Of a stretch of 47,452 bases of DNA, positions 1 through 47,452 are shown in pieces. The position numbers were made by a program, and so were the translations under genes. This DNA comes from Prevotella sp. Its GTDB lineage: Bacteria; Bacteroidota; Bacteroidia; Bacteroidales; Bacteroidaceae. Each line of letters opens with the position of its first letter. Positions within the stretch are counted from its first letter, which is position 1. Under the pieces are notes generated by a model that searched no databases, was not told the origin of the DNA, and saw nothing but the letters and a program-made list of their open reading frames with translations. The DNA lies in contig JAFWQT010000126.1 of the NCBI GenBank assembly GCA_017508965.1, positions 1 to 47,452 of the forward strand, given 5' to 3'.

Positions 1-201
1 ACCTTTCACCAGAGCGTCGGCCATGCCACCGCAGCCAGGGAAGCCGCAGCCGCCACAGTTGGCACCGGGTAGCAGCTCGTTCACCTGAGCAATACGGGGG
101 TCTTCATAGACAGCAAATTTCTTGGAGGCGGCAAACAGCACGAGGGCTGCAATCAGTCCGATGGCTCCAAGCACAATCACTGCAATTAAGATAAAATTCA
201 T
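1..201 (-). CDS. rnfB: Electron transport complex subunit RnfB (N-terminal part, runs off window)
   Basis: The first 67 codons of RnfB are read on the minus strand from an ATG at 201. RnfB is the iron-sulfur subunit of the Rnf complex, an inner-membrane ferredoxin:NAD oxidoreductase coupled to ion transport. Visible are one N-terminal membrane helix (about residues 3-25) and the cluster motif GANCGGCGFPGC with its closely spaced cysteines, the usual RnfB signature after the anchor. The remaining ferredoxin-like clusters lie outside the window. It follows the RseC-like gene by 38 bases on the same strand, which is the known Bacteroidales order rseC-rnfB-rnfC. The gene is cut by the window edge, not broken. 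Identity is near certain. Confidence 0.95.
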   Translation of the reverse strand, partial: MNFILIAVIVLGAIGLIAALVLFAASKKFAVYEDPRIAQVNELLPGANCGGCGFPGCGGMADALVKG

Positions 202-239
202 AATAGCGTTTTTTTATTTTGTTTTAGTTGTTTGTTGTT

Positions 240-653
240 CTAAGGCTCTATCGAGAAAGATATGTGGCGGCTGATTTGTGAGCGGAACAGCCAGAGCAGC
301 AGGTAGTAGGGAACGAGCATGGCCAGCGAAGCCAGAGCTGCGTTTCCCTCGTCGCAGCCTGCCAGCGTCAGGCTCACTAACGTAACTATCAGAATGAGCA
401 GCGGCAGTCCGAAGCCCATGAGCAGGGCGCGGTTGGCTACGTCTTTAGATGCGGTCACCGTCACCTCGTCGCCAGGGTTGTAGGCAGTGGCATTGTCGCA
501 ATAGACGTCGACCACCTTCTCCTTGGCTTCCGACGCGTTACAGTGGGTTGCCACCTTGCACGATGCGCACGCCGATGTCTGAAGAATGCGTACGCTGACG
601 TGTCCGTCAGCGGCTTGTTCAACGATGCCCGAATGCTTGATTTTATTACTCAT
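240..653 (-). CDS. rseC: SoxR-reducing system / RseC-family membrane protein, first gene of rnf operon
   Basis: A 137-residue protein with a cysteine cluster CASCKVATHC (Cys29, 32, 38 and neighbours) followed by two membrane helices (about 73-95 and 102-120), the layout of the RseC/MucC family. In proteobacteria RseC contributes to reduction of SoxR and to sigma-E control; in Bacteroidales it heads the rnf operon, and its exact role there is not established. The start at 653 is chosen over an in-frame ATG at 689 because a TATCTTTG promoter element at 691-698 places the transcript start downstream of 689. The gene lies 38 bases before rnfB. Family assignment is firm, function is inferred. Confidence 0.88.
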   Translation of the reverse strand: MSNKIKHSGIVEQAADGHVSVRILQTSACASCKVATHCNASEAKEKVVDVYCDNATAYNPGDEVTVTASKDVANRALLMGFGLPLLILIVTLVSLTLAGCDEGNAALASLAMLVPYYLLLWLFRSQISRHISFSIEP

Positions 654-690
654 TGACTGTTTGTTCGTAGGGAACAGCTGCAATTTCACG

Positions 691-698
691 GCAAAGAT
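691..698 (-). promoter_or_regulatory. -7 promoter element of the rseC-rnf operon
   Basis: TATCTTTG on the minus strand matches the Bacteroidetes -7 consensus TAnnTTTG. No good TTTG -33 element is seen at the expected distance. It fixes the rseC start downstream of position 689. Confidence 0.65.
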
Positions 699-760
699 AC
701 GACAAAAAAGTGAATTATGGCGCGGTTGCTACTTTTTTTTTCAAAAAAAAATCGTAATCG

Positions 761-791
761 TTTGCAAATACAAATCTTTTTTATACTTTTG
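761..791 (+). promoter_or_regulatory. Promoter for the acidic protein gene at 812
   Basis: TTTG at 761-764, 19 bases, then TACTTTTG at 784-791, matching the Bacteroidetes -33/-7 pair. The transcript would begin only about 15 bases before the start codon. Confidence 0.65.
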
Positions 792-811
792 TAGCCCGAT
801 AACCAACTTCA

Positions 812-1258
812 ATGACGATGAAAGCAACAGAACAGACACAGCAACAGATTACTCGTGCGCTGCGGAAAATTGCCGACAAGTTTCCGCCGACGGAAGAAGC
901 ATCGCAGATGACCGACATCCATATCCGTGTGACGCAGGAGACGGGTGAGCTCATGGCTTTCGACGACGATGACAATGAGATTACCCGTTGCGTGGTGGAG
1001 CAGTGGATAGACAACAAGGACGACGACTTCTTCGACCATGCCACACAGACCATCCGCAAGTGTATTGAGCGCGGTAAGAAGGTGGCTGAGGGATTGGCTA
1101 TTCTGAAGCCTTACTCGTTTGTGCTGGAAGACGATGACAAGGAACCTGTCGCTGAGCTGTATGTTGTCGATGACGATACGGTCATCATCGACCCGGAGCT
1201 CATGGCTGGACTGGATGAAGACTTGGACAATTTCATCACCAACCTGATGAAGGATTAG
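812..1258 (+). CDS. Acidic cytoplasmic protein of unknown function
   Basis: A 148-residue protein with no signal peptide or membrane helix and strikingly acidic stretches (DDDDNE near residue 52, DDD near 70, EDDD near 126, DDDT near 140). I do not recognise the family. It has its own promoter 20-50 bases upstream and is convergent with the lipoprotein gene: its TAG stop (1256-1258) overlaps the opposite TAA (1255-1257), so the two messages must overlap at their 3' ends. A second ATG at 818 is an equally possible start. The reading frame, promoter and charge pattern support a real gene; no role can be assigned. Confidence 0.75.
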   Translation: MTMKATEQTQQQITRALRKIADKFPPTEEASQMTDIHIRVTQETGELMAFDDDDNEITRCVVEQWIDNKDDDFFDHATQTIRKCIERGKKVAEGLAILKPYSFVLEDDDKEPVAELYVVDDDTVIIDPELMAGLDEDLDNFITNLMKD

Positions 1259-1869
1259 TTGGCGGGAATGAAGTGCCTCCCGTCGTCCATCGAGAAGTTC
1301 TGTTGTTTGACGGTGCCCGTTTCGGCATCGTATTCCTGTAGGGAGATGAGGTAGTCGCTTGTAATAAGAAAAGCCCTGGTATCTGGACGGTTGAAGGCAT
1401 CGTAGACAGGGTGTGGCGAGTAAAGTAGCAGTTTGTCGGAAACCCTGTAGTCTATATCGAGGGAGCACAGCCAAATGGCTGATTCGCCGCTGCCGTCGTC
1501 GACGGCCAGCATCATCATCTTTGCATTCAGCGTCTCTGGCAGCGACTTGGCCTTCAGCTCGGCAGCATTGCTTACATCAAAGATAGGTGCTACCTGTATG
1601 GGCACCGTGATGAAGTTGGGCAGACTGGTTACGTAGTCGGCTGTTCCGCGCAGGGGTAATGTCTGAATGCGCAGGCTGTCGAAAAACTCTTCTATGGGAC
1701 TCCGCTCTTCCAAGTCTATTCCACTGGCTTTCAGGTATTCCTTGTTCTCTAATGCCCTGACGCTGTCTATCTTCTGTTGCAGGTCAGCCATGTTGTGGCG
1801 GCTGTTGCAGGAGAGCATTGTGCCGGACAGCAACAGCAGGCTGATGGTGATGTGGTAGAGGCTTCTCAT
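1255..1869 (-). CDS. Putative lipoprotein, unknown function
   Basis: A 204-residue protein with a hydrophobic leader ending in a lipobox (MLSC, Cys21), so it should be a periplasmic or outer-membrane lipoprotein. After the leader comes a short helical stretch (about 25-55) and a mixed region without motifs I recognise. The start at 1869 is preferred over an upstream in-frame ATG at 1905 because it places the basic n-region and lipobox at normal distances, and because the longer form would begin inside the 3' end of the upstream gene. It starts 22 bases after the BrkB-family gene on the same strand, so the two are probably co-transcribed. Confidence 0.75.
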   Translation of the reverse strand: MRSLYHITISLLLLSGTMLSCNSRHNMADLQQKIDSVRALENKEYLKASGIDLEERSPIEEFFDSLRIQTLPLRGTADYVTSLPNFITVPIQVAPIFDVSNAAELKAKSLPETLNAKMMMLAVDDGSGESAIWLCSLDIDYRVSDKLLLYSPHPVYDAFNRPDTRAFLITSDYLISLQEYDAETGTVKQQNFSMDDGRHFIPAN

Positions 1870-1891
1870 CGTTATTCGTTTCGTTTTGTGG

Positions 1892-3136
1892 TTACAGGTC
1901 TTCAAGCCTGATGGTGTTCATGGACTTCAGGTTAGCGGTGCGCAGACTGATGGTCTGTTTCCAAGCAGACTTTTCCAGCATCTTCATGTCGAAGTCAGGC
2001 TGCCATTTGCCTTGCGCTTCAAGACGGTCCACCATCAAGCCGAGACTGAGGTTGTCAAGGCTTTCAGCAGGCATATACCGGGAGGCTTCACCCTTCTCGT
2101 CGCTGTTGATTTCAATGAGCAGACGGGCTTCAATAAGCTTGAAGATAAGGTCGTTGACCACGCGGATGGGTATGCCGGTAGCCTCGCGCAGCTGTATGGC
2201 GGTATAGGGTTTCCCCCCTTTGGCAAACTGCCGGCAAATCTGCCCCATGAGCATTCCGCAGAGCATCATCCGGTAGCGGTGGCTGATGTCGGAAGTACGG
2301 TTCGTATAGTCGTAGTCCTCTAAAGTCTGGTTGGTGTATGTGAGCACGGCACCAAACAGGCAGATAGTCCATGAGATCTGTATCCATAGCATGAACAGCG
2401 GCAGGGCAGCGAATGAGCCGTAGATGGCATTGTATCCTGTCACCCATATCTGCGAGTGGATGTAGAACAGCTGCAGCCACTTCATGGCGATACCGGCCAG
2501 TATGCCGGGGATGATGGCGCTGCGCAGGTTGACATGGGTGTTGGGCATAAACACATAGAGGGCGATGAACAGCACCGACATCAGGGCGAAGGGAGCCAGG
2601 TCGATGAGGAAGCGTACAGCCGGCCCAAGCAGCATGTACTCGGCAGACATCTGCGTGGTGAGGGTGGTGACGAAAATGCTCAGACCGGTGGCTACCACGA
2701 TGATGATGGGGAAGAGGAAGAAGATGGACAGGTAGTCTGTCACGGTGCGGAAGATGCTGCGCGGCTTCTTCACTTGCCAAATCTGATTGAACGTCTGCTC
2801 GATGTTGCTTACCAGCATCAGCACGGTATAGAGCATGAACACGAGGCCTACGCCGAGGAAGATGCCGCTCTTGGTGTGGATGAGGTAGCTGTTGACGAAG
2901 CCGATGATGATTTCGGCAACCTGTGGCTGTGAGGACATGGCGTTTCTGAACCAGATCTCAATATAGCGGTTGAAGCCGAAGCCGCGCGCTATAGCGAACA
3001 CTACGGCCAGGATAGGCACCAGAGCCAGCAGGGTGGAATAGGTAAGTGCCGATGCCTGTACCAGCACGCGCTTTGCTGTGAAGAAGCGTATGGCCAGAAT
3101 GAGTTGTCGGATGGCGCGACTGATCCAGTGTTTCAT
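1892..3136 (-). CDS. YihY/BrkB-family inner-membrane protein
   Basis: A 414-residue protein of the YihY/BrkB family (once misnamed ribonuclease BN). The family hallmark is visible near the N-terminus, with a conserved segment ALTYSTLLALVPILAVV, followed by about six membrane helices up to residue 270. The C-terminal 140 residues are soluble and look like a winged-helix-type extension (about 290-370), which is common in Bacteroidetes members. The molecular function of the family is unsettled; transport or envelope roles have been proposed. It begins 35 bases after the 3' end of the RNase P RNA on the same strand, with no separate promoter visible, so read-through from the RNA promoter is likely. 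Confidence 0.88.
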   Translation of the reverse strand: MKHWISRAIRQLILAIRFFTAKRVLVQASALTYSTLLALVPILAVVFAIARGFGFNRYIEIWFRNAMSSQPQVAEIIIGFVNSYLIHTKSGIFLGVGLVFMLYTVLMLVSNIEQTFNQIWQVKKPRSIFRTVTDYLSIFFLFPIIIVVATGLSIFVTTLTTQMSAEYMLLGPAVRFLIDLAPFALMSVLFIALYVFMPNTHVNLRSAIIPGILAGIAMKWLQLFYIHSQIWVTGYNAIYGSFAALPLFMLWIQISWTICLFGAVLTYTNQTLEDYDYTNRTSDISHRYRMMLCGMLMGQICRQFAKGGKPYTAIQLREATGIPIRVVNDLIFKLIEARLLIEINSDEKGEASRYMPAESLDNLSLGLMVDRLEAQGKWQPDFDMKMLEKSAWKQTISLRTANLKSMNTIRLEDL

Positions 3137-3170
3137 CTTGCCTTTTTGGGTCTTTATTTATATAAAAGGA

Positions 3171-3545
3171 AAGCAGTGCCCCTGTAAGCCGGGTTCTGTT
3201 CTGACAGGTTGTCAGCGTCTGCCATTTATCTACACCGTGTGTCACCACACGGCTCCAGCGTTCTACCCTCCGTCGTGCCAAGCTCGGACGGACAGCCCTC
3301 AGACGACGGTATACGCGAACTTGCAGCCCCCAGAAGGCACAGCACGACTGTCGCCAGCCGCCTGGTGGTCTCTTACACCACCTTCTCACCCTTACCACTT
3401 AGACCGGATGGTCGTCAGGGCGGTTGTTTTCTTCTGCCTGATCCTGCTGTCACCAACAGCTTCTGCTTTCGGAAGTGGGGTGTCCTGCGCTGCCCGGACT
3501 TTCCTCTCGTGTTACCACCAGCGGCAGACCGAGACGCTGCTTTCC
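3171..3545 (-). ncRNA. rnpB: RNase P RNA (bacterial type A)
   Basis: The minus strand contains the two conserved ends of RNase P RNA: GAGGAAAGTCCGGGC near the 5' side (complement of about 3497-3511) and ACAGAACCCGGCTTAC at the 3' end (complement of about 3183-3198). These form the catalytic core helix. This RNA is the ribozyme that trims the 5' leader from pre-tRNA. A TACCTTTG promoter element at 3551-3558 (minus) sets the 5' end near 3545. The 3' boundary near 3171 is approximate. Several open frames across this stretch on both strands are chance readings of the RNA. Confidence 0.95.
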
Positions 3546-3550
3546 GTGGG

Positions 3551-3558
3551 CAAAGGTA
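3551..3558 (-). promoter_or_regulatory. -7 promoter element of rnpB
   Basis: TACCTTTG on the minus strand, a full match to TAnnTTTG, immediately upstream of the RNase P RNA 5' end. No -33 match is obvious. Confidence 0.7.
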
Positions 3559-3775
3559 CGAAGAAAAATCCATATACCTACGCTCCTCGCCGCATTTTTT
3601 TCGACCTTTACGGTTGAAAAAGTTCAGAGCGTCAAACATCGGTTAATATTACGTTTGCTGCAATATGGAGTCTAATTAGTTGATTAATAGTGTATTACAA
3701 CTGAGATGATAAAGATGAAGGTGACGCGCGGTTGACATCGAGAGCGGGAATGGAGAATGATGATAACATTTCACT

Positions 3776-3957
3776 TCATTTTCAAATTTGTTAATTGAAA
3801 ATGATTAAGCAAAAACCGGGTACTTGTTAAATTTGTCAGACATTTAACGATTGAAGTGTTAATCGCAAAGTAGCGTTAACTGTCGGTGGAGAATTGTTAA
3901 ATTGCGACAAATAATAACGACAAATTGTCAGTTTCCCGATTTTTGCGATTAAATTTG
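3776..3957 (+). promoter_or_regulatory. Upstream control region of htrA with repeated GTTAA sites
   Basis: The gap between rnpB and htrA carries a perfect inverted repeat, TCATTTTCAA (3776-3785) with TTGAAAATGA (3795-3804). It is followed by a run of GTTAA/TTAAC half-sites at 3826-3830, 3844-3848, 3858-3862, 3875-3880 (GTTAAC) and 3896-3900. A -7 element TAAATTTG lies at 3950-3957, about 45 bases before the htrA start. The remainder (about 3560-3775) shows no gene. The half-site cluster looks like a regulator-binding region, which is an inference. Confidence 0.5.
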
Positions 3958-4003
3958 CACCATCGTTTAGCGAACAAGAATCATTAATCAACAACAAAGC
4001 ATT

Positions 4004-5497
4004 ATGGATATGAAAAAGATTGTCAACATTGCAGTACCGACCTCATGTGTGGTCGCACTTGTCTTCTCTGTAGCAGCATTAACAAATACCAACGCCGCTC
4101 CGGCCGCATCACCTGAGGTGGCCGCCGTGGCCGCCGTCCCGGCTGGACAGCCCGTGGACCTGACCTACGCCGCAGAGAAGTCACTGCCCTCAGTAGTGTA
4201 TATTAAGAACACGCAGAACTCCAAGGTGCAGACCGTGGAGTACAGCGATCCGTTTGAAGATTTCTTCAGCGACCCGTTCGGGGGCTTCTTCGGACGCGGC
4301 CAGGGAAATGGCGGTAGACGCCAGCGCCAGGTGCAGACCCCAAAGCGCACGGCAGCAGGCTCGGGTGTCATCATCTCGGCCGATGGTTATATCGTTACGA
4401 ACAACCATGTTGTGGATGGTGCTGACGAGCTGACAGTCACGCTGAACGACAACAAGGAGTACTCGGCTCGCATTATCGGTGCCGATGCCACCACCGACCT
4501 TGCTCTCATCAAGATTGACGGCAAGCAGCTTCCGGCCATCGTGATAGCCAACAGCGACGACGTAAAGATTGGCGAATGGGTACTGGCCGTGGGTAACCCC
4601 TTGGGACTGAACAATACCGTTACTGCTGGTATAGTGTCGGCCAAGGCACGTTCAATGGGTCAGGGCGTATCGTCGATGATTCAGACTGATGCCGCCATCA
4701 ATCAAGGAAATTCAGGCGGTGCCCTGGTGAATACCCGCGGCGAGCTGATTGGCATCAACGCCATGATCTACTCCCAGACCGGTTCGAACATAGGCTATGG
4801 CTTTGCCATCCCCATTACGATTATGAACAAGGTGGTAGACGATATCAAGAAGTACGGAACCGTACAGCGTGCCATGATTGGCATTCAGGGAAGCGACGTC
4901 AATGCCTATGTGGATGCTGAGAAGGAGAAGGGCAATGAGGTTGACTTAGGCACTATGGAGGGTATCTACGTGGCCAAGGTCGTTGAAGACGGTGCCGCTG
5001 CCGATGCCGGTCTGAAAGAGGGCGATGTGATTACGCACATCGACGGTCAGAAGGTGACCAAGTTCGGCGAGCTGCAGAACATCATTGCACAGAAGCGTCC
5101 GGGCGACAAGATAACCATCAACTACCTGCGGAACAAGAGCAAGAAGAGCGCTACGCTGACCCTGAAGAACGAGCAGGGCAACACCAAGGTGGTGAAGAAC
5201 GCAGACCTCGACGTACTGGGCGGCACTTTCCGCGCCATCACCGACCAGCAGAAGGAACAGCTGAATATTGGCTATGGCTTGGAAGTGATGAAGGTGAGCG
5301 GCGGCCGGCTGAAGGATGCCAACGTGCCGAAGGGATTCATCATTCAGCGTGCCAATGACCAGAGTGTTAAGTCTATTGAAGACCTGCAGAAGATTGTGAA
5401 GGAGGCATCAACGTCGAAGGAGCCCGTACTCTATATTCAGGGTGTCTACCCCACAGGCAAGAAAGGTTACTTCGCCGTTCCACTGGAGAACGAATAA
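4004..5497 (+). CDS. degP: HtrA/DegP-type periplasmic serine protease
   Basis: A 497-residue Do-like protease that degrades or refolds damaged envelope proteins. An N-terminal signal or anchor helix (about 8-27) is followed by the trypsin-like domain with a complete triad: His135 in TNNHVVDGAD, Asp165 in TTDLALIK and Ser237 in NQGNSGGA. A phenylalanine/glycine-rich loop (about 80-104) precedes the core. PDZ1 spans about 305-385 and PDZ2 about 405-490. The start could be the ATG at 4004 or the one at 4010. The upstream region carries an unusual array of repeated GTTAA sites, suggesting stress-type regulation. A terminator-like hairpin follows at 5541-5587. Confidence 0.95.
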   Translation: MDMKKIVNIAVPTSCVVALVFSVAALTNTNAAPAASPEVAAVAAVPAGQPVDLTYAAEKSLPSVVYIKNTQNSKVQTVEYSDPFEDFFSDPFGGFFGRGQGNGGRRQRQVQTPKRTAAGSGVIISADGYIVTNNHVVDGADELTVTLNDNKEYSARIIGADATTDLALIKIDGKQLPAIVIANSDDVKIGEWVLAVGNPLGLNNTVTAGIVSAKARSMGQGVSSMIQTDAAINQGNSGGALVNTRGELIGINAMIYSQTGSNIGYGFAIPITIMNKVVDDIKKYGTVQRAMIGIQGSDVNAYVDAEKEKGNEVDLGTMEGIYVAKVVEDGAAADAGLKEGDVITHIDGQKVTKFGELQNIIAQKRPGDKITINYLRNKSKKSATLTLKNEQGNTKVVKNADLDVLGGTFRAITDQQKEQLNIGYGLEVMKVSGGRLKDANVPKGFIIQRANDQSVKSIEDLQKIVKEASTSKEPVLYIQGVYPTGKKGYFAVPLENE

Positions 5498-5540
5498 TGA
5501 CTGAAAACGAAAGCTGAAAGTCAGAAAACGCGAGAGGAAG

Positions 5541-5597
5541 GAGGAAAGATGAGAGATTTAATGATTTTTAATCTTTCATCTTTCCTCTTTCTTCTTT
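5541..5597 (+). terminator. Terminator of htrA, built from AAAGATGA-type repeat
   Basis: GAGGAAAGATGAGAGATT (5541-5558) pairs with AATCTTTCATCTTTCCTC (5570-5587) over 18 positions with one G.U pair, followed by a T-rich tract. It sits between htrA and the sigma factor promoter. The stem is made of low-complexity AAAGATGA units that also occur inside the coding tails at 29340 and 31210. Confidence 0.75.
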
Positions 5598-5605
5598 TTT
5601 TTGCG

Positions 5606-5613
5606 TACCTTTG
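5606..5613 (+). promoter_or_regulatory. -7 promoter element of the primary sigma factor gene
   Basis: TACCTTTG, a full TAnnTTTG match, 25 bases upstream of the start codon at 5638. The -33 position reads TTCC, a weak match. Confidence 0.7.
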
Positions 5614-5637
5614 CAAAAGGCTAAAAACTAAATGACC

Positions 5638-6501
5638 ATGAGACAACTGAAGATAACCAAATCTATTACTAACAGGGAGAGTGCATCCTTGGAGAAATAC
5701 CTCCAGGAGATAGGCCGTGAGGAGTTGCTCTCCATTGATGAGGAAGTAGAGCTGGCACAGCGCATCCGTAAGGGAGACCAGAAGGCGCTGGAACGGTTGA
5801 CGAAAGCAAATCTTCGGTTTGTGGTCAGTGTGGCCAAGCAGTACCAGAACCAGGGCTTGAGCCTGCCCGATCTGATTAACGAGGGCAATCTGGGACTGAT
5901 CAGGGCAGCCGAGCGGTTCGACGAGACACGAGGATTCAAGTTTATCTCGTATGCCGTGTGGTGGATCAGGCAAAGCATCCTCCAGGCACTGGCAGAGCAG
6001 AGCCGCATTGTGAGACTGCCGCTGAATCAGGTGGGGTCGGTCAATAAGATTAACCGAATGCTCAACAAGTTTGAGCAGGAACACGAGCGAAGACCGTCGT
6101 TAGACGAGCTTTCAGAGCATATCGACCTGCCCCAGGAAAAGATTGACGAGGCAATGAAGGTGGGGTCGTGGCACGTCTCGGTTGATGCACCCTTTGCCGA
6201 TGGTGACGACAATTCGTTGCTCGACATCCTGGTAAACAGCGACTCGCCCATGGCCGACCGCCAGTTGGTGGCGGAGTCGTTGAAGGCAGAGATCAAACAG
6301 GCACTGCAGGTACTGACCGAGCGTGAGCGGAACATCGTGGAGGCATTCTTTGGCATTGACCAGCGCGAACTCACGCTTGAAGAGATTGGCGACAAGTTCG
6401 GACTGACGCGCGAGCGGGTACGGCAAATTAAGGAAAAGGCCATCCGCAGGCTTCGCAGCTGCACGAAGAACAAGATGCTGAAAACATATTTAGGAGAATG
6501 A
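5638..6501 (+). CDS. rpoD: Primary (housekeeping) RNA polymerase sigma factor
   Basis: A 287-residue sigma-70 of the short Bacteroidetes type, lacking the long region 1.1 and non-conserved insert of the E. coli protein. Region 1.2 ([10 protein letters not shown], about 16-25), region 2 with the core-binding and promoter-melting segment ([10 protein letters not shown] to [10 protein letters not shown], about 60-110), region 3 and region 4 with the helix-turn-helix [20 protein letters not shown] (about 245-264) are all present. The start [10 protein letters not shown] at 5638 matches the family; an ATG at 5632 would add two residues. It should recognise the TTTG / TAnnTTTG promoters seen throughout this window. 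The stop overlaps the next gene as ATGA. Confidence 0.96.
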
Positions 6502-7004
6502 TAAACAAATTGAAATATCTGATGTTGGCGGCCGTGGCCGTCTGTCTTTTCCAGGCCGAAAACGTCTCGGCCAAGGGTGTGTTGTCGCCGAAGATGTATG
6601 TCTTTGGCGTGGCAGCCTCGTTCAACGATACGATAGTGCATATTACGGATATCCAGACGCTTGATAGCGCATGGGTAAGCTCGAAGTCTAAGTTCCTGCT
6701 TGGGCGTGAGAGTTACTCATACCAGCTGCGCGACTATATAGCAGAGACCCTTCACATGCCCCATCGCACTTGTATCACCCTTTTCGCTACCAAGCGTAGC
6801 AAGATAGAGAAGGAGTATCTGAAGATGATGCGCCTTTATGGCCAGACGGCAAAGACGGGCAAGAAGAAAAAGCAGGCCCATTCGTTCGAGATACGCCATA
6901 TCAACCAGAACCAGTTCAGGTATAAGAGTGTGGATATGGGGGACTACGACGAGCAGCAGTCTGCTAAGCAGACGCGGAAGCAAAAGAAAAGGCGGAAAAA
7001 CTAA
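6498..7004 (+). CDS. Small secreted basic protein, unknown function, coupled to rpoD
   Basis: A 168-residue protein whose ATG overlaps the rpoD stop (ATGA), so it is translationally coupled to the sigma factor. The N-terminus is a signal peptide (about 1-25, ending near VSA-KG). The mature part has no motif I recognise, and the last 30 residues are very rich in lysine and arginine. The signal peptide predicts a periplasmic or outer location. Coupling to the housekeeping sigma factor suggests constitutive expression; nothing in the sequence links it to transcription. The frame is real on grounds of coupling and signal peptide. Confidence 0.78.
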
Positions 7005-7023
7005 TTGAAAAGAGGGGAATACC

Positions 7024-7905
7024 GTGGACAGAAACCAGTTCGTCATAGCCGGACACCGCATAGAGGTGTCGTTTGCCGACAGCAGTGTCAACAGCATGGC
7101 ACTGCTTCCTTCTTTTTCTCCTTTTGCTGTGCAGACTGAAGACAAAGAACTGCTGTTCAGCCTGCATGTAGACGACCGCCTTCGTCCGGCGAAAGAAAAG
7201 TCGCTGGTGCGTAAGTTTGATACAGGCAATGGTGATACACTGGTCTACCAGCTGCCCGACGGCGGCTATCAGTACATTGTACGTGACACGCTTAATCGCG
7301 ACTGCTGCCTGCTCATTTGCAACCGCGACTTCAGCCGTTGCCAGTGTGCCCTTAATGGTGATACGAACATGCGCTCGTTCGGTCTCAACGATGCGATGAT
7401 GCTCGTCTTTGCCTTTGCCGGAAGCCACAGGCAGACGCTGCTCATACATGCCTCGTGCGTGGGCTATGAGGGGCGTGCCTATCCGTTTATTGCCAAGAGC
7501 GGTACGGGTAAGAGCACACATTCGTCGCTTTGGATGAAACACATTGAGGGGACTGAGCTGATGAACGACGACAATCCCATTATCCGTATACACGACGACG
7601 GACAACCTTATTTATATGGGTCACCCTGGAGTGGTAAGACTCCCTGTTACCGCAATGTGTCGGCACCGTTGGGAGCTGTGGTGCGTATTGAGCGAGCCCC
7701 GGCCAACAGTATTGAGCGTGAGGGACCGGTACAGGCTTTCGCATCGCTGTTGCCTGCCTGTTCGTCGATGAAGTGGGACGATACCATCTACGACCTACTC
7801 TGCGATACGGTTACCCGTGTCATAGAGCATACACCAGTCTACACCTTATATTGCCTGCCCGACGAGGAGGCTGCCCGCCTATGCCACAAAATGATAGCCC
7901 AGTGA
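7024..7905 (+). CDS. HPr kinase/PEPCK-like P-loop protein of a PqqD-type cluster
   Basis: A 293-residue protein with a Walker A motif AKSGTGKST (about 157-165) followed by a conserved NDDNPII segment near 186-192. These are features of the HPr-kinase / ATP-PEP-carboxykinase-like fold often encoded beside PqqD-like proteins and peptide-maturation genes. The N-terminal 130 residues form a separate beta-rich part. No HPr-type phosphotransfer role is implied. The start is a GTG at 7024: an in-frame TGA at 7006-7008 leaves no earlier start, and the next ATG would remove 24 residues. The 3' end overlaps the peptidase-like gene by 25 bases, showing tight coupling. The substrate is unknown. Confidence 0.75.
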   Translation: MDRNQFVIAGHRIEVSFADSSVNSMALLPSFSPFAVQTEDKELLFSLHVDDRLRPAKEKSLVRKFDTGNGDTLVYQLPDGGYQYIVRDTLNRDCCLLICNRDFSRCQCALNGDTNMRSFGLNDAMMLVFAFAGSHRQTLLIHASCVGYEGRAYPFIAKSGTGKSTHSSLWMKHIEGTELMNDDNPIIRIHDDGQPYLYGSPWSGKTPCYRNVSAPLGAVVRIERAPANSIEREGPVQAFASLLPACSSMKWDDTIYDLLCDTVTRVIEHTPVYTLYCLPDEEAARLCHKMIAQ

Positions 7906-8366
7906 CGACCGTACAGTTGGAAAATGCACAGCTCTTGCCTGAAGTGGTGCAGTTGGTGAGGGAAGGACATACCGTGACGCTCCCCCTAAGAGGCTACAGC
8001 ATGCGCCCCTTCCTGGAGCACGAGCGCGACAAGGCACTGCTGTCAGCTCCTGAGACAGTCAGGGTGGGGGATGCCGTCCTGGCTGAGGTCTCGCCAGGCC
8101 ACTACGTTCTTCACCGCATTATTGCCATCGACGGGCAGCGTGTCACCCTCCGTGGCGACGGGAACCTGGGCAATGAGTATTGTAAGATGGGAGATGTGAA
8201 GGCGACGGTCTTGGGATTCTATCGCAAGGGCCGCACAACGCCCGACATGACCAGCGGCAGGAAATGGCGCGCCTATTCGTGGCTGTGGATGCGTCTGTTC
8301 CCTATCCGGCGCTACCTGCTGGCGTTTTATCGCCGCATCTGGCTGAAATTGTTTAAACCGATATAA
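7881..8366 (+). CDS. S24/S26-family signal-peptidase-like protein
   Basis: A 161-residue protein with a peptidase box GYSMRPFL (Ser40) and a second box VLHRIIAIDG (His78) ahead of RGDGN (91-95). A Ser/His pairing in place of Ser/Lys is typical of the SipW/Sec11 branch of signal peptidases. Unlike those enzymes it has no N-terminal membrane anchor. Instead its C-terminal 40 residues are basic and aromatic and may bind the membrane. The ATG at 7881 is chosen because a longer frame from 7773 lies entirely inside the upstream gene. Its position between a P-loop kinase-like protein and a PqqD-like protein suggests work on a peptide substrate; this is inferred. Confidence 0.78.
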   Translation: MPQNDSPVTTVQLENAQLLPEVVQLVREGHTVTLPLRGYSMRPFLEHERDKALLSAPETVRVGDAVLAEVSPGHYVLHRIIAIDGQRVTLRGDGNLGNEYCKMGDVKATVLGFYRKGRTTPDMTSGRKWRAYSWLWMRLFPIRRYLLAFYRRIWLKLFKPI

Positions 8367-8374
8367 CAACAAGC

Positions 8375-8647
8375 ATGAAGACAAAGCAAGGATTCAACCT
8401 GCGCACCGTCTGTGGTGAGCACATCATTGTAGCACAAGGCATCAAGAATATTGATTTCTCGAAGATTATCAGTATGAACGAATCTTCAGCCTACCTGTGG
8501 CAGCGTGCCCAGGAGGCGGAAGAGTTTACAGTGGAGGGGCTGGCCCAGTGGCTTACCGACGAATATGAGGTGGACGAAGCTACGGCGCTGGCCGATGCCC
8601 AGACGGTAGCCCGGCAATGGGTGGATGCAGGAATCGTGGAATGTTAA
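8375..8647 (+). CDS. PqqD-like peptide chaperone
   Basis: A 90-residue protein with the PqqD pattern: an N-terminal beta-hairpin region (FNLRTVCGEHIIVAQG), the segment MNESSAYLWQRA (about 34-45) and a C-terminal helical part with LADAQTVARQWVDAGIVEC. PqqD-like domains bind leader peptides of ribosomally made peptides and pass them to modifying enzymes. Here no radical-SAM enzyme, cyclase or obvious precursor gene is adjacent. It follows the peptidase-like gene by 8 bases and precedes the dehydrogenase by 6, so all are co-transcribed. The family call is good, and the involvement of a peptide substrate is an inference. Confidence 0.82.
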   Translation: MKTKQGFNLRTVCGEHIIVAQGIKNIDFSKIISMNESSAYLWQRAQEAEEFTVEGLAQWLTDEYEVDEATALADAQTVARQWVDAGIVEC

Positions 8648-8653
8648 GCTGAT

Positions 8654-9847
8654 ATGACAGTTATGATCAAGGACTTTAGCTTTTATGCGCCGACACGAGT
8701 GGTGTTTGGCCGGCAGTCGGAAGAGCAACTTCCGCAGTTGGTAAAAGCGAATGGTGGAAACAAGGTGCTGGTACACTACGGCGGGGGTAGTGCCCGCCGT
8801 TCGGGACTGCTTGACAAGGTGTTTGCCATGCTCACCGAGGCTGGCATCAGCTTTGTAGAGCTGGGCGGCGTGGTACCCAATCCCCTGTTGTCCAAGGTTG
8901 AGGAAGGTATAGCCCTTTGTCGTCGCGAACAGGTAGACTTCATCCTGGCCGTCGGGGGCGGCAGCGTCATCGACTCAGCCAAGGCCATCGGCTATGGCGT
9001 TGGCTATGAGGGCCAGGTGTGGGATTTCTGGGAGGGAAAGGCTGTCCCGCAGTCGTGCCTTCCTGTCGGCGTGATGCTCACCATCCCCGCTGCAGGCAGC
9101 GAGATGTCGAGCAGCTGTGTCATCACCAAGGATGAAGGCTTGCTGAAACGAGGTATCAATAGCGACCTGTGCCGTTGTAAGTTCTGCATCATGAACCCCG
9201 AGCGTACCTTCACCCTTCCTGCATACCAGACGGCAGCGGGTGCCACCGACATCATGATGCATACTATGGAGCGCTACTTCTCGAAGTACGAGGATATGAC
9301 GTTGACCGATGCGCTGGCTGAAGCCTTGCTGCGTACGGTCAAGGACTGTGCTGTCGAGGTGCTGAAGCATCCTGAGGACTACCGCAACCGTGCTCAGATC
9401 ATGTGGGCTGGCAGTCTTGCACACAACGACCTGACGGAGTGTGGTACAGAGAAGGATTTTGCCACCCACCGCCTGGAGCACGAACTGAGCGCGCTTTTTG
9501 GCGTCACCCACGGAGCCGGCCTTTCCGCCTTGTGGGGATCGTGGGCACGCTATGTGATGGACCGCCACCTGAACCGCTTTGTTCAGTTTGCTGTCAACGT
9601 GATGGGCGTGGCCAATGACTTTAGCCATCCTCGTGAGACCGCCCTGCGAGGCATCGAGGCTATGGAGCAGTTCTACCGGCAGATTGGCATGCCGACCAGC
9701 ATGCATGAATTATTGGGGCGCGACGTGACCGACGACGAGATAGCCCAGATGGTAGACAAGTGCAGCCGTGGCGGCACGATTACCTTGGGAGCTATGGAGG
9801 TGATTGCGAAGGAAGACATGAAGGCCATCTACGAAATGGCTCGCTGA
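8654..9847 (+). CDS. Iron-containing alcohol dehydrogenase (butanol dehydrogenase type)
   Basis: A 397-residue group III alcohol dehydrogenase, likely NAD(P)H-dependent and reducing aldehydes or short ketones in the cytosol. The N-terminal Rossmann-like half carries GGGSVIDSAKAI (about 101-112) for dinucleotide binding. The metal site is marked by GATDIMMHTMERY (Asp and His near 199-203) and by the later histidines in HELSALFGVTHGAG. The length fits the YqhD/BdhA type. ATGs at 8654 and 8663 are both possible starts. It is the last gene of the PqqD-type cluster, though it may simply be a neighbour; no terminator separates it from the preceding genes. Confidence 0.92.
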   Translation: MTVMIKDFSFYAPTRVVFGRQSEEQLPQLVKANGGNKVLVHYGGGSARRSGLLDKVFAMLTEAGISFVELGGVVPNPLLSKVEEGIALCRREQVDFILAVGGGSVIDSAKAIGYGVGYEGQVWDFWEGKAVPQSCLPVGVMLTIPAAGSEMSSSCVITKDEGLLKRGINSDLCRCKFCIMNPERTFTLPAYQTAAGATDIMMHTMERYFSKYEDMTLTDALAEALLRTVKDCAVEVLKHPEDYRNRAQIMWAGSLAHNDLTECGTEKDFATHRLEHELSALFGVTHGAGLSALWGSWARYVMDRHLNRFVQFAVNVMGVANDFSHPRETALRGIEAMEQFYRQIGMPTSMHELLGRDVTDDEIAQMVDKCSRGGTITLGAMEVIAKEDMKAIYEMAR

Positions 9848-9889
9848 TGGCTTGTCGGGCTGCATAAATATATAATATTTATTAATTTC

Positions 9890-9921
9890 TTCGTCTGTTC
9901 AAAAAAGAGTTGTTACCTTTG
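9890..9921 (+). promoter_or_regulatory. Promoter of mutAB
   Basis: TTCG at 9890-9893 (three of four matches to TTTG), 20 bases, then TACCTTTG at 9914-9921. The leader before mutA is about 40 bases; no cobalamin riboswitch fits in it. Confidence 0.7.
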
Positions 9922-9968
9922 CAGTTGAGAACATAAAATACAACCCAACTTATATAATAATAAAGACT

Positions 9969-11828
9969 ATGGCAAACAAAGAGAAACTCTTTACCGAGTT
10001 TACTGCGCCGACCACCAAAGAGTGGTTGGACAAGATCGAAGTAGACCTCAAGGGGGCTGACTTCCAGAAAAAGCTCGTGTGGAGAACCAATGAGGGGTTC
10101 AACGTGCAACCCTTCTATCGTAAGGAAGACCTGGCGAACCTGAAGACTCCCGATGCTCTGCCGGGAGAGTTCCCGTTCGTTCGTGGCAACAAGAAAGACT
10201 CCAACGAGTGGTATGTCCGCCAGAATATCAAGGTGGACGATCCTGTTGAAGCCAACAAGAAAGCGCTCGACATCCTGAACAAGGGCATTGACAGCCTTGG
10301 TTTCCGTTTTGGAGGAAACATGGTGAGTGCCGAATTCATTGAGACACTGCTGAAGGACATCCGCCTCGACATTGTTGAGGTGAGCTACCGTACTTGTCCA
10401 CGCCATGCCCTTGAGCTGGCCGAGATCCTGGTGGCCTATTTCGAAAAGATGGGCTATGACAAGGAGAAGATTGTGGGCGGCGTTGGCTTTGACCCCATCG
10501 ACGCGTTGCTTCAGAAAGGCAAGGACACCACGCCGCTGCTGGCTGAAATGCCGAAGCTTGTGGAGACGCTGAAGGACTATCCTAACCTTCGCTGTGTGAT
10601 GGTTCACTCTGACACGCTCAACAACAGCGGTGCGTACATCGTGCAGGAGCTGGGATATGCCCTTGCCTGGGGTAACGAGTACCTGCAGCAGCTGGTGGAT
10701 GCTGGTGTCGACGTAGACACGGCAGCCAAGAGCATCAAGTTCTACATGGGCATCTCAGAAAACTACTTCATGGAGATAGCCAAGTTCCGTGCCGCACGCT
10801 TGTTGTGGGCACAGATTGTCAAGCAATATGAGCCAAAGTGTGACTGTGCCTGCAAGATGGTGATCAATGCATCGACGTCGACGTACAACCAGACCGTGTT
10901 CGACAGCTATGTCAACCTGCTCCGTTCGCAGACCGAGGCCATGAGTGCTGCCTTGGGCGGTGTCCACTCGATGGTTGTCACGCCGTTTGATGCCGCCTAC
11001 GAGAAAGCCACCGACTTCAGCGAGCGCATAGCCCGCAACCAGCAGTTGCTCATCAAGGAGGAGAGCCACTTCGACCGTATTGTAGACCCCTCGGCAGGCT
11101 CCTATTACATTGAGCACTTGACTGACGCCTTGGCTCAGGAAGGCTGGAAGCTGTTCCTGAAGATGGAGGAAGAGGGCGGTTTCCTCGAGGCCGTGAAGAA
11201 AGGCGTTGTCCAGGACGATATCAACGCCACCAATGTCAAGCGTCATGGCGACGCCGCAAAGCGCAAGGAGTTTATCTTGGGCACCAACCAGTTCCCCAAC
11301 TTCACCGAGAAGAGCGAGGGCAAGCGCGCCTTGGACTCCGCATGTTGTTGCGCCACGGCAGCGCACGAGTCCTGCGAGGCTCCCTTCAAGAAACTGGAGA
11401 CGACGCGCCTTGCTGCTGACTTCGAGAATCTCCGCATCCACACCGAGGAGACGAAAGTGCCTGTTGCCTTCATGCTGACCATAGGCAACCTGGCCATGCG
11501 CCAGGCTCGTGCGCAGTTCTCGTGCAACTTCCTGGCTTGTGCCGGCTACAAGGTCATAGACAACCTCGGCTTCAAGACCGTAGAGGAAGGTGTCGATGCT
11601 GCCCTTGAGGCGAAGGCCGACATCGTGGTTATCTGCTCTTCTGACGACGAGTATGCCGAGTATGCCATTCCCGCCTTCAAGTATCTTAATGGCCGTGCTA
11701 TGTTTGTTGTTGCAGGTGCTCCCGCCTGTATGGAAGACCTGAAGGCTGCCGGCATTGAGAACTTCGTTCACGTGCGTTGCAATGTGCTGGAGACATTGAA
11801 AGAGTATAATCAGAAACTTGGAATCTAA
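9969..11828 (+). CDS. mutA: Methylmalonyl-CoA mutase small subunit
   Basis: A 619-residue protein homologous to the large mutase subunit but lacking the cobalamin-ligand motif DxHxxG in its C-terminal domain, as expected for the non-catalytic small subunit. The barrel domain fills about 1-450 and a degenerate B12-binding-like domain follows. With MutB it interconverts succinyl-CoA and methylmalonyl-CoA, the key step of the succinate-to-propionate pathway in Bacteroidales. It has a clear promoter and is followed 19 bases later by mutB. A cysteine-rich stretch near 456-465 (DSACCCATAAH) lies in the linker between domains; its meaning is unknown. Confidence 0.95.
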   Translation: MANKEKLFTEFTAPTTKEWLDKIEVDLKGADFQKKLVWRTNEGFNVQPFYRKEDLANLKTPDALPGEFPFVRGNKKDSNEWYVRQNIKVDDPVEANKKALDILNKGIDSLGFRFGGNMVSAEFIETLLKDIRLDIVEVSYRTCPRHALELAEILVAYFEKMGYDKEKIVGGVGFDPIDALLQKGKDTTPLLAEMPKLVETLKDYPNLRCVMVHSDTLNNSGAYIVQELGYALAWGNEYLQQLVDAGVDVDTAAKSIKFYMGISENYFMEIAKFRAARLLWAQIVKQYEPKCDCACKMVINASTSTYNQTVFDSYVNLLRSQTEAMSAALGGVHSMVVTPFDAAYEKATDFSERIARNQQLLIKEESHFDRIVDPSAGSYYIEHLTDALAQEGWKLFLKMEEEGGFLEAVKKGVVQDDINATNVKRHGDAAKRKEFILGTNQFPNFTEKSEGKRALDSACCCATAAHESCEAPFKKLETTRLAADFENLRIHTEETKVPVAFMLTIGNLAMRQARAQFSCNFLACAGYKVIDNLGFKTVEEGVDAALEAKADIVVICSSDDEYAEYAIPAFKYLNGRAMFVVAGAPACMEDLKAAGIENFVHVRCNVLETLKEYNQKLGI

Positions 11829-11847
11829 AGAATAGGAGACTTGAATT

Positions 11848-14013
<2,166 letters not shown>

Positions 14014-14061
14014 GTCTTTGCCGGCAGGCTCCCCACATCAGGCAGGAGCACCATAACATTT

Positions 14062-14107
14062 ACGGGAAGACGTCCGCTGAGCTTTCAGCAACGTCTTCCC
14101 GTTTTTC
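14062..14107 (+). terminator. Terminator of mutAB
   Basis: ACGGGAAGACGT (14062-14073) pairs perfectly with ACGTCTTCCCGT (14091-14102), with a further CTGA/TCAG pairing in the loop, followed by TTTTC. Confidence 0.9.
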
Positions 14108-14210
14108 TTGTCAATGGTATAACGAAGGGCAACAAGACCCGACCCCGCTTCTTCAGGTCCTCCGTTGCGCCGAACTCCGTGCCGAACATCTAATAGAGCA
14201 TAGAAAAAGA

Positions 14211-14254
14211 AGCTGCCCGAACATCTCTATGGTGGGATGTCCGGGCGGCTTTGT
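14211..14254. terminator. Second terminator-like hairpin in the mutB to 14406 gap
   Basis: AGCTGCCCGAACATC (14211-14225) pairs with GATGTCCGGGCGGCT (14236-14250) with one mismatch and one G.U pair, then TTTG. The rest of 14103-14405 shows no gene or RNA that I can recognise. Confidence 0.55.
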
Positions 14255-14405
14255 CTTTGTGGTTGTCTTGAGGGATGGTGCAGACCCCGTTCCGCTTGAA
14301 GGGTGGGGGATGGCTTGTGCCAAAGGGGGAGTCTGCGCAGTGGGTGCTGTCAGCGTGGCGCGAGTAGTGGCGTTTTGGCGTGAGGGAAGGAGGGGTGACA
14401 GCTGA

Positions 14406-14651
14406 TTAAACGTGGAAGGAGTCGCGCTCGTCGGGGCGGTAGGCTTTGCCTTCCTCGGTCATATAGACCAGCAGGTCGCTGAAGTAGCCTGTTTCCTGAA
14501 TGGCTTTGAGGTCGGCGCGGGCGTTGTCCTCGTTGAGATACTCCTTGGCGCTGGCCAGGTGGTTGGTGAACTCAAGTTGTTTTTTCTCGGTGTTGAGAAC
14601 GGAGATCCACTCGTCTTTCACGCGGTCTCCGATGACGAATTTCTTGCTCAT
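14406..14651 (-). CDS. Small protein of unknown function
   Basis: An 81-residue soluble protein with no signal peptide, mixed charge and no motif I recognise. The start at 14651 is chosen because a TATCTTTG element at 14736-14743 (minus) would start the transcript near 14730. An upstream in-frame ATG at 14768 would therefore lie outside the message. The resulting leader is about 80 bases. It stands alone, divergent from the outer-membrane protein gene and convergent with the mutAB terminators. Confidence 0.65.
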   Translation of the reverse strand: MSKKFVIGDRVKDEWISVLNTEKKQLEFTNHLASAKEYLNEDNARADLKAIQETGYFSDLLVYMTEEGKAYRPDERDSFHV

Positions 14652-14735
14652 AGTTTTGTTTGTTTTTTTGATGTTGTTTTTACGTTGATAGTTTGTTTTT
14701 TGATTTCCTGGGTGTAAGGCGTTTGTTTTCGTGTG

Positions 14736-14743
14736 CAAAGATA
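14736..14743 (-). promoter_or_regulatory. -7 promoter element of the small protein gene
   Basis: TATCTTTG on the minus strand. No TTTG is seen at the -33 position. Confidence 0.55.
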
Positions 14744-14861
14744 GTGGTTTTTGTGTTAAGTTATTCACCTTGTGTGGTATTTTTTCGTGTAAACGTTTGA
14801 GTAGAAGTGCAGATGATTTAAGTCAAAATACCGTCCGTATTGATAGTTTTTGTATGAAAAG

Positions 14862-14893
14862 TTTGGATGTATGCGAAAAAAATTGTTACTTTG
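14862..14893 (+). promoter_or_regulatory. Promoter of the outer-membrane barrel gene
   Basis: TTTG at 14862-14865, 20 bases, then TTACTTTG at 14886-14893, one base off TAnnTTTG. Confidence 0.65.
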
Positions 14894-14947
14894 CAAAAGT
14901 TTTCTAACGAAAAACTAATATTCAGTAACCATAAAAAAGAAAGAATT

Positions 14948-15559
14948 ATGAAAAAGATTTTAGTTTCGATTGTAGCAATGGTGTTTGCCATTCCTACGTT
15001 TGCTCAGTTCAGCAGTGGTGGTTTCGACCTTGACAAGGAGAGCATGTACTATGGAGTACGCATCGGTATGGTAGGTGCTAATCTGACAGGTGATGCCGAG
15101 GCATCTGGCATGAAAATTGGCCTTTCGCTGGGCGGCGTGATTGGTATCCGCATTTCGCATACCACACCTCTTTTCTTGGAGAGTGGCTTGTACTATGTAG
15201 GTCGCGGTGGTAAGGACGGCGACAATTCAGTGGGCTACAACAACTTGGAGATTCCTCTGTTGATTAAATATGGCGTAAAGGCTGGCGATATTGCCGTTCT
15301 GCCTTTCTTTGGCCCCTACTTTGCATACGGCATTAGCGGAAAGACAAAGATTCTTGGTGAGAAAGTAGGTACTTTCGACGAGAAGAAGTGGGACGGTCTG
15401 AAGCGTGCCAACATGGGTTTGAAGTTGGGATGCGGCCTAGAGTTCAACAAGCTTTATGTGGAGGCAGGTTATCAGTTTGGTCTTTCAAACATTACAAAAC
15501 ATGATGACAATTCTGTTCACAGCAACGCTTTGTTCCTCAACGTTGGCGTGAACTTCTAA
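14948..15559 (+). CDS. Outer-membrane beta-barrel protein (PorT-like)
   Basis: A 203-residue protein with a signal peptide (1-20, cut after TFAQ) and a series of short alternating, glycine-rich strands (VRIGMVGANL, IGLSLGGVIG, LFLESGLYYV, MGLKLGCGLE) ending in FLNVGVNF, an aromatic C-terminus typical of outer-membrane barrels. This is the small porin-family/PorT-like type common in Prevotella. The start at 14948 is chosen because the -7 element at 14886-14893 excludes the earlier in-frame ATG at 14867. It is a single-gene unit with its own promoter and terminator. Confidence 0.85.
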   Translation: MKKILVSIVAMVFAIPTFAQFSSGGFDLDKESMYYGVRIGMVGANLTGDAEASGMKIGLSLGGVIGIRISHTTPLFLESGLYYVGRGGKDGDNSVGYNNLEIPLLIKYGVKAGDIAVLPFFGPYFAYGISGKTKILGEKVGTFDEKKWDGLKRANMGLKLGCGLEFNKLYVEAGYQFGLSNITKHDDNSVHSNALFLNVGVNF

Positions 15560-15574
15560 TTTCTGAAGCATACA

Positions 15575-15592
15575 TTTTGCGCCGTGGCGCAA
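15575..15592. repeat. Small hairpin downstream of the barrel gene
   Basis: TTTGCGCCGTGGCGCAAA is a perfect palindrome just after the stop codon, upstream of the larger terminator. Confidence 0.5.
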
Positions 15593-15599
15593 AGAAAAA

Positions 15600-15642
15600 C
15601 CGACGACTCGCACTGAGCAAAGTGTGAGTCGTCGGCTTTTCT
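15600..15642 (+). terminator. Terminator of the barrel gene
   Basis: CCGACGACTCGCACT (15600-15614) pairs with AGTGTGAGTCGTCGG (15621-15635) with one G.U pair, followed by CTTTTCTG. Confidence 0.9.
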
Positions 15643-16341
15643 GTTAAAATGTAAGGAAAATATACCGTTTTTCCTCCTCATAGAGAGCCTTCAAACCAGT
15701 AAAGAACATTATTCTGCCAATGGTGCGAAAAACCACGTTTTTGTTAAAACCCACTATTTCAGCACTTTAGAAAAACGGCTTCGAGCGCGGCAAAATTATC
15801 GTCGTGAGTTACGAAAATAACGTCGTGAGTTAGTTTTTTTAACAGTGGTTTTCTGCATGAAAAATGAGCCGCAAAAATGGGATAACAAGACTCAAAAACG
15901 GTGTTTTCGGATGGAAAATCCGTATTTTTGCACATTTTTGCAAAAATGCGCAATGCACAAAACGGTAAAAATGAGCAAAATGATGGCGAACTCATCTCTG
16001 TAATGCCACTGAAAGAAATTGTTAAAAGTTCACGGTTTTTCAAAGTTGATCAGCATAAGTTTCCTTTGGTTATTAACATAAAATGCGCATGTTGATTTTG
16101 AACGTTGAGTAGCTGAGGAAAAAGAATTATCATCGCATTTGGAAATGAGGGGTACGCAGAGCGCAGTGCGGATTTCGTTTTTGCACAAATTCCGCTGCTT
16201 TGCTTACAGTTTAAAATTATCAAATTGTTATTTGTGTTGAATTAAAATGAGCGGTTGTTTTTTAGGTGTTCATTATTTGCTAACAGAAGATGTTCATCTA
16301 CTTACAAAATGAAACTTTATTGAAAATTTATTTCCAAAATG
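15643..16341. other. AT-rich intergenic region with small repeats, no recognised gene
   Basis: About 700 bases without a convincing gene. It holds a 12-base direct repeat CGTCGTGAGTTA (15800-15811 and 15821-15832), a hairpin CGGATGGAAAATCCG (15908-15922) and a near-perfect 22-base palindrome at 15930-15951 centred on TTTTTGCAAAAA. A 64-codon frame at 15901-16095 starts with TTG inside these repeats and has no supporting features. The region forms the upstream flank of the SusC operon. Confidence 0.5.
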
Positions 16342-16373
16342 TTTGTTTGAATAGTTGTTTTTGTTTATCTTTG
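16342..16373 (+). promoter_or_regulatory. Promoter of the SusC/SusD operon
   Basis: TTTG at 16342-16345, exactly 20 bases, then TATCTTTG at 16366-16373: a full match to the Bacteroidetes housekeeping promoter. It is the only good promoter seen for the ten genes up to 30981. Confidence 0.8.
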
Positions 16374-16417
16374 CATCTGTATTGACAGAAAACCTAAAGA
16401 TAAATATAGTTTTTTTT

Positions 16418-19400
16418 ATGAAAAGACGAATCGTAGCGTTGTTAGCGTTCGTGTTCCTTTTGATAGGTGGGGCTTTGGCCCAGACGAAAGTTAGCGGAAT
16501 AGTTGTTTCCCAAGATGATGGCGAACCTGTCATCGGTGCTTCTGTGGTTGTTGAGGGACAGAAGACGGGTGTTATAACCGATATTGACGGTCGTTTCACC
16601 ATCGAGGCAGTCTCTGGCAAGAAACTCGTTGTGAGCTATATCGGCATGGAAACGGCGACGGTGGCTCCCAAGAACGGCATGCGGGTGGTGCTCGCGTCCA
16701 ACTCTGAGGTGCTCGAAGACGTCGTTGTCACGGGAATGCAGAAAATGGACAAGCGATTGTTTACAGGTTCCTCGACGAAGCTGAGCGGCGAGAATGCCAA
16801 GCTCGACGGTGTGGCCGACGTCAGCCGCGCCCTGGAAGGCCGTGCCGCCGGTGTGAGTGTGCAGAATGTGAGCGGAACGTTCGGTGCCGCTCCGAAGATT
16901 CGTGTGCGTGGCGCCACCAGTATCTACGGCTCGTCCAAGCCGCTGTGGGTGGTCGATGGCGTGATTATGGAAGATGTGGTCGAGGTGGCAGCCGACGATT
17001 TGGCCAGCGGCGATGCCAATACGCTGATTTCGAGTGCCATTGCCGGTTTGAACTCAGACGACATCGAGAGTTTCCAGATTCTCAAGGACGGTTCGGCCAC
17101 CTCTATCTATGGTGCGCGCGCCATGGCCGGTGTGATTGTGGTGACCACCAAGAAAGGCAAGGCCGGACAGAACCGCATCAACTACACGGGCGAATATACC
17201 ATGCGATTGAAACCCAGCTATGCCACGTTCAACATCATGAATTCGCAAGACCAAATGTCGGTCTATCAGGAACTGCAGCAGAAAGGCTACCTCAACTATG
17301 CTGAGACGGCCAACGCTTCGGAGACGGGCATCTACGGCAAGATGTACCAGATGTTGAGCCAATACGACCCCGTGTCGCGCACATTTGCGCTCGACAACAC
17401 CGACGAGGCCATCGCCAACTATCTGCGGGCCGCCGAATGGCGCAACACCAACTGGTTCGACCTGCTCTTTTCCAATTCCATTCAGCACACCCACTCGGTG
17501 TCGATGTCGGGCGGTTCGGACAAGGCGCAGTATTATGCATCGGTCAGTGCCATGTTCGACCCGGGATGGACACGCCAGAGCGAGGTGGAACGCTATACGG
17601 CCAACATGAACGCCAACTTCAACATCTCGAAGAAAGTTTCGCTGGGTGTCATCTCGAATGCGTCGTACCGCAACCAAAAGGCTCCCGGCACATTGAGCCG
17701 CGCCACCGATGTGGTGACGGGCACCGTTACGCGCTCGTTCGACATCAACCCCTACAGCTATGCGCTCAACTCGAGCCGCGCACTCGACCCCGATGCCTTC
17801 TACACACGCAACTACGCCCCCTTCAACATCTTCCACGAGCTGGACAACAACTTCATCGACCTGAACGTGGTGGACTTCCGCTTGCAGGGCAAACTCACGT
17901 TCAAGCCCATCACCAAGGTGGAGCTGACGGCTCTGGGCGCAGTGAAATATTCTGCCACCACCCAGGAGCACAGCATTCTGGACAATTCGAACCAGGCATT
18001 GGCCTATCGCGCCATGGACACTTCGACCATACGCGGCGCCAACCGCTATCTCTATACCGACCTCGACAACATCTATGCGCTGCCAGTATCGATACTGCCC
18101 GAGGGTGGTATTCTGGAGCGCAGCGACAATCGCATGTTCGGCTATGACTTCCGTGGCTCGGTGGGGTACAACGATGTGTTCAACGACACCCACATCGTGA
18201 ACGCCTACGGCGGTATGGAGGTGAACTATGTGAACCGCCACGCCACTTGGAACCGCGACTGGGGCCTGCTATTCGACGACGGTGAAATCTCGTCGTTCAA
18301 CTATTTGGCCTTCAAGCAGATGTCGGAGCGCAACAACAGCTACTATTCGCTGGGCAACACCCGCGAGCGCAGCGTGGCCTTCTTTGCCAACGCCACCTAC
18401 TCGTACAAGGGACGCTACACCATCAACGGCACCTACCGCTATGAGGGCACCAACCGTTTGGGCAAGAGCCATTCGGCCCGCTGGCTGCCCACGTGGAATG
18501 TGTCGGGCGCATGGAACGTTCACGAAGAGCCTTGGTTTGCCAAGCTGCAGCCCGCCATGACGAGTCTGACGCTGAAAGCGTCTTACTCGCTCACCGCCGA
18601 CCGCGGTCCTGCCAACGTGACCAACTCCACCAACATCCTGACCTCGCTGTCGCCTTGGCGCCCCTTCACGAGTGTGAAAGAAAGTGCCATCGGACTCTCG
18701 CAGCCAGGCAACCCCGAACTGACCTACGAGAAGAAACACGAGCTGAACCTCGGCCTGGAGTCGAGCTTCCTCGACGGGCGCATCAGCTTAGGGTTCGACT
18801 GGTACAAGCGCAACAACTTCGACCTGATAGGCCCCACCTTCACCGCAGGCTATTCAGGCGGTGTGCTGCAGTATGCCAATGTGGCCGAGATGAAGTCGAG
18901 CGGCGTGGAGGTGAGTATTTCTACGGTCAACGTGAAGAACCAGAACTTCTCGTGGACCACGAGCCTCATCTACTCGCACACCAGCAACGAGGTGACCAAG
19001 CTGCAGTCGGCCGAACGACTCATCGACCTTGTGGCAGGCAGCGGCTTCACGCTGGCAGGCTATCCCGTGCGCTCCATTTTCTCCATCCCCTTTGTGGGGC
19101 TGAACCGCGAGGGACTTCCCACTTTCCGCGTGGGCAACGGTTATACCACCGTCACCGACATCTACTTCCAGGAGACGGAACCCAGCGAGCTGGAATTTCT
19201 GGAGTATTCGGGCAGCGCCGAGCCTACCGACATGGGTAGCCTTGGCAACATCTTCAAATGGAAAGGCTTTACGCTCAATATCTACATGACCTACTCGTTT
19301 GGCAACATCATTCGTCTCGACCCCGTGTTCTCCAGCCATTACAACGATTTGGTGGCCATGCCCAAGGAATTCAAGAACCGATGGATGGTGCCCGGCGACG

Positions 19401-19738
19401 AGCAGTACACCGACATTCCCGTCATTGCCAGCACACGGCAGAACCGCAACGACACCAACCTGAGCTACGCCTACAGTGCCTACAACTATTCTACGGCGCG
19501 CATCGCCAAGGGCGACTTCGTGCGCATGAAGGAAATCTCCATTGGCTACGATTTCCCGAAAAACATGATTTCGAAAATCGGTCTCACCACGCTCGGACTG
19601 AAGTTGCAGGCCACCAACCCCTTCCTCATCTACAGCGACAAGAAACTCAACGGACAGGATCCGGAGTTTACCAATTCGGGTGGTGTGGCTGTTCCCATGC
19701 CAAAACAGTTCACCATGACGCTGAGAATTGGTTTGTAA
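16418..19738 (+). CDS. SusC/RagA-family TonB-dependent outer-membrane transporter
   Basis: A 1106-residue transporter. A signal peptide (1-22) is followed by a carboxypeptidase-regulatory-like domain (about 25-100, with the usual GVITDIDGRFTI), a TonB-box-like segment EDVVVTG near 98, the plug domain (about 115-240, with VRGATSIYGSSKPLWVVDGV and ATSIYGARAMAGVIVVTTKKG) and the barrel to the C-terminus. SusC proteins import bulky ligands delivered by the SusD lid. The start at 16418 fits the promoter and signal peptide; an earlier frame start overlaps the promoter. Its partner susD follows after 47 bases. The gene is clearly richer in G+C than its upstream flank. The ligand is unknown, and no sugar enzymes accompany it. 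Confidence 0.95.
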   Translation: MKRRIVALLAFVFLLIGGALAQTKVSGIVVSQDDGEPVIGASVVVEGQKTGVITDIDGRFTIEAVSGKKLVVSYIGMETATVAPKNGMRVVLASNSEVLEDVVVTGMQKMDKRLFTGSSTKLSGENAKLDGVADVSRALEGRAAGVSVQNVSGTFGAAPKIRVRGATSIYGSSKPLWVVDGVIMEDVVEVAADDLASGDANTLISSAIAGLNSDDIESFQILKDGSATSIYGARAMAGVIVVTTKKGKAGQNRINYTGEYTMRLKPSYATFNIMNSQDQMSVYQELQQKGYLNYAETANASETGIYGKMYQMLSQYDPVSRTFALDNTDEAIANYLRAAEWRNTNWFDLLFSNSIQHTHSVSMSGGSDKAQYYASVSAMFDPGWTRQSEVERYTANMNANFNISKKVSLGVISNASYRNQKAPGTLSRATDVVTGTVTRSFDINPYSYALNSSRALDPDAFYTRNYAPFNIFHELDNNFIDLNVVDFRLQGKLTFKPITKVELTALGAVKYSATTQEHSILDNSNQALAYRAMDTSTIRGANRYLYTDLDNIYALPVSILPEGGILERSDNRMFGYDFRGSVGYNDVFNDTHIVNAYGGMEVNYVNRHATWNRDWGLLFDDGEISSFNYLAFKQMSERNNSYYSLGNTRERSVAFFANATYSYKGRYTINGTYRYEGTNRLGKSHSARWLPTWNVSGAWNVHEEPWFAKLQPAMTSLTLKASYSLTADRGPANVTNSTNILTSLSPWRPFTSVKESAIGLSQPGNPELTYEKKHELNLGLESSFLDGRISLGFDWYKRNNFDLIGPTFTAGYSGGVLQYANVAEMKSSGVEVSISTVNVKNQNFSWTTSLIYSHTSNEVTKLQSAERLIDLVAGSGFTLAGYPVRSIFSIPFVGLNREGLPTFRVGNGYTTVTDIYFQETEPSELEFLEYSGSAEPTDMGSLGNIFKWKGFTLNIYMTYSFGNIIRLDPVFSSHYNDLVAMPKEFKNRWMVPGDEQYTDIPVIASTRQNRNDTNLSYAYSAYNYSTARIAKGDFVRMKEISIGYDFPKNMISKIGLTTLGLKLQATNPFLIYSDKKLNGQDPEFTNSGGVAVPMPKQFTMTLRIGL

Positions 19739-19785
19739 GGCAGAATGTTGAAAGAAGAAAGTTCACATAACACAAAGATATTCAC

Positions 19786-21399
19786 ATGGAAAAGCTAAAT
19801 TGCCATAATATTATAAATAAGGTGAAACACACCGCGGCGACGGTTTGCCTGCTGGCAGGCGCGCTGATGCTGGCTGCTTGCGACAGCTATCTCGACGAAC
19901 TGCCCGACAACCGCATGGAGCTGACCTCGCTCGAGAAGGTGAACAAGCTGCTTACCTCGTCTTACATCACGTCGGCACCCATGCTCGTGGCCGAATACAT
20001 GTCTGACAATGTTGACAGCTACGGACTGACCAATCCCAATTCTTCGCGTTTCGTTGACCAAGTGTATGGATGGATGGACGTGACCGAAGCCAACAACGAG
20101 AGTCCCGAAATGTTTTGGGAGGCTGCCTATTCGACCATAGCCTCGGCCAATCTGGCACTCGAGGCCATCGACCAACTGGGCGGAGCCACCACAACCGAAA
20201 CCCGTCAGGCAAAAGCCGAGGCTCTGCTTTGCCGCGCTTACACCCATTTCATGCTGGTCAATCTGTTCTGCCATGCCTACAACACCCAAACCAGCCAACA
20301 GGACCTGGGCATTGTCTATATGACGAAGAGTGCCGACGAACTGACCATCAATCCGGAGCGCAGCACCGTGGCTCAGGTCTATGAGCAGATTGACCGCGAC
20401 CTGCAGGAAGCCCTGCCCATGGTGGGGTCCAACTACAGTGTGCCCAAATACCATTTCAACGAGAAGGCTGCCTATGCCTTCGCCGCCCGTTTCTACCTCT
20501 ATTACGAGCAGTGGGACAAGGCGTTGAACTATGCCAACCTATGCTTGGGCAGCGCGCCCCAGGCAATGCTTCGCGACTGGAAGGTAATGGCTGGCATGAC
20601 GCAGACGTTTGCTGCCCTGTCGCAGCACTACATCGACGCGTCGCTCAACTGCAACCTGCTCTTGCTCACCGCCTATTCGGCCATGGGCATCGTCTTCGGC
20701 CCCTACAACTATCTCTCGCGCTATGCCCACGGTAAATACCTGGCAAGCCACGAGGACGGCGAAGCGCCGAACATCTGGGGCAGTGCCAGCTACTATCAGG
20801 GCATGCACACCTATGCTGCCACCAATCTGGACAAGAGCATCTTCTTCAAGTTGCCTTATCTGTTTGAGTATTATGATGCCGTGGCGGGCACGGGCTTTTA
20901 CCGCACGGTCTATCCTGCCTTCACCGCCGACGAATGCCTGCTCAACAGAGCGGAGGCATACGTGCTCACTGGAAAATACGACCAGGCTGCCGCCGACTTG
21001 ACCGTCTGGATGCAGAACGTGGTGAATACTGACCTGGTGCTCACACCCGAAAACATTACCGAGTTCTACAACAGCGTTGACTACTCGTACAGCGATGCAA
21101 AGGGCATCAAATCAACCATCAAGAAGCACCTGCATCCCAAGTTCGACATCGGCAGCGAAGGCGAAGTCAAGGAGGCCATGCTGCAGTGTGTGCTGGGCTT
21201 CCGCCGCATAGAGACGTTGCAGGCCGGATTGCGGTGGTACGACGTGAAACGCTATGGCATAGAGATTGTCCGCCGCGTCATAGGTGCCGACGGCGAACCC
21301 GAATCGCTGACCGACGTGCTGAGAGTTGACGACCCGCGCCGCGCCGTTCAGATTCCTCTGAAGGTACGTGCCGCCGGAGTGGTGGCCAATCCCAGGTAA
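19786..21399 (+). CDS. SusD/RagB-family surface lipoprotein
   Basis: A 537-residue lipoprotein with lipobox LAAC (Cys32) and the alpha-helical SusD fold. The N-terminal domain contains CDSYLDELPDNRMEL and EMFWEAAYSTIASANLALE, and the tetratricopeptide-like repeats include AKAEALLCRAYTHFMLVNLF. It should sit on the cell surface as the lid of the SusC transporter encoded just upstream. It belongs to the subgroup that travels with zinc metallohydrolase lipoproteins rather than glycosidases. The next gene begins 48 bases later on the same strand. Confidence 0.92.
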   Translation: MEKLNCHNIINKVKHTAATVCLLAGALMLAACDSYLDELPDNRMELTSLEKVNKLLTSSYITSAPMLVAEYMSDNVDSYGLTNPNSSRFVDQVYGWMDVTEANNESPEMFWEAAYSTIASANLALEAIDQLGGATTTETRQAKAEALLCRAYTHFMLVNLFCHAYNTQTSQQDLGIVYMTKSADELTINPERSTVAQVYEQIDRDLQEALPMVGSNYSVPKYHFNEKAAYAFAARFYLYYEQWDKALNYANLCLGSAPQAMLRDWKVMAGMTQTFAALSQHYIDASLNCNLLLLTAYSAMGIVFGPYNYLSRYAHGKYLASHEDGEAPNIWGSASYYQGMHTYAATNLDKSIFFKLPYLFEYYDAVAGTGFYRTVYPAFTADECLLNRAEAYVLTGKYDQAAADLTVWMQNVVNTDLVLTPENITEFYNSVDYSYSDAKGIKSTIKKHLHPKFDIGSEGEVKEAMLQCVLGFRRIETLQAGLRWYDVKRYGIEIVRRVIGADGEPESLTDVLRVDDPRRAVQIPLKVRAAGVVANPR

Positions 21400-21447
21400 G
21401 TGTTAATGCAGAAAGTAAAAAAAACTTCAAAGTAAGACAGAAAAGAT

Positions 21448-22365
21448 ATGACAGTTCAATCCTATCAACTAAAAAGGACGGCAGGGCGATGGTCGCTCCT
21501 GTGTCTGCTTACCGTTTTTCTCTTTGGTTCGTGCAGCGAAGAAGAACTGAGGAAGGAAAGCGTCATTACGGTTGACCAGAACAGCTACACGGAGTTCGAC
21601 TACTGGTTGCAGCGCAACTACGTGGCCGCCTACAACATCCGTTTCAAATACCGCTTTGAGGACATCGAGTCGGACATGAACTATTACACTGTTCCCTCGA
21701 AATACGAAGATGCTGTCAAACTGGCCCATCTGGTGAAGTACATGTGTCTGGAAGCCTACGACGAAGTGGGCGGCATCGACTTCACACGCGCCTATTTCCC
21801 CAAGCTGATTTTCACCATTGGCGAGTGGGAATACCGCAACAATGGTACCTACATTCTCGGCCAGGCTGAGGGCGGACGTAAGATTCTGCTCTCGGGAACC
21901 AACTACCTGAACCGATACCTGAAGAATGCCGAAGAACTCAATGAGTATTATCTCAAGACCATCCACCACGAGTTCACTCACATCATGAACCAGACCAAGG
22001 ACTATTCGGCCGATTTCCAGCTCATCACCGGTACGTCGTATGTGGCCGACAAGTGGAGCGAGGTTCCCTTCGACCAGGGCTACCTGCAACGCGGCTTCAT
22101 CAGTGCCTATGCCCAGCACTCTGACAAGGAAGACTTTGCCGAGATGCTCTCAATGTTTGTCTGCAACTCTGAGCAGCGGTGGGAGCGGTGGATGAACGAA
22201 GCCGGTGCCGACGGCGCCCGACTGATCACTGCCAAGCTCGACATCGTAAAGAGCTACATGCAGAATGCGTTCAACATTGACCTCGAACAGCTTCGTTCGT
22301 CTCTGCAGCGCCGCCAGAAAGAAGTGGTGGAAGGGCGCATCAGCCTTACCGACCTCAGTCTGTAA
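21448..22365 (+). CDS. SusCD-associated zinc metallohydrolase lipoprotein (HExxH)
   Basis: A 305-residue lipoprotein (lipobox FGSC, Cys29) with the zinc-binding motif HHEFTHIMNQ: His174, Glu175 and His178 form HExxH. A later acidic segment DKEDFAEMLSMF (about 226-237) may provide the third ligand. This matches the family described as substrate-import-associated zinc metallohydrolase lipoproteins, found downstream of SusC/SusD pairs. The expected place of action is the cell surface or periplasm, cutting a bound protein or peptide; the actual substrate is not known. Its position directly after susD strongly suggests cooperation in uptake. Confidence 0.88.
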   Translation: MTVQSYQLKRTAGRWSLLCLLTVFLFGSCSEEELRKESVITVDQNSYTEFDYWLQRNYVAAYNIRFKYRFEDIESDMNYYTVPSKYEDAVKLAHLVKYMCLEAYDEVGGIDFTRAYFPKLIFTIGEWEYRNNGTYILGQAEGGRKILLSGTNYLNRYLKNAEELNEYYLKTIHHEFTHIMNQTKDYSADFQLITGTSYVADKWSEVPFDQGYLQRGFISAYAQHSDKEDFAEMLSMFVCNSEQRWERWMNEAGADGARLITAKLDIVKSYMQNAFNIDLEQLRSSLQRRQKEVVEGRISLTDLSL

Positions 22366-22428
22366 CAGGTTTTGCAGCAAGGATTTAAGCAATAATGGAT
22401 TAAGAAATTATAAGCTATTCGTTTTGAA

Positions 22429-23721
22429 ATGAAAAATAATAAATATCTGTTCAGTGTCATTTGTGTAGTCGGTGTCCTGGCGGCCTGTACGCCCAAGGTG
22501 GACGACTATTTCGAGCAGTCGGCTTCGGCTCGTCTGAAAAGCAACATCGACCGTGCCTACCAGATTCTGCGGAGTGCTCCCAATGGGTGGGAATTTGAGT
22601 ATTATCCTGGCACCGACCTGGCCTACGGTGGCATCATCTACACCGTGAAGTTCGATTCGCTCACGGCCACCATCGGTTGTTCGCTGGTGCCCGACTCGGT
22701 GCAGACCACACTCTACAAAATGACCAATGACAACGGACCAGTGCTGACGTTCGATTCGTACAACGACCTGCTTCACTACTACTCAACGCCGAGCAGCATT
22801 GAGTATCAGGGAAAGGAAGGCGAGTTTGAGTTCGTCGTTGACAGTTTGGCCGACGATTTCATCGCTTTGTACGGCAAGAAGACGCGCAACCCCATGTATA
22901 TGCGCAAACTCACGTCAAGCAGCAACGACTATGCCGCCAAGACCGTCAACATCTTCGACCATTTTGTCGATTCCATTCGTGGCGCCATCGGTGGGGTGGA
23001 GGTGAAGGGAAAGTGCATACCCACCAACCGCACCATCAGCCTGACTGTAGGTTCAGACACGATGGACGTGCATTTTGCCTTCACCGACAAGGGCATTCGC
23101 CTCTACAGACCACTGCGGCTGGGAGGACAGACCGTGCAGTCGTTCGCTTTCGACGAGTCAACCAAGCAGCTCACCTGCATCGATCCGGGTTCCGAGAGTG
23201 TCAGCCTGCAGGGCATTCCCTATGCGCCCGACTTCATGAGTTATCCTAAGTATGAAAGCGACTACTCGCTGATTTATGACAATGGTCCCGTCGATGTGCA
23301 TCTCAAGGCCAACCGACTGGAGGGCATCTACGAGATGGAGGGTCTCAGCCCCAGCTACAACCTGAAGCTCCGTTATGACCACATGACGGGCGACCTGAAG
23401 GTCGGCTCGCAGCTGCTGGGCGAGAAAGACGGCAAGTCCATCTACTGGGTTTGCTACGATTATAACCAGGGTTACCTTTCGCTGAACGACGAGGGGCAGT
23501 TCACCATTCGGTGGAACAAGAACCGATTCTATCCGGCCTTCAACTTCAGCGCAACAAATCCCAATGTGCTCAACTGTACGGGCGGTCTGCTCATCTACGT
23601 CTATATTGGCGAAGACGGCAATGCCAAAGCCGAGATTGTGGATGCTTCAGAGTGGATGACCAAAGGCAGCCCGCAGTTTGCCTCGCTGAAAAATTTGAGC
23701 AGGAAGTCGAGATTGGAGTAA
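22429..23721 (+). CDS. DUF4302-type lipoprotein
   Basis: A 430-residue lipoprotein with lipobox LAAC (Cys20). The conserved beginning KSNIDRAYQILRSAPNGWEF followed by beta-rich sequence is the pattern of DUF4302 proteins, which occur in SusCD-type loci of Bacteroidales. No catalytic motif is visible. A surface-exposed ligand-binding accessory lipoprotein is the most economical reading. It lies 63 bases after the metallohydrolase gene and 34 before the BACON gene. Confidence 0.82.
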   Translation: MKNNKYLFSVICVVGVLAACTPKVDDYFEQSASARLKSNIDRAYQILRSAPNGWEFEYYPGTDLAYGGIIYTVKFDSLTATIGCSLVPDSVQTTLYKMTNDNGPVLTFDSYNDLLHYYSTPSSIEYQGKEGEFEFVVDSLADDFIALYGKKTRNPMYMRKLTSSSNDYAAKTVNIFDHFVDSIRGAIGGVEVKGKCIPTNRTISLTVGSDTMDVHFAFTDKGIRLYRPLRLGGQTVQSFAFDESTKQLTCIDPGSESVSLQGIPYAPDFMSYPKYESDYSLIYDNGPVDVHLKANRLEGIYEMEGLSPSYNLKLRYDHMTGDLKVGSQLLGEKDGKSIYWVCYDYNQGYLSLNDEGQFTIRWNKNRFYPAFNFSATNPNVLNCTGGLLIYVYIGEDGNAKAEIVDASEWMTKGSPQFASLKNLSRKSRLE

Positions 23722-23755
23722 GTCTTAGTAAAAAAGCAGTAAATAAAACGAATCT

Positions 23756-24838
23756 ATGAAGATAAAGAAGATAACAATCATGCTCAGCCTTCTGTCGGGG
23801 GCATTGGTGCTGGCTTCGTGCAGCAAAGACGAACTGACGGGCTACGTTCCGGGCGGCGAGACCATCGAGGTGGTGAAGAACGATTTGCTCTTTGATGCCA
23901 AAGAGGGTACGGCCACCGTCGAGGTGAAGGCTTCGGGCACTATTTCGGCATCGGTCAGCTCCGACTGGTGTACGGCCACGGTGAGTGGAAATGTGGTCAG
24001 CGTGAGTGTGCAGGCCAACGAAGGTTTCGAAGGGCGCACCGCCGTCCTGACCATTCGGGCTGAGCAAGGGTCGCGCGAGTTGCCTGTTCAGCAGCGCGGC
24101 ATGGTGTTGGGCCGTTTTTCAGAGCCCAGTCATTATGTGCCCATGGACGGTGGGGCGTTCAGCTATACCATCCGCCACGACCTGCCCATGAGTTTGACTG
24201 CCAGCGCAAGCTGGATTCACACCAATGTGGACGGCGAACTGTTCACCATAAATGTTGACCAAAATACCACAGGCCACCTGCGCCGCGGGTTTGTGGTGAG
24301 CGAGTGCGCGGGCTACCGCGACACGCTGAAGATTGCCCAGTTCGACTTGATGAACGATATTATTGGTTCTTACTACATGATGGGCTATTACGGAGGCGTT
24401 GGCGGCCAGGCCATTGCCATTCGCTTCGATGTGGTGGAACGCAACGACAGCCTGTTCATGCACTGGACCAACGATCCGAATTGGACGGACACCTATTTGC
24501 CCGTCAGTCTGGACCGTGGTACAGCCACGCTCTTCTTCCCCTCGGCCATGCGCCTTTACAACAGTGGGGGCAACAGTGATGTGGCTTTCTTCTACGACAC
24601 CAACGGTACCGTGTGTACGTCGTCGGCCTCGGGGGCTAATGCTTTTCTCGAGTACAATCCGACAACGGGTTTCAACAGTGCTCGGCTGACGGCAGGCAAC
24701 TGGCCCGGCCACACTTTGGGAGGATTCATCATCCGGTCTTCGCGTGGCAATGGGCTGGTGGTTCAGAACCTGCTTCAGATGGCCGAACCCGTCATCATGC
24801 GTGTTGGACCCGAAGGCACCACAATCAGCGACGACTGA
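23756..24838 (+). CDS. BACON-domain surface lipoprotein
   Basis: A 360-residue lipoprotein (lipobox LASC, Cys22). Residues about 35-120 look like a BACON domain: a beta-sandwich with VSSDWCTATVSGNVVSVSVQ, then AVLTIRAEQGSRELPVQQRG. A second beta-rich repeat (about 125-200) resembles another such module. The C-terminal 160 residues form an unidentified domain. BACON domains bind glycans or mucin-type glycoproteins, or act as spacers, on the Bacteroidetes surface. No catalytic motif is seen. It is the fifth gene of the operon and may help to hold a glycoprotein or protein ligand. Confidence 0.8.
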   Translation: MKIKKITIMLSLLSGALVLASCSKDELTGYVPGGETIEVVKNDLLFDAKEGTATVEVKASGTISASVSSDWCTATVSGNVVSVSVQANEGFEGRTAVLTIRAEQGSRELPVQQRGMVLGRFSEPSHYVPMDGGAFSYTIRHDLPMSLTASASWIHTNVDGELFTINVDQNTTGHLRRGFVVSECAGYRDTLKIAQFDLMNDIIGSYYMMGYYGGVGGQAIAIRFDVVERNDSLFMHWTNDPNWTDTYLPVSLDRGTATLFFPSAMRLYNSGGNSDVAFFYDTNGTVCTSSASGANAFLEYNPTTGFNSARLTAGNWPGHTLGGFIIRSSRGNGLVVQNLLQMAEPVIMRVGPEGTTISDD

Positions 24839-24925
24839 CAGGCAGTAGAGCCTGTTGCGAATGCAGGCAGACGAGCAAAAATGATTTTAAAGAAACACTT
24901 GAAGTAAACAACAAAAAAGAAAAAC

Positions 24926-25414
24926 ATGAAAAAGCTATCTTTGATGCTTATGTTGCTGGTAGTGGTTGTAGCAACCGCCCATGCACAAAAACTCCCGTCG
25001 GTAACGCTCAAGACCATTGATGGCCGAACGGTGCAAACCGACACGTTGTCGAACAACGGACGCCCCTTCATCATCGACTTCTTTGCCACGTGGTGCAAGC
25101 CCTGCAACCGCGAGCTGAATGCCATTCACGAGGTCTATGAAGAATGGCAGAATGAAACAGGTGTGAAAATCTTCGCCGTCAGCATTGACCAGGCGCAGAA
25201 CATCAACAAGGTGAAGCCCTTGGTTGACTCCTACGGATGGGAATACGACGTGCTGCTCGATCCCAACGGCGACCTCAAACGAGCGTTGGGAGTGCAAATG
25301 ATTCCCTACGTTCTCATTGTAGATGGGCAGGGAAACATTGCCTATAAACACAATGGCTACACCGATGGAGCCGAGAACGAACTTATAGAAAAAGTGCGCG
25401 AACTGATAAAATAA
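24926..25414 (+). CDS. TlpA-like periplasmic thioredoxin-fold protein
   Basis: A 162-residue exported protein: signal peptide 1-20 (cut after AHA) and a complete TlpA/ResA-type thioredoxin fold with FFATWCKPCNREL, active-site Cys57 and Cys60. A cis-proline-type segment MIPYVLIVDGQGNIAYKHNG follows near 126-145. WCKPC differs from the more oxidising WCxHC motifs of DsbA and fits a reductase role in the periplasm. The gene sits inside the SusCD operon with two Omp28-type thioredoxin proteins, which points to thiol-disulfide handling of the imported ligand or of the surface proteins. Confidence 0.9.
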   Translation: MKKLSLMLMLLVVVVATAHAQKLPSVTLKTIDGRTVQTDTLSNNGRPFIIDFFATWCKPCNRELNAIHEVYEEWQNETGVKIFAVSIDQAQNINKVKPLVDSYGWEYDVLLDPNGDLKRALGVQMIPYVLIVDGQGNIAYKHNGYTDGAENELIEKVRELIK

Positions 25415-25427
25415 AAAAACAATAGAA

Positions 25428-27065
25428 TTGAATAAAAGATTAGTTGTCTTTACGATGAGCCTGCTCGTTGTTATGTTGCTGAACGCACAGACCGAGCAGA
25501 AGGGTATCACGCTGAGTGGAAGCATTCAGAGCGATATTCTTTTTCCGCAGGCGGATGAGACCATCGGCTCTCCCGACTACAAGGAAGATGTGCTGACCAA
25601 CACTTACGCCGAGTTGCATCTGCAAAGTCAGTATGTAGATGCGGGGGTACGTTTCGAGTATTTGGAGCACCCGCTGCCTGGCTTCGAAAACGATTTTAAG
25701 GGCTGGGGCGTTCCCCATTTCTATGCCAAAGGCCATATTAAGAATGCTGAGCTCACACTGGGCGACTTTTACGAGCAGTTTGGCTCAGGGTTTATTCTGC
25801 GTTCTTACGAAGAGCGCAGTCTGGGCATCGACAATGCCTTGCGCGGGGGCCGGCTGATGGTGAAACCCTTCAAAGGGCTTACTCTTAAAGCGCTTGCCGG
25901 CAAGCAGCGCCGTTATTGGGAACACTCCAAAGCGTTTATCATGGGTGCCGACGCACAATATGATCTTGTGCTCGCGCCTCAGGCCTCAAAGCCTGTGTAT
26001 CTGAGCCTTGGGGCTTCGTTTGTCAACAAGCACGAGAAAGACGAGGAGATTCTTGTTGATGCCACCCGTCGGCTCAACCTGCCTAAAGATGTGCAGGCAT
26101 TCGATGTGCGTGCCAATTTCCAGCGTGGAGGATGGAGCGTGTTGGCAGAATATGCCCAGAAGACGCAAGACCCCTGTTTTGACAACGGCTATATCTATCG
26201 TCCAGGCTATGTGGCCATGCTCTCTGCCAGCTATTCGCAGCGGGGCATGAGCCTTCTGGTGCAGGCAAAGCGCAGCGACAACATGTCGTTCCGCAGCCAG
26301 CGTTCCATCAGCGGCACATCGGCCATGATCAACCACCTGCCTGCTTTCACCATGGAGCATACCTACGATCTGGCGGCTCTTTATCCCTATGCCACCAATC
26401 CCGACGGCGAATGGGCCTATCAGGCCGAAATGGCATATACGTTCAAGAAGAACACTGCCCTGGGCGGGCGCTACGGCACCAAAGTGAAAGTCAACTTCTC
26501 GCATGTTCACTGCCTCAACACAGAGCCGCGGCCACTCGACAACATGACAATGGGCAGCAATGGCTATGCCTCGTCGTTCTGGAAGTGGGGCGACACGATG
26601 TATTATCAGGACTTGAACTTCCAAATTGATAAGAAACTCACCAAGAACCTACAGCTGAACCTCATGTATATGAATCAGTTCTACAACATGACTGCAATTG
26701 AAGGTAGTGGTGGAATGATTCACAGCGACATTGTTGTGGGCGAAGCCAAATACCGCTTAAATAATAAGTTTACGTTGCGTGGTGAGGCCCAGTATCTGTT
26801 CAGCAAAGACCATGATGGCGACTGGGCTTTTGGCCTGCTCGAACTTTCGGTCAATCCTCACTGGATGTTCACCGTAAGCGATGAGTATAATGTAGGCAGC
26901 ACCCACATCCACTATTACATGGGCAGCGTTACATTCAGTACTGGTGCCCATCGTCTGCAAGCTTCTTATGGCCGCACCCGTGAGGGCTTCAACTGCTCGG
27001 GTGGTGTGTGCCGGTATGTCCCTGCCACCAAGGGATTGACGTTGTCGTATAATTATAATTTCTGA
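25428..27065 (+). CDS. DUF6029-type outer-membrane-associated protein
   Basis: A 545-residue exported protein with beta-strand-rich sequence and an aromatic C-terminus (LSYNYNF), consistent with an outer-membrane barrel. The opening section (SGSIQSDILFPQADE, then YAELHLQSQYVDAGVRFEY) matches the DUF6029 type often found next to TlpA and Omp28 genes. The start is an uncommon TTG at 25428, which gives a proper signal peptide (MNKRLVVF...LNAQ). The first ATG (25455) would remove the basic n-region. The gene starts 13 bases after the thioredoxin gene. The function is unknown; a scaffold or pore for Omp28-type proteins is a guess. Confidence 0.78.
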   Translation: MNKRLVVFTMSLLVVMLLNAQTEQKGITLSGSIQSDILFPQADETIGSPDYKEDVLTNTYAELHLQSQYVDAGVRFEYLEHPLPGFENDFKGWGVPHFYAKGHIKNAELTLGDFYEQFGSGFILRSYEERSLGIDNALRGGRLMVKPFKGLTLKALAGKQRRYWEHSKAFIMGADAQYDLVLAPQASKPVYLSLGASFVNKHEKDEEILVDATRRLNLPKDVQAFDVRANFQRGGWSVLAEYAQKTQDPCFDNGYIYRPGYVAMLSASYSQRGMSLLVQAKRSDNMSFRSQRSISGTSAMINHLPAFTMEHTYDLAALYPYATNPDGEWAYQAEMAYTFKKNTALGGRYGTKVKVNFSHVHCLNTEPRPLDNMTMGSNGYASSFWKWGDTMYYQDLNFQIDKKLTKNLQLNLMYMNQFYNMTAIEGSGGMIHSDIVVGEAKYRLNNKFTLRGEAQYLFSKDHDGDWAFGLLELSVNPHWMFTVSDEYNVGSTHIHYYMGSVTFSTGAHRLQASYGRTREGFNCSGGVCRYVPATKGLTLSYNYNF

Positions 27066-27148
27066 GCGTGGCGTAGGGTGATAGGAATGGAGTTGAGAAG
27101 GAGTTGAGAAGGAACGAAAGCGAGGAAAACATTGAAAAGTAAAAGAAC

Positions 27149-27958
27149 ATGAAACATGTGACACTTATATTTGCGTTCTGTCTGACGGCGTTGTGTGCTT
27201 GCAACAACATCGGCGAGGACGAACGTTACATTATAGTAGAATCAACCACACCGCCAGGCGGCGAGGTGAAGCAGATGCGCCGTGTGCTGATAGAGGATTT
27301 CACGGGTCAGCGTTGCATTAACTGTCCGAATGCGGCCGATGAGATTGAGCGTCTGAAAGAATCCTACGGAGCCGACTCAATCATTGCCGTTGGCATTCAT
27401 GGCGGCGACCTGGCTTTCAAGAGTACAGAGAGACTGCTCGGCCTGCGCACCGACCTTGGCGACGAATACAACAGCTACTGGAAAGTGGAGGCTTGGCCCC
27501 AGGGACTCATTAACCGCAGCGGCTCGTTGGCCAACATCGACCAGTGGTTCACTTTGGTCAGCCAGGCACGCAATCTGCAGGCGCCCCTGAGCATCGAGGT
27601 GGCGGGCTCTTACGACGAAACATCCCGTCAGCTTGCCATAAATGTTAAGGCCAATGCCTTTGAGAACGTCAGTGGAAAGTTGCAGCTTTGGCTCACCGAG
27701 AGCGGCATTGTAGCCATGCAGTCGATGCCCGATGGAACCAACAACCGTGAGTATGTTCACAACCATGTGTTGCGCGCTGCTGTCAATGGAGCCTGGGGCG
27801 AGAATTTCAGTGCCATTCAGGGACAAGAGCTCAGCATTCAGCAACGTTTTACCATTGAGCCTTCGTGGCAGCCCTCAAAGATGAGTGTCGTGGCTTTTGT
27901 CTATAACGACCAGGGGGTGTTGCAGGTGGTTGAAAAAGAGATAGAGATGGGGCAATAA
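27149..27958 (+). CDS. Omp28-related lipoprotein with thioredoxin-like CxxC
   Basis: A 269-residue lipoprotein (lipobox ending LCAC, Cys18) of the Omp28 family. The thioredoxin-like part begins VLIEDFTGQRCINCPNA, with Cys56 and Cys59, followed by an Omp28 C-terminal beta-domain (about 145-269). Omp28 was named as an outer-membrane antigen of Porphyromonas and its biochemical role is not settled. Here it follows the DUF6029 gene by 83 bases and precedes a second, longer Omp28-type protein. A short low-complexity tract of AATAACC-type repeats (27957-27990) separates the two. Confidence 0.85.
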   Translation: MKHVTLIFAFCLTALCACNNIGEDERYIIVESTTPPGGEVKQMRRVLIEDFTGQRCINCPNAADEIERLKESYGADSIIAVGIHGGDLAFKSTERLLGLRTDLGDEYNSYWKVEAWPQGLINRSGSLANIDQWFTLVSQARNLQAPLSIEVAGSYDETSRQLAINVKANAFENVSGKLQLWLTESGIVAMQSMPDGTNNREYVHNHVLRAAVNGAWGENFSAIQGQELSIQQRFTIEPSWQPSKMSVVAFVYNDQGVLQVVEKEIEMGQ

Positions 27959-27990
27959 CCAATAAACAATAACCAATAACCAATAAACAA
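27957..27990. repeat. Short AATAACC-type tandem repeat
   Basis: Four imperfect copies of CAATAAAC/CAATAACC between two Omp28-type genes, of the kind that litters Prevotella intergenic DNA. Confidence 0.6.
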
Positions 27991-28012
27991 GAAATAAGAC
28001 AATTAACAATAA

Positions 28013-29485
28013 ATGAAAAAAGTGCTTATGAAAAGAATTATTACCACCTTGATGATGGTGCTTGGCTTTGTTTTCACAGCCATGGCCCAGTCTGCACAAT
28101 TCTATTACAAAGGAAGTCCTCTTGCCGAAGGTGCCTCCATTATCGTAGAGGCCGAGGAAGATGACTGGGGTGATTTGAATTGTGAAACCAACCCTGCTGG
28201 CAGCAAGGATAACGGACTCATTCTGAAAAATCTCACCAGCGAAGAACTCAAAGGAGTGGCTACACTGACCATCAACACCAATACCTTGTCCCCCTCGCGC
28301 ATTCAGTGGTGCATGGGTGGACAGTGCGTTCAGATTAAAGAAACGCCTTATAATAAAGATTTTGTAGTTCCTGCAAGTGGATACATACAGGTTCAGTTCG
28401 ATGCCATTCCTACCGTTTTCGGTGAGTTGGAAGCCGAAATCAAGGCTCGCATAGGATTGAAGAACACTACTGTAAAAGTGAAGTTTGTTTACAAAGATCC
28501 CAATGCCAAACCTGCCTTCACAAGGCGCGCCGTGGTGGAGGAGTTCACAGGCACCTGGTGCGGCAACTGTCCGCGTGGCATTGTTGCCTTGCAGCGACTT
28601 GCTCAGGATTTTGGTGACCGCGTCATCTGCATTGCCGTGCATCAGGGTTCAGAAGAGCCCATGCAAATTGCCACCTATCCCGAATTGGTGCCGGGCACGG
28701 GAGGCGTTCCTGCCTGCATGGTCAACCGTGGTCCGAAACTTGATCCCTACAGCGGGTCGGGCACCAATGGCTATTACCATTATGGCATTGATGCTGACGT
28801 GGAAGCCGCACTCAACGAGCCTGCCGAGGCTGGCATTGAGCTGACTGCACAGTGGAACGATGCCAATTTGTGGGACGTGCGTTTTACCACCACCACCACT
28901 TTTGGTATCGACTCCAACGATGCACCTTACCGGTTGGCGTTTGTTCTTCTTGAAGACGGCTTGAAAGGCGAGGGCAAGAACTGGGTACAAAAGAACTATT
29001 TCTCCATAGCTGCCGGCTACGATGACAGCAAAAATTATGTTGACGACGACATGAAGTACTGGCGCGAAGCTCCCTATGAGGTGAAGGGCGTAGAGTACAA
29101 TCACGTGGCTGTACAGTCGCTGGGCATCAAAAATGGCATCAACGGAAGTATTTCATCGCCCATTGTGAAAGATAAGCCCCAGACATACAGCGGGCTGGTG
29201 ACTACGCTCAATAACAAGGTTATTCAAGACAAGTCGAACCTCTCGGCCGTGGCCATGCTGATGGACACCCGCACGGGCAAGATTGTGAATGCAGTGAAAA
29301 CCGCAGTTCTTCCCTACGGCACTAACGGCATTGAGACTATTAAAGACGAAAGATTAAAGATGAAAGATTCGCCGGTTTACGACCTGCAGGGACGCAAAGT
29401 ACAAAGTTCAAAGTTCAATGCTCAAAGTTCAAAGCTACCTAAGGGCATCTATATCCTGAACGGAAAGAAATTTGTCATGAAATAA
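28013..29485 (+). CDS. Secreted Omp28/thioredoxin protein with C-terminal sorting tail
   Basis: A 490-residue protein: signal peptide (about 1-26, cut after AMAQ), an N-terminal beta-domain (30-165), then a thioredoxin-like domain with VVEEFTGTWCGNCPRG (Cys183, Cys186), a beta-domain, and a tail of about 50 residues (VYDLQGRKVQSS ... LPKGIYILNGKK) resembling a type IX secretion (type A) sorting signal. An extra pair Cys100/Cys105 (WCMGGQC) lies before the active site. The stretch just before the tail, IKDERLKMKD and QSSKFNAQSSK, is encoded by low-complexity repeats shared with the gene at 31079. The start may be the ATG at 28013 or the one at 28028. Confidence 0.85.
   Translation: MKKVLMKRIITTLMMVLGFVFTAMAQSAQFYYKGSPLAEGASIIVEAEEDDWGDLNCETNPAGSKDNGLILKNLTSEELKGVATLTINTNTLSPSRIQWCMGGQCVQIKETPYNKDFVVPASGYIQVQFDAIPTVFGELEAEIKARIGLKNTTVKVKFVYKDPNAKPAFTRRAVVEEFTGTWCGNCPRGIVALQRLAQDFGDRVICIAVHQGSEEPMQIATYPELVPGTGGVPACMVNRGPKLDPYSGSGTNGYYHYGIDADVEAALNEPAEAGIELTAQWNDANLWDVRFTTTTTFGIDSNDAPYRLAFVLLEDGLKGEGKNWVQKNYFSIAAGYDDSKNYVDDDMKYWREAPYEVKGVEYNHVAVQSLGIKNGINGSISSPIVKDKPQTYSGLVTTLNNKVIQDKSNLSAVAMLMDTRTGKIVNAVKTAVLPYGTNGIETIKDERLKMKDSPVYDLQGRKVQSSKFNAQSSKLPKGIYILNGKKFVMK
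29330..29396 (+). repeat. 67-base inverted repeat, left copy (inside Omp28-type gene)
   Basis: Positions 29330-29396 are identical to the reverse complement of 31189-31255. The repeat covers the IETIKDERLKMKDSPVYDLQGR-coding part of both sorting tails, including the AAAGATGAAAGATT-like low-complexity core. Confidence 0.9.
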
Positions 29486-29532
29486 AATCAATACATTAAC
29501 TAAATAAAAATATAAAAAAGAAAGGATTATCA

Positions 29533-30981
29533 ATGAAAAAGAAAAAAGCATTTTGCAAATTTCCGTTTTTGCTGTTTTCCCTTTTGTTCGTTTTCGGCCA
29601 AAAGGTGATGGCACAAGATGAAATCGACTTCACCGGCTATGCCAACGTGTGGTACACTCTCAAGGTAGTCAATGACAATGGTGGTAAAATATGCGCTACT
29701 GCCAGTCAGTCGGGCTTGAAGACTTGGACCTCTACCAAGAAAGAGTGGTCTCAAACCGTCGAGACGGGCCAGCTGATGGGCGTTGATGTCTTCTTGTTCT
29801 ATTTGTTTGCTCAGGTAGATACCTCAAACGGATACATTTTTGGCGGATGGTATTCTGATGATGGAGACGGCAAGTTTGACATCACTAAGGACGAGCTGCT
29901 TAGTGGCGATGTAGAATACCTCATGATAGTTCCGCTCAGCGAAGGAACCCCTGTCTATGACACCCAGGCACAGGCCAAATCGGGCGCTAAGCCCCAATCC
30001 ACCATGGGTACTATCTTCGCACTCTTCACCCGCGGAGCCTCAATAGGTCTTTCCTATCATCAGGACGAGACTTGGGCCAACTGCGGCTCTGTCTTTGTTG
30101 ACAAGCCTGTCAATGAGCCTGGCGACGTTGTCACTGCCCGTGCGCTGCCCAACGACGGTTTCACTTTCCAATATTGGAAGAGCGGTTATGAGCCTGGCGA
30201 TGGTGAGGTTATCAGTTACGACAATCCCTATACCTTTACCGTTCAGGGTGGCGAGAAAGTCTATGCCTACTTTACCGACAACGAGGCACCCTCTTTCGAG
30301 ATGCCGGCAGAAGGTGGCTATAGAGTGGAGTTGTTGGAAAAGACCTGGACTCTCAGCGATGAGTCCATCAAGGATGGTGCTTGCATTTTGAATCTCGAGG
30401 CAGAGGACTTGGTTCTCAGCAATGGTAAAGCTTATCTCCAGCCACCAGGCTACGATGTTGAGAATGTTTGGTCGGTTGTGTCTCACGACAGGTATGCCCC
30501 GACATTGCTCTATGGAAAGGGAGCAATTAGTTTCGCCTTCAATTTCGGATATGGTTTTGGCCGTAAGCAGTCGTCAGAAACACTGATAAAATGGAGTGGC
30601 AGCCAGGGCACAGAGGTGAAAGGCAATGGCACTCCGGTATATGTTTATGTGTTCAGCAATAATCTGGGAGCCTTTGTTCAGTATGGTAACACCGACACGA
30701 TGGTCAACCCCAATGCGCCGTCGAGTGTAAAAGTACCTGCCAACTATGCTTATTTTTCGATGCTTGCCTACGACCTGGCCGACTCCTCAGGCAACATTCC
30801 CATGGCCATCGGCCTGTCGCCTGAGTCATACGACTATGCCATTGCCGGCATTTCTCCCACACAGCTTTCGCCCGTCAATGTGAAGGGCACAAAGATGTAC
30901 TCGCTCAGTGGTGTGGAAGTGAAAACAACCAGTCAGAAGGGTGTTTTCATTGTCAATGGCAAGAAAATAGTTATCAAGTAG
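29533..30981 (+). CDS. Secreted beta-rich protein with sorting tail, last gene of operon
   Basis: A 482-residue protein with a signal peptide (about 1-27, VMAQ) and beta-rich sequence. Residues about 185-255 (GDVVTARALPNDGFTFQYWKS ... KVYAYFTD) look like a divergent InlB B-repeat/Listeria-type repeat module. An acidic stretch SDDGDGKFDITKDE near 110-123 could bind calcium. The end (MYSLSGVEVKTTSQKGVFIVNGKKIVIK region) is a sorting-tail-like sequence akin to that of the upstream Omp28 protein. No enzyme motif is seen. It closes the operon before the bidirectional terminator at 31015-31058. Confidence 0.75.
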   Translation: MKKKKAFCKFPFLLFSLLFVFGQKVMAQDEIDFTGYANVWYTLKVVNDNGGKICATASQSGLKTWTSTKKEWSQTVETGQLMGVDVFLFYLFAQVDTSNGYIFGGWYSDDGDGKFDITKDELLSGDVEYLMIVPLSEGTPVYDTQAQAKSGAKPQSTMGTIFALFTRGASIGLSYHQDETWANCGSVFVDKPVNEPGDVVTARALPNDGFTFQYWKSGYEPGDGEVISYDNPYTFTVQGGEKVYAYFTDNEAPSFEMPAEGGYRVELLEKTWTLSDESIKDGACILNLEAEDLVLSNGKAYLQPPGYDVENVWSVVSHDRYAPTLLYGKGAISFAFNFGYGFGRKQSSETLIKWSGSQGTEVKGNGTPVYVYVFSNNLGAFVQYGNTDTMVNPNAPSSVKVPANYAYFSMLAYDLADSSGNIPMAIGLSPESYDYAIAGISPTQLSPVNVKGTKMYSLSGVEVKTTSQKGVFIVNGKKIVIK

Positions 30982-31014
30982 AAAGCCTTGCTGTTGCTGC
31001 TTGGCAACTAAACT

Positions 31015-31058
31015 GAAGGAGGCCGTCCTAAGTGAACATCTCAAGGGCGGCCTCCTTC
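31015..31058. terminator. Terminator between convergent genes
   Basis: GAAGGAGGCCG (31015-31025) pairs with CGGCCTCCTTC (31048-31058), with extra pairing inside. It serves the SusCD operon and possibly the facing gene at 31079. Confidence 0.85.
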
Positions 31059-31078
31059 TGTTGCTTTTGTGCGTTCGT

Positions 31079-33010
31079 TTACTTGATGGCCACTTTCTTT
31101 CCGTTCATCAGGTAGATGCCCTTGGGTAACTTTGAGCTTTGAGCATTGAACTTTGAACTTTGAGCATTCGGCATTGAACTTTGAACTATGCGTCCCTGCA
31201 GGTCGTAAACCGGCGAATCTTTCATCTTTAATCTTTCGTCTTTAATAGTCTCAATACCGTTGGTACCGTAGCGCAGCACGTTGGCTTTGGCAGCGTTGGC
31301 AATAGTGCCTGTCCGGGTGTCCAGCAGCATGGCCACGGCATAAAGCTTGTTCTTGTCCTGCACCAGTGCGTTGCTGCCCAGATTCATGTCATAGACGTAG
31401 TGCTGCGCCTCTCCACATTTAAGGGGAACCGTAATGCTGCCTTCCAGCCCCTTGTTGATGCCCGCCACGGCAATGGCCACGTGGTTGTATTCCATGTTGA
31501 TACGGCGCGGCCCAAAGACGTATTCACTCAGGTCGTCATCATAGCCTTCGTCCTCCTTTCCGTAGAGTCCGTTCACTTGTAGCCATTCATCTCCATCGCC
31601 TTTCAGTCCGTTGGCCGTCATCACTAGAATCAGCTTGTAAGGCGAATTGTCGGCACTATAGCCAAAGGTGGTGGCCACGTCAATTTCCACGGTCTTTTCC
31701 TCTGCGTCTTTCCATCGTGCACTCACCTCCATGTCGGCGGTGGCCATTTGCTGGAGCGATTGCTCTACCAGCAGGCCGGTGGTGAAATGCTTCTGATAGA
31801 TGTTGTCGCCCAGATAGGGGTCACAGTCTATGAGCCTATCGATGCTTGCCGATGGCACGCCCGTTGCGGCTGCCCGCTTCTTGATGTCGCTGTTGGCATA
31901 TTCTCTCAGTATCATGGGGTCCTCGCCCGTACTGCCCGTATGTACGGCTATGCCAATGAAACGGTCGCCAAACTGTTCCTCCAGCATGTGCATGCCCTTG
32001 ATGCCTCTCACGCAGTTGGGGCACCACGAGCCGGTGAATTCCTCCATCACCGCACGCTTCAGTGCTTTCTTCTGCAGCACAATCAACTCGCCGTCAGCCT
32101 TCCGGCTGTCGCTTTGGTTGGCTTGTCCGTCGGCCTTGGTGATTTCCAATTCATATTTGTAGAGTCTCGCTTCGGCCGGAATACTCAGGGGTATGAGCAC
32201 CTTTCGTGTCAGCCCCAGTTCGTTGATGGGTTTCTCCAGGTTGAGTCGCTTTTCAGCATCTTTGCCCGTCCCTGTGCGCACCATGTAGTCGATGTTGCTG
32301 AAGGGCTTCGTGCCCCAGTTGGTGAGGGTGGCCTCGAGCGCCGTTTCGGCCGTGCCCTTCATCACCACCATCTCGCCCAGGTTGGCCACGTCGATGGCAA
32401 CCGGTTTCAGCGTTCCGCCGCTCACCAGCAACTGCATGGCCAGCGCGCCGTAGCTCTTCTCCAGGTTGGTGGTCCATCCGTAGATGTTCGAATTGTCTTT
32501 CACGTCGTCGCGTTTGCCTGACGCCAGCATGTCGCAGGCGTTGTCCTCGGCCATGGTCAGCGTGAATCCCGCATAGACGCTGGCGTAGCGGTTCGAACTG
32601 GGAAGGGGGGTGTAGGGCTCGTCGAAGAGCACCTCTGTGGGGGCGCCGTCGTGCAGTTGGTCGCGCAGCTGGCTGACGGGAATCTCCTTGATGCACACGT
32701 CGGCGGCGTCGTTTTTGAAGGTTTTCACAGAGAGCCACACCTTGGCTGCCGTCACCTTAGTCTTGTCGCTGATGTAGAACCTCAGTCCCTGCACTTGGCA
32801 GTCTTTCAGTTCGGTCTGGTTGTAGGCCAGCAGGCGTATCGCGCACGTGTTGTCGCCTTGGGCGAACGAGCCGACGGGGGTGAGCCCCATGTCAGAGTTC
32901 CACATTCCCCACCATGCCTGTCCGTTCTGAGGGGTCACTTGTGCATTGGTGTAGAGCGTTGCCAGGAGCAGCAGCGCCACAGATAGTAATTTTGCTCTAA
33001 ATTTCATCAT
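31079..33010 (-). CDS. Third Omp28/thioredoxin secreted protein with sorting tail
   Basis: A 643-residue paralogue of the 28013 protein with a longer N-terminal part. It has a signal peptide (about 1-23, TNAQ), a beta-rich domain (about 30-310), a thioredoxin-like domain with VMEEFTGSWCPNCVRG (Cys330, Cys333), a beta-domain, and a sorting tail ending PKGIYLMNGKKVAIK. The linker before the tail contains QSSMPNA and QSSKFNA, so it has one more seven-residue repeat than its paralogue. It faces the operon across a shared terminator and has its own promoter element. ATGs at 33010 and 33007 are both possible starts. Confidence 0.85.
   Translation of the reverse strand: MMKFRAKLLSVALLLLATLYTNAQVTPQNGQAWWGMWNSDMGLTPVGSFAQGDNTCAIRLLAYNQTELKDCQVQGLRFYISDKTKVTAAKVWLSVKTFKNDAADVCIKEIPVSQLRDQLHDGAPTEVLFDEPYTPLPSSNRYASVYAGFTLTMAEDNACDMLASGKRDDVKDNSNIYGWTTNLEKSYGALAMQLLVSGGTLKPVAIDVANLGEMVVMKGTAETALEATLTNWGTKPFSNIDYMVRTGTGKDAEKRLNLEKPINELGLTRKVLIPLSIPAEARLYKYELEITKADGQANQSDSRKADGELIVLQKKALKRAVMEEFTGSWCPNCVRGIKGMHMLEEQFGDRFIGIAVHTGSTGEDPMILREYANSDIKKRAAATGVPSASIDRLIDCDPYLGDNIYQKHFTTGLLVEQSLQQMATADMEVSARWKDAEEKTVEIDVATTFGYSADNSPYKLILVMTANGLKGDGDEWLQVNGLYGKEDEGYDDDLSEYVFGPRRINMEYNHVAIAVAGINKGLEGSITVPLKCGEAQHYVYDMNLGSNALVQDKNKLYAVAMLLDTRTGTIANAAKANVLRYGTNGIETIKDERLKMKDSPVYDLQGRIVQSSMPNAQSSKFNAQSSKLPKGIYLMNGKKVAIK
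31189..31255 (-). repeat. 67-base inverted repeat, right copy (inside third Omp28-type gene)
   Basis: This is the mate of 29330-29396, in opposite orientation and about 1.8 kb away, in the same position of a paralogous gene. Confidence 0.9.
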
Positions 33011-33036
33011 TTCAAATGAGTGTTTGTTCGTGGTGA

Positions 33037-33044
33037 CAAATGTA
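33037..33044 (-). promoter_or_regulatory. -7 promoter element of the third Omp28-type gene
   Basis: TACATTTG on the minus strand, 27 bases upstream of the start. No TTTG is seen at -33. Confidence 0.55.
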
Positions 33045-33129
33045 CATAAAATTTTTCAGAAAATAAGACATTTTCTTAAAAAACATATACAGTTTTATTT
33101 TTTTCTCCTCTTTCACAAGCGTGAAAACG

Positions 33130-33216
33130 ACCACAGATGACACTGATGAAACAGATTTATACATACACCAAATGGCACGAATTTGGCCAATCTGGTAAAT
33201 CCGTTTCATCTGTGGT
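33130..33216. repeat. Long inverted repeat of CACAGATGA type
   Basis: ACCACAGATGA (33130-33140) pairs with TCATCTGTGGT (33206-33216). Inside, GATGAAACAGATTT (33145-33158) pairs with AAATCCGTTTCATC (33197-33210) with one mismatch. It lies in the gap between the Omp28-type gene and pgk. No gene is seen here. Confidence 0.7.
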
Positions 33217-33265
33217 AAGAGTGATAGAGATAAACTGTTCTCTCTATGAACAGTTACAAAAGTAG

Positions 33266-33315
33266 AGAAAAACAATTAACCAACAACCGTTATATGTTCA
33301 ACGGTTGTTGGTTAA
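33266..33315 (-). terminator. Terminator of pgk
   Basis: TTAACCAACAACCGTT (33276-33291) pairs perfectly with AACGGTTGTTGGTTAA (33300-33315). On the minus strand it is followed by TTGTTTTTC. Confidence 0.9.
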
Positions 33316-33326
33316 TCATTAATTGC

Positions 33327-33375
33327 CAATTGTCAATTATCAATTATCAATTGTCAATTGTCAATTGTCAATTCT
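33327..33375. repeat. Seven-base tandem repeat next to the pgk stop
   Basis: Seven consecutive CAATTGT / CAATTAT units (the last reads CAATTCT) run directly into the pgk stop codon. No spacers of CRISPR type are present. Confidence 0.9.
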
Positions 33376-34646
33376 TACTCGCCTTTGATGGCTGCTACGC
33401 CGGGGAGCACCTTGCCTTCGATGGCCTCGAGCAGGGCACCGCCGCCAGTAGAGATGTAAGAAACTTTGTCGGCCAGACCGAACTTGTTGACACAAGCCAC
33501 AGAGTCGCCACCACCGATGAGCGAGAAAGCACCCTCGGCTGTTGCCTCGGCCACGGCCTCACCAATGGCGCGGCTGCCTGGGGTGAATGTGTCGCACTCG
33601 AATACGCCTGCAGGACCGTTCCACAGAATGGTCTTGGCGCCCTTGATGGCGTTGGCAAAGTCTTTCTGGCTCTCAGGACCGGCATCCACACCCTCAAATC
33701 CGTCGGGCACCTGGTTGGCCGGGCAGTTGATGATTTGCGAGCCGGGCTTCAAGGTCATGGTGCCGAAGTCCAGGCCGTCGGTAGCGGTGCAGTCGCTTCC
33801 GAGCACCAGTTCCACGCCGTTCTTCTTGGCCAGTTCCTCAACGCCGAGGGCCACATCGAGCTTGTCGAGCTCAACGATGGAGTTGCCAATCTGTCCGCCG
33901 TGAGCCTTGGCAAAGGTGTAGGTCATGCCACCGCAGAGGATGAGTTTGTCAACCTTGCCCAGCAGGTTCTCGATGATGCCGATTTTCGAGCTAACCTTCG
34001 AACCGCCCATGATGGCTACGAACGGGCGCTTGATGTTCGACAGCACGTTGTCAACAGCCTGCACCTCTTTCTCCATGAGCAGACCCAGCATCTTTGAGTC
34101 GGCATCGAAGTAGTCGGCGATGACAGCCGTAGAGGCGTGCTTGCGGTGAGCGGTGCCGAAGGCATCCATCACGTAGCAGTCGGCATAGCTGGCTAGTGTC
34201 TTGGCAAACTCTTTTTGGCTGGCTTTCATGGCTTTCTTAGCCTCGTCGTATTCGGGAGTACCTTTCTCCACGCCCACGGGCTTGCCTTCCTCCTCGGGAT
34301 AGTAGCGCAGGTTCTCCAGCAGCAGAGCCTCGCCCATCTTCAGGGCAGCAGCCTCTTCAGAAGCATTGGCACAATCGGGAGCAAACTTCACGTCAACACC
34401 GAGGGCCTTGCTAACAGCGGGAACGATCTGCTTCAATGACAGTTTGGGATTAACCTTACCCTTGGGCTTGCCCATGTGGGACATCATGATGACAGCACCA
34501 CCATCGGCGAGAATCTTCTTCAGCGTGGGAAGGGCACCGCGGATACGGGTGTCGTCAGTTACATTACCATTTTCATCGAGGGGCACATTGAAGTCCACAC
34601 GAACGATTGCCTTCTTACCGGCAAAGTTAAATTGATCAATTGTCAT
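33375..34646 (-). CDS. pgk: Phosphoglycerate kinase
   Basis: A 423-residue glycolytic kinase that transfers phosphate from 1,3-bisphosphoglycerate to ADP. The N-terminal domain shows the signature [14 protein letters not shown] and substrate-binding histidine/arginine segments (SHMGKPKGK). The C-terminal nucleotide-binding domain carries GGSKVSSKI and [13 protein letters not shown]. The length is normal for the family. A -7 element lies about 50 bases upstream and a perfect hairpin terminator follows; a seven-base tandem repeat abuts the stop codon. It is a single-gene unit. Confidence 0.97.
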
Positions 34647-34693
34647 AATACCTTATAATTTATGATGTTAATACCTAATTCTTAATAACTCGG

Positions 34694-34701
34694 CAAAGTT
34701 A
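34694..34701 (-). promoter_or_regulatory. -7 promoter element of pgk
   Basis: TAACTTTG on the minus strand, a TAnnTTTG match, 47 bases upstream of the start. Confidence 0.6.
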
Positions 34702-34803
34702 CAAAATAAAGTTGAAATTCGTAAGCGCAGGGCTTATAAATTTCAACTTTTTTGCAGTTCGTTGCATTAAATGTAACGTAGGGTTTGCAATTGTAGACTT
34801 GAA

Positions 34804-35421
34804 TCAATGCTTCAGGTCGAGACCCAGACGAATTCCGTCATAGTTTTTTGTCAGTTCACCAACGCTGCTCAGCGTGGAGTTGCCGCTGATGGCAGCAATC
34901 GTCTGGAGTGCTGACAGCAGTTTCTTGGACTCAAAAAGCAATGAGATGCCTTGTGCATTACGGTTCACATAGCCCTTGATGTTAAGCAACAGGGTCTTCA
35001 GCTGTATGCTCTGGTCGTTGGGATTGAAGGTGTAAGTTCCGCTCAGGGGCTGCCCGTCAATCTTTCCGCTGAACTGGCCGTTATCGGTAAACTGGAAATA
35101 CGTGTTGGCTGCAGAAATGCCGAGCTTCTGATAGGTAGGTGCCAGTTCTTCCTTGGCACGTGTGGCTGCGATATGACCACCGGCCTTAGCCAAGAGACTT
35201 TCCGTGGTGAAGGCACAACCAGGCTGATAGTAATACCAGTTGCCTACAAGGTCGGCCTGCGATAGTTTGTTGTAACCGATCACGTCGAAGATAATGTTCG
35301 AAATGGTGTTCGCGTTGGTGGCCGCACCCAGAATGGATCCGAGCACATTGCCGTTCTGGCCACCCATACAACTGCAGAGTGCGAATACGGCACTTGCAGC
35401 AAAAAGTGAGATTTTCTTCAT
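34804..35421 (-). CDS. DUF4923-type lipoprotein
   Basis: A 205-residue lipoprotein (leader with CSC, Cys18) of the DUF4923 type: a small helical start (LGSILGAATNANTISNIIFDVIG) followed by DLVGNWYYYQPGCAFTTES and a lipocalin-like beta region (GQFSGKIDGQPLSGTYTFN, about 110-130). The family has no known function. A full promoter lies 30-60 bases upstream. It is a single-gene unit between pgk and the divergent ridA-queC pair. Confidence 0.85.
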   Translation of the reverse strand: MKKISLFAASAVFALCSCMGGQNGNVLGSILGAATNANTISNIIFDVIGYNKLSQADLVGNWYYYQPGCAFTTESLLAKAGGHIAATRAKEELAPTYQKLGISAANTYFQFTDNGQFSGKIDGQPLSGTYTFNPNDQSIQLKTLLLNIKGYVNRNAQGISLLFESKKLLSALQTIAAISGNSTLSSVGELTKNYDGIRLGLDLKH

Positions 35422-35450
35422 TGTTATTGTAAATTGTAAAAATACTGTTG

Positions 35451-35482
35451 CAAATCTACATTTTTATTTTTAAAAATCCAAA
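35451..35482 (-). promoter_or_regulatory. Promoter of the DUF4923-type gene
   Basis: On the minus strand TTTG (35482-35479), 20 bases, then TAGATTTG (35458-35451): a full consensus pair. Confidence 0.75.
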
Positions 35483-35522
35483 ATCATTACACTTTTTTCG
35501 ACCGTTTTCAGATAAAATCACT

Positions 35523-35530
35523 TATCTTTG
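35523..35530 (+). promoter_or_regulatory. -7 promoter element of ridA-queC
   Basis: TATCTTTG, 25 bases upstream of the ridA start. It is divergent from the DUF4923-type promoter, about 40 bases away. Confidence 0.65.
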
Positions 35531-35555
35531 CACGGTTATTTAATTTTATTGCAAA

Positions 35556-35927
35556 ATGAAAGCAATCAAGACAGATAAAGCGCCTGCTGCCATCGGACCA
35601 TACAGCCAGGCCATTGAAACAGGCGGACTGGTATTCGCCAGTGGACAACTTCCCATCAATCCCGCTACGGGAGAGTTCCCTGAGGGTATCAAGGAGCAAA
35701 CCCGTCAGAGTCTGATGAACGCGAAAGCCATATTGGAGGCCGCCGGGCTGAGTATGAAAAATGTGGTGAAGACCACGGTGCTATTGGCCGATATCGCTGA
35801 TTTCGCTGCGATGAACGAAGTGTATGCAGAGTTCTTTGAAGAACCTTATCCCGCCCGCAGTGCCTTTGCCGTGAAGTCGGTCCCCAAGGGAGCACTTGTG
35901 GAGATAGAATGTATAGCTGAGAAATAG
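35556..35927 (+). CDS. ridA: RidA-family enamine/imine deaminase
   Basis: A 123-residue member of the RidA/YjgF family, which hydrolyses reactive 2-aminoacrylate and related enamines released by PLP enzymes. The N-terminal APAAIGPYSQAIETGGLVFASGQLP, the middle NAKAILEAAGLSMKNVVKTTV and the C-terminal YPARSAFAVKSVPKGALVEIE (with the substrate-binding arginine in PARS) are standard. The length is normal. The next gene, queC, starts at the base after its stop codon, so the two are translated from one message. Confidence 0.93.
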   Translation: MKAIKTDKAPAAIGPYSQAIETGGLVFASGQLPINPATGEFPEGIKEQTRQSLMNAKAILEAAGLSMKNVVKTTVLLADIADFAAMNEVYAEFFEEPYPARSAFAVKSVPKGALVEIECIAEK

Positions 35928-36581
35928 ATGAAAGACAGTATTCTTATCCTGAGTGGCGGAATGGATTCCACTACGCTTCTCTATGATTATCGTGAACGGA
36001 TTGCACTGGCTATTTCGTTCGATTACGGCAGTAATCATAACGGCCGTGAGATTCCATTTGCGGAGTATCATTGCCAGCAGTTGGGCATTGAGCACATCAC
36101 GATTCCTTTGGCATTCATGTCGAAGTATTTCAAGAGTTCGCTCCTGGAAGGCTCCGACGCCATTCCTGAAGGTCATTATGCAGAAGACAACATGAAATCC
36201 ACGGTGGTTCCGTTCCGCAACGGCATCATGCTGGCCATAGCAGCTGGTATGGCAGAGAGTCGCGGCCTGAAGTATGTGATGATGGCCAATCACGGTGGTG
36301 ACCATACTATCTATCCTGACTGCCGTCCGGAATTTGTGAAGGCTATGAGTGAGGCCACCCGTACCGGAACTTACCCAGGCATAGAGATTCTGGCACCATA
36401 TACCAATATCACCAAAGGAGACATCGCCCGACGCGGAAAGGAGTTAGGCATCGACTACTCGAAAACGTGGAGTTGCTATAAGGGTGGAGAGCATCATTGC
36501 GGGAAATGCGGCACTTGTGTAGAGCGTAAGGAGGCGCTGGCTGATGCTGGCATTGAGGATCTCACCATCTACGATGACTGA
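35928..36581 (+). CDS. queC: 7-cyano-7-deazaguanine synthase
   Basis: A 217-residue QueC, which converts 7-carboxy-7-deazaguanine to preQ0 with ATP and ammonia in queuosine biosynthesis. The PP-loop SGGMDSTT is at 9-16 and the zinc-binding cysteines lie in CYKGGEHHCGKCGTC near 187-201. Its ATG directly follows the ridA stop. No other queuosine gene is nearby in the window. A bidirectional terminator follows at 36645-36676. Confidence 0.95.
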   Translation: MKDSILILSGGMDSTTLLYDYRERIALAISFDYGSNHNGREIPFAEYHCQQLGIEHITIPLAFMSKYFKSSLLEGSDAIPEGHYAEDNMKSTVVPFRNGIMLAIAAGMAESRGLKYVMMANHGGDHTIYPDCRPEFVKAMSEATRTGTYPGIEILAPYTNITKGDIARRGKELGIDYSKTWSCYKGGEHHCGKCGTCVERKEALADAGIEDLTIYDD

Positions 36582-36644
36582 AGTGATAGGAATACTCCTT
36601 ATTGTTCATTGGCTTATTTGTAATGAAGACAGGACAGTTAATAT

Positions 36645-36676
36645 AGAATGGGGACACGTTGAAGTGTCCCCATTCT
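36645..36676. terminator. Bidirectional terminator between queC and the TonB receptor
   Basis: AGAATGGGGACAC (36645-36657) pairs perfectly with GTGTCCCCATTCT (36664-36676), with T-rich flanks on the queC side. Confidence 0.9.
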
Positions 36677-36678
36677 GT

Positions 36679-38763
36679 TTATAAGTTGGCTTTAATACCA
36701 GCCGTTACCCATAAACCAGGTTGTGGTACATTGCCGTAATCCACATAATCTTTCTTGTTCAGTAGGTTATTGGCTTCCGCAAATACTTCATACTTGGGCG
36801 CATTCCACGACAAGCGGGCGTCAACGAGCGAGTAGGGAGCGTAATCCTGCACTTGGTCATGTGTGTCAGTATAACTGCCGGCTCGGTCCTGGAAACGGTA
36901 TTTAATGCCGAGATTCAATTGGCTGACGAGATGCAGTTGCAACGAGGCAACCAGTTTGTGACGGAGATATTCCAACGTTGATTGCGACTTGATCTGCTCT
37001 TCGTTCTCATCTTTCTTCTGATTCATATAACAGTAAGATATGTCAATTTTTTTTAGTATGCTTTGAGTGGGCATCCATTCCTTGAAATCAAGATGAAAGA
37101 CAGTCTCCAGACCGAGTGTGTTGACCTTGGTATAGTTCACGCTTTTCCAAACAGGATCGGGGTCGTTCGTATTCATAATCCAGTCAATCATGTTTTGGGT
37201 GTGATGGTAGAATCCGCTAACGTTTGCCTGCAGGATTCTTGACTGGTATTTGACACCCGTCTCAACGGCTGAGAGTTCTTCGGGCTTCAGGTATTTGTCT
37301 GCCTTGTGTCCACCCACGCTATAATATAGTTCGGTAACGGAAGGCATTCGCAGGGAAGTGTTCCATGAGGCATAGACTTTCCAGTTGTCAGAGAATCGGT
37401 AGCTGGCATCCGCGCCAGGATACAACTTGAAGTTCATTTCATTCCAAGTATTCTTAACTAGAATGAAACCAGCGCTTAATGTAAAATGATTCAACAGAAT
37501 GTTATGTTCCAGATTGAAACTGATGTTAGAGCGGTTTAGTCCAAATTCGTAGTCGCGGTCTGTTCCGCTGATATGTTTTGTGTGGTTGAGAGGTTCGCCG
37601 AGATTTCCGCTGATAACATCCTCGTTCCGGAATTCCGCACCAATGGCCGTCCGACCTAAATACCAGTCGAACCAACTGTTCAGGTTCACGCCGAAGACAT
37701 CAGAACGATGATAATTGAATGGGTATTTGTCCGGTTCGTTGCGTATGAGTTCAAAACGGTCTTGAGAGCGGTTCCAATAGATGGCTGGTCTGAAATGAAA
37801 CCAAGAGCCTTTCGTTTCAGCCTGAAGAGCCGTGAACCATTTGGTAGTCTTTTCGTGTTGGTTGTCAAACTTTTTGCTATAGAAAGTATTGCTGCCGAAC
37901 CCCTTCGTGGAGAGTCCGGCATGCCATCTCACTTGGAGGCTTTTGTCTTCAAACCGTCCCTGATAGAATGCCTTACTACCGCTATAGTCCATGTTCAGTC
38001 CGCCGGCCTTGTTCCGACTGTATCCGTCACTGCGGGTATACGAAGCACTCAGCTGGTTGCTCCAACGTCCATTTGAGATGTTACCGTAACCACCTGCAGA
38101 GAGATAGCCGAATGAACCGCCTTCCATGTGGAGACAGGCTTCCTGGGATGGTCCGGAATTGCCGAAGACTCCGGAGTTCTTCGTCACGATATTGATTGCT
38201 CCGGCCAAACTGGATGTTCCATAGACCCTACCTGCGGGACCCTCAAGCACTTCAATGCGTTCAATCTCGCTGATATCTACCGGAAAATCAAAACTGTTGT
38301 GACCTGTCTGCGGATCGCAGATGTTGATGCCGTTAAGCAGGATGGTGATTTGCTCTTGGGTTCCTCCCCGGATTCCAATGTCAGTCTGCGCGCCAATGGG
38401 CCCTCGCTGGCGGACATCTACTCCTGCCGCATACTTGAGCAAATCGTTAATACTTTGTACCGGCGCCGCCTGAATGTCCTCGCGGCTCAGTACAGTTACC
38501 ATTCTCGCCGCCTGCCCTAAAGCAAGCGGGGCACGCGAGCCCGAGACTTCCACGTCATCGAGCGTTACCTCATATTGAGGCTGGTCTTTTTCGGTCAGTT
38601 CCGTCCGGATGCTGATACCGTCTGCTTTAGCATAGGTGAGCGTAGCCACACTCAAAGTGCCCACAATCACCTCACGGCCAAGACAGCTGAAGAGCGAATA
38701 GCCCTTATTGCTGAACCGCTTGAAGCGAAAGACCTCGCGTTTTTTAAAGATTGATTTGTACAT
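36679..38763 (-). CDS. BtuB-like TonB-dependent outer-membrane receptor
   Basis: A 694-residue receptor without the N-terminal regulatory-like domain of SusC proteins. The unusually long leader (about 1-47) has a basic FKRFSNKGYSLFSCLGREV section before the hydrophobic core. The TonB-box-like segment is VTLDDVEVSG (about 66-75). The plug (about 80-200) includes GAQTDIGIRGGTQEQITILLNG and EVLEGPAGRVYGTSSLAGAINIVTK. The barrel ends in an aromatic-poor but typical WVTAGIKANL. Overall it resembles vitamin B12 receptors, but metal or siderophore ligands cannot be excluded. It has a strong promoter, but a hairpin lies at the predicted transcript start and no cobalamin riboswitch fits. Base composition is visibly more AT-rich than the mut and SusCD genes. 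Confidence 0.85.
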   Translation of the reverse strand: MYKSIFKKREVFRFKRFSNKGYSLFSCLGREVIVGTLSVATLTYAKADGISIRTELTEKDQPQYEVTLDDVEVSGSRAPLALGQAARMVTVLSREDIQAAPVQSINDLLKYAAGVDVRQRGPIGAQTDIGIRGGTQEQITILLNGINICDPQTGHNSFDFPVDISEIERIEVLEGPAGRVYGTSSLAGAINIVTKNSGVFGNSGPSQEACLHMEGGSFGYLSAGGYGNISNGRWSNQLSASYTRSDGYSRNKAGGLNMDYSGSKAFYQGRFEDKSLQVRWHAGLSTKGFGSNTFYSKKFDNQHEKTTKWFTALQAETKGSWFHFRPAIYWNRSQDRFELIRNEPDKYPFNYHRSDVFGVNLNSWFDWYLGRTAIGAEFRNEDVISGNLGEPLNHTKHISGTDRDYEFGLNRSNISFNLEHNILLNHFTLSAGFILVKNTWNEMNFKLYPGADASYRFSDNWKVYASWNTSLRMPSVTELYYSVGGHKADKYLKPEELSAVETGVKYQSRILQANVSGFYHHTQNMIDWIMNTNDPDPVWKSVNYTKVNTLGLETVFHLDFKEWMPTQSILKKIDISYCYMNQKKDENEEQIKSQSTLEYLRHKLVASLQLHLVSQLNLGIKYRFQDRAGSYTDTHDQVQDYAPYSLVDARLSWNAPKYEVFAEANNLLNKKDYVDYGNVPQPGLWVTAGIKANL

Positions 38764-38776
38764 AATTTTATAAAAA

Positions 38777-38804
38777 AACCGCCCTGCGTTTTCGCAAAGC
38801 GGTT
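38777..38804 (-). terminator. Hairpin with T-run between uxuA and the TonB receptor
   Basis: On the minus strand AACCGC...GCGGTT with an inner GCG/CGC pairing, followed by a run of Ts and, a few bases later, the receptor ATG. It can be read as the uxuA terminator or as an attenuator of the receptor gene. Confidence 0.6.
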
Positions 38805-38805
38805 A

Positions 38806-38837
38806 CAAAGGTATAAATAATAATCGTAATAGCCAAA
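38806..38837 (-). promoter_or_regulatory. Promoter of the TonB receptor gene
   Basis: On the minus strand TTTG (38837-38834), 20 bases, then TACCTTTG (38813-38806): a full consensus pair, ending right before the hairpin at 38777-38804. Confidence 0.75.
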
Positions 38838-38851
38838 TATAACTGTTATTA

Positions 38852-40105
38852 TCAGTCGAAGAAGCCCGGTTGCTTATATTCAATACCGAGTTCGCGGTCA
38901 ACAGTAGCCAGAATGCCCTGCACCTGTCCGAGGGCGAACATACGTCCCAGCAGCGTATAGCCGGCATTGTGGCCATGGCTCGATTCATCCATGATGCCGC
39001 CAGGCTCATCGGTGAAGGTCATTCCGTGGTCTACACGCATGGGCAGTTCCGGATTCTCTTTCTCGAAGATGCGGCAAAGTTCGATGAGGTTGGCACGTCC
39101 TCCCAGATGACTGGCTTCCGTGAAGTCGCCGTTGGGGAAGATATGACATGAGCGAAGATGCACGAAATGGGTGCGTGAGGCAAACTTGTTAGCCAGATCC
39201 ACCACGTTGTTGTAGGCACCGGCTGAAAGACTTCCGGCACAGAAAGTGAGACCATTATGCTTGTTGGGCACAGCATCCAGGAACCACTGGATATCTTCTT
39301 CCGTACGTACGATACGCGGCAATCCCAGGATTTCAATTGGGGGATCGTCAGGATGCACACACATGTTCATATTGCACTCCTCGCAGGTCGGCATGATAGC
39401 CTCCAGGAAGTATTTCATGTTGGCACGCAACTGAGCCTTGTCAATTCCCTTGTAGAGATCGAGGAACTCACGGAACTTCTGAATGGGAGCCTCGTCGTTC
39501 TCGCTGAAGTTACCGGAAACGAATCCCTGCGTCTTGATGACAATGTTCTCCACCAGTTTGTGGTCTTTCTCGGGTGTCATGGTCTTGGCCAGTTCATCAC
39601 ATTCAGCTAGCACATTACGTCCTTCGCCTACACCTTCGGGGAACTTGAACTTCGCCCATTCCTCACGAGCACCTTCACGCTTCAGGATATAGATGTCGAA
39701 ATAGGCAAACTCGGCATAGTTGAAATAAAGGTTGGTCGATCCGTTGGGATTGTCATGAAGCAGGTCCGTACGTGCCCAGTCAAGCACCGGCATGAAGTTG
39801 TAGCAGATGCAATGGATGCCTTCAGCCGAGAGGTTGCGCAGGCTTTCCTTATAGACTTCTATCTGCTCATCACGGTCGGGGCCGCCGTACTTGATGGTCT
39901 CCACCACAGGCAGACTCTCCACCACGCTCCAGCGCATGCCATAGGATTCAATATACTCTCGCAGGTCGCGAATCTTCTCACGTGTCCACACTTCGCCGAG
40001 GGGCACATCATGAAGGGCTGTCACTATGCCCTCCACGCCGATTTGTTTCAGCATGGCAAGTGTAATCTTGTCTTTCTTGCCAAACCATCTCCAGGTTCTT
40101 TCCAT
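38852..40105 (-). CDS. uxuA: Mannonate dehydratase
   Basis: A 417-residue UxuA, which dehydrates D-mannonate to 2-keto-3-deoxygluconate in hexuronate breakdown. The start MERTWRWFG, the metal-binding segment MNMCVHPDDPP and the C-terminal MRVDHGMTF and SHGHNAGYTLLGRMFALGQ are characteristic of the xylose-isomerase-like fold. The length is slightly above the usual 390 or so. It lies 41 bases after rlmH with no promoter element between, so it is probably read from the DUF4491-rlmH promoter. Other hexuronate genes are absent from the window. Confidence 0.96.
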   Translation of the reverse strand: MERTWRWFGKKDKITLAMLKQIGVEGIVTALHDVPLGEVWTREKIRDLREYIESYGMRWSVVESLPVVETIKYGGPDRDEQIEVYKESLRNLSAEGIHCICYNFMPVLDWARTDLLHDNPNGSTNLYFNYAEFAYFDIYILKREGAREEWAKFKFPEGVGEGRNVLAECDELAKTMTPEKDHKLVENIVIKTQGFVSGNFSENDEAPIQKFREFLDLYKGIDKAQLRANMKYFLEAIMPTCEECNMNMCVHPDDPPIEILGLPRIVRTEEDIQWFLDAVPNKHNGLTFCAGSLSAGAYNNVVDLANKFASRTHFVHLRSCHIFPNGDFTEASHLGGRANLIELCRIFEKENPELPMRVDHGMTFTDEPGGIMDESSHGHNAGYTLLGRMFALGQVQGILATVDRELGIEYKQPGFFD

Positions 40106-40146
40106 AGTCTTATATTATTTATGAGTAATATGATTGTCTTCGTTGT

Positions 40147-40617
40147 CTATTCGTGATGATAGGGTTCACCTTTAATAATGGTACACGCGCGATAAATCTG
40201 CTCGGTGAAGATGAGCCGCACCATTTGGTGAGAGAAGGTCATCCGTGAGAGCGACACTTTCTCGTTAGCCCGTTGGTACAGGGCAGGGGAGAAGCCGTAA
40301 GGACCGCCGATGACGAATATCAGTCGCCGGGCTGTCTGCTGTTTCTTCTGTAGCCATGAGGCAAACTCCGTGCTGCGCATTTCGGCTCCATGTTCATCCA
40401 GCAAGACCACGGTGTCTGTAGGCTGCAGCAGTTTCAGGATCAGTTCACCTTCGCGCTCTTTCTGCAATTCCTCCGTCAGCGCTTTCGTATTCTTCAGTTC
40501 CGGAATGGTTACCAGTTCGAAAGGCATGTAGTGGCCGACGCGCTCCACGTAGTCGTTGATACCCGCCGCGAAGTGCTTGTTCACCGTTTTGCCTACAAGT
40601 ATCAGCAGAGTCTTCAT
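40147..40617 (-). CDS. rlmH: 23S rRNA (pseudouridine-1915-N3) methyltransferase
   Basis: A 156-residue SPOUT methyltransferase that modifies pseudouridine 1915 in helix 69 of 23S rRNA. The knotted C-terminal domain with VIGGPYGFSPALYQRA, followed by LSRMTFSHQMVRLIFTEQIYRA, is the RlmH signature. The length is normal. Its ATG overlaps the stop of the upstream DUF4491-type gene as ATGA, showing translational coupling. Confidence 0.96.
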   Translation of the reverse strand: MKTLLILVGKTVNKHFAAGINDYVERVGHYMPFELVTIPELKNTKALTEELQKEREGELILKLLQPTDTVVLLDEHGAEMRSTEFASWLQKKQQTARRLIFVIGGPYGFSPALYQRANEKVSLSRMTFSHQMVRLIFTEQIYRACTIIKGEPYHHE

Positions 40618-41015
40618 TTTTCCTTATACGAGGCAGGATGGTCAGGATTGTCTTTGCACACTGGACAGAGACTATCGTTCTCGTCCATATCTTCGTATTC
40701 ATGCTTGCGCTTGGGATTCATGGGGAACCATCCTTTCTTCACACGCTTCTTTTGGGCGAACAGTTCACCTATACCCCAAAGCAGCGAGGCGCCACAAACA
40801 CCCAATATCGAAGACACCACGATGCCTGTCTTTTCTGATTCAAAGGCATTCGGTACGACGAAGGCAGCACAGATGAAAAGGATTCCCCCTACCAGCCAAA
40901 GCCACCAGTAGCGCGTTCCCGTATAATACTCTGTCTTGATAACCAGGGGGTGACACAGGCCGATAATCAGAAAAGTACAGACGGCTATAATCACTCCCGT
41001 AAAATAGATTTCCAT
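40614..41015 (-). CDS. DUF4491-type small membrane protein
   Basis: A 133-residue protein with three membrane helices (about 6-24, 37-56 and 64-85) and a hydrophilic, charged C-terminus with a CPVCKDNP motif that might bind metal. This matches the DUF4491 type found next to rlmH in Bacteroidales. The function is unknown. It is the first gene of a likely three-gene unit (this gene, rlmH, uxuA). Confidence 0.82.
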   Translation of the reverse strand: MEIYFTGVIIAVCTFLIIGLCHPLVIKTEYYTGTRYWWLWLVGGILFICAAFVVPNAFESEKTGIVVSSILGVCGASLLWGIGELFAQKKRVKKGWFPMNPKRKHEYEDMDENDSLCPVCKDNPDHPASYKEK

Positions 41016-41037
41016 ATCCTATTTCTATTTTTGCCCC

Positions 41038-41068
41038 CAAAATTACGTCAAAAAATCCAAATATCAAA
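41038..41068 (-). promoter_or_regulatory. Promoter of the DUF4491-rlmH-uxuA unit
   Basis: On the minus strand TTTG (41068-41065), 19 bases, then TAATTTTG (41045-41038). It is divergent from the pgm promoter. Confidence 0.7.
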
Positions 41069-41085
41069 ACTTTTTTTGATGAACC

Positions 41086-41117
41086 TTTCGCGAATACAAT
41101 AAAAAACATTATCTTTG
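41086..41117 (+). promoter_or_regulatory. Promoter of the phosphohexomutase gene
   Basis: TTTC at 41086-41089 (three of four), 20 bases, then TATCTTTG at 41110-41117. Confidence 0.7.
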
Positions 41118-41161
41118 TACTCAAATCAAAAGAATTCAAATATCTAATTACACTAACTATT

Positions 41162-42907
41162 ATGGAAAATAATGAAGCTTTAATCAAACAGTGCGAGGCA
41201 AAAGCCCAGGAGTGGCTTTCACCTGCTTTCGACGAAGAGACCCGTAAGGAAGTTCAGGCTATGCTTGACAATGAAGACAAGTCGGCCCTCATCGATGCTT
41301 TCTACCAGAACCTCGAGTTCGGTACGGGTGGTCTCCGCGGTATCATGGGTGCCGGAACCAACCGTATGAACAAGTATATCGTCGGCATGGCCACACAGGG
41401 CTTTGCCAACTATATCCTGAAGGCTTTCCCCGGAAAGCAGTGCTCGGTGGTGGTAGGTCACGACTGCCGCAACAACGGCCGTATGTTCGCTGAATCCGTG
41501 GCTGACATCTTCTCGGCCAACGGTATCAAGGTCTATCTCTTTGAGAGCCTCCGTCCTACACCTGAAATTTCTTTTGCCATCCGTCAGCTGGGTGCACAGG
41601 CAGGTGTCAACGTGACGGCTTCTCACAACCCCAAGGAGTACAATGGCTACAAGGCCTACTGGGACGATGGCGCTCAGGTGCTGGCTCCCCACGACAAGGG
41701 TATCATCGACGAGGTGAACAAAGTGAAGATCCACGATGTGAAGTTCGAAGGTAATAAGGACCTCATTGAGATTATCGGTGGTGAGATGGACTGGGATTAC
41801 ATCCAGGCCGTGAAGGAGGCTATGGTTGACCAGGATGTCATCCTGCGCCAGAAGGACCTCAACATCGTCTATTCACCCATGCACGGAACAGGTCGCGTGA
41901 TCATTCCTATGGCTCTGCGCTCATGGGGATTCCAGAACATCCACGTTGTACCCGAGCAGATGGTCATCGACGGAAACTTCCCAACGGTGGTAAGCCCGAA
42001 TCCTGAGAATGCTGAGGCTATGACGCTGGGTATGAAGCTCGGTACGAAGCTGAATGCCGACCTCGTGATTGCTTCCGACCCTGATGCCGACCGTCTGGCC
42101 ATTGTCTGCCGCAATCCGAAGGGTGAGTGGGAGATCCTGAACGGTAACCAGACCTGCATGATGTTCTCATGGTATATCATCGCCAACAAGAAGAAACTCG
42201 GTCAGCTGAAGGGCAACGAGTTCCTCGTGAAGACCATCGTGACTACCGAGGAAATTGCCGAGATTGCCAAGAAGAACGGCGTTGAACTGAAGGACTGCTA
42301 CACCGGCTTCAAGTGGATTGCTAACGAGATCCGCGTCAACGAGGGTGTGAAGAAGTACATTGGCGGTGGTGAGGAAAGTTTCGGCTTCCTGCCATTCGAT
42401 AAGGTTCGCGACAAGGATTCACCCGCTTCCATCTGTCTCATCTGCGAAATCGCTGCATGGGCACGCGACAACGGCAAGACCCTCTACGACCTGCTGATGG
42501 ACATCTACGTGGAGTACGGATTCTCGAAGGAGACCACGATCAACGTGGTTCGTCCCGGTAAGACCGGTGCCGACGAGATCAAGGCCATGATGGAGAACTT
42601 CCGCGCTAATCCTCCAAAGGAACTCGGCGGTTCAAAGGTATGCTGCTGGAAGGACTACAAGACCCTCGAGCAGACCAATGCCGATGGCTCCAAGACCAAG
42701 ATTGACATGCCTGACACCAGCAACGTGCTGCAGTGGTTCTGCGAGGACGGTACGAAGGTCAGTGTTCGTCCTTCAGGCACAGAGCCCAAGATCAAGTTCT
42801 ACACCGAGGTCAAGGATCCTTCCATGAAGTGCGCCGGATGCTATGAGCGCTGCACGAAGGATGCCACAGCCAAGATTGAGGCCATCAAGAAGGGCTTGAA
42901 TCTCTGA
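41162..42907 (+). CDS. pgm: Phosphoglucomutase/phosphomannomutase (alpha-D-phosphohexomutase)
   Basis: A 581-residue phosphohexomutase that interconverts hexose-1- and hexose-6-phosphates. The phosphoserine loop is NVTASHNPKEYNGYKAYW (near 157-174), the metal-binding loop is ASDPDADR, the sugar-binding loop is GGGEESFG and the phosphate-binding loop is SVRPSGTEPKIKFY near the C-terminus. The length fits the larger phospho-sugar mutases (PgcA/PGM2-like) of Bacteroidetes, which often accept several sugars. It has a good promoter and an intrinsic terminator and stands alone. Confidence 0.93.
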   Translation: MENNEALIKQCEAKAQEWLSPAFDEETRKEVQAMLDNEDKSALIDAFYQNLEFGTGGLRGIMGAGTNRMNKYIVGMATQGFANYILKAFPGKQCSVVVGHDCRNNGRMFAESVADIFSANGIKVYLFESLRPTPEISFAIRQLGAQAGVNVTASHNPKEYNGYKAYWDDGAQVLAPHDKGIIDEVNKVKIHDVKFEGNKDLIEIIGGEMDWDYIQAVKEAMVDQDVILRQKDLNIVYSPMHGTGRVIIPMALRSWGFQNIHVVPEQMVIDGNFPTVVSPNPENAEAMTLGMKLGTKLNADLVIASDPDADRLAIVCRNPKGEWEILNGNQTCMMFSWYIIANKKKLGQLKGNEFLVKTIVTTEEIAEIAKKNGVELKDCYTGFKWIANEIRVNEGVKKYIGGGEESFGFLPFDKVRDKDSPASICLICEIAAWARDNGKTLYDLLMDIYVEYGFSKETTINVVRPGKTGADEIKAMMENFRANPPKELGGSKVCCWKDYKTLEQTNADGSKTKIDMPDTSNVLQWFCEDGTKVSVRPSGTEPKIKFYTEVKDPSMKCAGCYERCTKDATAKIEAIKKGLNL

Positions 42908-42927
42908 TCGGATTCATCCTTTACTTT

Positions 42928-42972
42928 AAGCGTGAGGCAGGGGAGTGTTTCCCGTGTCTCACGCTTTTGTTT
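42928..42972 (+). terminator. Terminator of pgm
   Basis: AAGCGTGAG (42928-42936) pairs with CTCACGCTT (42958-42966), with further GGG/CCC pairing inside, followed by TTGTTTG. Confidence 0.85.
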
Positions 42973-43066
42973 GACAACGGTTTTATTCTTCACCCATATT
43001 CTCCTTTTAAAATAAATAAGGTGAAGCGCGGAAGAGTCAAAATTCTGAAAAATATTTTAGGAAATA

Positions 43067-43098
43067 TTTGGCGGTTCGGATTTTTTACACTACCTTTG
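43067..43098 (+). promoter_or_regulatory. Promoter of the tRNA-Ser / tRNA-Glu unit
   Basis: TTTG at 43067-43070, 20 bases, then TACCTTTG at 43091-43098: a full consensus pair, 50 bases upstream of the first tRNA. Confidence 0.8.
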
Positions 43099-43148
43099 CA
43101 CTCGCAATTGAGAAATCAGTTGTTTCGGCAAATCGAACGAACCTCCTT

Positions 43149-43235
43149 GGAAGGATGGGTGAGTGGCTGAAACCAGCAGTTTGCTAAACTGCCGTGCGGG
43201 TAACCGTACCGGGGGTTCGAATCCCCCTCCTTCCG
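43149..43235 (+). tRNA. tRNA-Ser (anticodon GCT)
   Basis: A class II tRNA of 87 bases. Acceptor arms GGAAGGA / TCCTTCC, anticodon stem GCAGT/ACTGC around the loop TTGCTAA (anticodon GCT, codons AGC/AGU), a long variable arm, and a T-arm with GGTTCGAATCC. The 3' CCA is not encoded (GCA follows). Confidence 0.95.
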
Positions 43236-43266
43236 CAGAGGGGAATGGTCGAAATGCTGAATAGAT

Positions 43267-43338
43267 GGTCGGTTCATCTAACGGTTAGGATACAAGATTC
43301 TCAATCTTGGCATAAGGGTTCGATTCCCTTACCGACTA
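43267..43338 (+). tRNA. tRNA-Glu (anticodon CTC)
   Basis: A 72-base tRNA. Acceptor arms GGTCGGT / ACCGACT, anticodon stem CAAGA/TCTTG around the loop TTCTCAA (anticodon CTC, codon GAG), and T-arm GGTTCGATTCC. The 3' CCA is not encoded. It is the minor glutamate isoacceptor, read from the same promoter as tRNA-Ser. Confidence 0.93.
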
Positions 43339-43343
43339 CTAAT

Positions 43344-43382
43344 AATAACCCTGTAAGTCCTGGACTTTACAGGGTTATTTGT
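43344..43382 (+). terminator. Terminator of the tRNA unit
   Basis: AATAACCCTGTAAGTCC (43344-43360) pairs with GGACTTTACAGGGTTATT (43362-43379) with one bulged base, followed by TGTTT. It lies just before the GH8 start, which has no other visible promoter. Confidence 0.85.
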
Positions 43383-43406
43383 TTCTGGAAATCATTAATA
43401 CGCTAT

Positions 43407-45578
43407 ATGAAAACGAATAAATGCCTTATTGTCGTAGCCATGCTCGCTTGGAGTCTGATGGCTGCCGCCCAATGGCCCAGAGGCCTGCAGGCTCCCCTGG
43501 AGAAGGGTGCTTTTGAGACCGGTCAGTATCGTAACCTTTTCGTTGAGATGGGCTACAGGCCCAACGAAGTGGAGCAGAAGTTGAAGGAAGTGTTCAACGA
43601 TGTGTTCCATGGTCCCAACAAAGTGTATTTCGAGGTGGGCGACACCATGGGATACGTCAGCGACATCAAGAACCACGATGTGCGCACGGAAGGAATGTCG
43701 TACGGCATGATGGTAGCCGTACAGATGGGAGAGAAGGACATCTTCGACCGCCTGTGGCGATGGGCAAAGAAATACATGCAGCATCAGGAAGGTATCCGTG
43801 AGGGCTATTTTGCATGGAGTTGCAAGACCGACGGTACCCGCAACTCACCAGGCGCTGCCTCCGACGGAGAGCTGTACTTCATCACCGCGCTGATCTTCGC
43901 TTCCAACCAGTGGGGCGATGCCACCGGTATCAACTACAAGGCCGAGGCTCAGCACATCCTGAACTGCATCCAACCCAAGGAATATACGCCCGAGCCCCGT
44001 CCCGCAGGCTTCGGTGGTTTCGGCGGTCCTGGAGGGCAGGAGCAGTCAAAAGCAAAGATGTATCTTATCGATCCTGAGACGAAACTCATCACCTTCACAC
44101 CCGACGGATTCGGCCAGCGTTTCACCGACCCCAGCTACCACATTCCTGCTTTCTACGAGGTATGGGCAAAATGGGCTGACGACGGCCGAAGCGACTTTTG
44201 GATGGAGTGCGCACAGAAGAGCCGTGAGCTGCTGCACAAGTGTACCAACGCTCAGACAGGCTTGAATGGTGACCAGTGCCAGTTCGACGGCTCTGAGATG
44301 CAGATGCCGCGCTTCCCGGGAATGCCGCAGCGTCCCGAGGGAGCTCCACGCCGGAATGGCAACAACAATTTCCGCTACGACTCATGGCGCGTGCCCATGA
44401 ATATCGCGCTCGACTATGAATGGAGCTGTGCCGATGCCGAATGGCAGCGCGCCTATGGTGAGCGCATCCAGAACTTCCTCTACAGTCAGGGTATCGACAC
44501 GTTTGTGGATCAATACCGCGTGGATGGCACGCTTCCCGAAGGAAACGAGATTCTGCAGGCAGGTGGTTTCAGGAAACTGCGTCATAGCATCGGATTGGTG
44601 GCCACGTCGGCTGCTGCCTCCGTGATGTGCAGTCACGACAAGCGCCGCGAATTCATCAAGGCTCTCTGGGAAGCCAAGCACGTGCCTTTCGAAGACGGCT
44701 ATTTCGATGCCTACTACGACGGACTGTTGCGTCTCTTTGCCTTCATGCACCTGAGCGGCCATTACCGCGTCATCTTCCCGCCGTCGGAGCGGCAGTTCAA
44801 CGTGGGTCATCTCTCTGCCACCATCGACACGGGGGCAGGAGGCAAGATTCTCTCGCTGCGCTATGACGGCAAGGAAGTGCTGTCTCAGTCGAAGATGCCC
44901 GAATCCTTCGGAAGCACGTTCTGGACCAGTCCGCAGAAGGAATGGAATTGGCCTCCCGTGCCTGAGTTCGACAAATACCGCTACCGTATCGATGAGGACG
45001 GCGACACGCTGACCATCACCAGCAGCGAGTCGGCAAAGCTTGGCATGCGCGTGAGCAAGCGCTTCCATACCAACAAGCGCGACCAGTCGCTCACCGTGCG
45101 CTATTCCATTATCAACACCGGCAAGCAAGCCCGCAAGGTGGCACCATGGGAAATCTCCCGCGTGCCTAACGATGGCTGGATTTTCTTTGACGCGCCCGTG
45201 GAAGGCATCACCCCCGCAGGCCTGATGTCGTTCACCGCAGCCGAAGGTGCTGCCTGGTACAAGACCGATACGGCCAACGAGAACCGTAAGATCAATGCCG
45301 ACGGCAAGGGCTGGCTGGCCTATCTGAACGACGGGCTGCTCCTGGTGAAGAAGTTCGAGGACCTTTCAGCAGAAGCCCCGGCTCCCGGAGAGGCCGAGAT
45401 TCAAGTCTATGTGAACCGTGGCAAGACCTATATAGAACTCGAGAGCCAAGGTGCTTATGTGACCTTGGCTCCCGGTGAGCGTCTCACGTGGACCGTGAAA
45501 TGGATGCTTGCTCCCTACAGCGGCGAAGTTCCCTCCGCTAAAGCCGTGAAAGCCGTGAAGAAGATGCTGAAGAAGTAA
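43407..45578 (+). CDS. Secreted GH8 glycoside hydrolase fused to a DUF4380-like beta-sandwich
   Basis: A 723-residue exported protein (signal peptide about 1-22, AAAQ). Residues 25-465 form a GH8 (alpha/alpha)6 barrel resembling reducing-end xylose-releasing exo-oligoxylanases. Candidate catalytic residues are Glu95 (TEGMSYGMM), Asp153 (ASDGELYF) and Asp325 (FRYDSWRVP); the 58-residue spacing of the first two equals that of the Bacillus Rex enzyme. Two glycine/proline-rich inserts (about 198-213, 302-321) are extra. Residues 475-700 resemble a DUF4380 supersandwich domain (GKILSLRYDGKEVL, GSTFWTSPQKEWNWPP). The ATG at 43407 is used because longer frames run through the tRNAs. The xylan-type substrate is inferred. 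Confidence 0.88.
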   Translation: MKTNKCLIVVAMLAWSLMAAAQWPRGLQAPLEKGAFETGQYRNLFVEMGYRPNEVEQKLKEVFNDVFHGPNKVYFEVGDTMGYVSDIKNHDVRTEGMSYGMMVAVQMGEKDIFDRLWRWAKKYMQHQEGIREGYFAWSCKTDGTRNSPGAASDGELYFITALIFASNQWGDATGINYKAEAQHILNCIQPKEYTPEPRPAGFGGFGGPGGQEQSKAKMYLIDPETKLITFTPDGFGQRFTDPSYHIPAFYEVWAKWADDGRSDFWMECAQKSRELLHKCTNAQTGLNGDQCQFDGSEMQMPRFPGMPQRPEGAPRRNGNNNFRYDSWRVPMNIALDYEWSCADAEWQRAYGERIQNFLYSQGIDTFVDQYRVDGTLPEGNEILQAGGFRKLRHSIGLVATSAAASVMCSHDKRREFIKALWEAKHVPFEDGYFDAYYDGLLRLFAFMHLSGHYRVIFPPSERQFNVGHLSATIDTGAGGKILSLRYDGKEVLSQSKMPESFGSTFWTSPQKEWNWPPVPEFDKYRYRIDEDGDTLTITSSESAKLGMRVSKRFHTNKRDQSLTVRYSIINTGKQARKVAPWEISRVPNDGWIFFDAPVEGITPAGLMSFTAAEGAAWYKTDTANENRKINADGKGWLAYLNDGLLLVKKFEDLSAEAPAPGEAEIQVYVNRGKTYIELESQGAYVTLAPGERLTWTVKWMLAPYSGEVPSAKAVKAVKKMLKK

Positions 45579-45647
45579 TCGTTTTTGCATCGAAATTGGA
45601 GCAAAGCTCCTTAAAGTCCCTAAAGTCAAACTCAAAAGCAACACATC

Positions 45648-46193
45648 ATGGAAAAACTCATTCGCCACTCAGGCAACTACCGCAAGCTGCTTTCCTACCA
45701 AAAGACGGAGGTGATCTTCGAGATGACTTACTACTTCTGCCACACCTATCTGCAGAAAGGCGACCGTACTATCGACCAGATGGTGCAGGCGGCACGTTCG
45801 GGCAAGCAAAACATCATTGAAGGTTGTGCTGCTTCTGCTACCTCGGCAAAGACCGAGATCAAACTTGTCAATGTGGCGAAGGCAAGTTTGCAGGAACTCC
45901 TGGAGGACTACATCGACTATCTGCGCACGCACGGTCATCGCCAGTGGGAAGAGAATTCCGTGGAATGGACGGCCATGCGCCGGCTGGGCAAAGAGCACAA
46001 CGATGCCGAATTCTTCATGAATCTCTGCCAGACGCGTCCGCCCGAGACTATCGCCAACATGGCCATCATCCTCATCAACCAGGCCGACTACCTGCTCTTC
46101 AAGCAACTGGAGCGACTGGGAAAGGACTTCGTCACGCAAGGCGGCTTCTCCGAGAAGATGAACCGCATCCGCCGCGAACAGCGCGGATTTTGA
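45648..46193 (+). CDS. Four-helix-bundle protein with suffix domain
   Basis: A 181-residue cytoplasmic protein. Residues about 1-100 match the four-helix-bundle family related to the 23S rRNA intervening-sequence proteins (KLLSYQKTEVIFEMTYYFC, then ARSGKQNIIEGCAASATSAKTEIKL), and the rest is the extended 'suffix' form. The family is frequent in Bacteroidetes and its function is unknown. Here it is not inside an rRNA gene. It follows the GH8 gene by 69 bases without a visible promoter or terminator between them. Confidence 0.85.
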   Translation: MEKLIRHSGNYRKLLSYQKTEVIFEMTYYFCHTYLQKGDRTIDQMVQAARSGKQNIIEGCAASATSAKTEIKLVNVAKASLQELLEDYIDYLRTHGHRQWEENSVEWTAMRRLGKEHNDAEFFMNLCQTRPPETIANMAIILINQADYLLFKQLERLGKDFVTQGGFSEKMNRIRREQRGF

Positions 46194-46311
46194 AAATCTT
46201 TCTTCTGCAAAGCGGAAAGGTTTATAGCCACCGTTTTGCGTAGTTTAAGCTAATTATGTCTAAAGTAAGTCTTATTTATAACAATAAGAAATGTTTTCTT
46301 GGAAAATTCAC

Positions 46312-46319
46312 TACCTTTG
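46312..46319 (+). promoter_or_regulatory. -7 promoter element of the Crp/Fnr gene
   Basis: TACCTTTG, only 18 bases before the ATG at 46338, so the leader is very short. It excludes the in-frame TTG at 46299 as start. Confidence 0.65.
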
Positions 46320-46337
46320 CCAGCAAATTCGGTGACG

Positions 46338-46949
46338 ATGGAACAGAAATTCGGGAAAAATAGCATTGATATTGAGGCGCTGCGGGAGTTTTGCGAGCGA
46401 GAGGGCAAGGAGGTGACATACCGCAAGGGCGACCAGCTGGAGCGCGAGGGCGACCCGGCACGATGGTTCGGCTTCGTCACCGAGGGGTGCTTCAAGTATG
46501 TAACGTATGGCATCGGCGGAAGGCTACGGGTAGATGACCACAGGTCAGGAATCGACAGGGAACACATCACCTGGTTCTCGTTCGAGGGCGAGATAGTGGC
46601 CGACTATCCCAACTGTCTCGACGGACATTCATCGCAGACTACGATCGAGGCGATGGTGCCCACCCGCATACTCCGTGTGAGCGGCGAACAGCTGATGGAC
46701 TTTTTCCGTCAAGACGCAGAAAAGATGGAGTTTCGCAGTATCATAGCTGAGCATGTGCTTAGGCAGCGCAATCAGTGCTACCTCGACCTCCACCGGGCCA
46801 CAGCTCGCGAGCGCTATGAGTTGCTGCTGCAGCGTTGTCCCGGCATTGTTGAGCATCTTGCCTTGCAGGACCTCGCCTCGTTCCTCTGCATCACTCCTAA
46901 CTATCTGAGCACGATTCGCAAGTCCATCACGTTCGAAAGCAAAAAATAG
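46338..46949 (+). CDS. Crp/Fnr-family transcription regulator
   Basis: A 203-residue regulator with an N-terminal cyclic-nucleotide-binding-like beta-roll (about 20-120) and a C-terminal helix-turn-helix (LALQDLASFLCITPNYLSTIRK, about 172-193). No iron-sulfur cysteine set of Fnr type is visible and the cAMP phosphate-binding signature is not clear, so the effector is unknown. A Bacteroidetes-type Crp relative is the best description. The start at 46338 follows a -7 element by 18 bases. A terminator follows. Targets cannot be told from the sequence. Confidence 0.88.
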   Translation: MEQKFGKNSIDIEALREFCEREGKEVTYRKGDQLEREGDPARWFGFVTEGCFKYVTYGIGGRLRVDDHRSGIDREHITWFSFEGEIVADYPNCLDGHSSQTTIEAMVPTRILRVSGEQLMDFFRQDAEKMEFRSIIAEHVLRQRNQCYLDLHRATARERYELLLQRCPGIVEHLALQDLASFLCITPNYLSTIRKSITFESKK

Positions 46950-46981
46950 GGTAAAACTCTTTAACTAGTTTAAGACCTACA

Positions 46982-47020
46982 CCCACGACGACCGCTTTTC
47001 GGTTATGTCGTGGGCTTTTT
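46982..47020 (+). terminator. Terminator of the Crp/Fnr gene
   Basis: CCCACGAC (46982-46989) pairs with GTCGTGGG (47007-47014), with ACCG/CGGT inside the loop, followed by CTTTTTCG. Confidence 0.85.
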
Positions 47021-47034
47021 CGTGGGACTTTATG

Positions 47035-47042
47035 TATCTTTG
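47035..47042 (+). promoter_or_regulatory. -7 promoter element of the edge lipoprotein gene
   Basis: TATCTTTG, 38 bases upstream of the ATG at 47081. Confidence 0.6.
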
Positions 47043-47080
47043 CCACACGAAATAGTCAAATAATTATAATTCTTAGCAAA

Positions 47081-47452
47081 ATGAAAATAATGAAGATTTG
47101 GAGAATTGCCTTTGCGACGCTTGCTACCTTCTCTCTCGCCTATTGCAGTAGCGATGATAAAGACATGGTAAATGATGCCTATAAGACGCTTTCTGGTATT
47201 ACATTGATGGACTGGCCGCTTACAGACTGTTCAACTAGCACTCGACCTGTCCGGGATCTTGTGGCCTATAAGTTGCTTGATGTACCCTACAAGTGGGAAG
47301 TGGACTGGATGAGTGGAACGACCTATATCATCCAGCCAGACTTTTCGGGGGCTAAATCTTCATTTTCCTATAGTGACTACCTTGCCAAGAATCTTTGCAG
47401 CGGCACGCACGGAGCCTATACGAATCTAATTGAGGGCAAGTGTGACATTATC
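47081..47452 (+). CDS. Substrate-binding-like lipoprotein (N-terminal part, runs off window)
   Basis: An open frame of 124 codons that continues past the window edge. The leader ends in a lipobox-like LAYC (Cys22) followed by SSDDKD, so a lipoprotein is likely. The segment LCSGTHGAYTNLIEGKCDII resembles the PstS-type periplasmic-binding-protein pattern (THxAYxNLIxGKxDII), pointing to a phosphate- or anion-binding-like domain. A second ATG at 47090 is possible. The full domain layout and any transporter partner lie outside the window. Confidence in the gene is good, in the family moderate. Confidence 0.7.
   Translation, partial: MKIMKIWRIAFATLATFSLAYCSSDDKDMVNDAYKTLSGITLMDWPLTDCSTSTRPVRDLVAYKLLDVPYKWEVDWMSGTTYIIQPDFSGAKSSFSYSDYLAKNLCSGTHGAYTNLIEGKCDII

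Follow-up and report, generated by a model that had tools for sequence, protein, structure and literature searches.

The window analysed here, a stretch of 47,452 nucleotides from a Prevotella genome, carries ten ORFs, all on the plus strand between 16418 and 30981 and separated by intergenic gaps of 13–87 nt (Table 1). Genes 1–10 are presumably co-transcribed. An exact match to TTTG-N20-TATCTTTG, which we take to be the Bacteroidota-type promoter consensus, precedes them. A preliminary description of this DNA had named ten genes enclosed by one promoter and one terminator; these are real and lie nearly where it had put them, and the families which it gave for genes 1–8 were recovered as Pfam or NCBIfam matches.

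Table 1. Features of the operon and its immediate surroundings (positions in the window)
Feature	Position	Strand	Basis or remark
Promoter, TTTG-N20-TATCTTTG	16342..16373	+	exact pattern match
Gene 1, SusC/RagA TonB-linked transporter	16418..19738	+	TIGR04056, 1.9e-187; ATG at 16418
Gene 2, SusD-like lipoprotein	19786..21399	+	PF14322 (SusD-like_3), 1.2e-37
Gene 3, zinc metallohydrolase lipoprotein	21448..22365	+	PF15890 (Peptidase_Mx1) / TIGR04549, 2e-100
Gene 4, DUF4302 lipoprotein	22429..23721	+	PF14135, 4.8e-52
Gene 5, BACON lipoprotein	23756..24838	+	PF13004, 1e-11; lipobox
Gene 6, TlpA-like thioredoxin, WCKPC at 25091–25105	24926..25414	+	TlpA/AhpC-TSA, 1.9e-22
Gene 7, DUF6029 protein	25428..27065	+	PF19494, 2e-195
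CSGGVCR motif of DUF6029	26994..27014	+	residues 523–529 from TTG start
Gene 8, Omp28 lipoprotein, CINCP at 27314–27328	27149..27958	+	NF033782, 6.2e-91
Gene 9, CMGGQC domain (28310–28327) and Omp28/thioredoxin-like WCGNCP (28556–28573)	28013..29485	+	weak type IX tail
Gene 10, secreted protein with InlB-type repeat	29533..30981	+	family match; tail by eye
Terminator hairpin, between convergent genes	31015..31058		folding of 31005–31075
Convergent paralogue of gene 9, outside the operon	31079..33010	-	48% over 334 aa

Transcription signals

The promoter pattern occurs six times in the window, whereas shuffles lead one to expect 0.69 occurrences, and when the upstream 300 nt were mononucleotide-shuffled it fell within the last 110 nt in 32 of 5000 trials. 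The region 31005–31075 folds at -35 kcal/mol (z = -6.6), far better than its shuffles. A consensus terminator scan did not return the hairpin at 31015–31058, and it placed no plus-strand terminator in the gaps between the ten genes. A regulatory box conserved upstream of the core was considered and rejected, none being visible upstream of SusC in the displayed part of an alignment of the window with nine close loci. A TAnnTTTG element is present in 63 of 118 upstream regions, a raw count uncontrolled for chance.

A conserved core of four genes

Gene 3 belongs to TIGR04549 (substrate import-associated zinc metallohydrolase) with 335.3 bits against a cut-off of 75, and possesses the HExxH motif as HEFTH (21967–21981) together with EDFAE (22129–22143). 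Residues H174, E175, H178, E228 and D229 are invariant in 21 sequences of the metallohydrolase, for which two solved relatives exist among the structures searched (9urd and 4l7a); the same kind of search gave no useful solved relative of the DUF4302 and BACON proteins. The lipobox of gene 3 is followed by CSEEE, while gene 5 shows CSKDE, a surface-export-type signal by the lipoprotein consensus that we used (PMC5080379). An STN domain is absent among the family matches of the SusC protein.

ORFs were called in 160 stretches besides the window, namely 20 metallohydrolase loci and 20 DUF6029 loci from the phylum, the same numbers from the window's family, and 80 named loci which are the best matches to the window among at least 589 relatives. 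Around 130 metallohydrolase ORFs, a set in which a species may be represented twice and contig ends truncate part of the loci, SusC and SusD lie directly upstream in 127 (SusD, counted alone, in 128), DUF4302 follows immediately in 128, and DUF4302 then BACON in 90. The order SusC, SusD, metallohydrolase, DUF4302 recurs in all 18 further loci from the group f6, and in the one of these that was scanned further (L226) a Porin_10 barrel comes next. Across the phylum TIGR04549 scores above its cut-off in 22 of 395 genomes, and within the window's family PF15890 does so in 67 of 251; in f6 the metallohydrolase family is found in 20 of 249 genomes. SusC-SusD-metallohydrolase-DUF4302 is thus a conserved and widespread core.

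The set as a whole is another matter. Among the loci compared L053 is the only one besides the window with the exact ten-gene order, and the run BACON-TlpA-DUF6029-Omp28 is found in five of the 80 named loci (the best 80 of at least 589 relatives). Six close relatives have BACON followed by a gene labelled like gene 9, a label which also covers tail-only matches and is no proof of an Omp28 domain, and then gene 10, without the thiol module (genes 6–8) between; their thiol module is on another contig. The ten-gene set is not one conserved machine. That the ten genes form a single conserved unit is not supported; conservation does extend past SusCD and the metallohydrolase to DUF4302 and, less regularly, to BACON, and stops short of the full set.

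Proteins that extend the core

Of 101 non-core proteins from core operons of other genomes, 97 were tallied (four were dropped for size or duplication). Peptidase_S8, of the subtilisin type, is the commonest Pfam family with nine members, and there are two M6 peptidases; by NCBIfam the same 97 include eight Omp28 proteins, seven of the PorV family and 11 type IX tails. With the redox module found beside the core in three arrangements, this supports the view that the accessories of such loci tend to be peptidase-like, redox or binding proteins. Of the 90 Pfam families 25 were listed, and these include a single glycosidase family, GH127, with one protein; glycosidase families gave no match at E <= 0.1 (Pfam) to the ten genes, which had already been described as lacking one. 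Judged on the families listed, the extensions are rarely glycosidase-like, and the operon probably handles proteins rather than sugars.

An S8 cluster member occurs in 12 stretches and a PorV-like partner cluster in 12, not all of them inside the operon; each cluster was identified from one representative, and the PorV match is weak. ECF sigma factors and FecR proteins occur in 12–13 stretches. In some rumen loci the core has next to it a cassette which resembles the BACON, S8 and PorV cassette of P. intermedia; the likeness is one of the cassette itself.

The TlpA-DUF6029-Omp28 module

The gene 6 product is presumably periplasmic. DUF6029 probably forms an outer-membrane barrel, to judge from the only paper on this family that we found, which suggests a role in polysaccharide secretion (PMC9603273); none of the papers listed by a literature search on thiols and the outer membrane names Omp28. 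Gene 8 is an Omp28 protein by NF033782 (304.3 bits against a cut-off of 150).

DUF6029 scores above its cut-off in 96 of the 395 genomes from the phylum and in 71 of the 251 from the window's family. Its neighbours are regular: in 46 loci, partly picked for the metallohydrolase, a TlpA protein (WCxPC or TCxPC) is encoded directly upstream in 39, and in 38 an Omp28 protein containing CxxC is encoded no more than three genes downstream, and among distant DUF6029 loci a WCxxC gene lies upstream in 17 of 18 and a CxxC gene adjacent downstream in 11 of 18. Genomes of relatives hold a single DUF6029 gene in 13 of 14 cases and none in the other. Eight of nine stretches around DUF6029 in these relatives show TlpA-DUF6029-Omp28 without the core, the ninth being the core operon of the genome of L058, and in another genome (L178) the module is accompanied by a SusC and a SusD gene as well as by genes for an S8 peptidase and a PorV-like protein. 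This is a module separate from the core; it lacks the core in many genomes and therefore needs no SusCD.

The two nevertheless meet repeatedly. Of the 38 family genomes which have both DUF6029 and the metallohydrolase, 14 have them no more than 15 kb apart (binomial p = 3e-17, kinship ignored), DUF6029 being downstream on the same strand in two (G000 and G423), upstream on the same strand in seven and upstream divergent in five. Arrangements are shared within a genus, and so the independent linkage events are few. Within the family the two genes also co-occur (odds 6.0, p = 8e-9, again ignoring kinship); phylum-wide enrichment is absent, DUF6029 being above cut-off in two of 22 metallohydrolase genomes where comparison of the lists leads one to expect about five.

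An invariant cysteine pair in DUF6029

C-x-G-G-[VI]-C is common to all 44 aligned DUF6029 sequences, and C-x-x-G-[VI]-C to all 18 distant sequences chosen by position (resolved from 20), so that the CxxG[VI]C pair is present in 62 of 62 sequences free of motif filtering. A larger alignment of 64 sequences includes 20 distant ORFs which had been filtered by motif and were left out of the pair count for that reason; with these included it has six fully invariant columns, five of them G511, C514, G517, C519 and G527, while identity to the window's protein falls to 15%. This numbering follows the ATG reading of 536 residues, in which C514 and C519 correspond to 523 and 528 from the TTG start. In porins the loop preceding the last strand is by convention extracellular, and on that convention the pair probably lies in the last extracellular loop. 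Rather than exchanging thiols, the two cysteines could form a structural disulfide or bind a metal.

Gene 9, gene 10 and the small exported proteins

Both genes 8 and 9 had been called Omp28-type; gene 8 clearly is, and gene 9 remains below the NF033782 cut-off (49.9 against 150 bits), sharing with Omp28 a stretch of 51 residues. A sorting tail had likewise been assigned to gene 10, and tails are visible by eye in both genes 9 and 10. That of gene 9 scores below the cut-offs (TIGR04183, 18.7 against 23 bits; PF18962, 16.5 against 27), and that of gene 10 was matched by no sorting-tail family of Pfam or NCBIfam. PorV of the type IX system is encoded in the genome (216 bits). The Paraprevotella protein 00502, a trypsin-recruiting type IX substrate, shares with gene 9 the "Omp28-related" product name and a type IX tail (PMC9477747); it differs in its WD40 plus Ig architecture.

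Small proteins encoded after Omp28 in other loci were aligned with gene 9. Of 23 candidates 19 were kept, L187, L188 and L196 looking unrelated and L167 being a near-duplicate; the 19 belong without exception to the window's family, and the majority are tailed. The only invariant residues in the 20 sequences are two cysteines and one M. Four residues separate the cysteines in 17 sequences, and five or six do so in L163, L166 and L080.

Possible functions of the operon

We tentatively favour a composite operon in which a machine for the uptake of proteins or protein-bound nutrients and an envelope thiol module act together, a reading to which we would give somewhat less than an even chance. The SusD, DUF4302 and BACON lipoproteins would bind a protein or protein-bound nutrient at the cell surface, the zinc metallohydrolase, if it is a peptidase, would trim or open it, and SusC would import the product. 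Genes 6–8 would be the single-copy thiol module, moved into the same operon by this lineage; a periplasmic TlpA, the two cysteines of the DUF6029 barrel, and Omp28 might exchange thiols, in whichever direction, with the exported thioredoxin-like gene 9 product, and this exchange might open disulfides in the captured protein or in the surface complex, or keep them in the right state. The mechanism of disulfide reduction, cleavage and import put forward in the preliminary description stays a plausible proposal. Two known systems are comparable in part: RagAB is a protein-related SusCD pair which imports peptides, and HBP35 of P. gingivalis, an exported protein, reportedly has thioredoxin activity; we know of no metallohydrolase or shared operon in either case. 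The stronger proposal, that TlpA-DUF6029-Omp28 is a thiol-disulfide relay of the Bacteroidota across the outer membrane, in which a beta-barrel hands on redox equivalents between periplasmic and surface thioredoxin-like proteins by way of its invariant cysteine pair in an extracellular loop, and which here feeds the capture, cutting and import of disulfide-rich proteins, we consider rather unlikely as a whole.

Nearly as likely as the acting-together reading is that two unrelated modules share one promoter, the core importing alone and the thiol module with the small exported protein forming a unit of general use in redox chemistry or signalling at the surface, PorA-like in position; we regard this as a substantial possibility, if a doubtful one. 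The single-copy, often solitary, module argues for it. So does P. gingivalis, where the Omp28 lipoprotein PG2173 is by number adjacent to PG2172, the small type IX-tailed protein PorA (PMC9722745), which gets to the surface independently of the type IX machinery and exerts its effect on PorXY-SigP (PMC7712824). Against it stand the linkage, which recurs in 14 of 38 genomes, and the lack of a match to PorA: at E values up to 10 a profile of the small proteins did not list the solved N-terminal domain of PorA (6KJK), type IX tails being its best matches, and homology to PorA was rejected on that ground.

Iron capture, with the core removing iron from a protein that binds it, is a serious rival, although protein or protein-bound-nutrient capture fits best and we think iron improbable. 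By gene names and order the core seems to resemble a published iron capture system, a likeness absent from the preliminary description: Ics of Capnocytophaga canimorsus and Riemerella anatipestifer has SusC, SusD and a TIGR04549-named gene in the order seen here (PMC5429918). Adjacent SusC, SusD and IcsE-type genes are present in the window, and DUF4302 occupies the position of IcsF; the available description of Ics does not mention a thiol module (PMC5429918). The hallmark of Ics is induction by iron limitation, with iron taken from serotransferrin, and in Riemerella the genes B739_0103 to 0098, which are described as homologous to icsC-H and of which B739_0101 (icsE) bears the TIGR04549 name, rise by log2 3.1–3.8 under iron limitation (PMC5429918). 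Without iron the P. intermedia BACON, S8 and PorV cassette also rises, 7.8–11.3-fold, whereas BT3958-59 (SusC, SusD) falls 2.6–3.6-fold and BT3961 (DUF4302) 3.2-fold in iron deficiency (PMC10434189); BT3960 would be the metallohydrolase. The responses of relatives thus conflict, and the lack of a visible shared upstream box in the window and nine relatives also weighs against iron. Transferrin as the sole substrate was judged unlikely because the metallohydrolase family is common in the distant lineage f10 (60 of 196 genomes), a distribution which tells against iron capture in general.

SusC/SusD pairs usually serve glycans, and the homologue of the core in B. thetaiotaomicron presumably has GH92 mannosidases alongside. 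An ordinary polysaccharide utilisation locus with its glycosidases elsewhere is nonetheless highly improbable here, since despite the shared SusC/SusD core and the lone GH127 among the 97 extensions, the window has a metallohydrolase in place of any carbohydrate-active enzyme in the locus and peptidases recur in the extensions.

Taken overall, the operon consists of known kinds of parts in an uncommon combination, with one family bearing a striking site. SusCD loci are read as sugar systems by default; the present locus falls into a large class with few sugar enzymes, and the one studied relative found for that class takes iron. The cysteine pair of DUF6029 offers a concrete, testable site in a widespread family. 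To our knowledge no system is known which brings redox equivalents to the surface of these bacteria, and if DUF6029 relays thiols it would answer how they get there.

Gene pairs and cores at other loci

The TlpA-DUF6029 pair of the thiol/redox module adjoins other SusC-SusD genes in two further stretches, L178 (8000-19901) and L179 (5796-16844), and within these stretches as read there was no match to the metallohydrolase. Three genes labelled as Omp28-type, each containing CxxC, come after the pair in both, and L178 also holds a PorV-like protein and a peptidase of the S8 type alongside TlpA-DUF6029 and SusC-SusD. The five-gene core (SusC to BACON) occurs twice, as full and convergent copies, in each of L105 and L207. 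At L108 (13460-17025) and similar loci of rumen Bacteroidales the core is extended by a PorV-like protein and a subtilisin, the latter bearing a weak type IX tail.

Repeats of gene 9 and its paralogue

Features of the window and their positions
Feature	Position	Remarks
RNase P RNA	3169-3540	RF00010
Methylmalonyl-CoA mutase pair	9969-14013	
Strong terminator-like hairpin	15600-15635	3' of the OMP gene preceding the operon
Tandem 14-nt repeats	31128-31183 and 29395-29436	AACTTTGAGCATTG type

In both gene 9 of the operon and its convergent paralogue, which lies outside it, the QSSKFNA linker ahead of the tails is coded by the tandem repeats. The repeat regions of the two genes in the window carry inverted copies of 210 nt (83% complementary) and 85 nt (86% complementary), which suggests that the two have undergone recent exchange.
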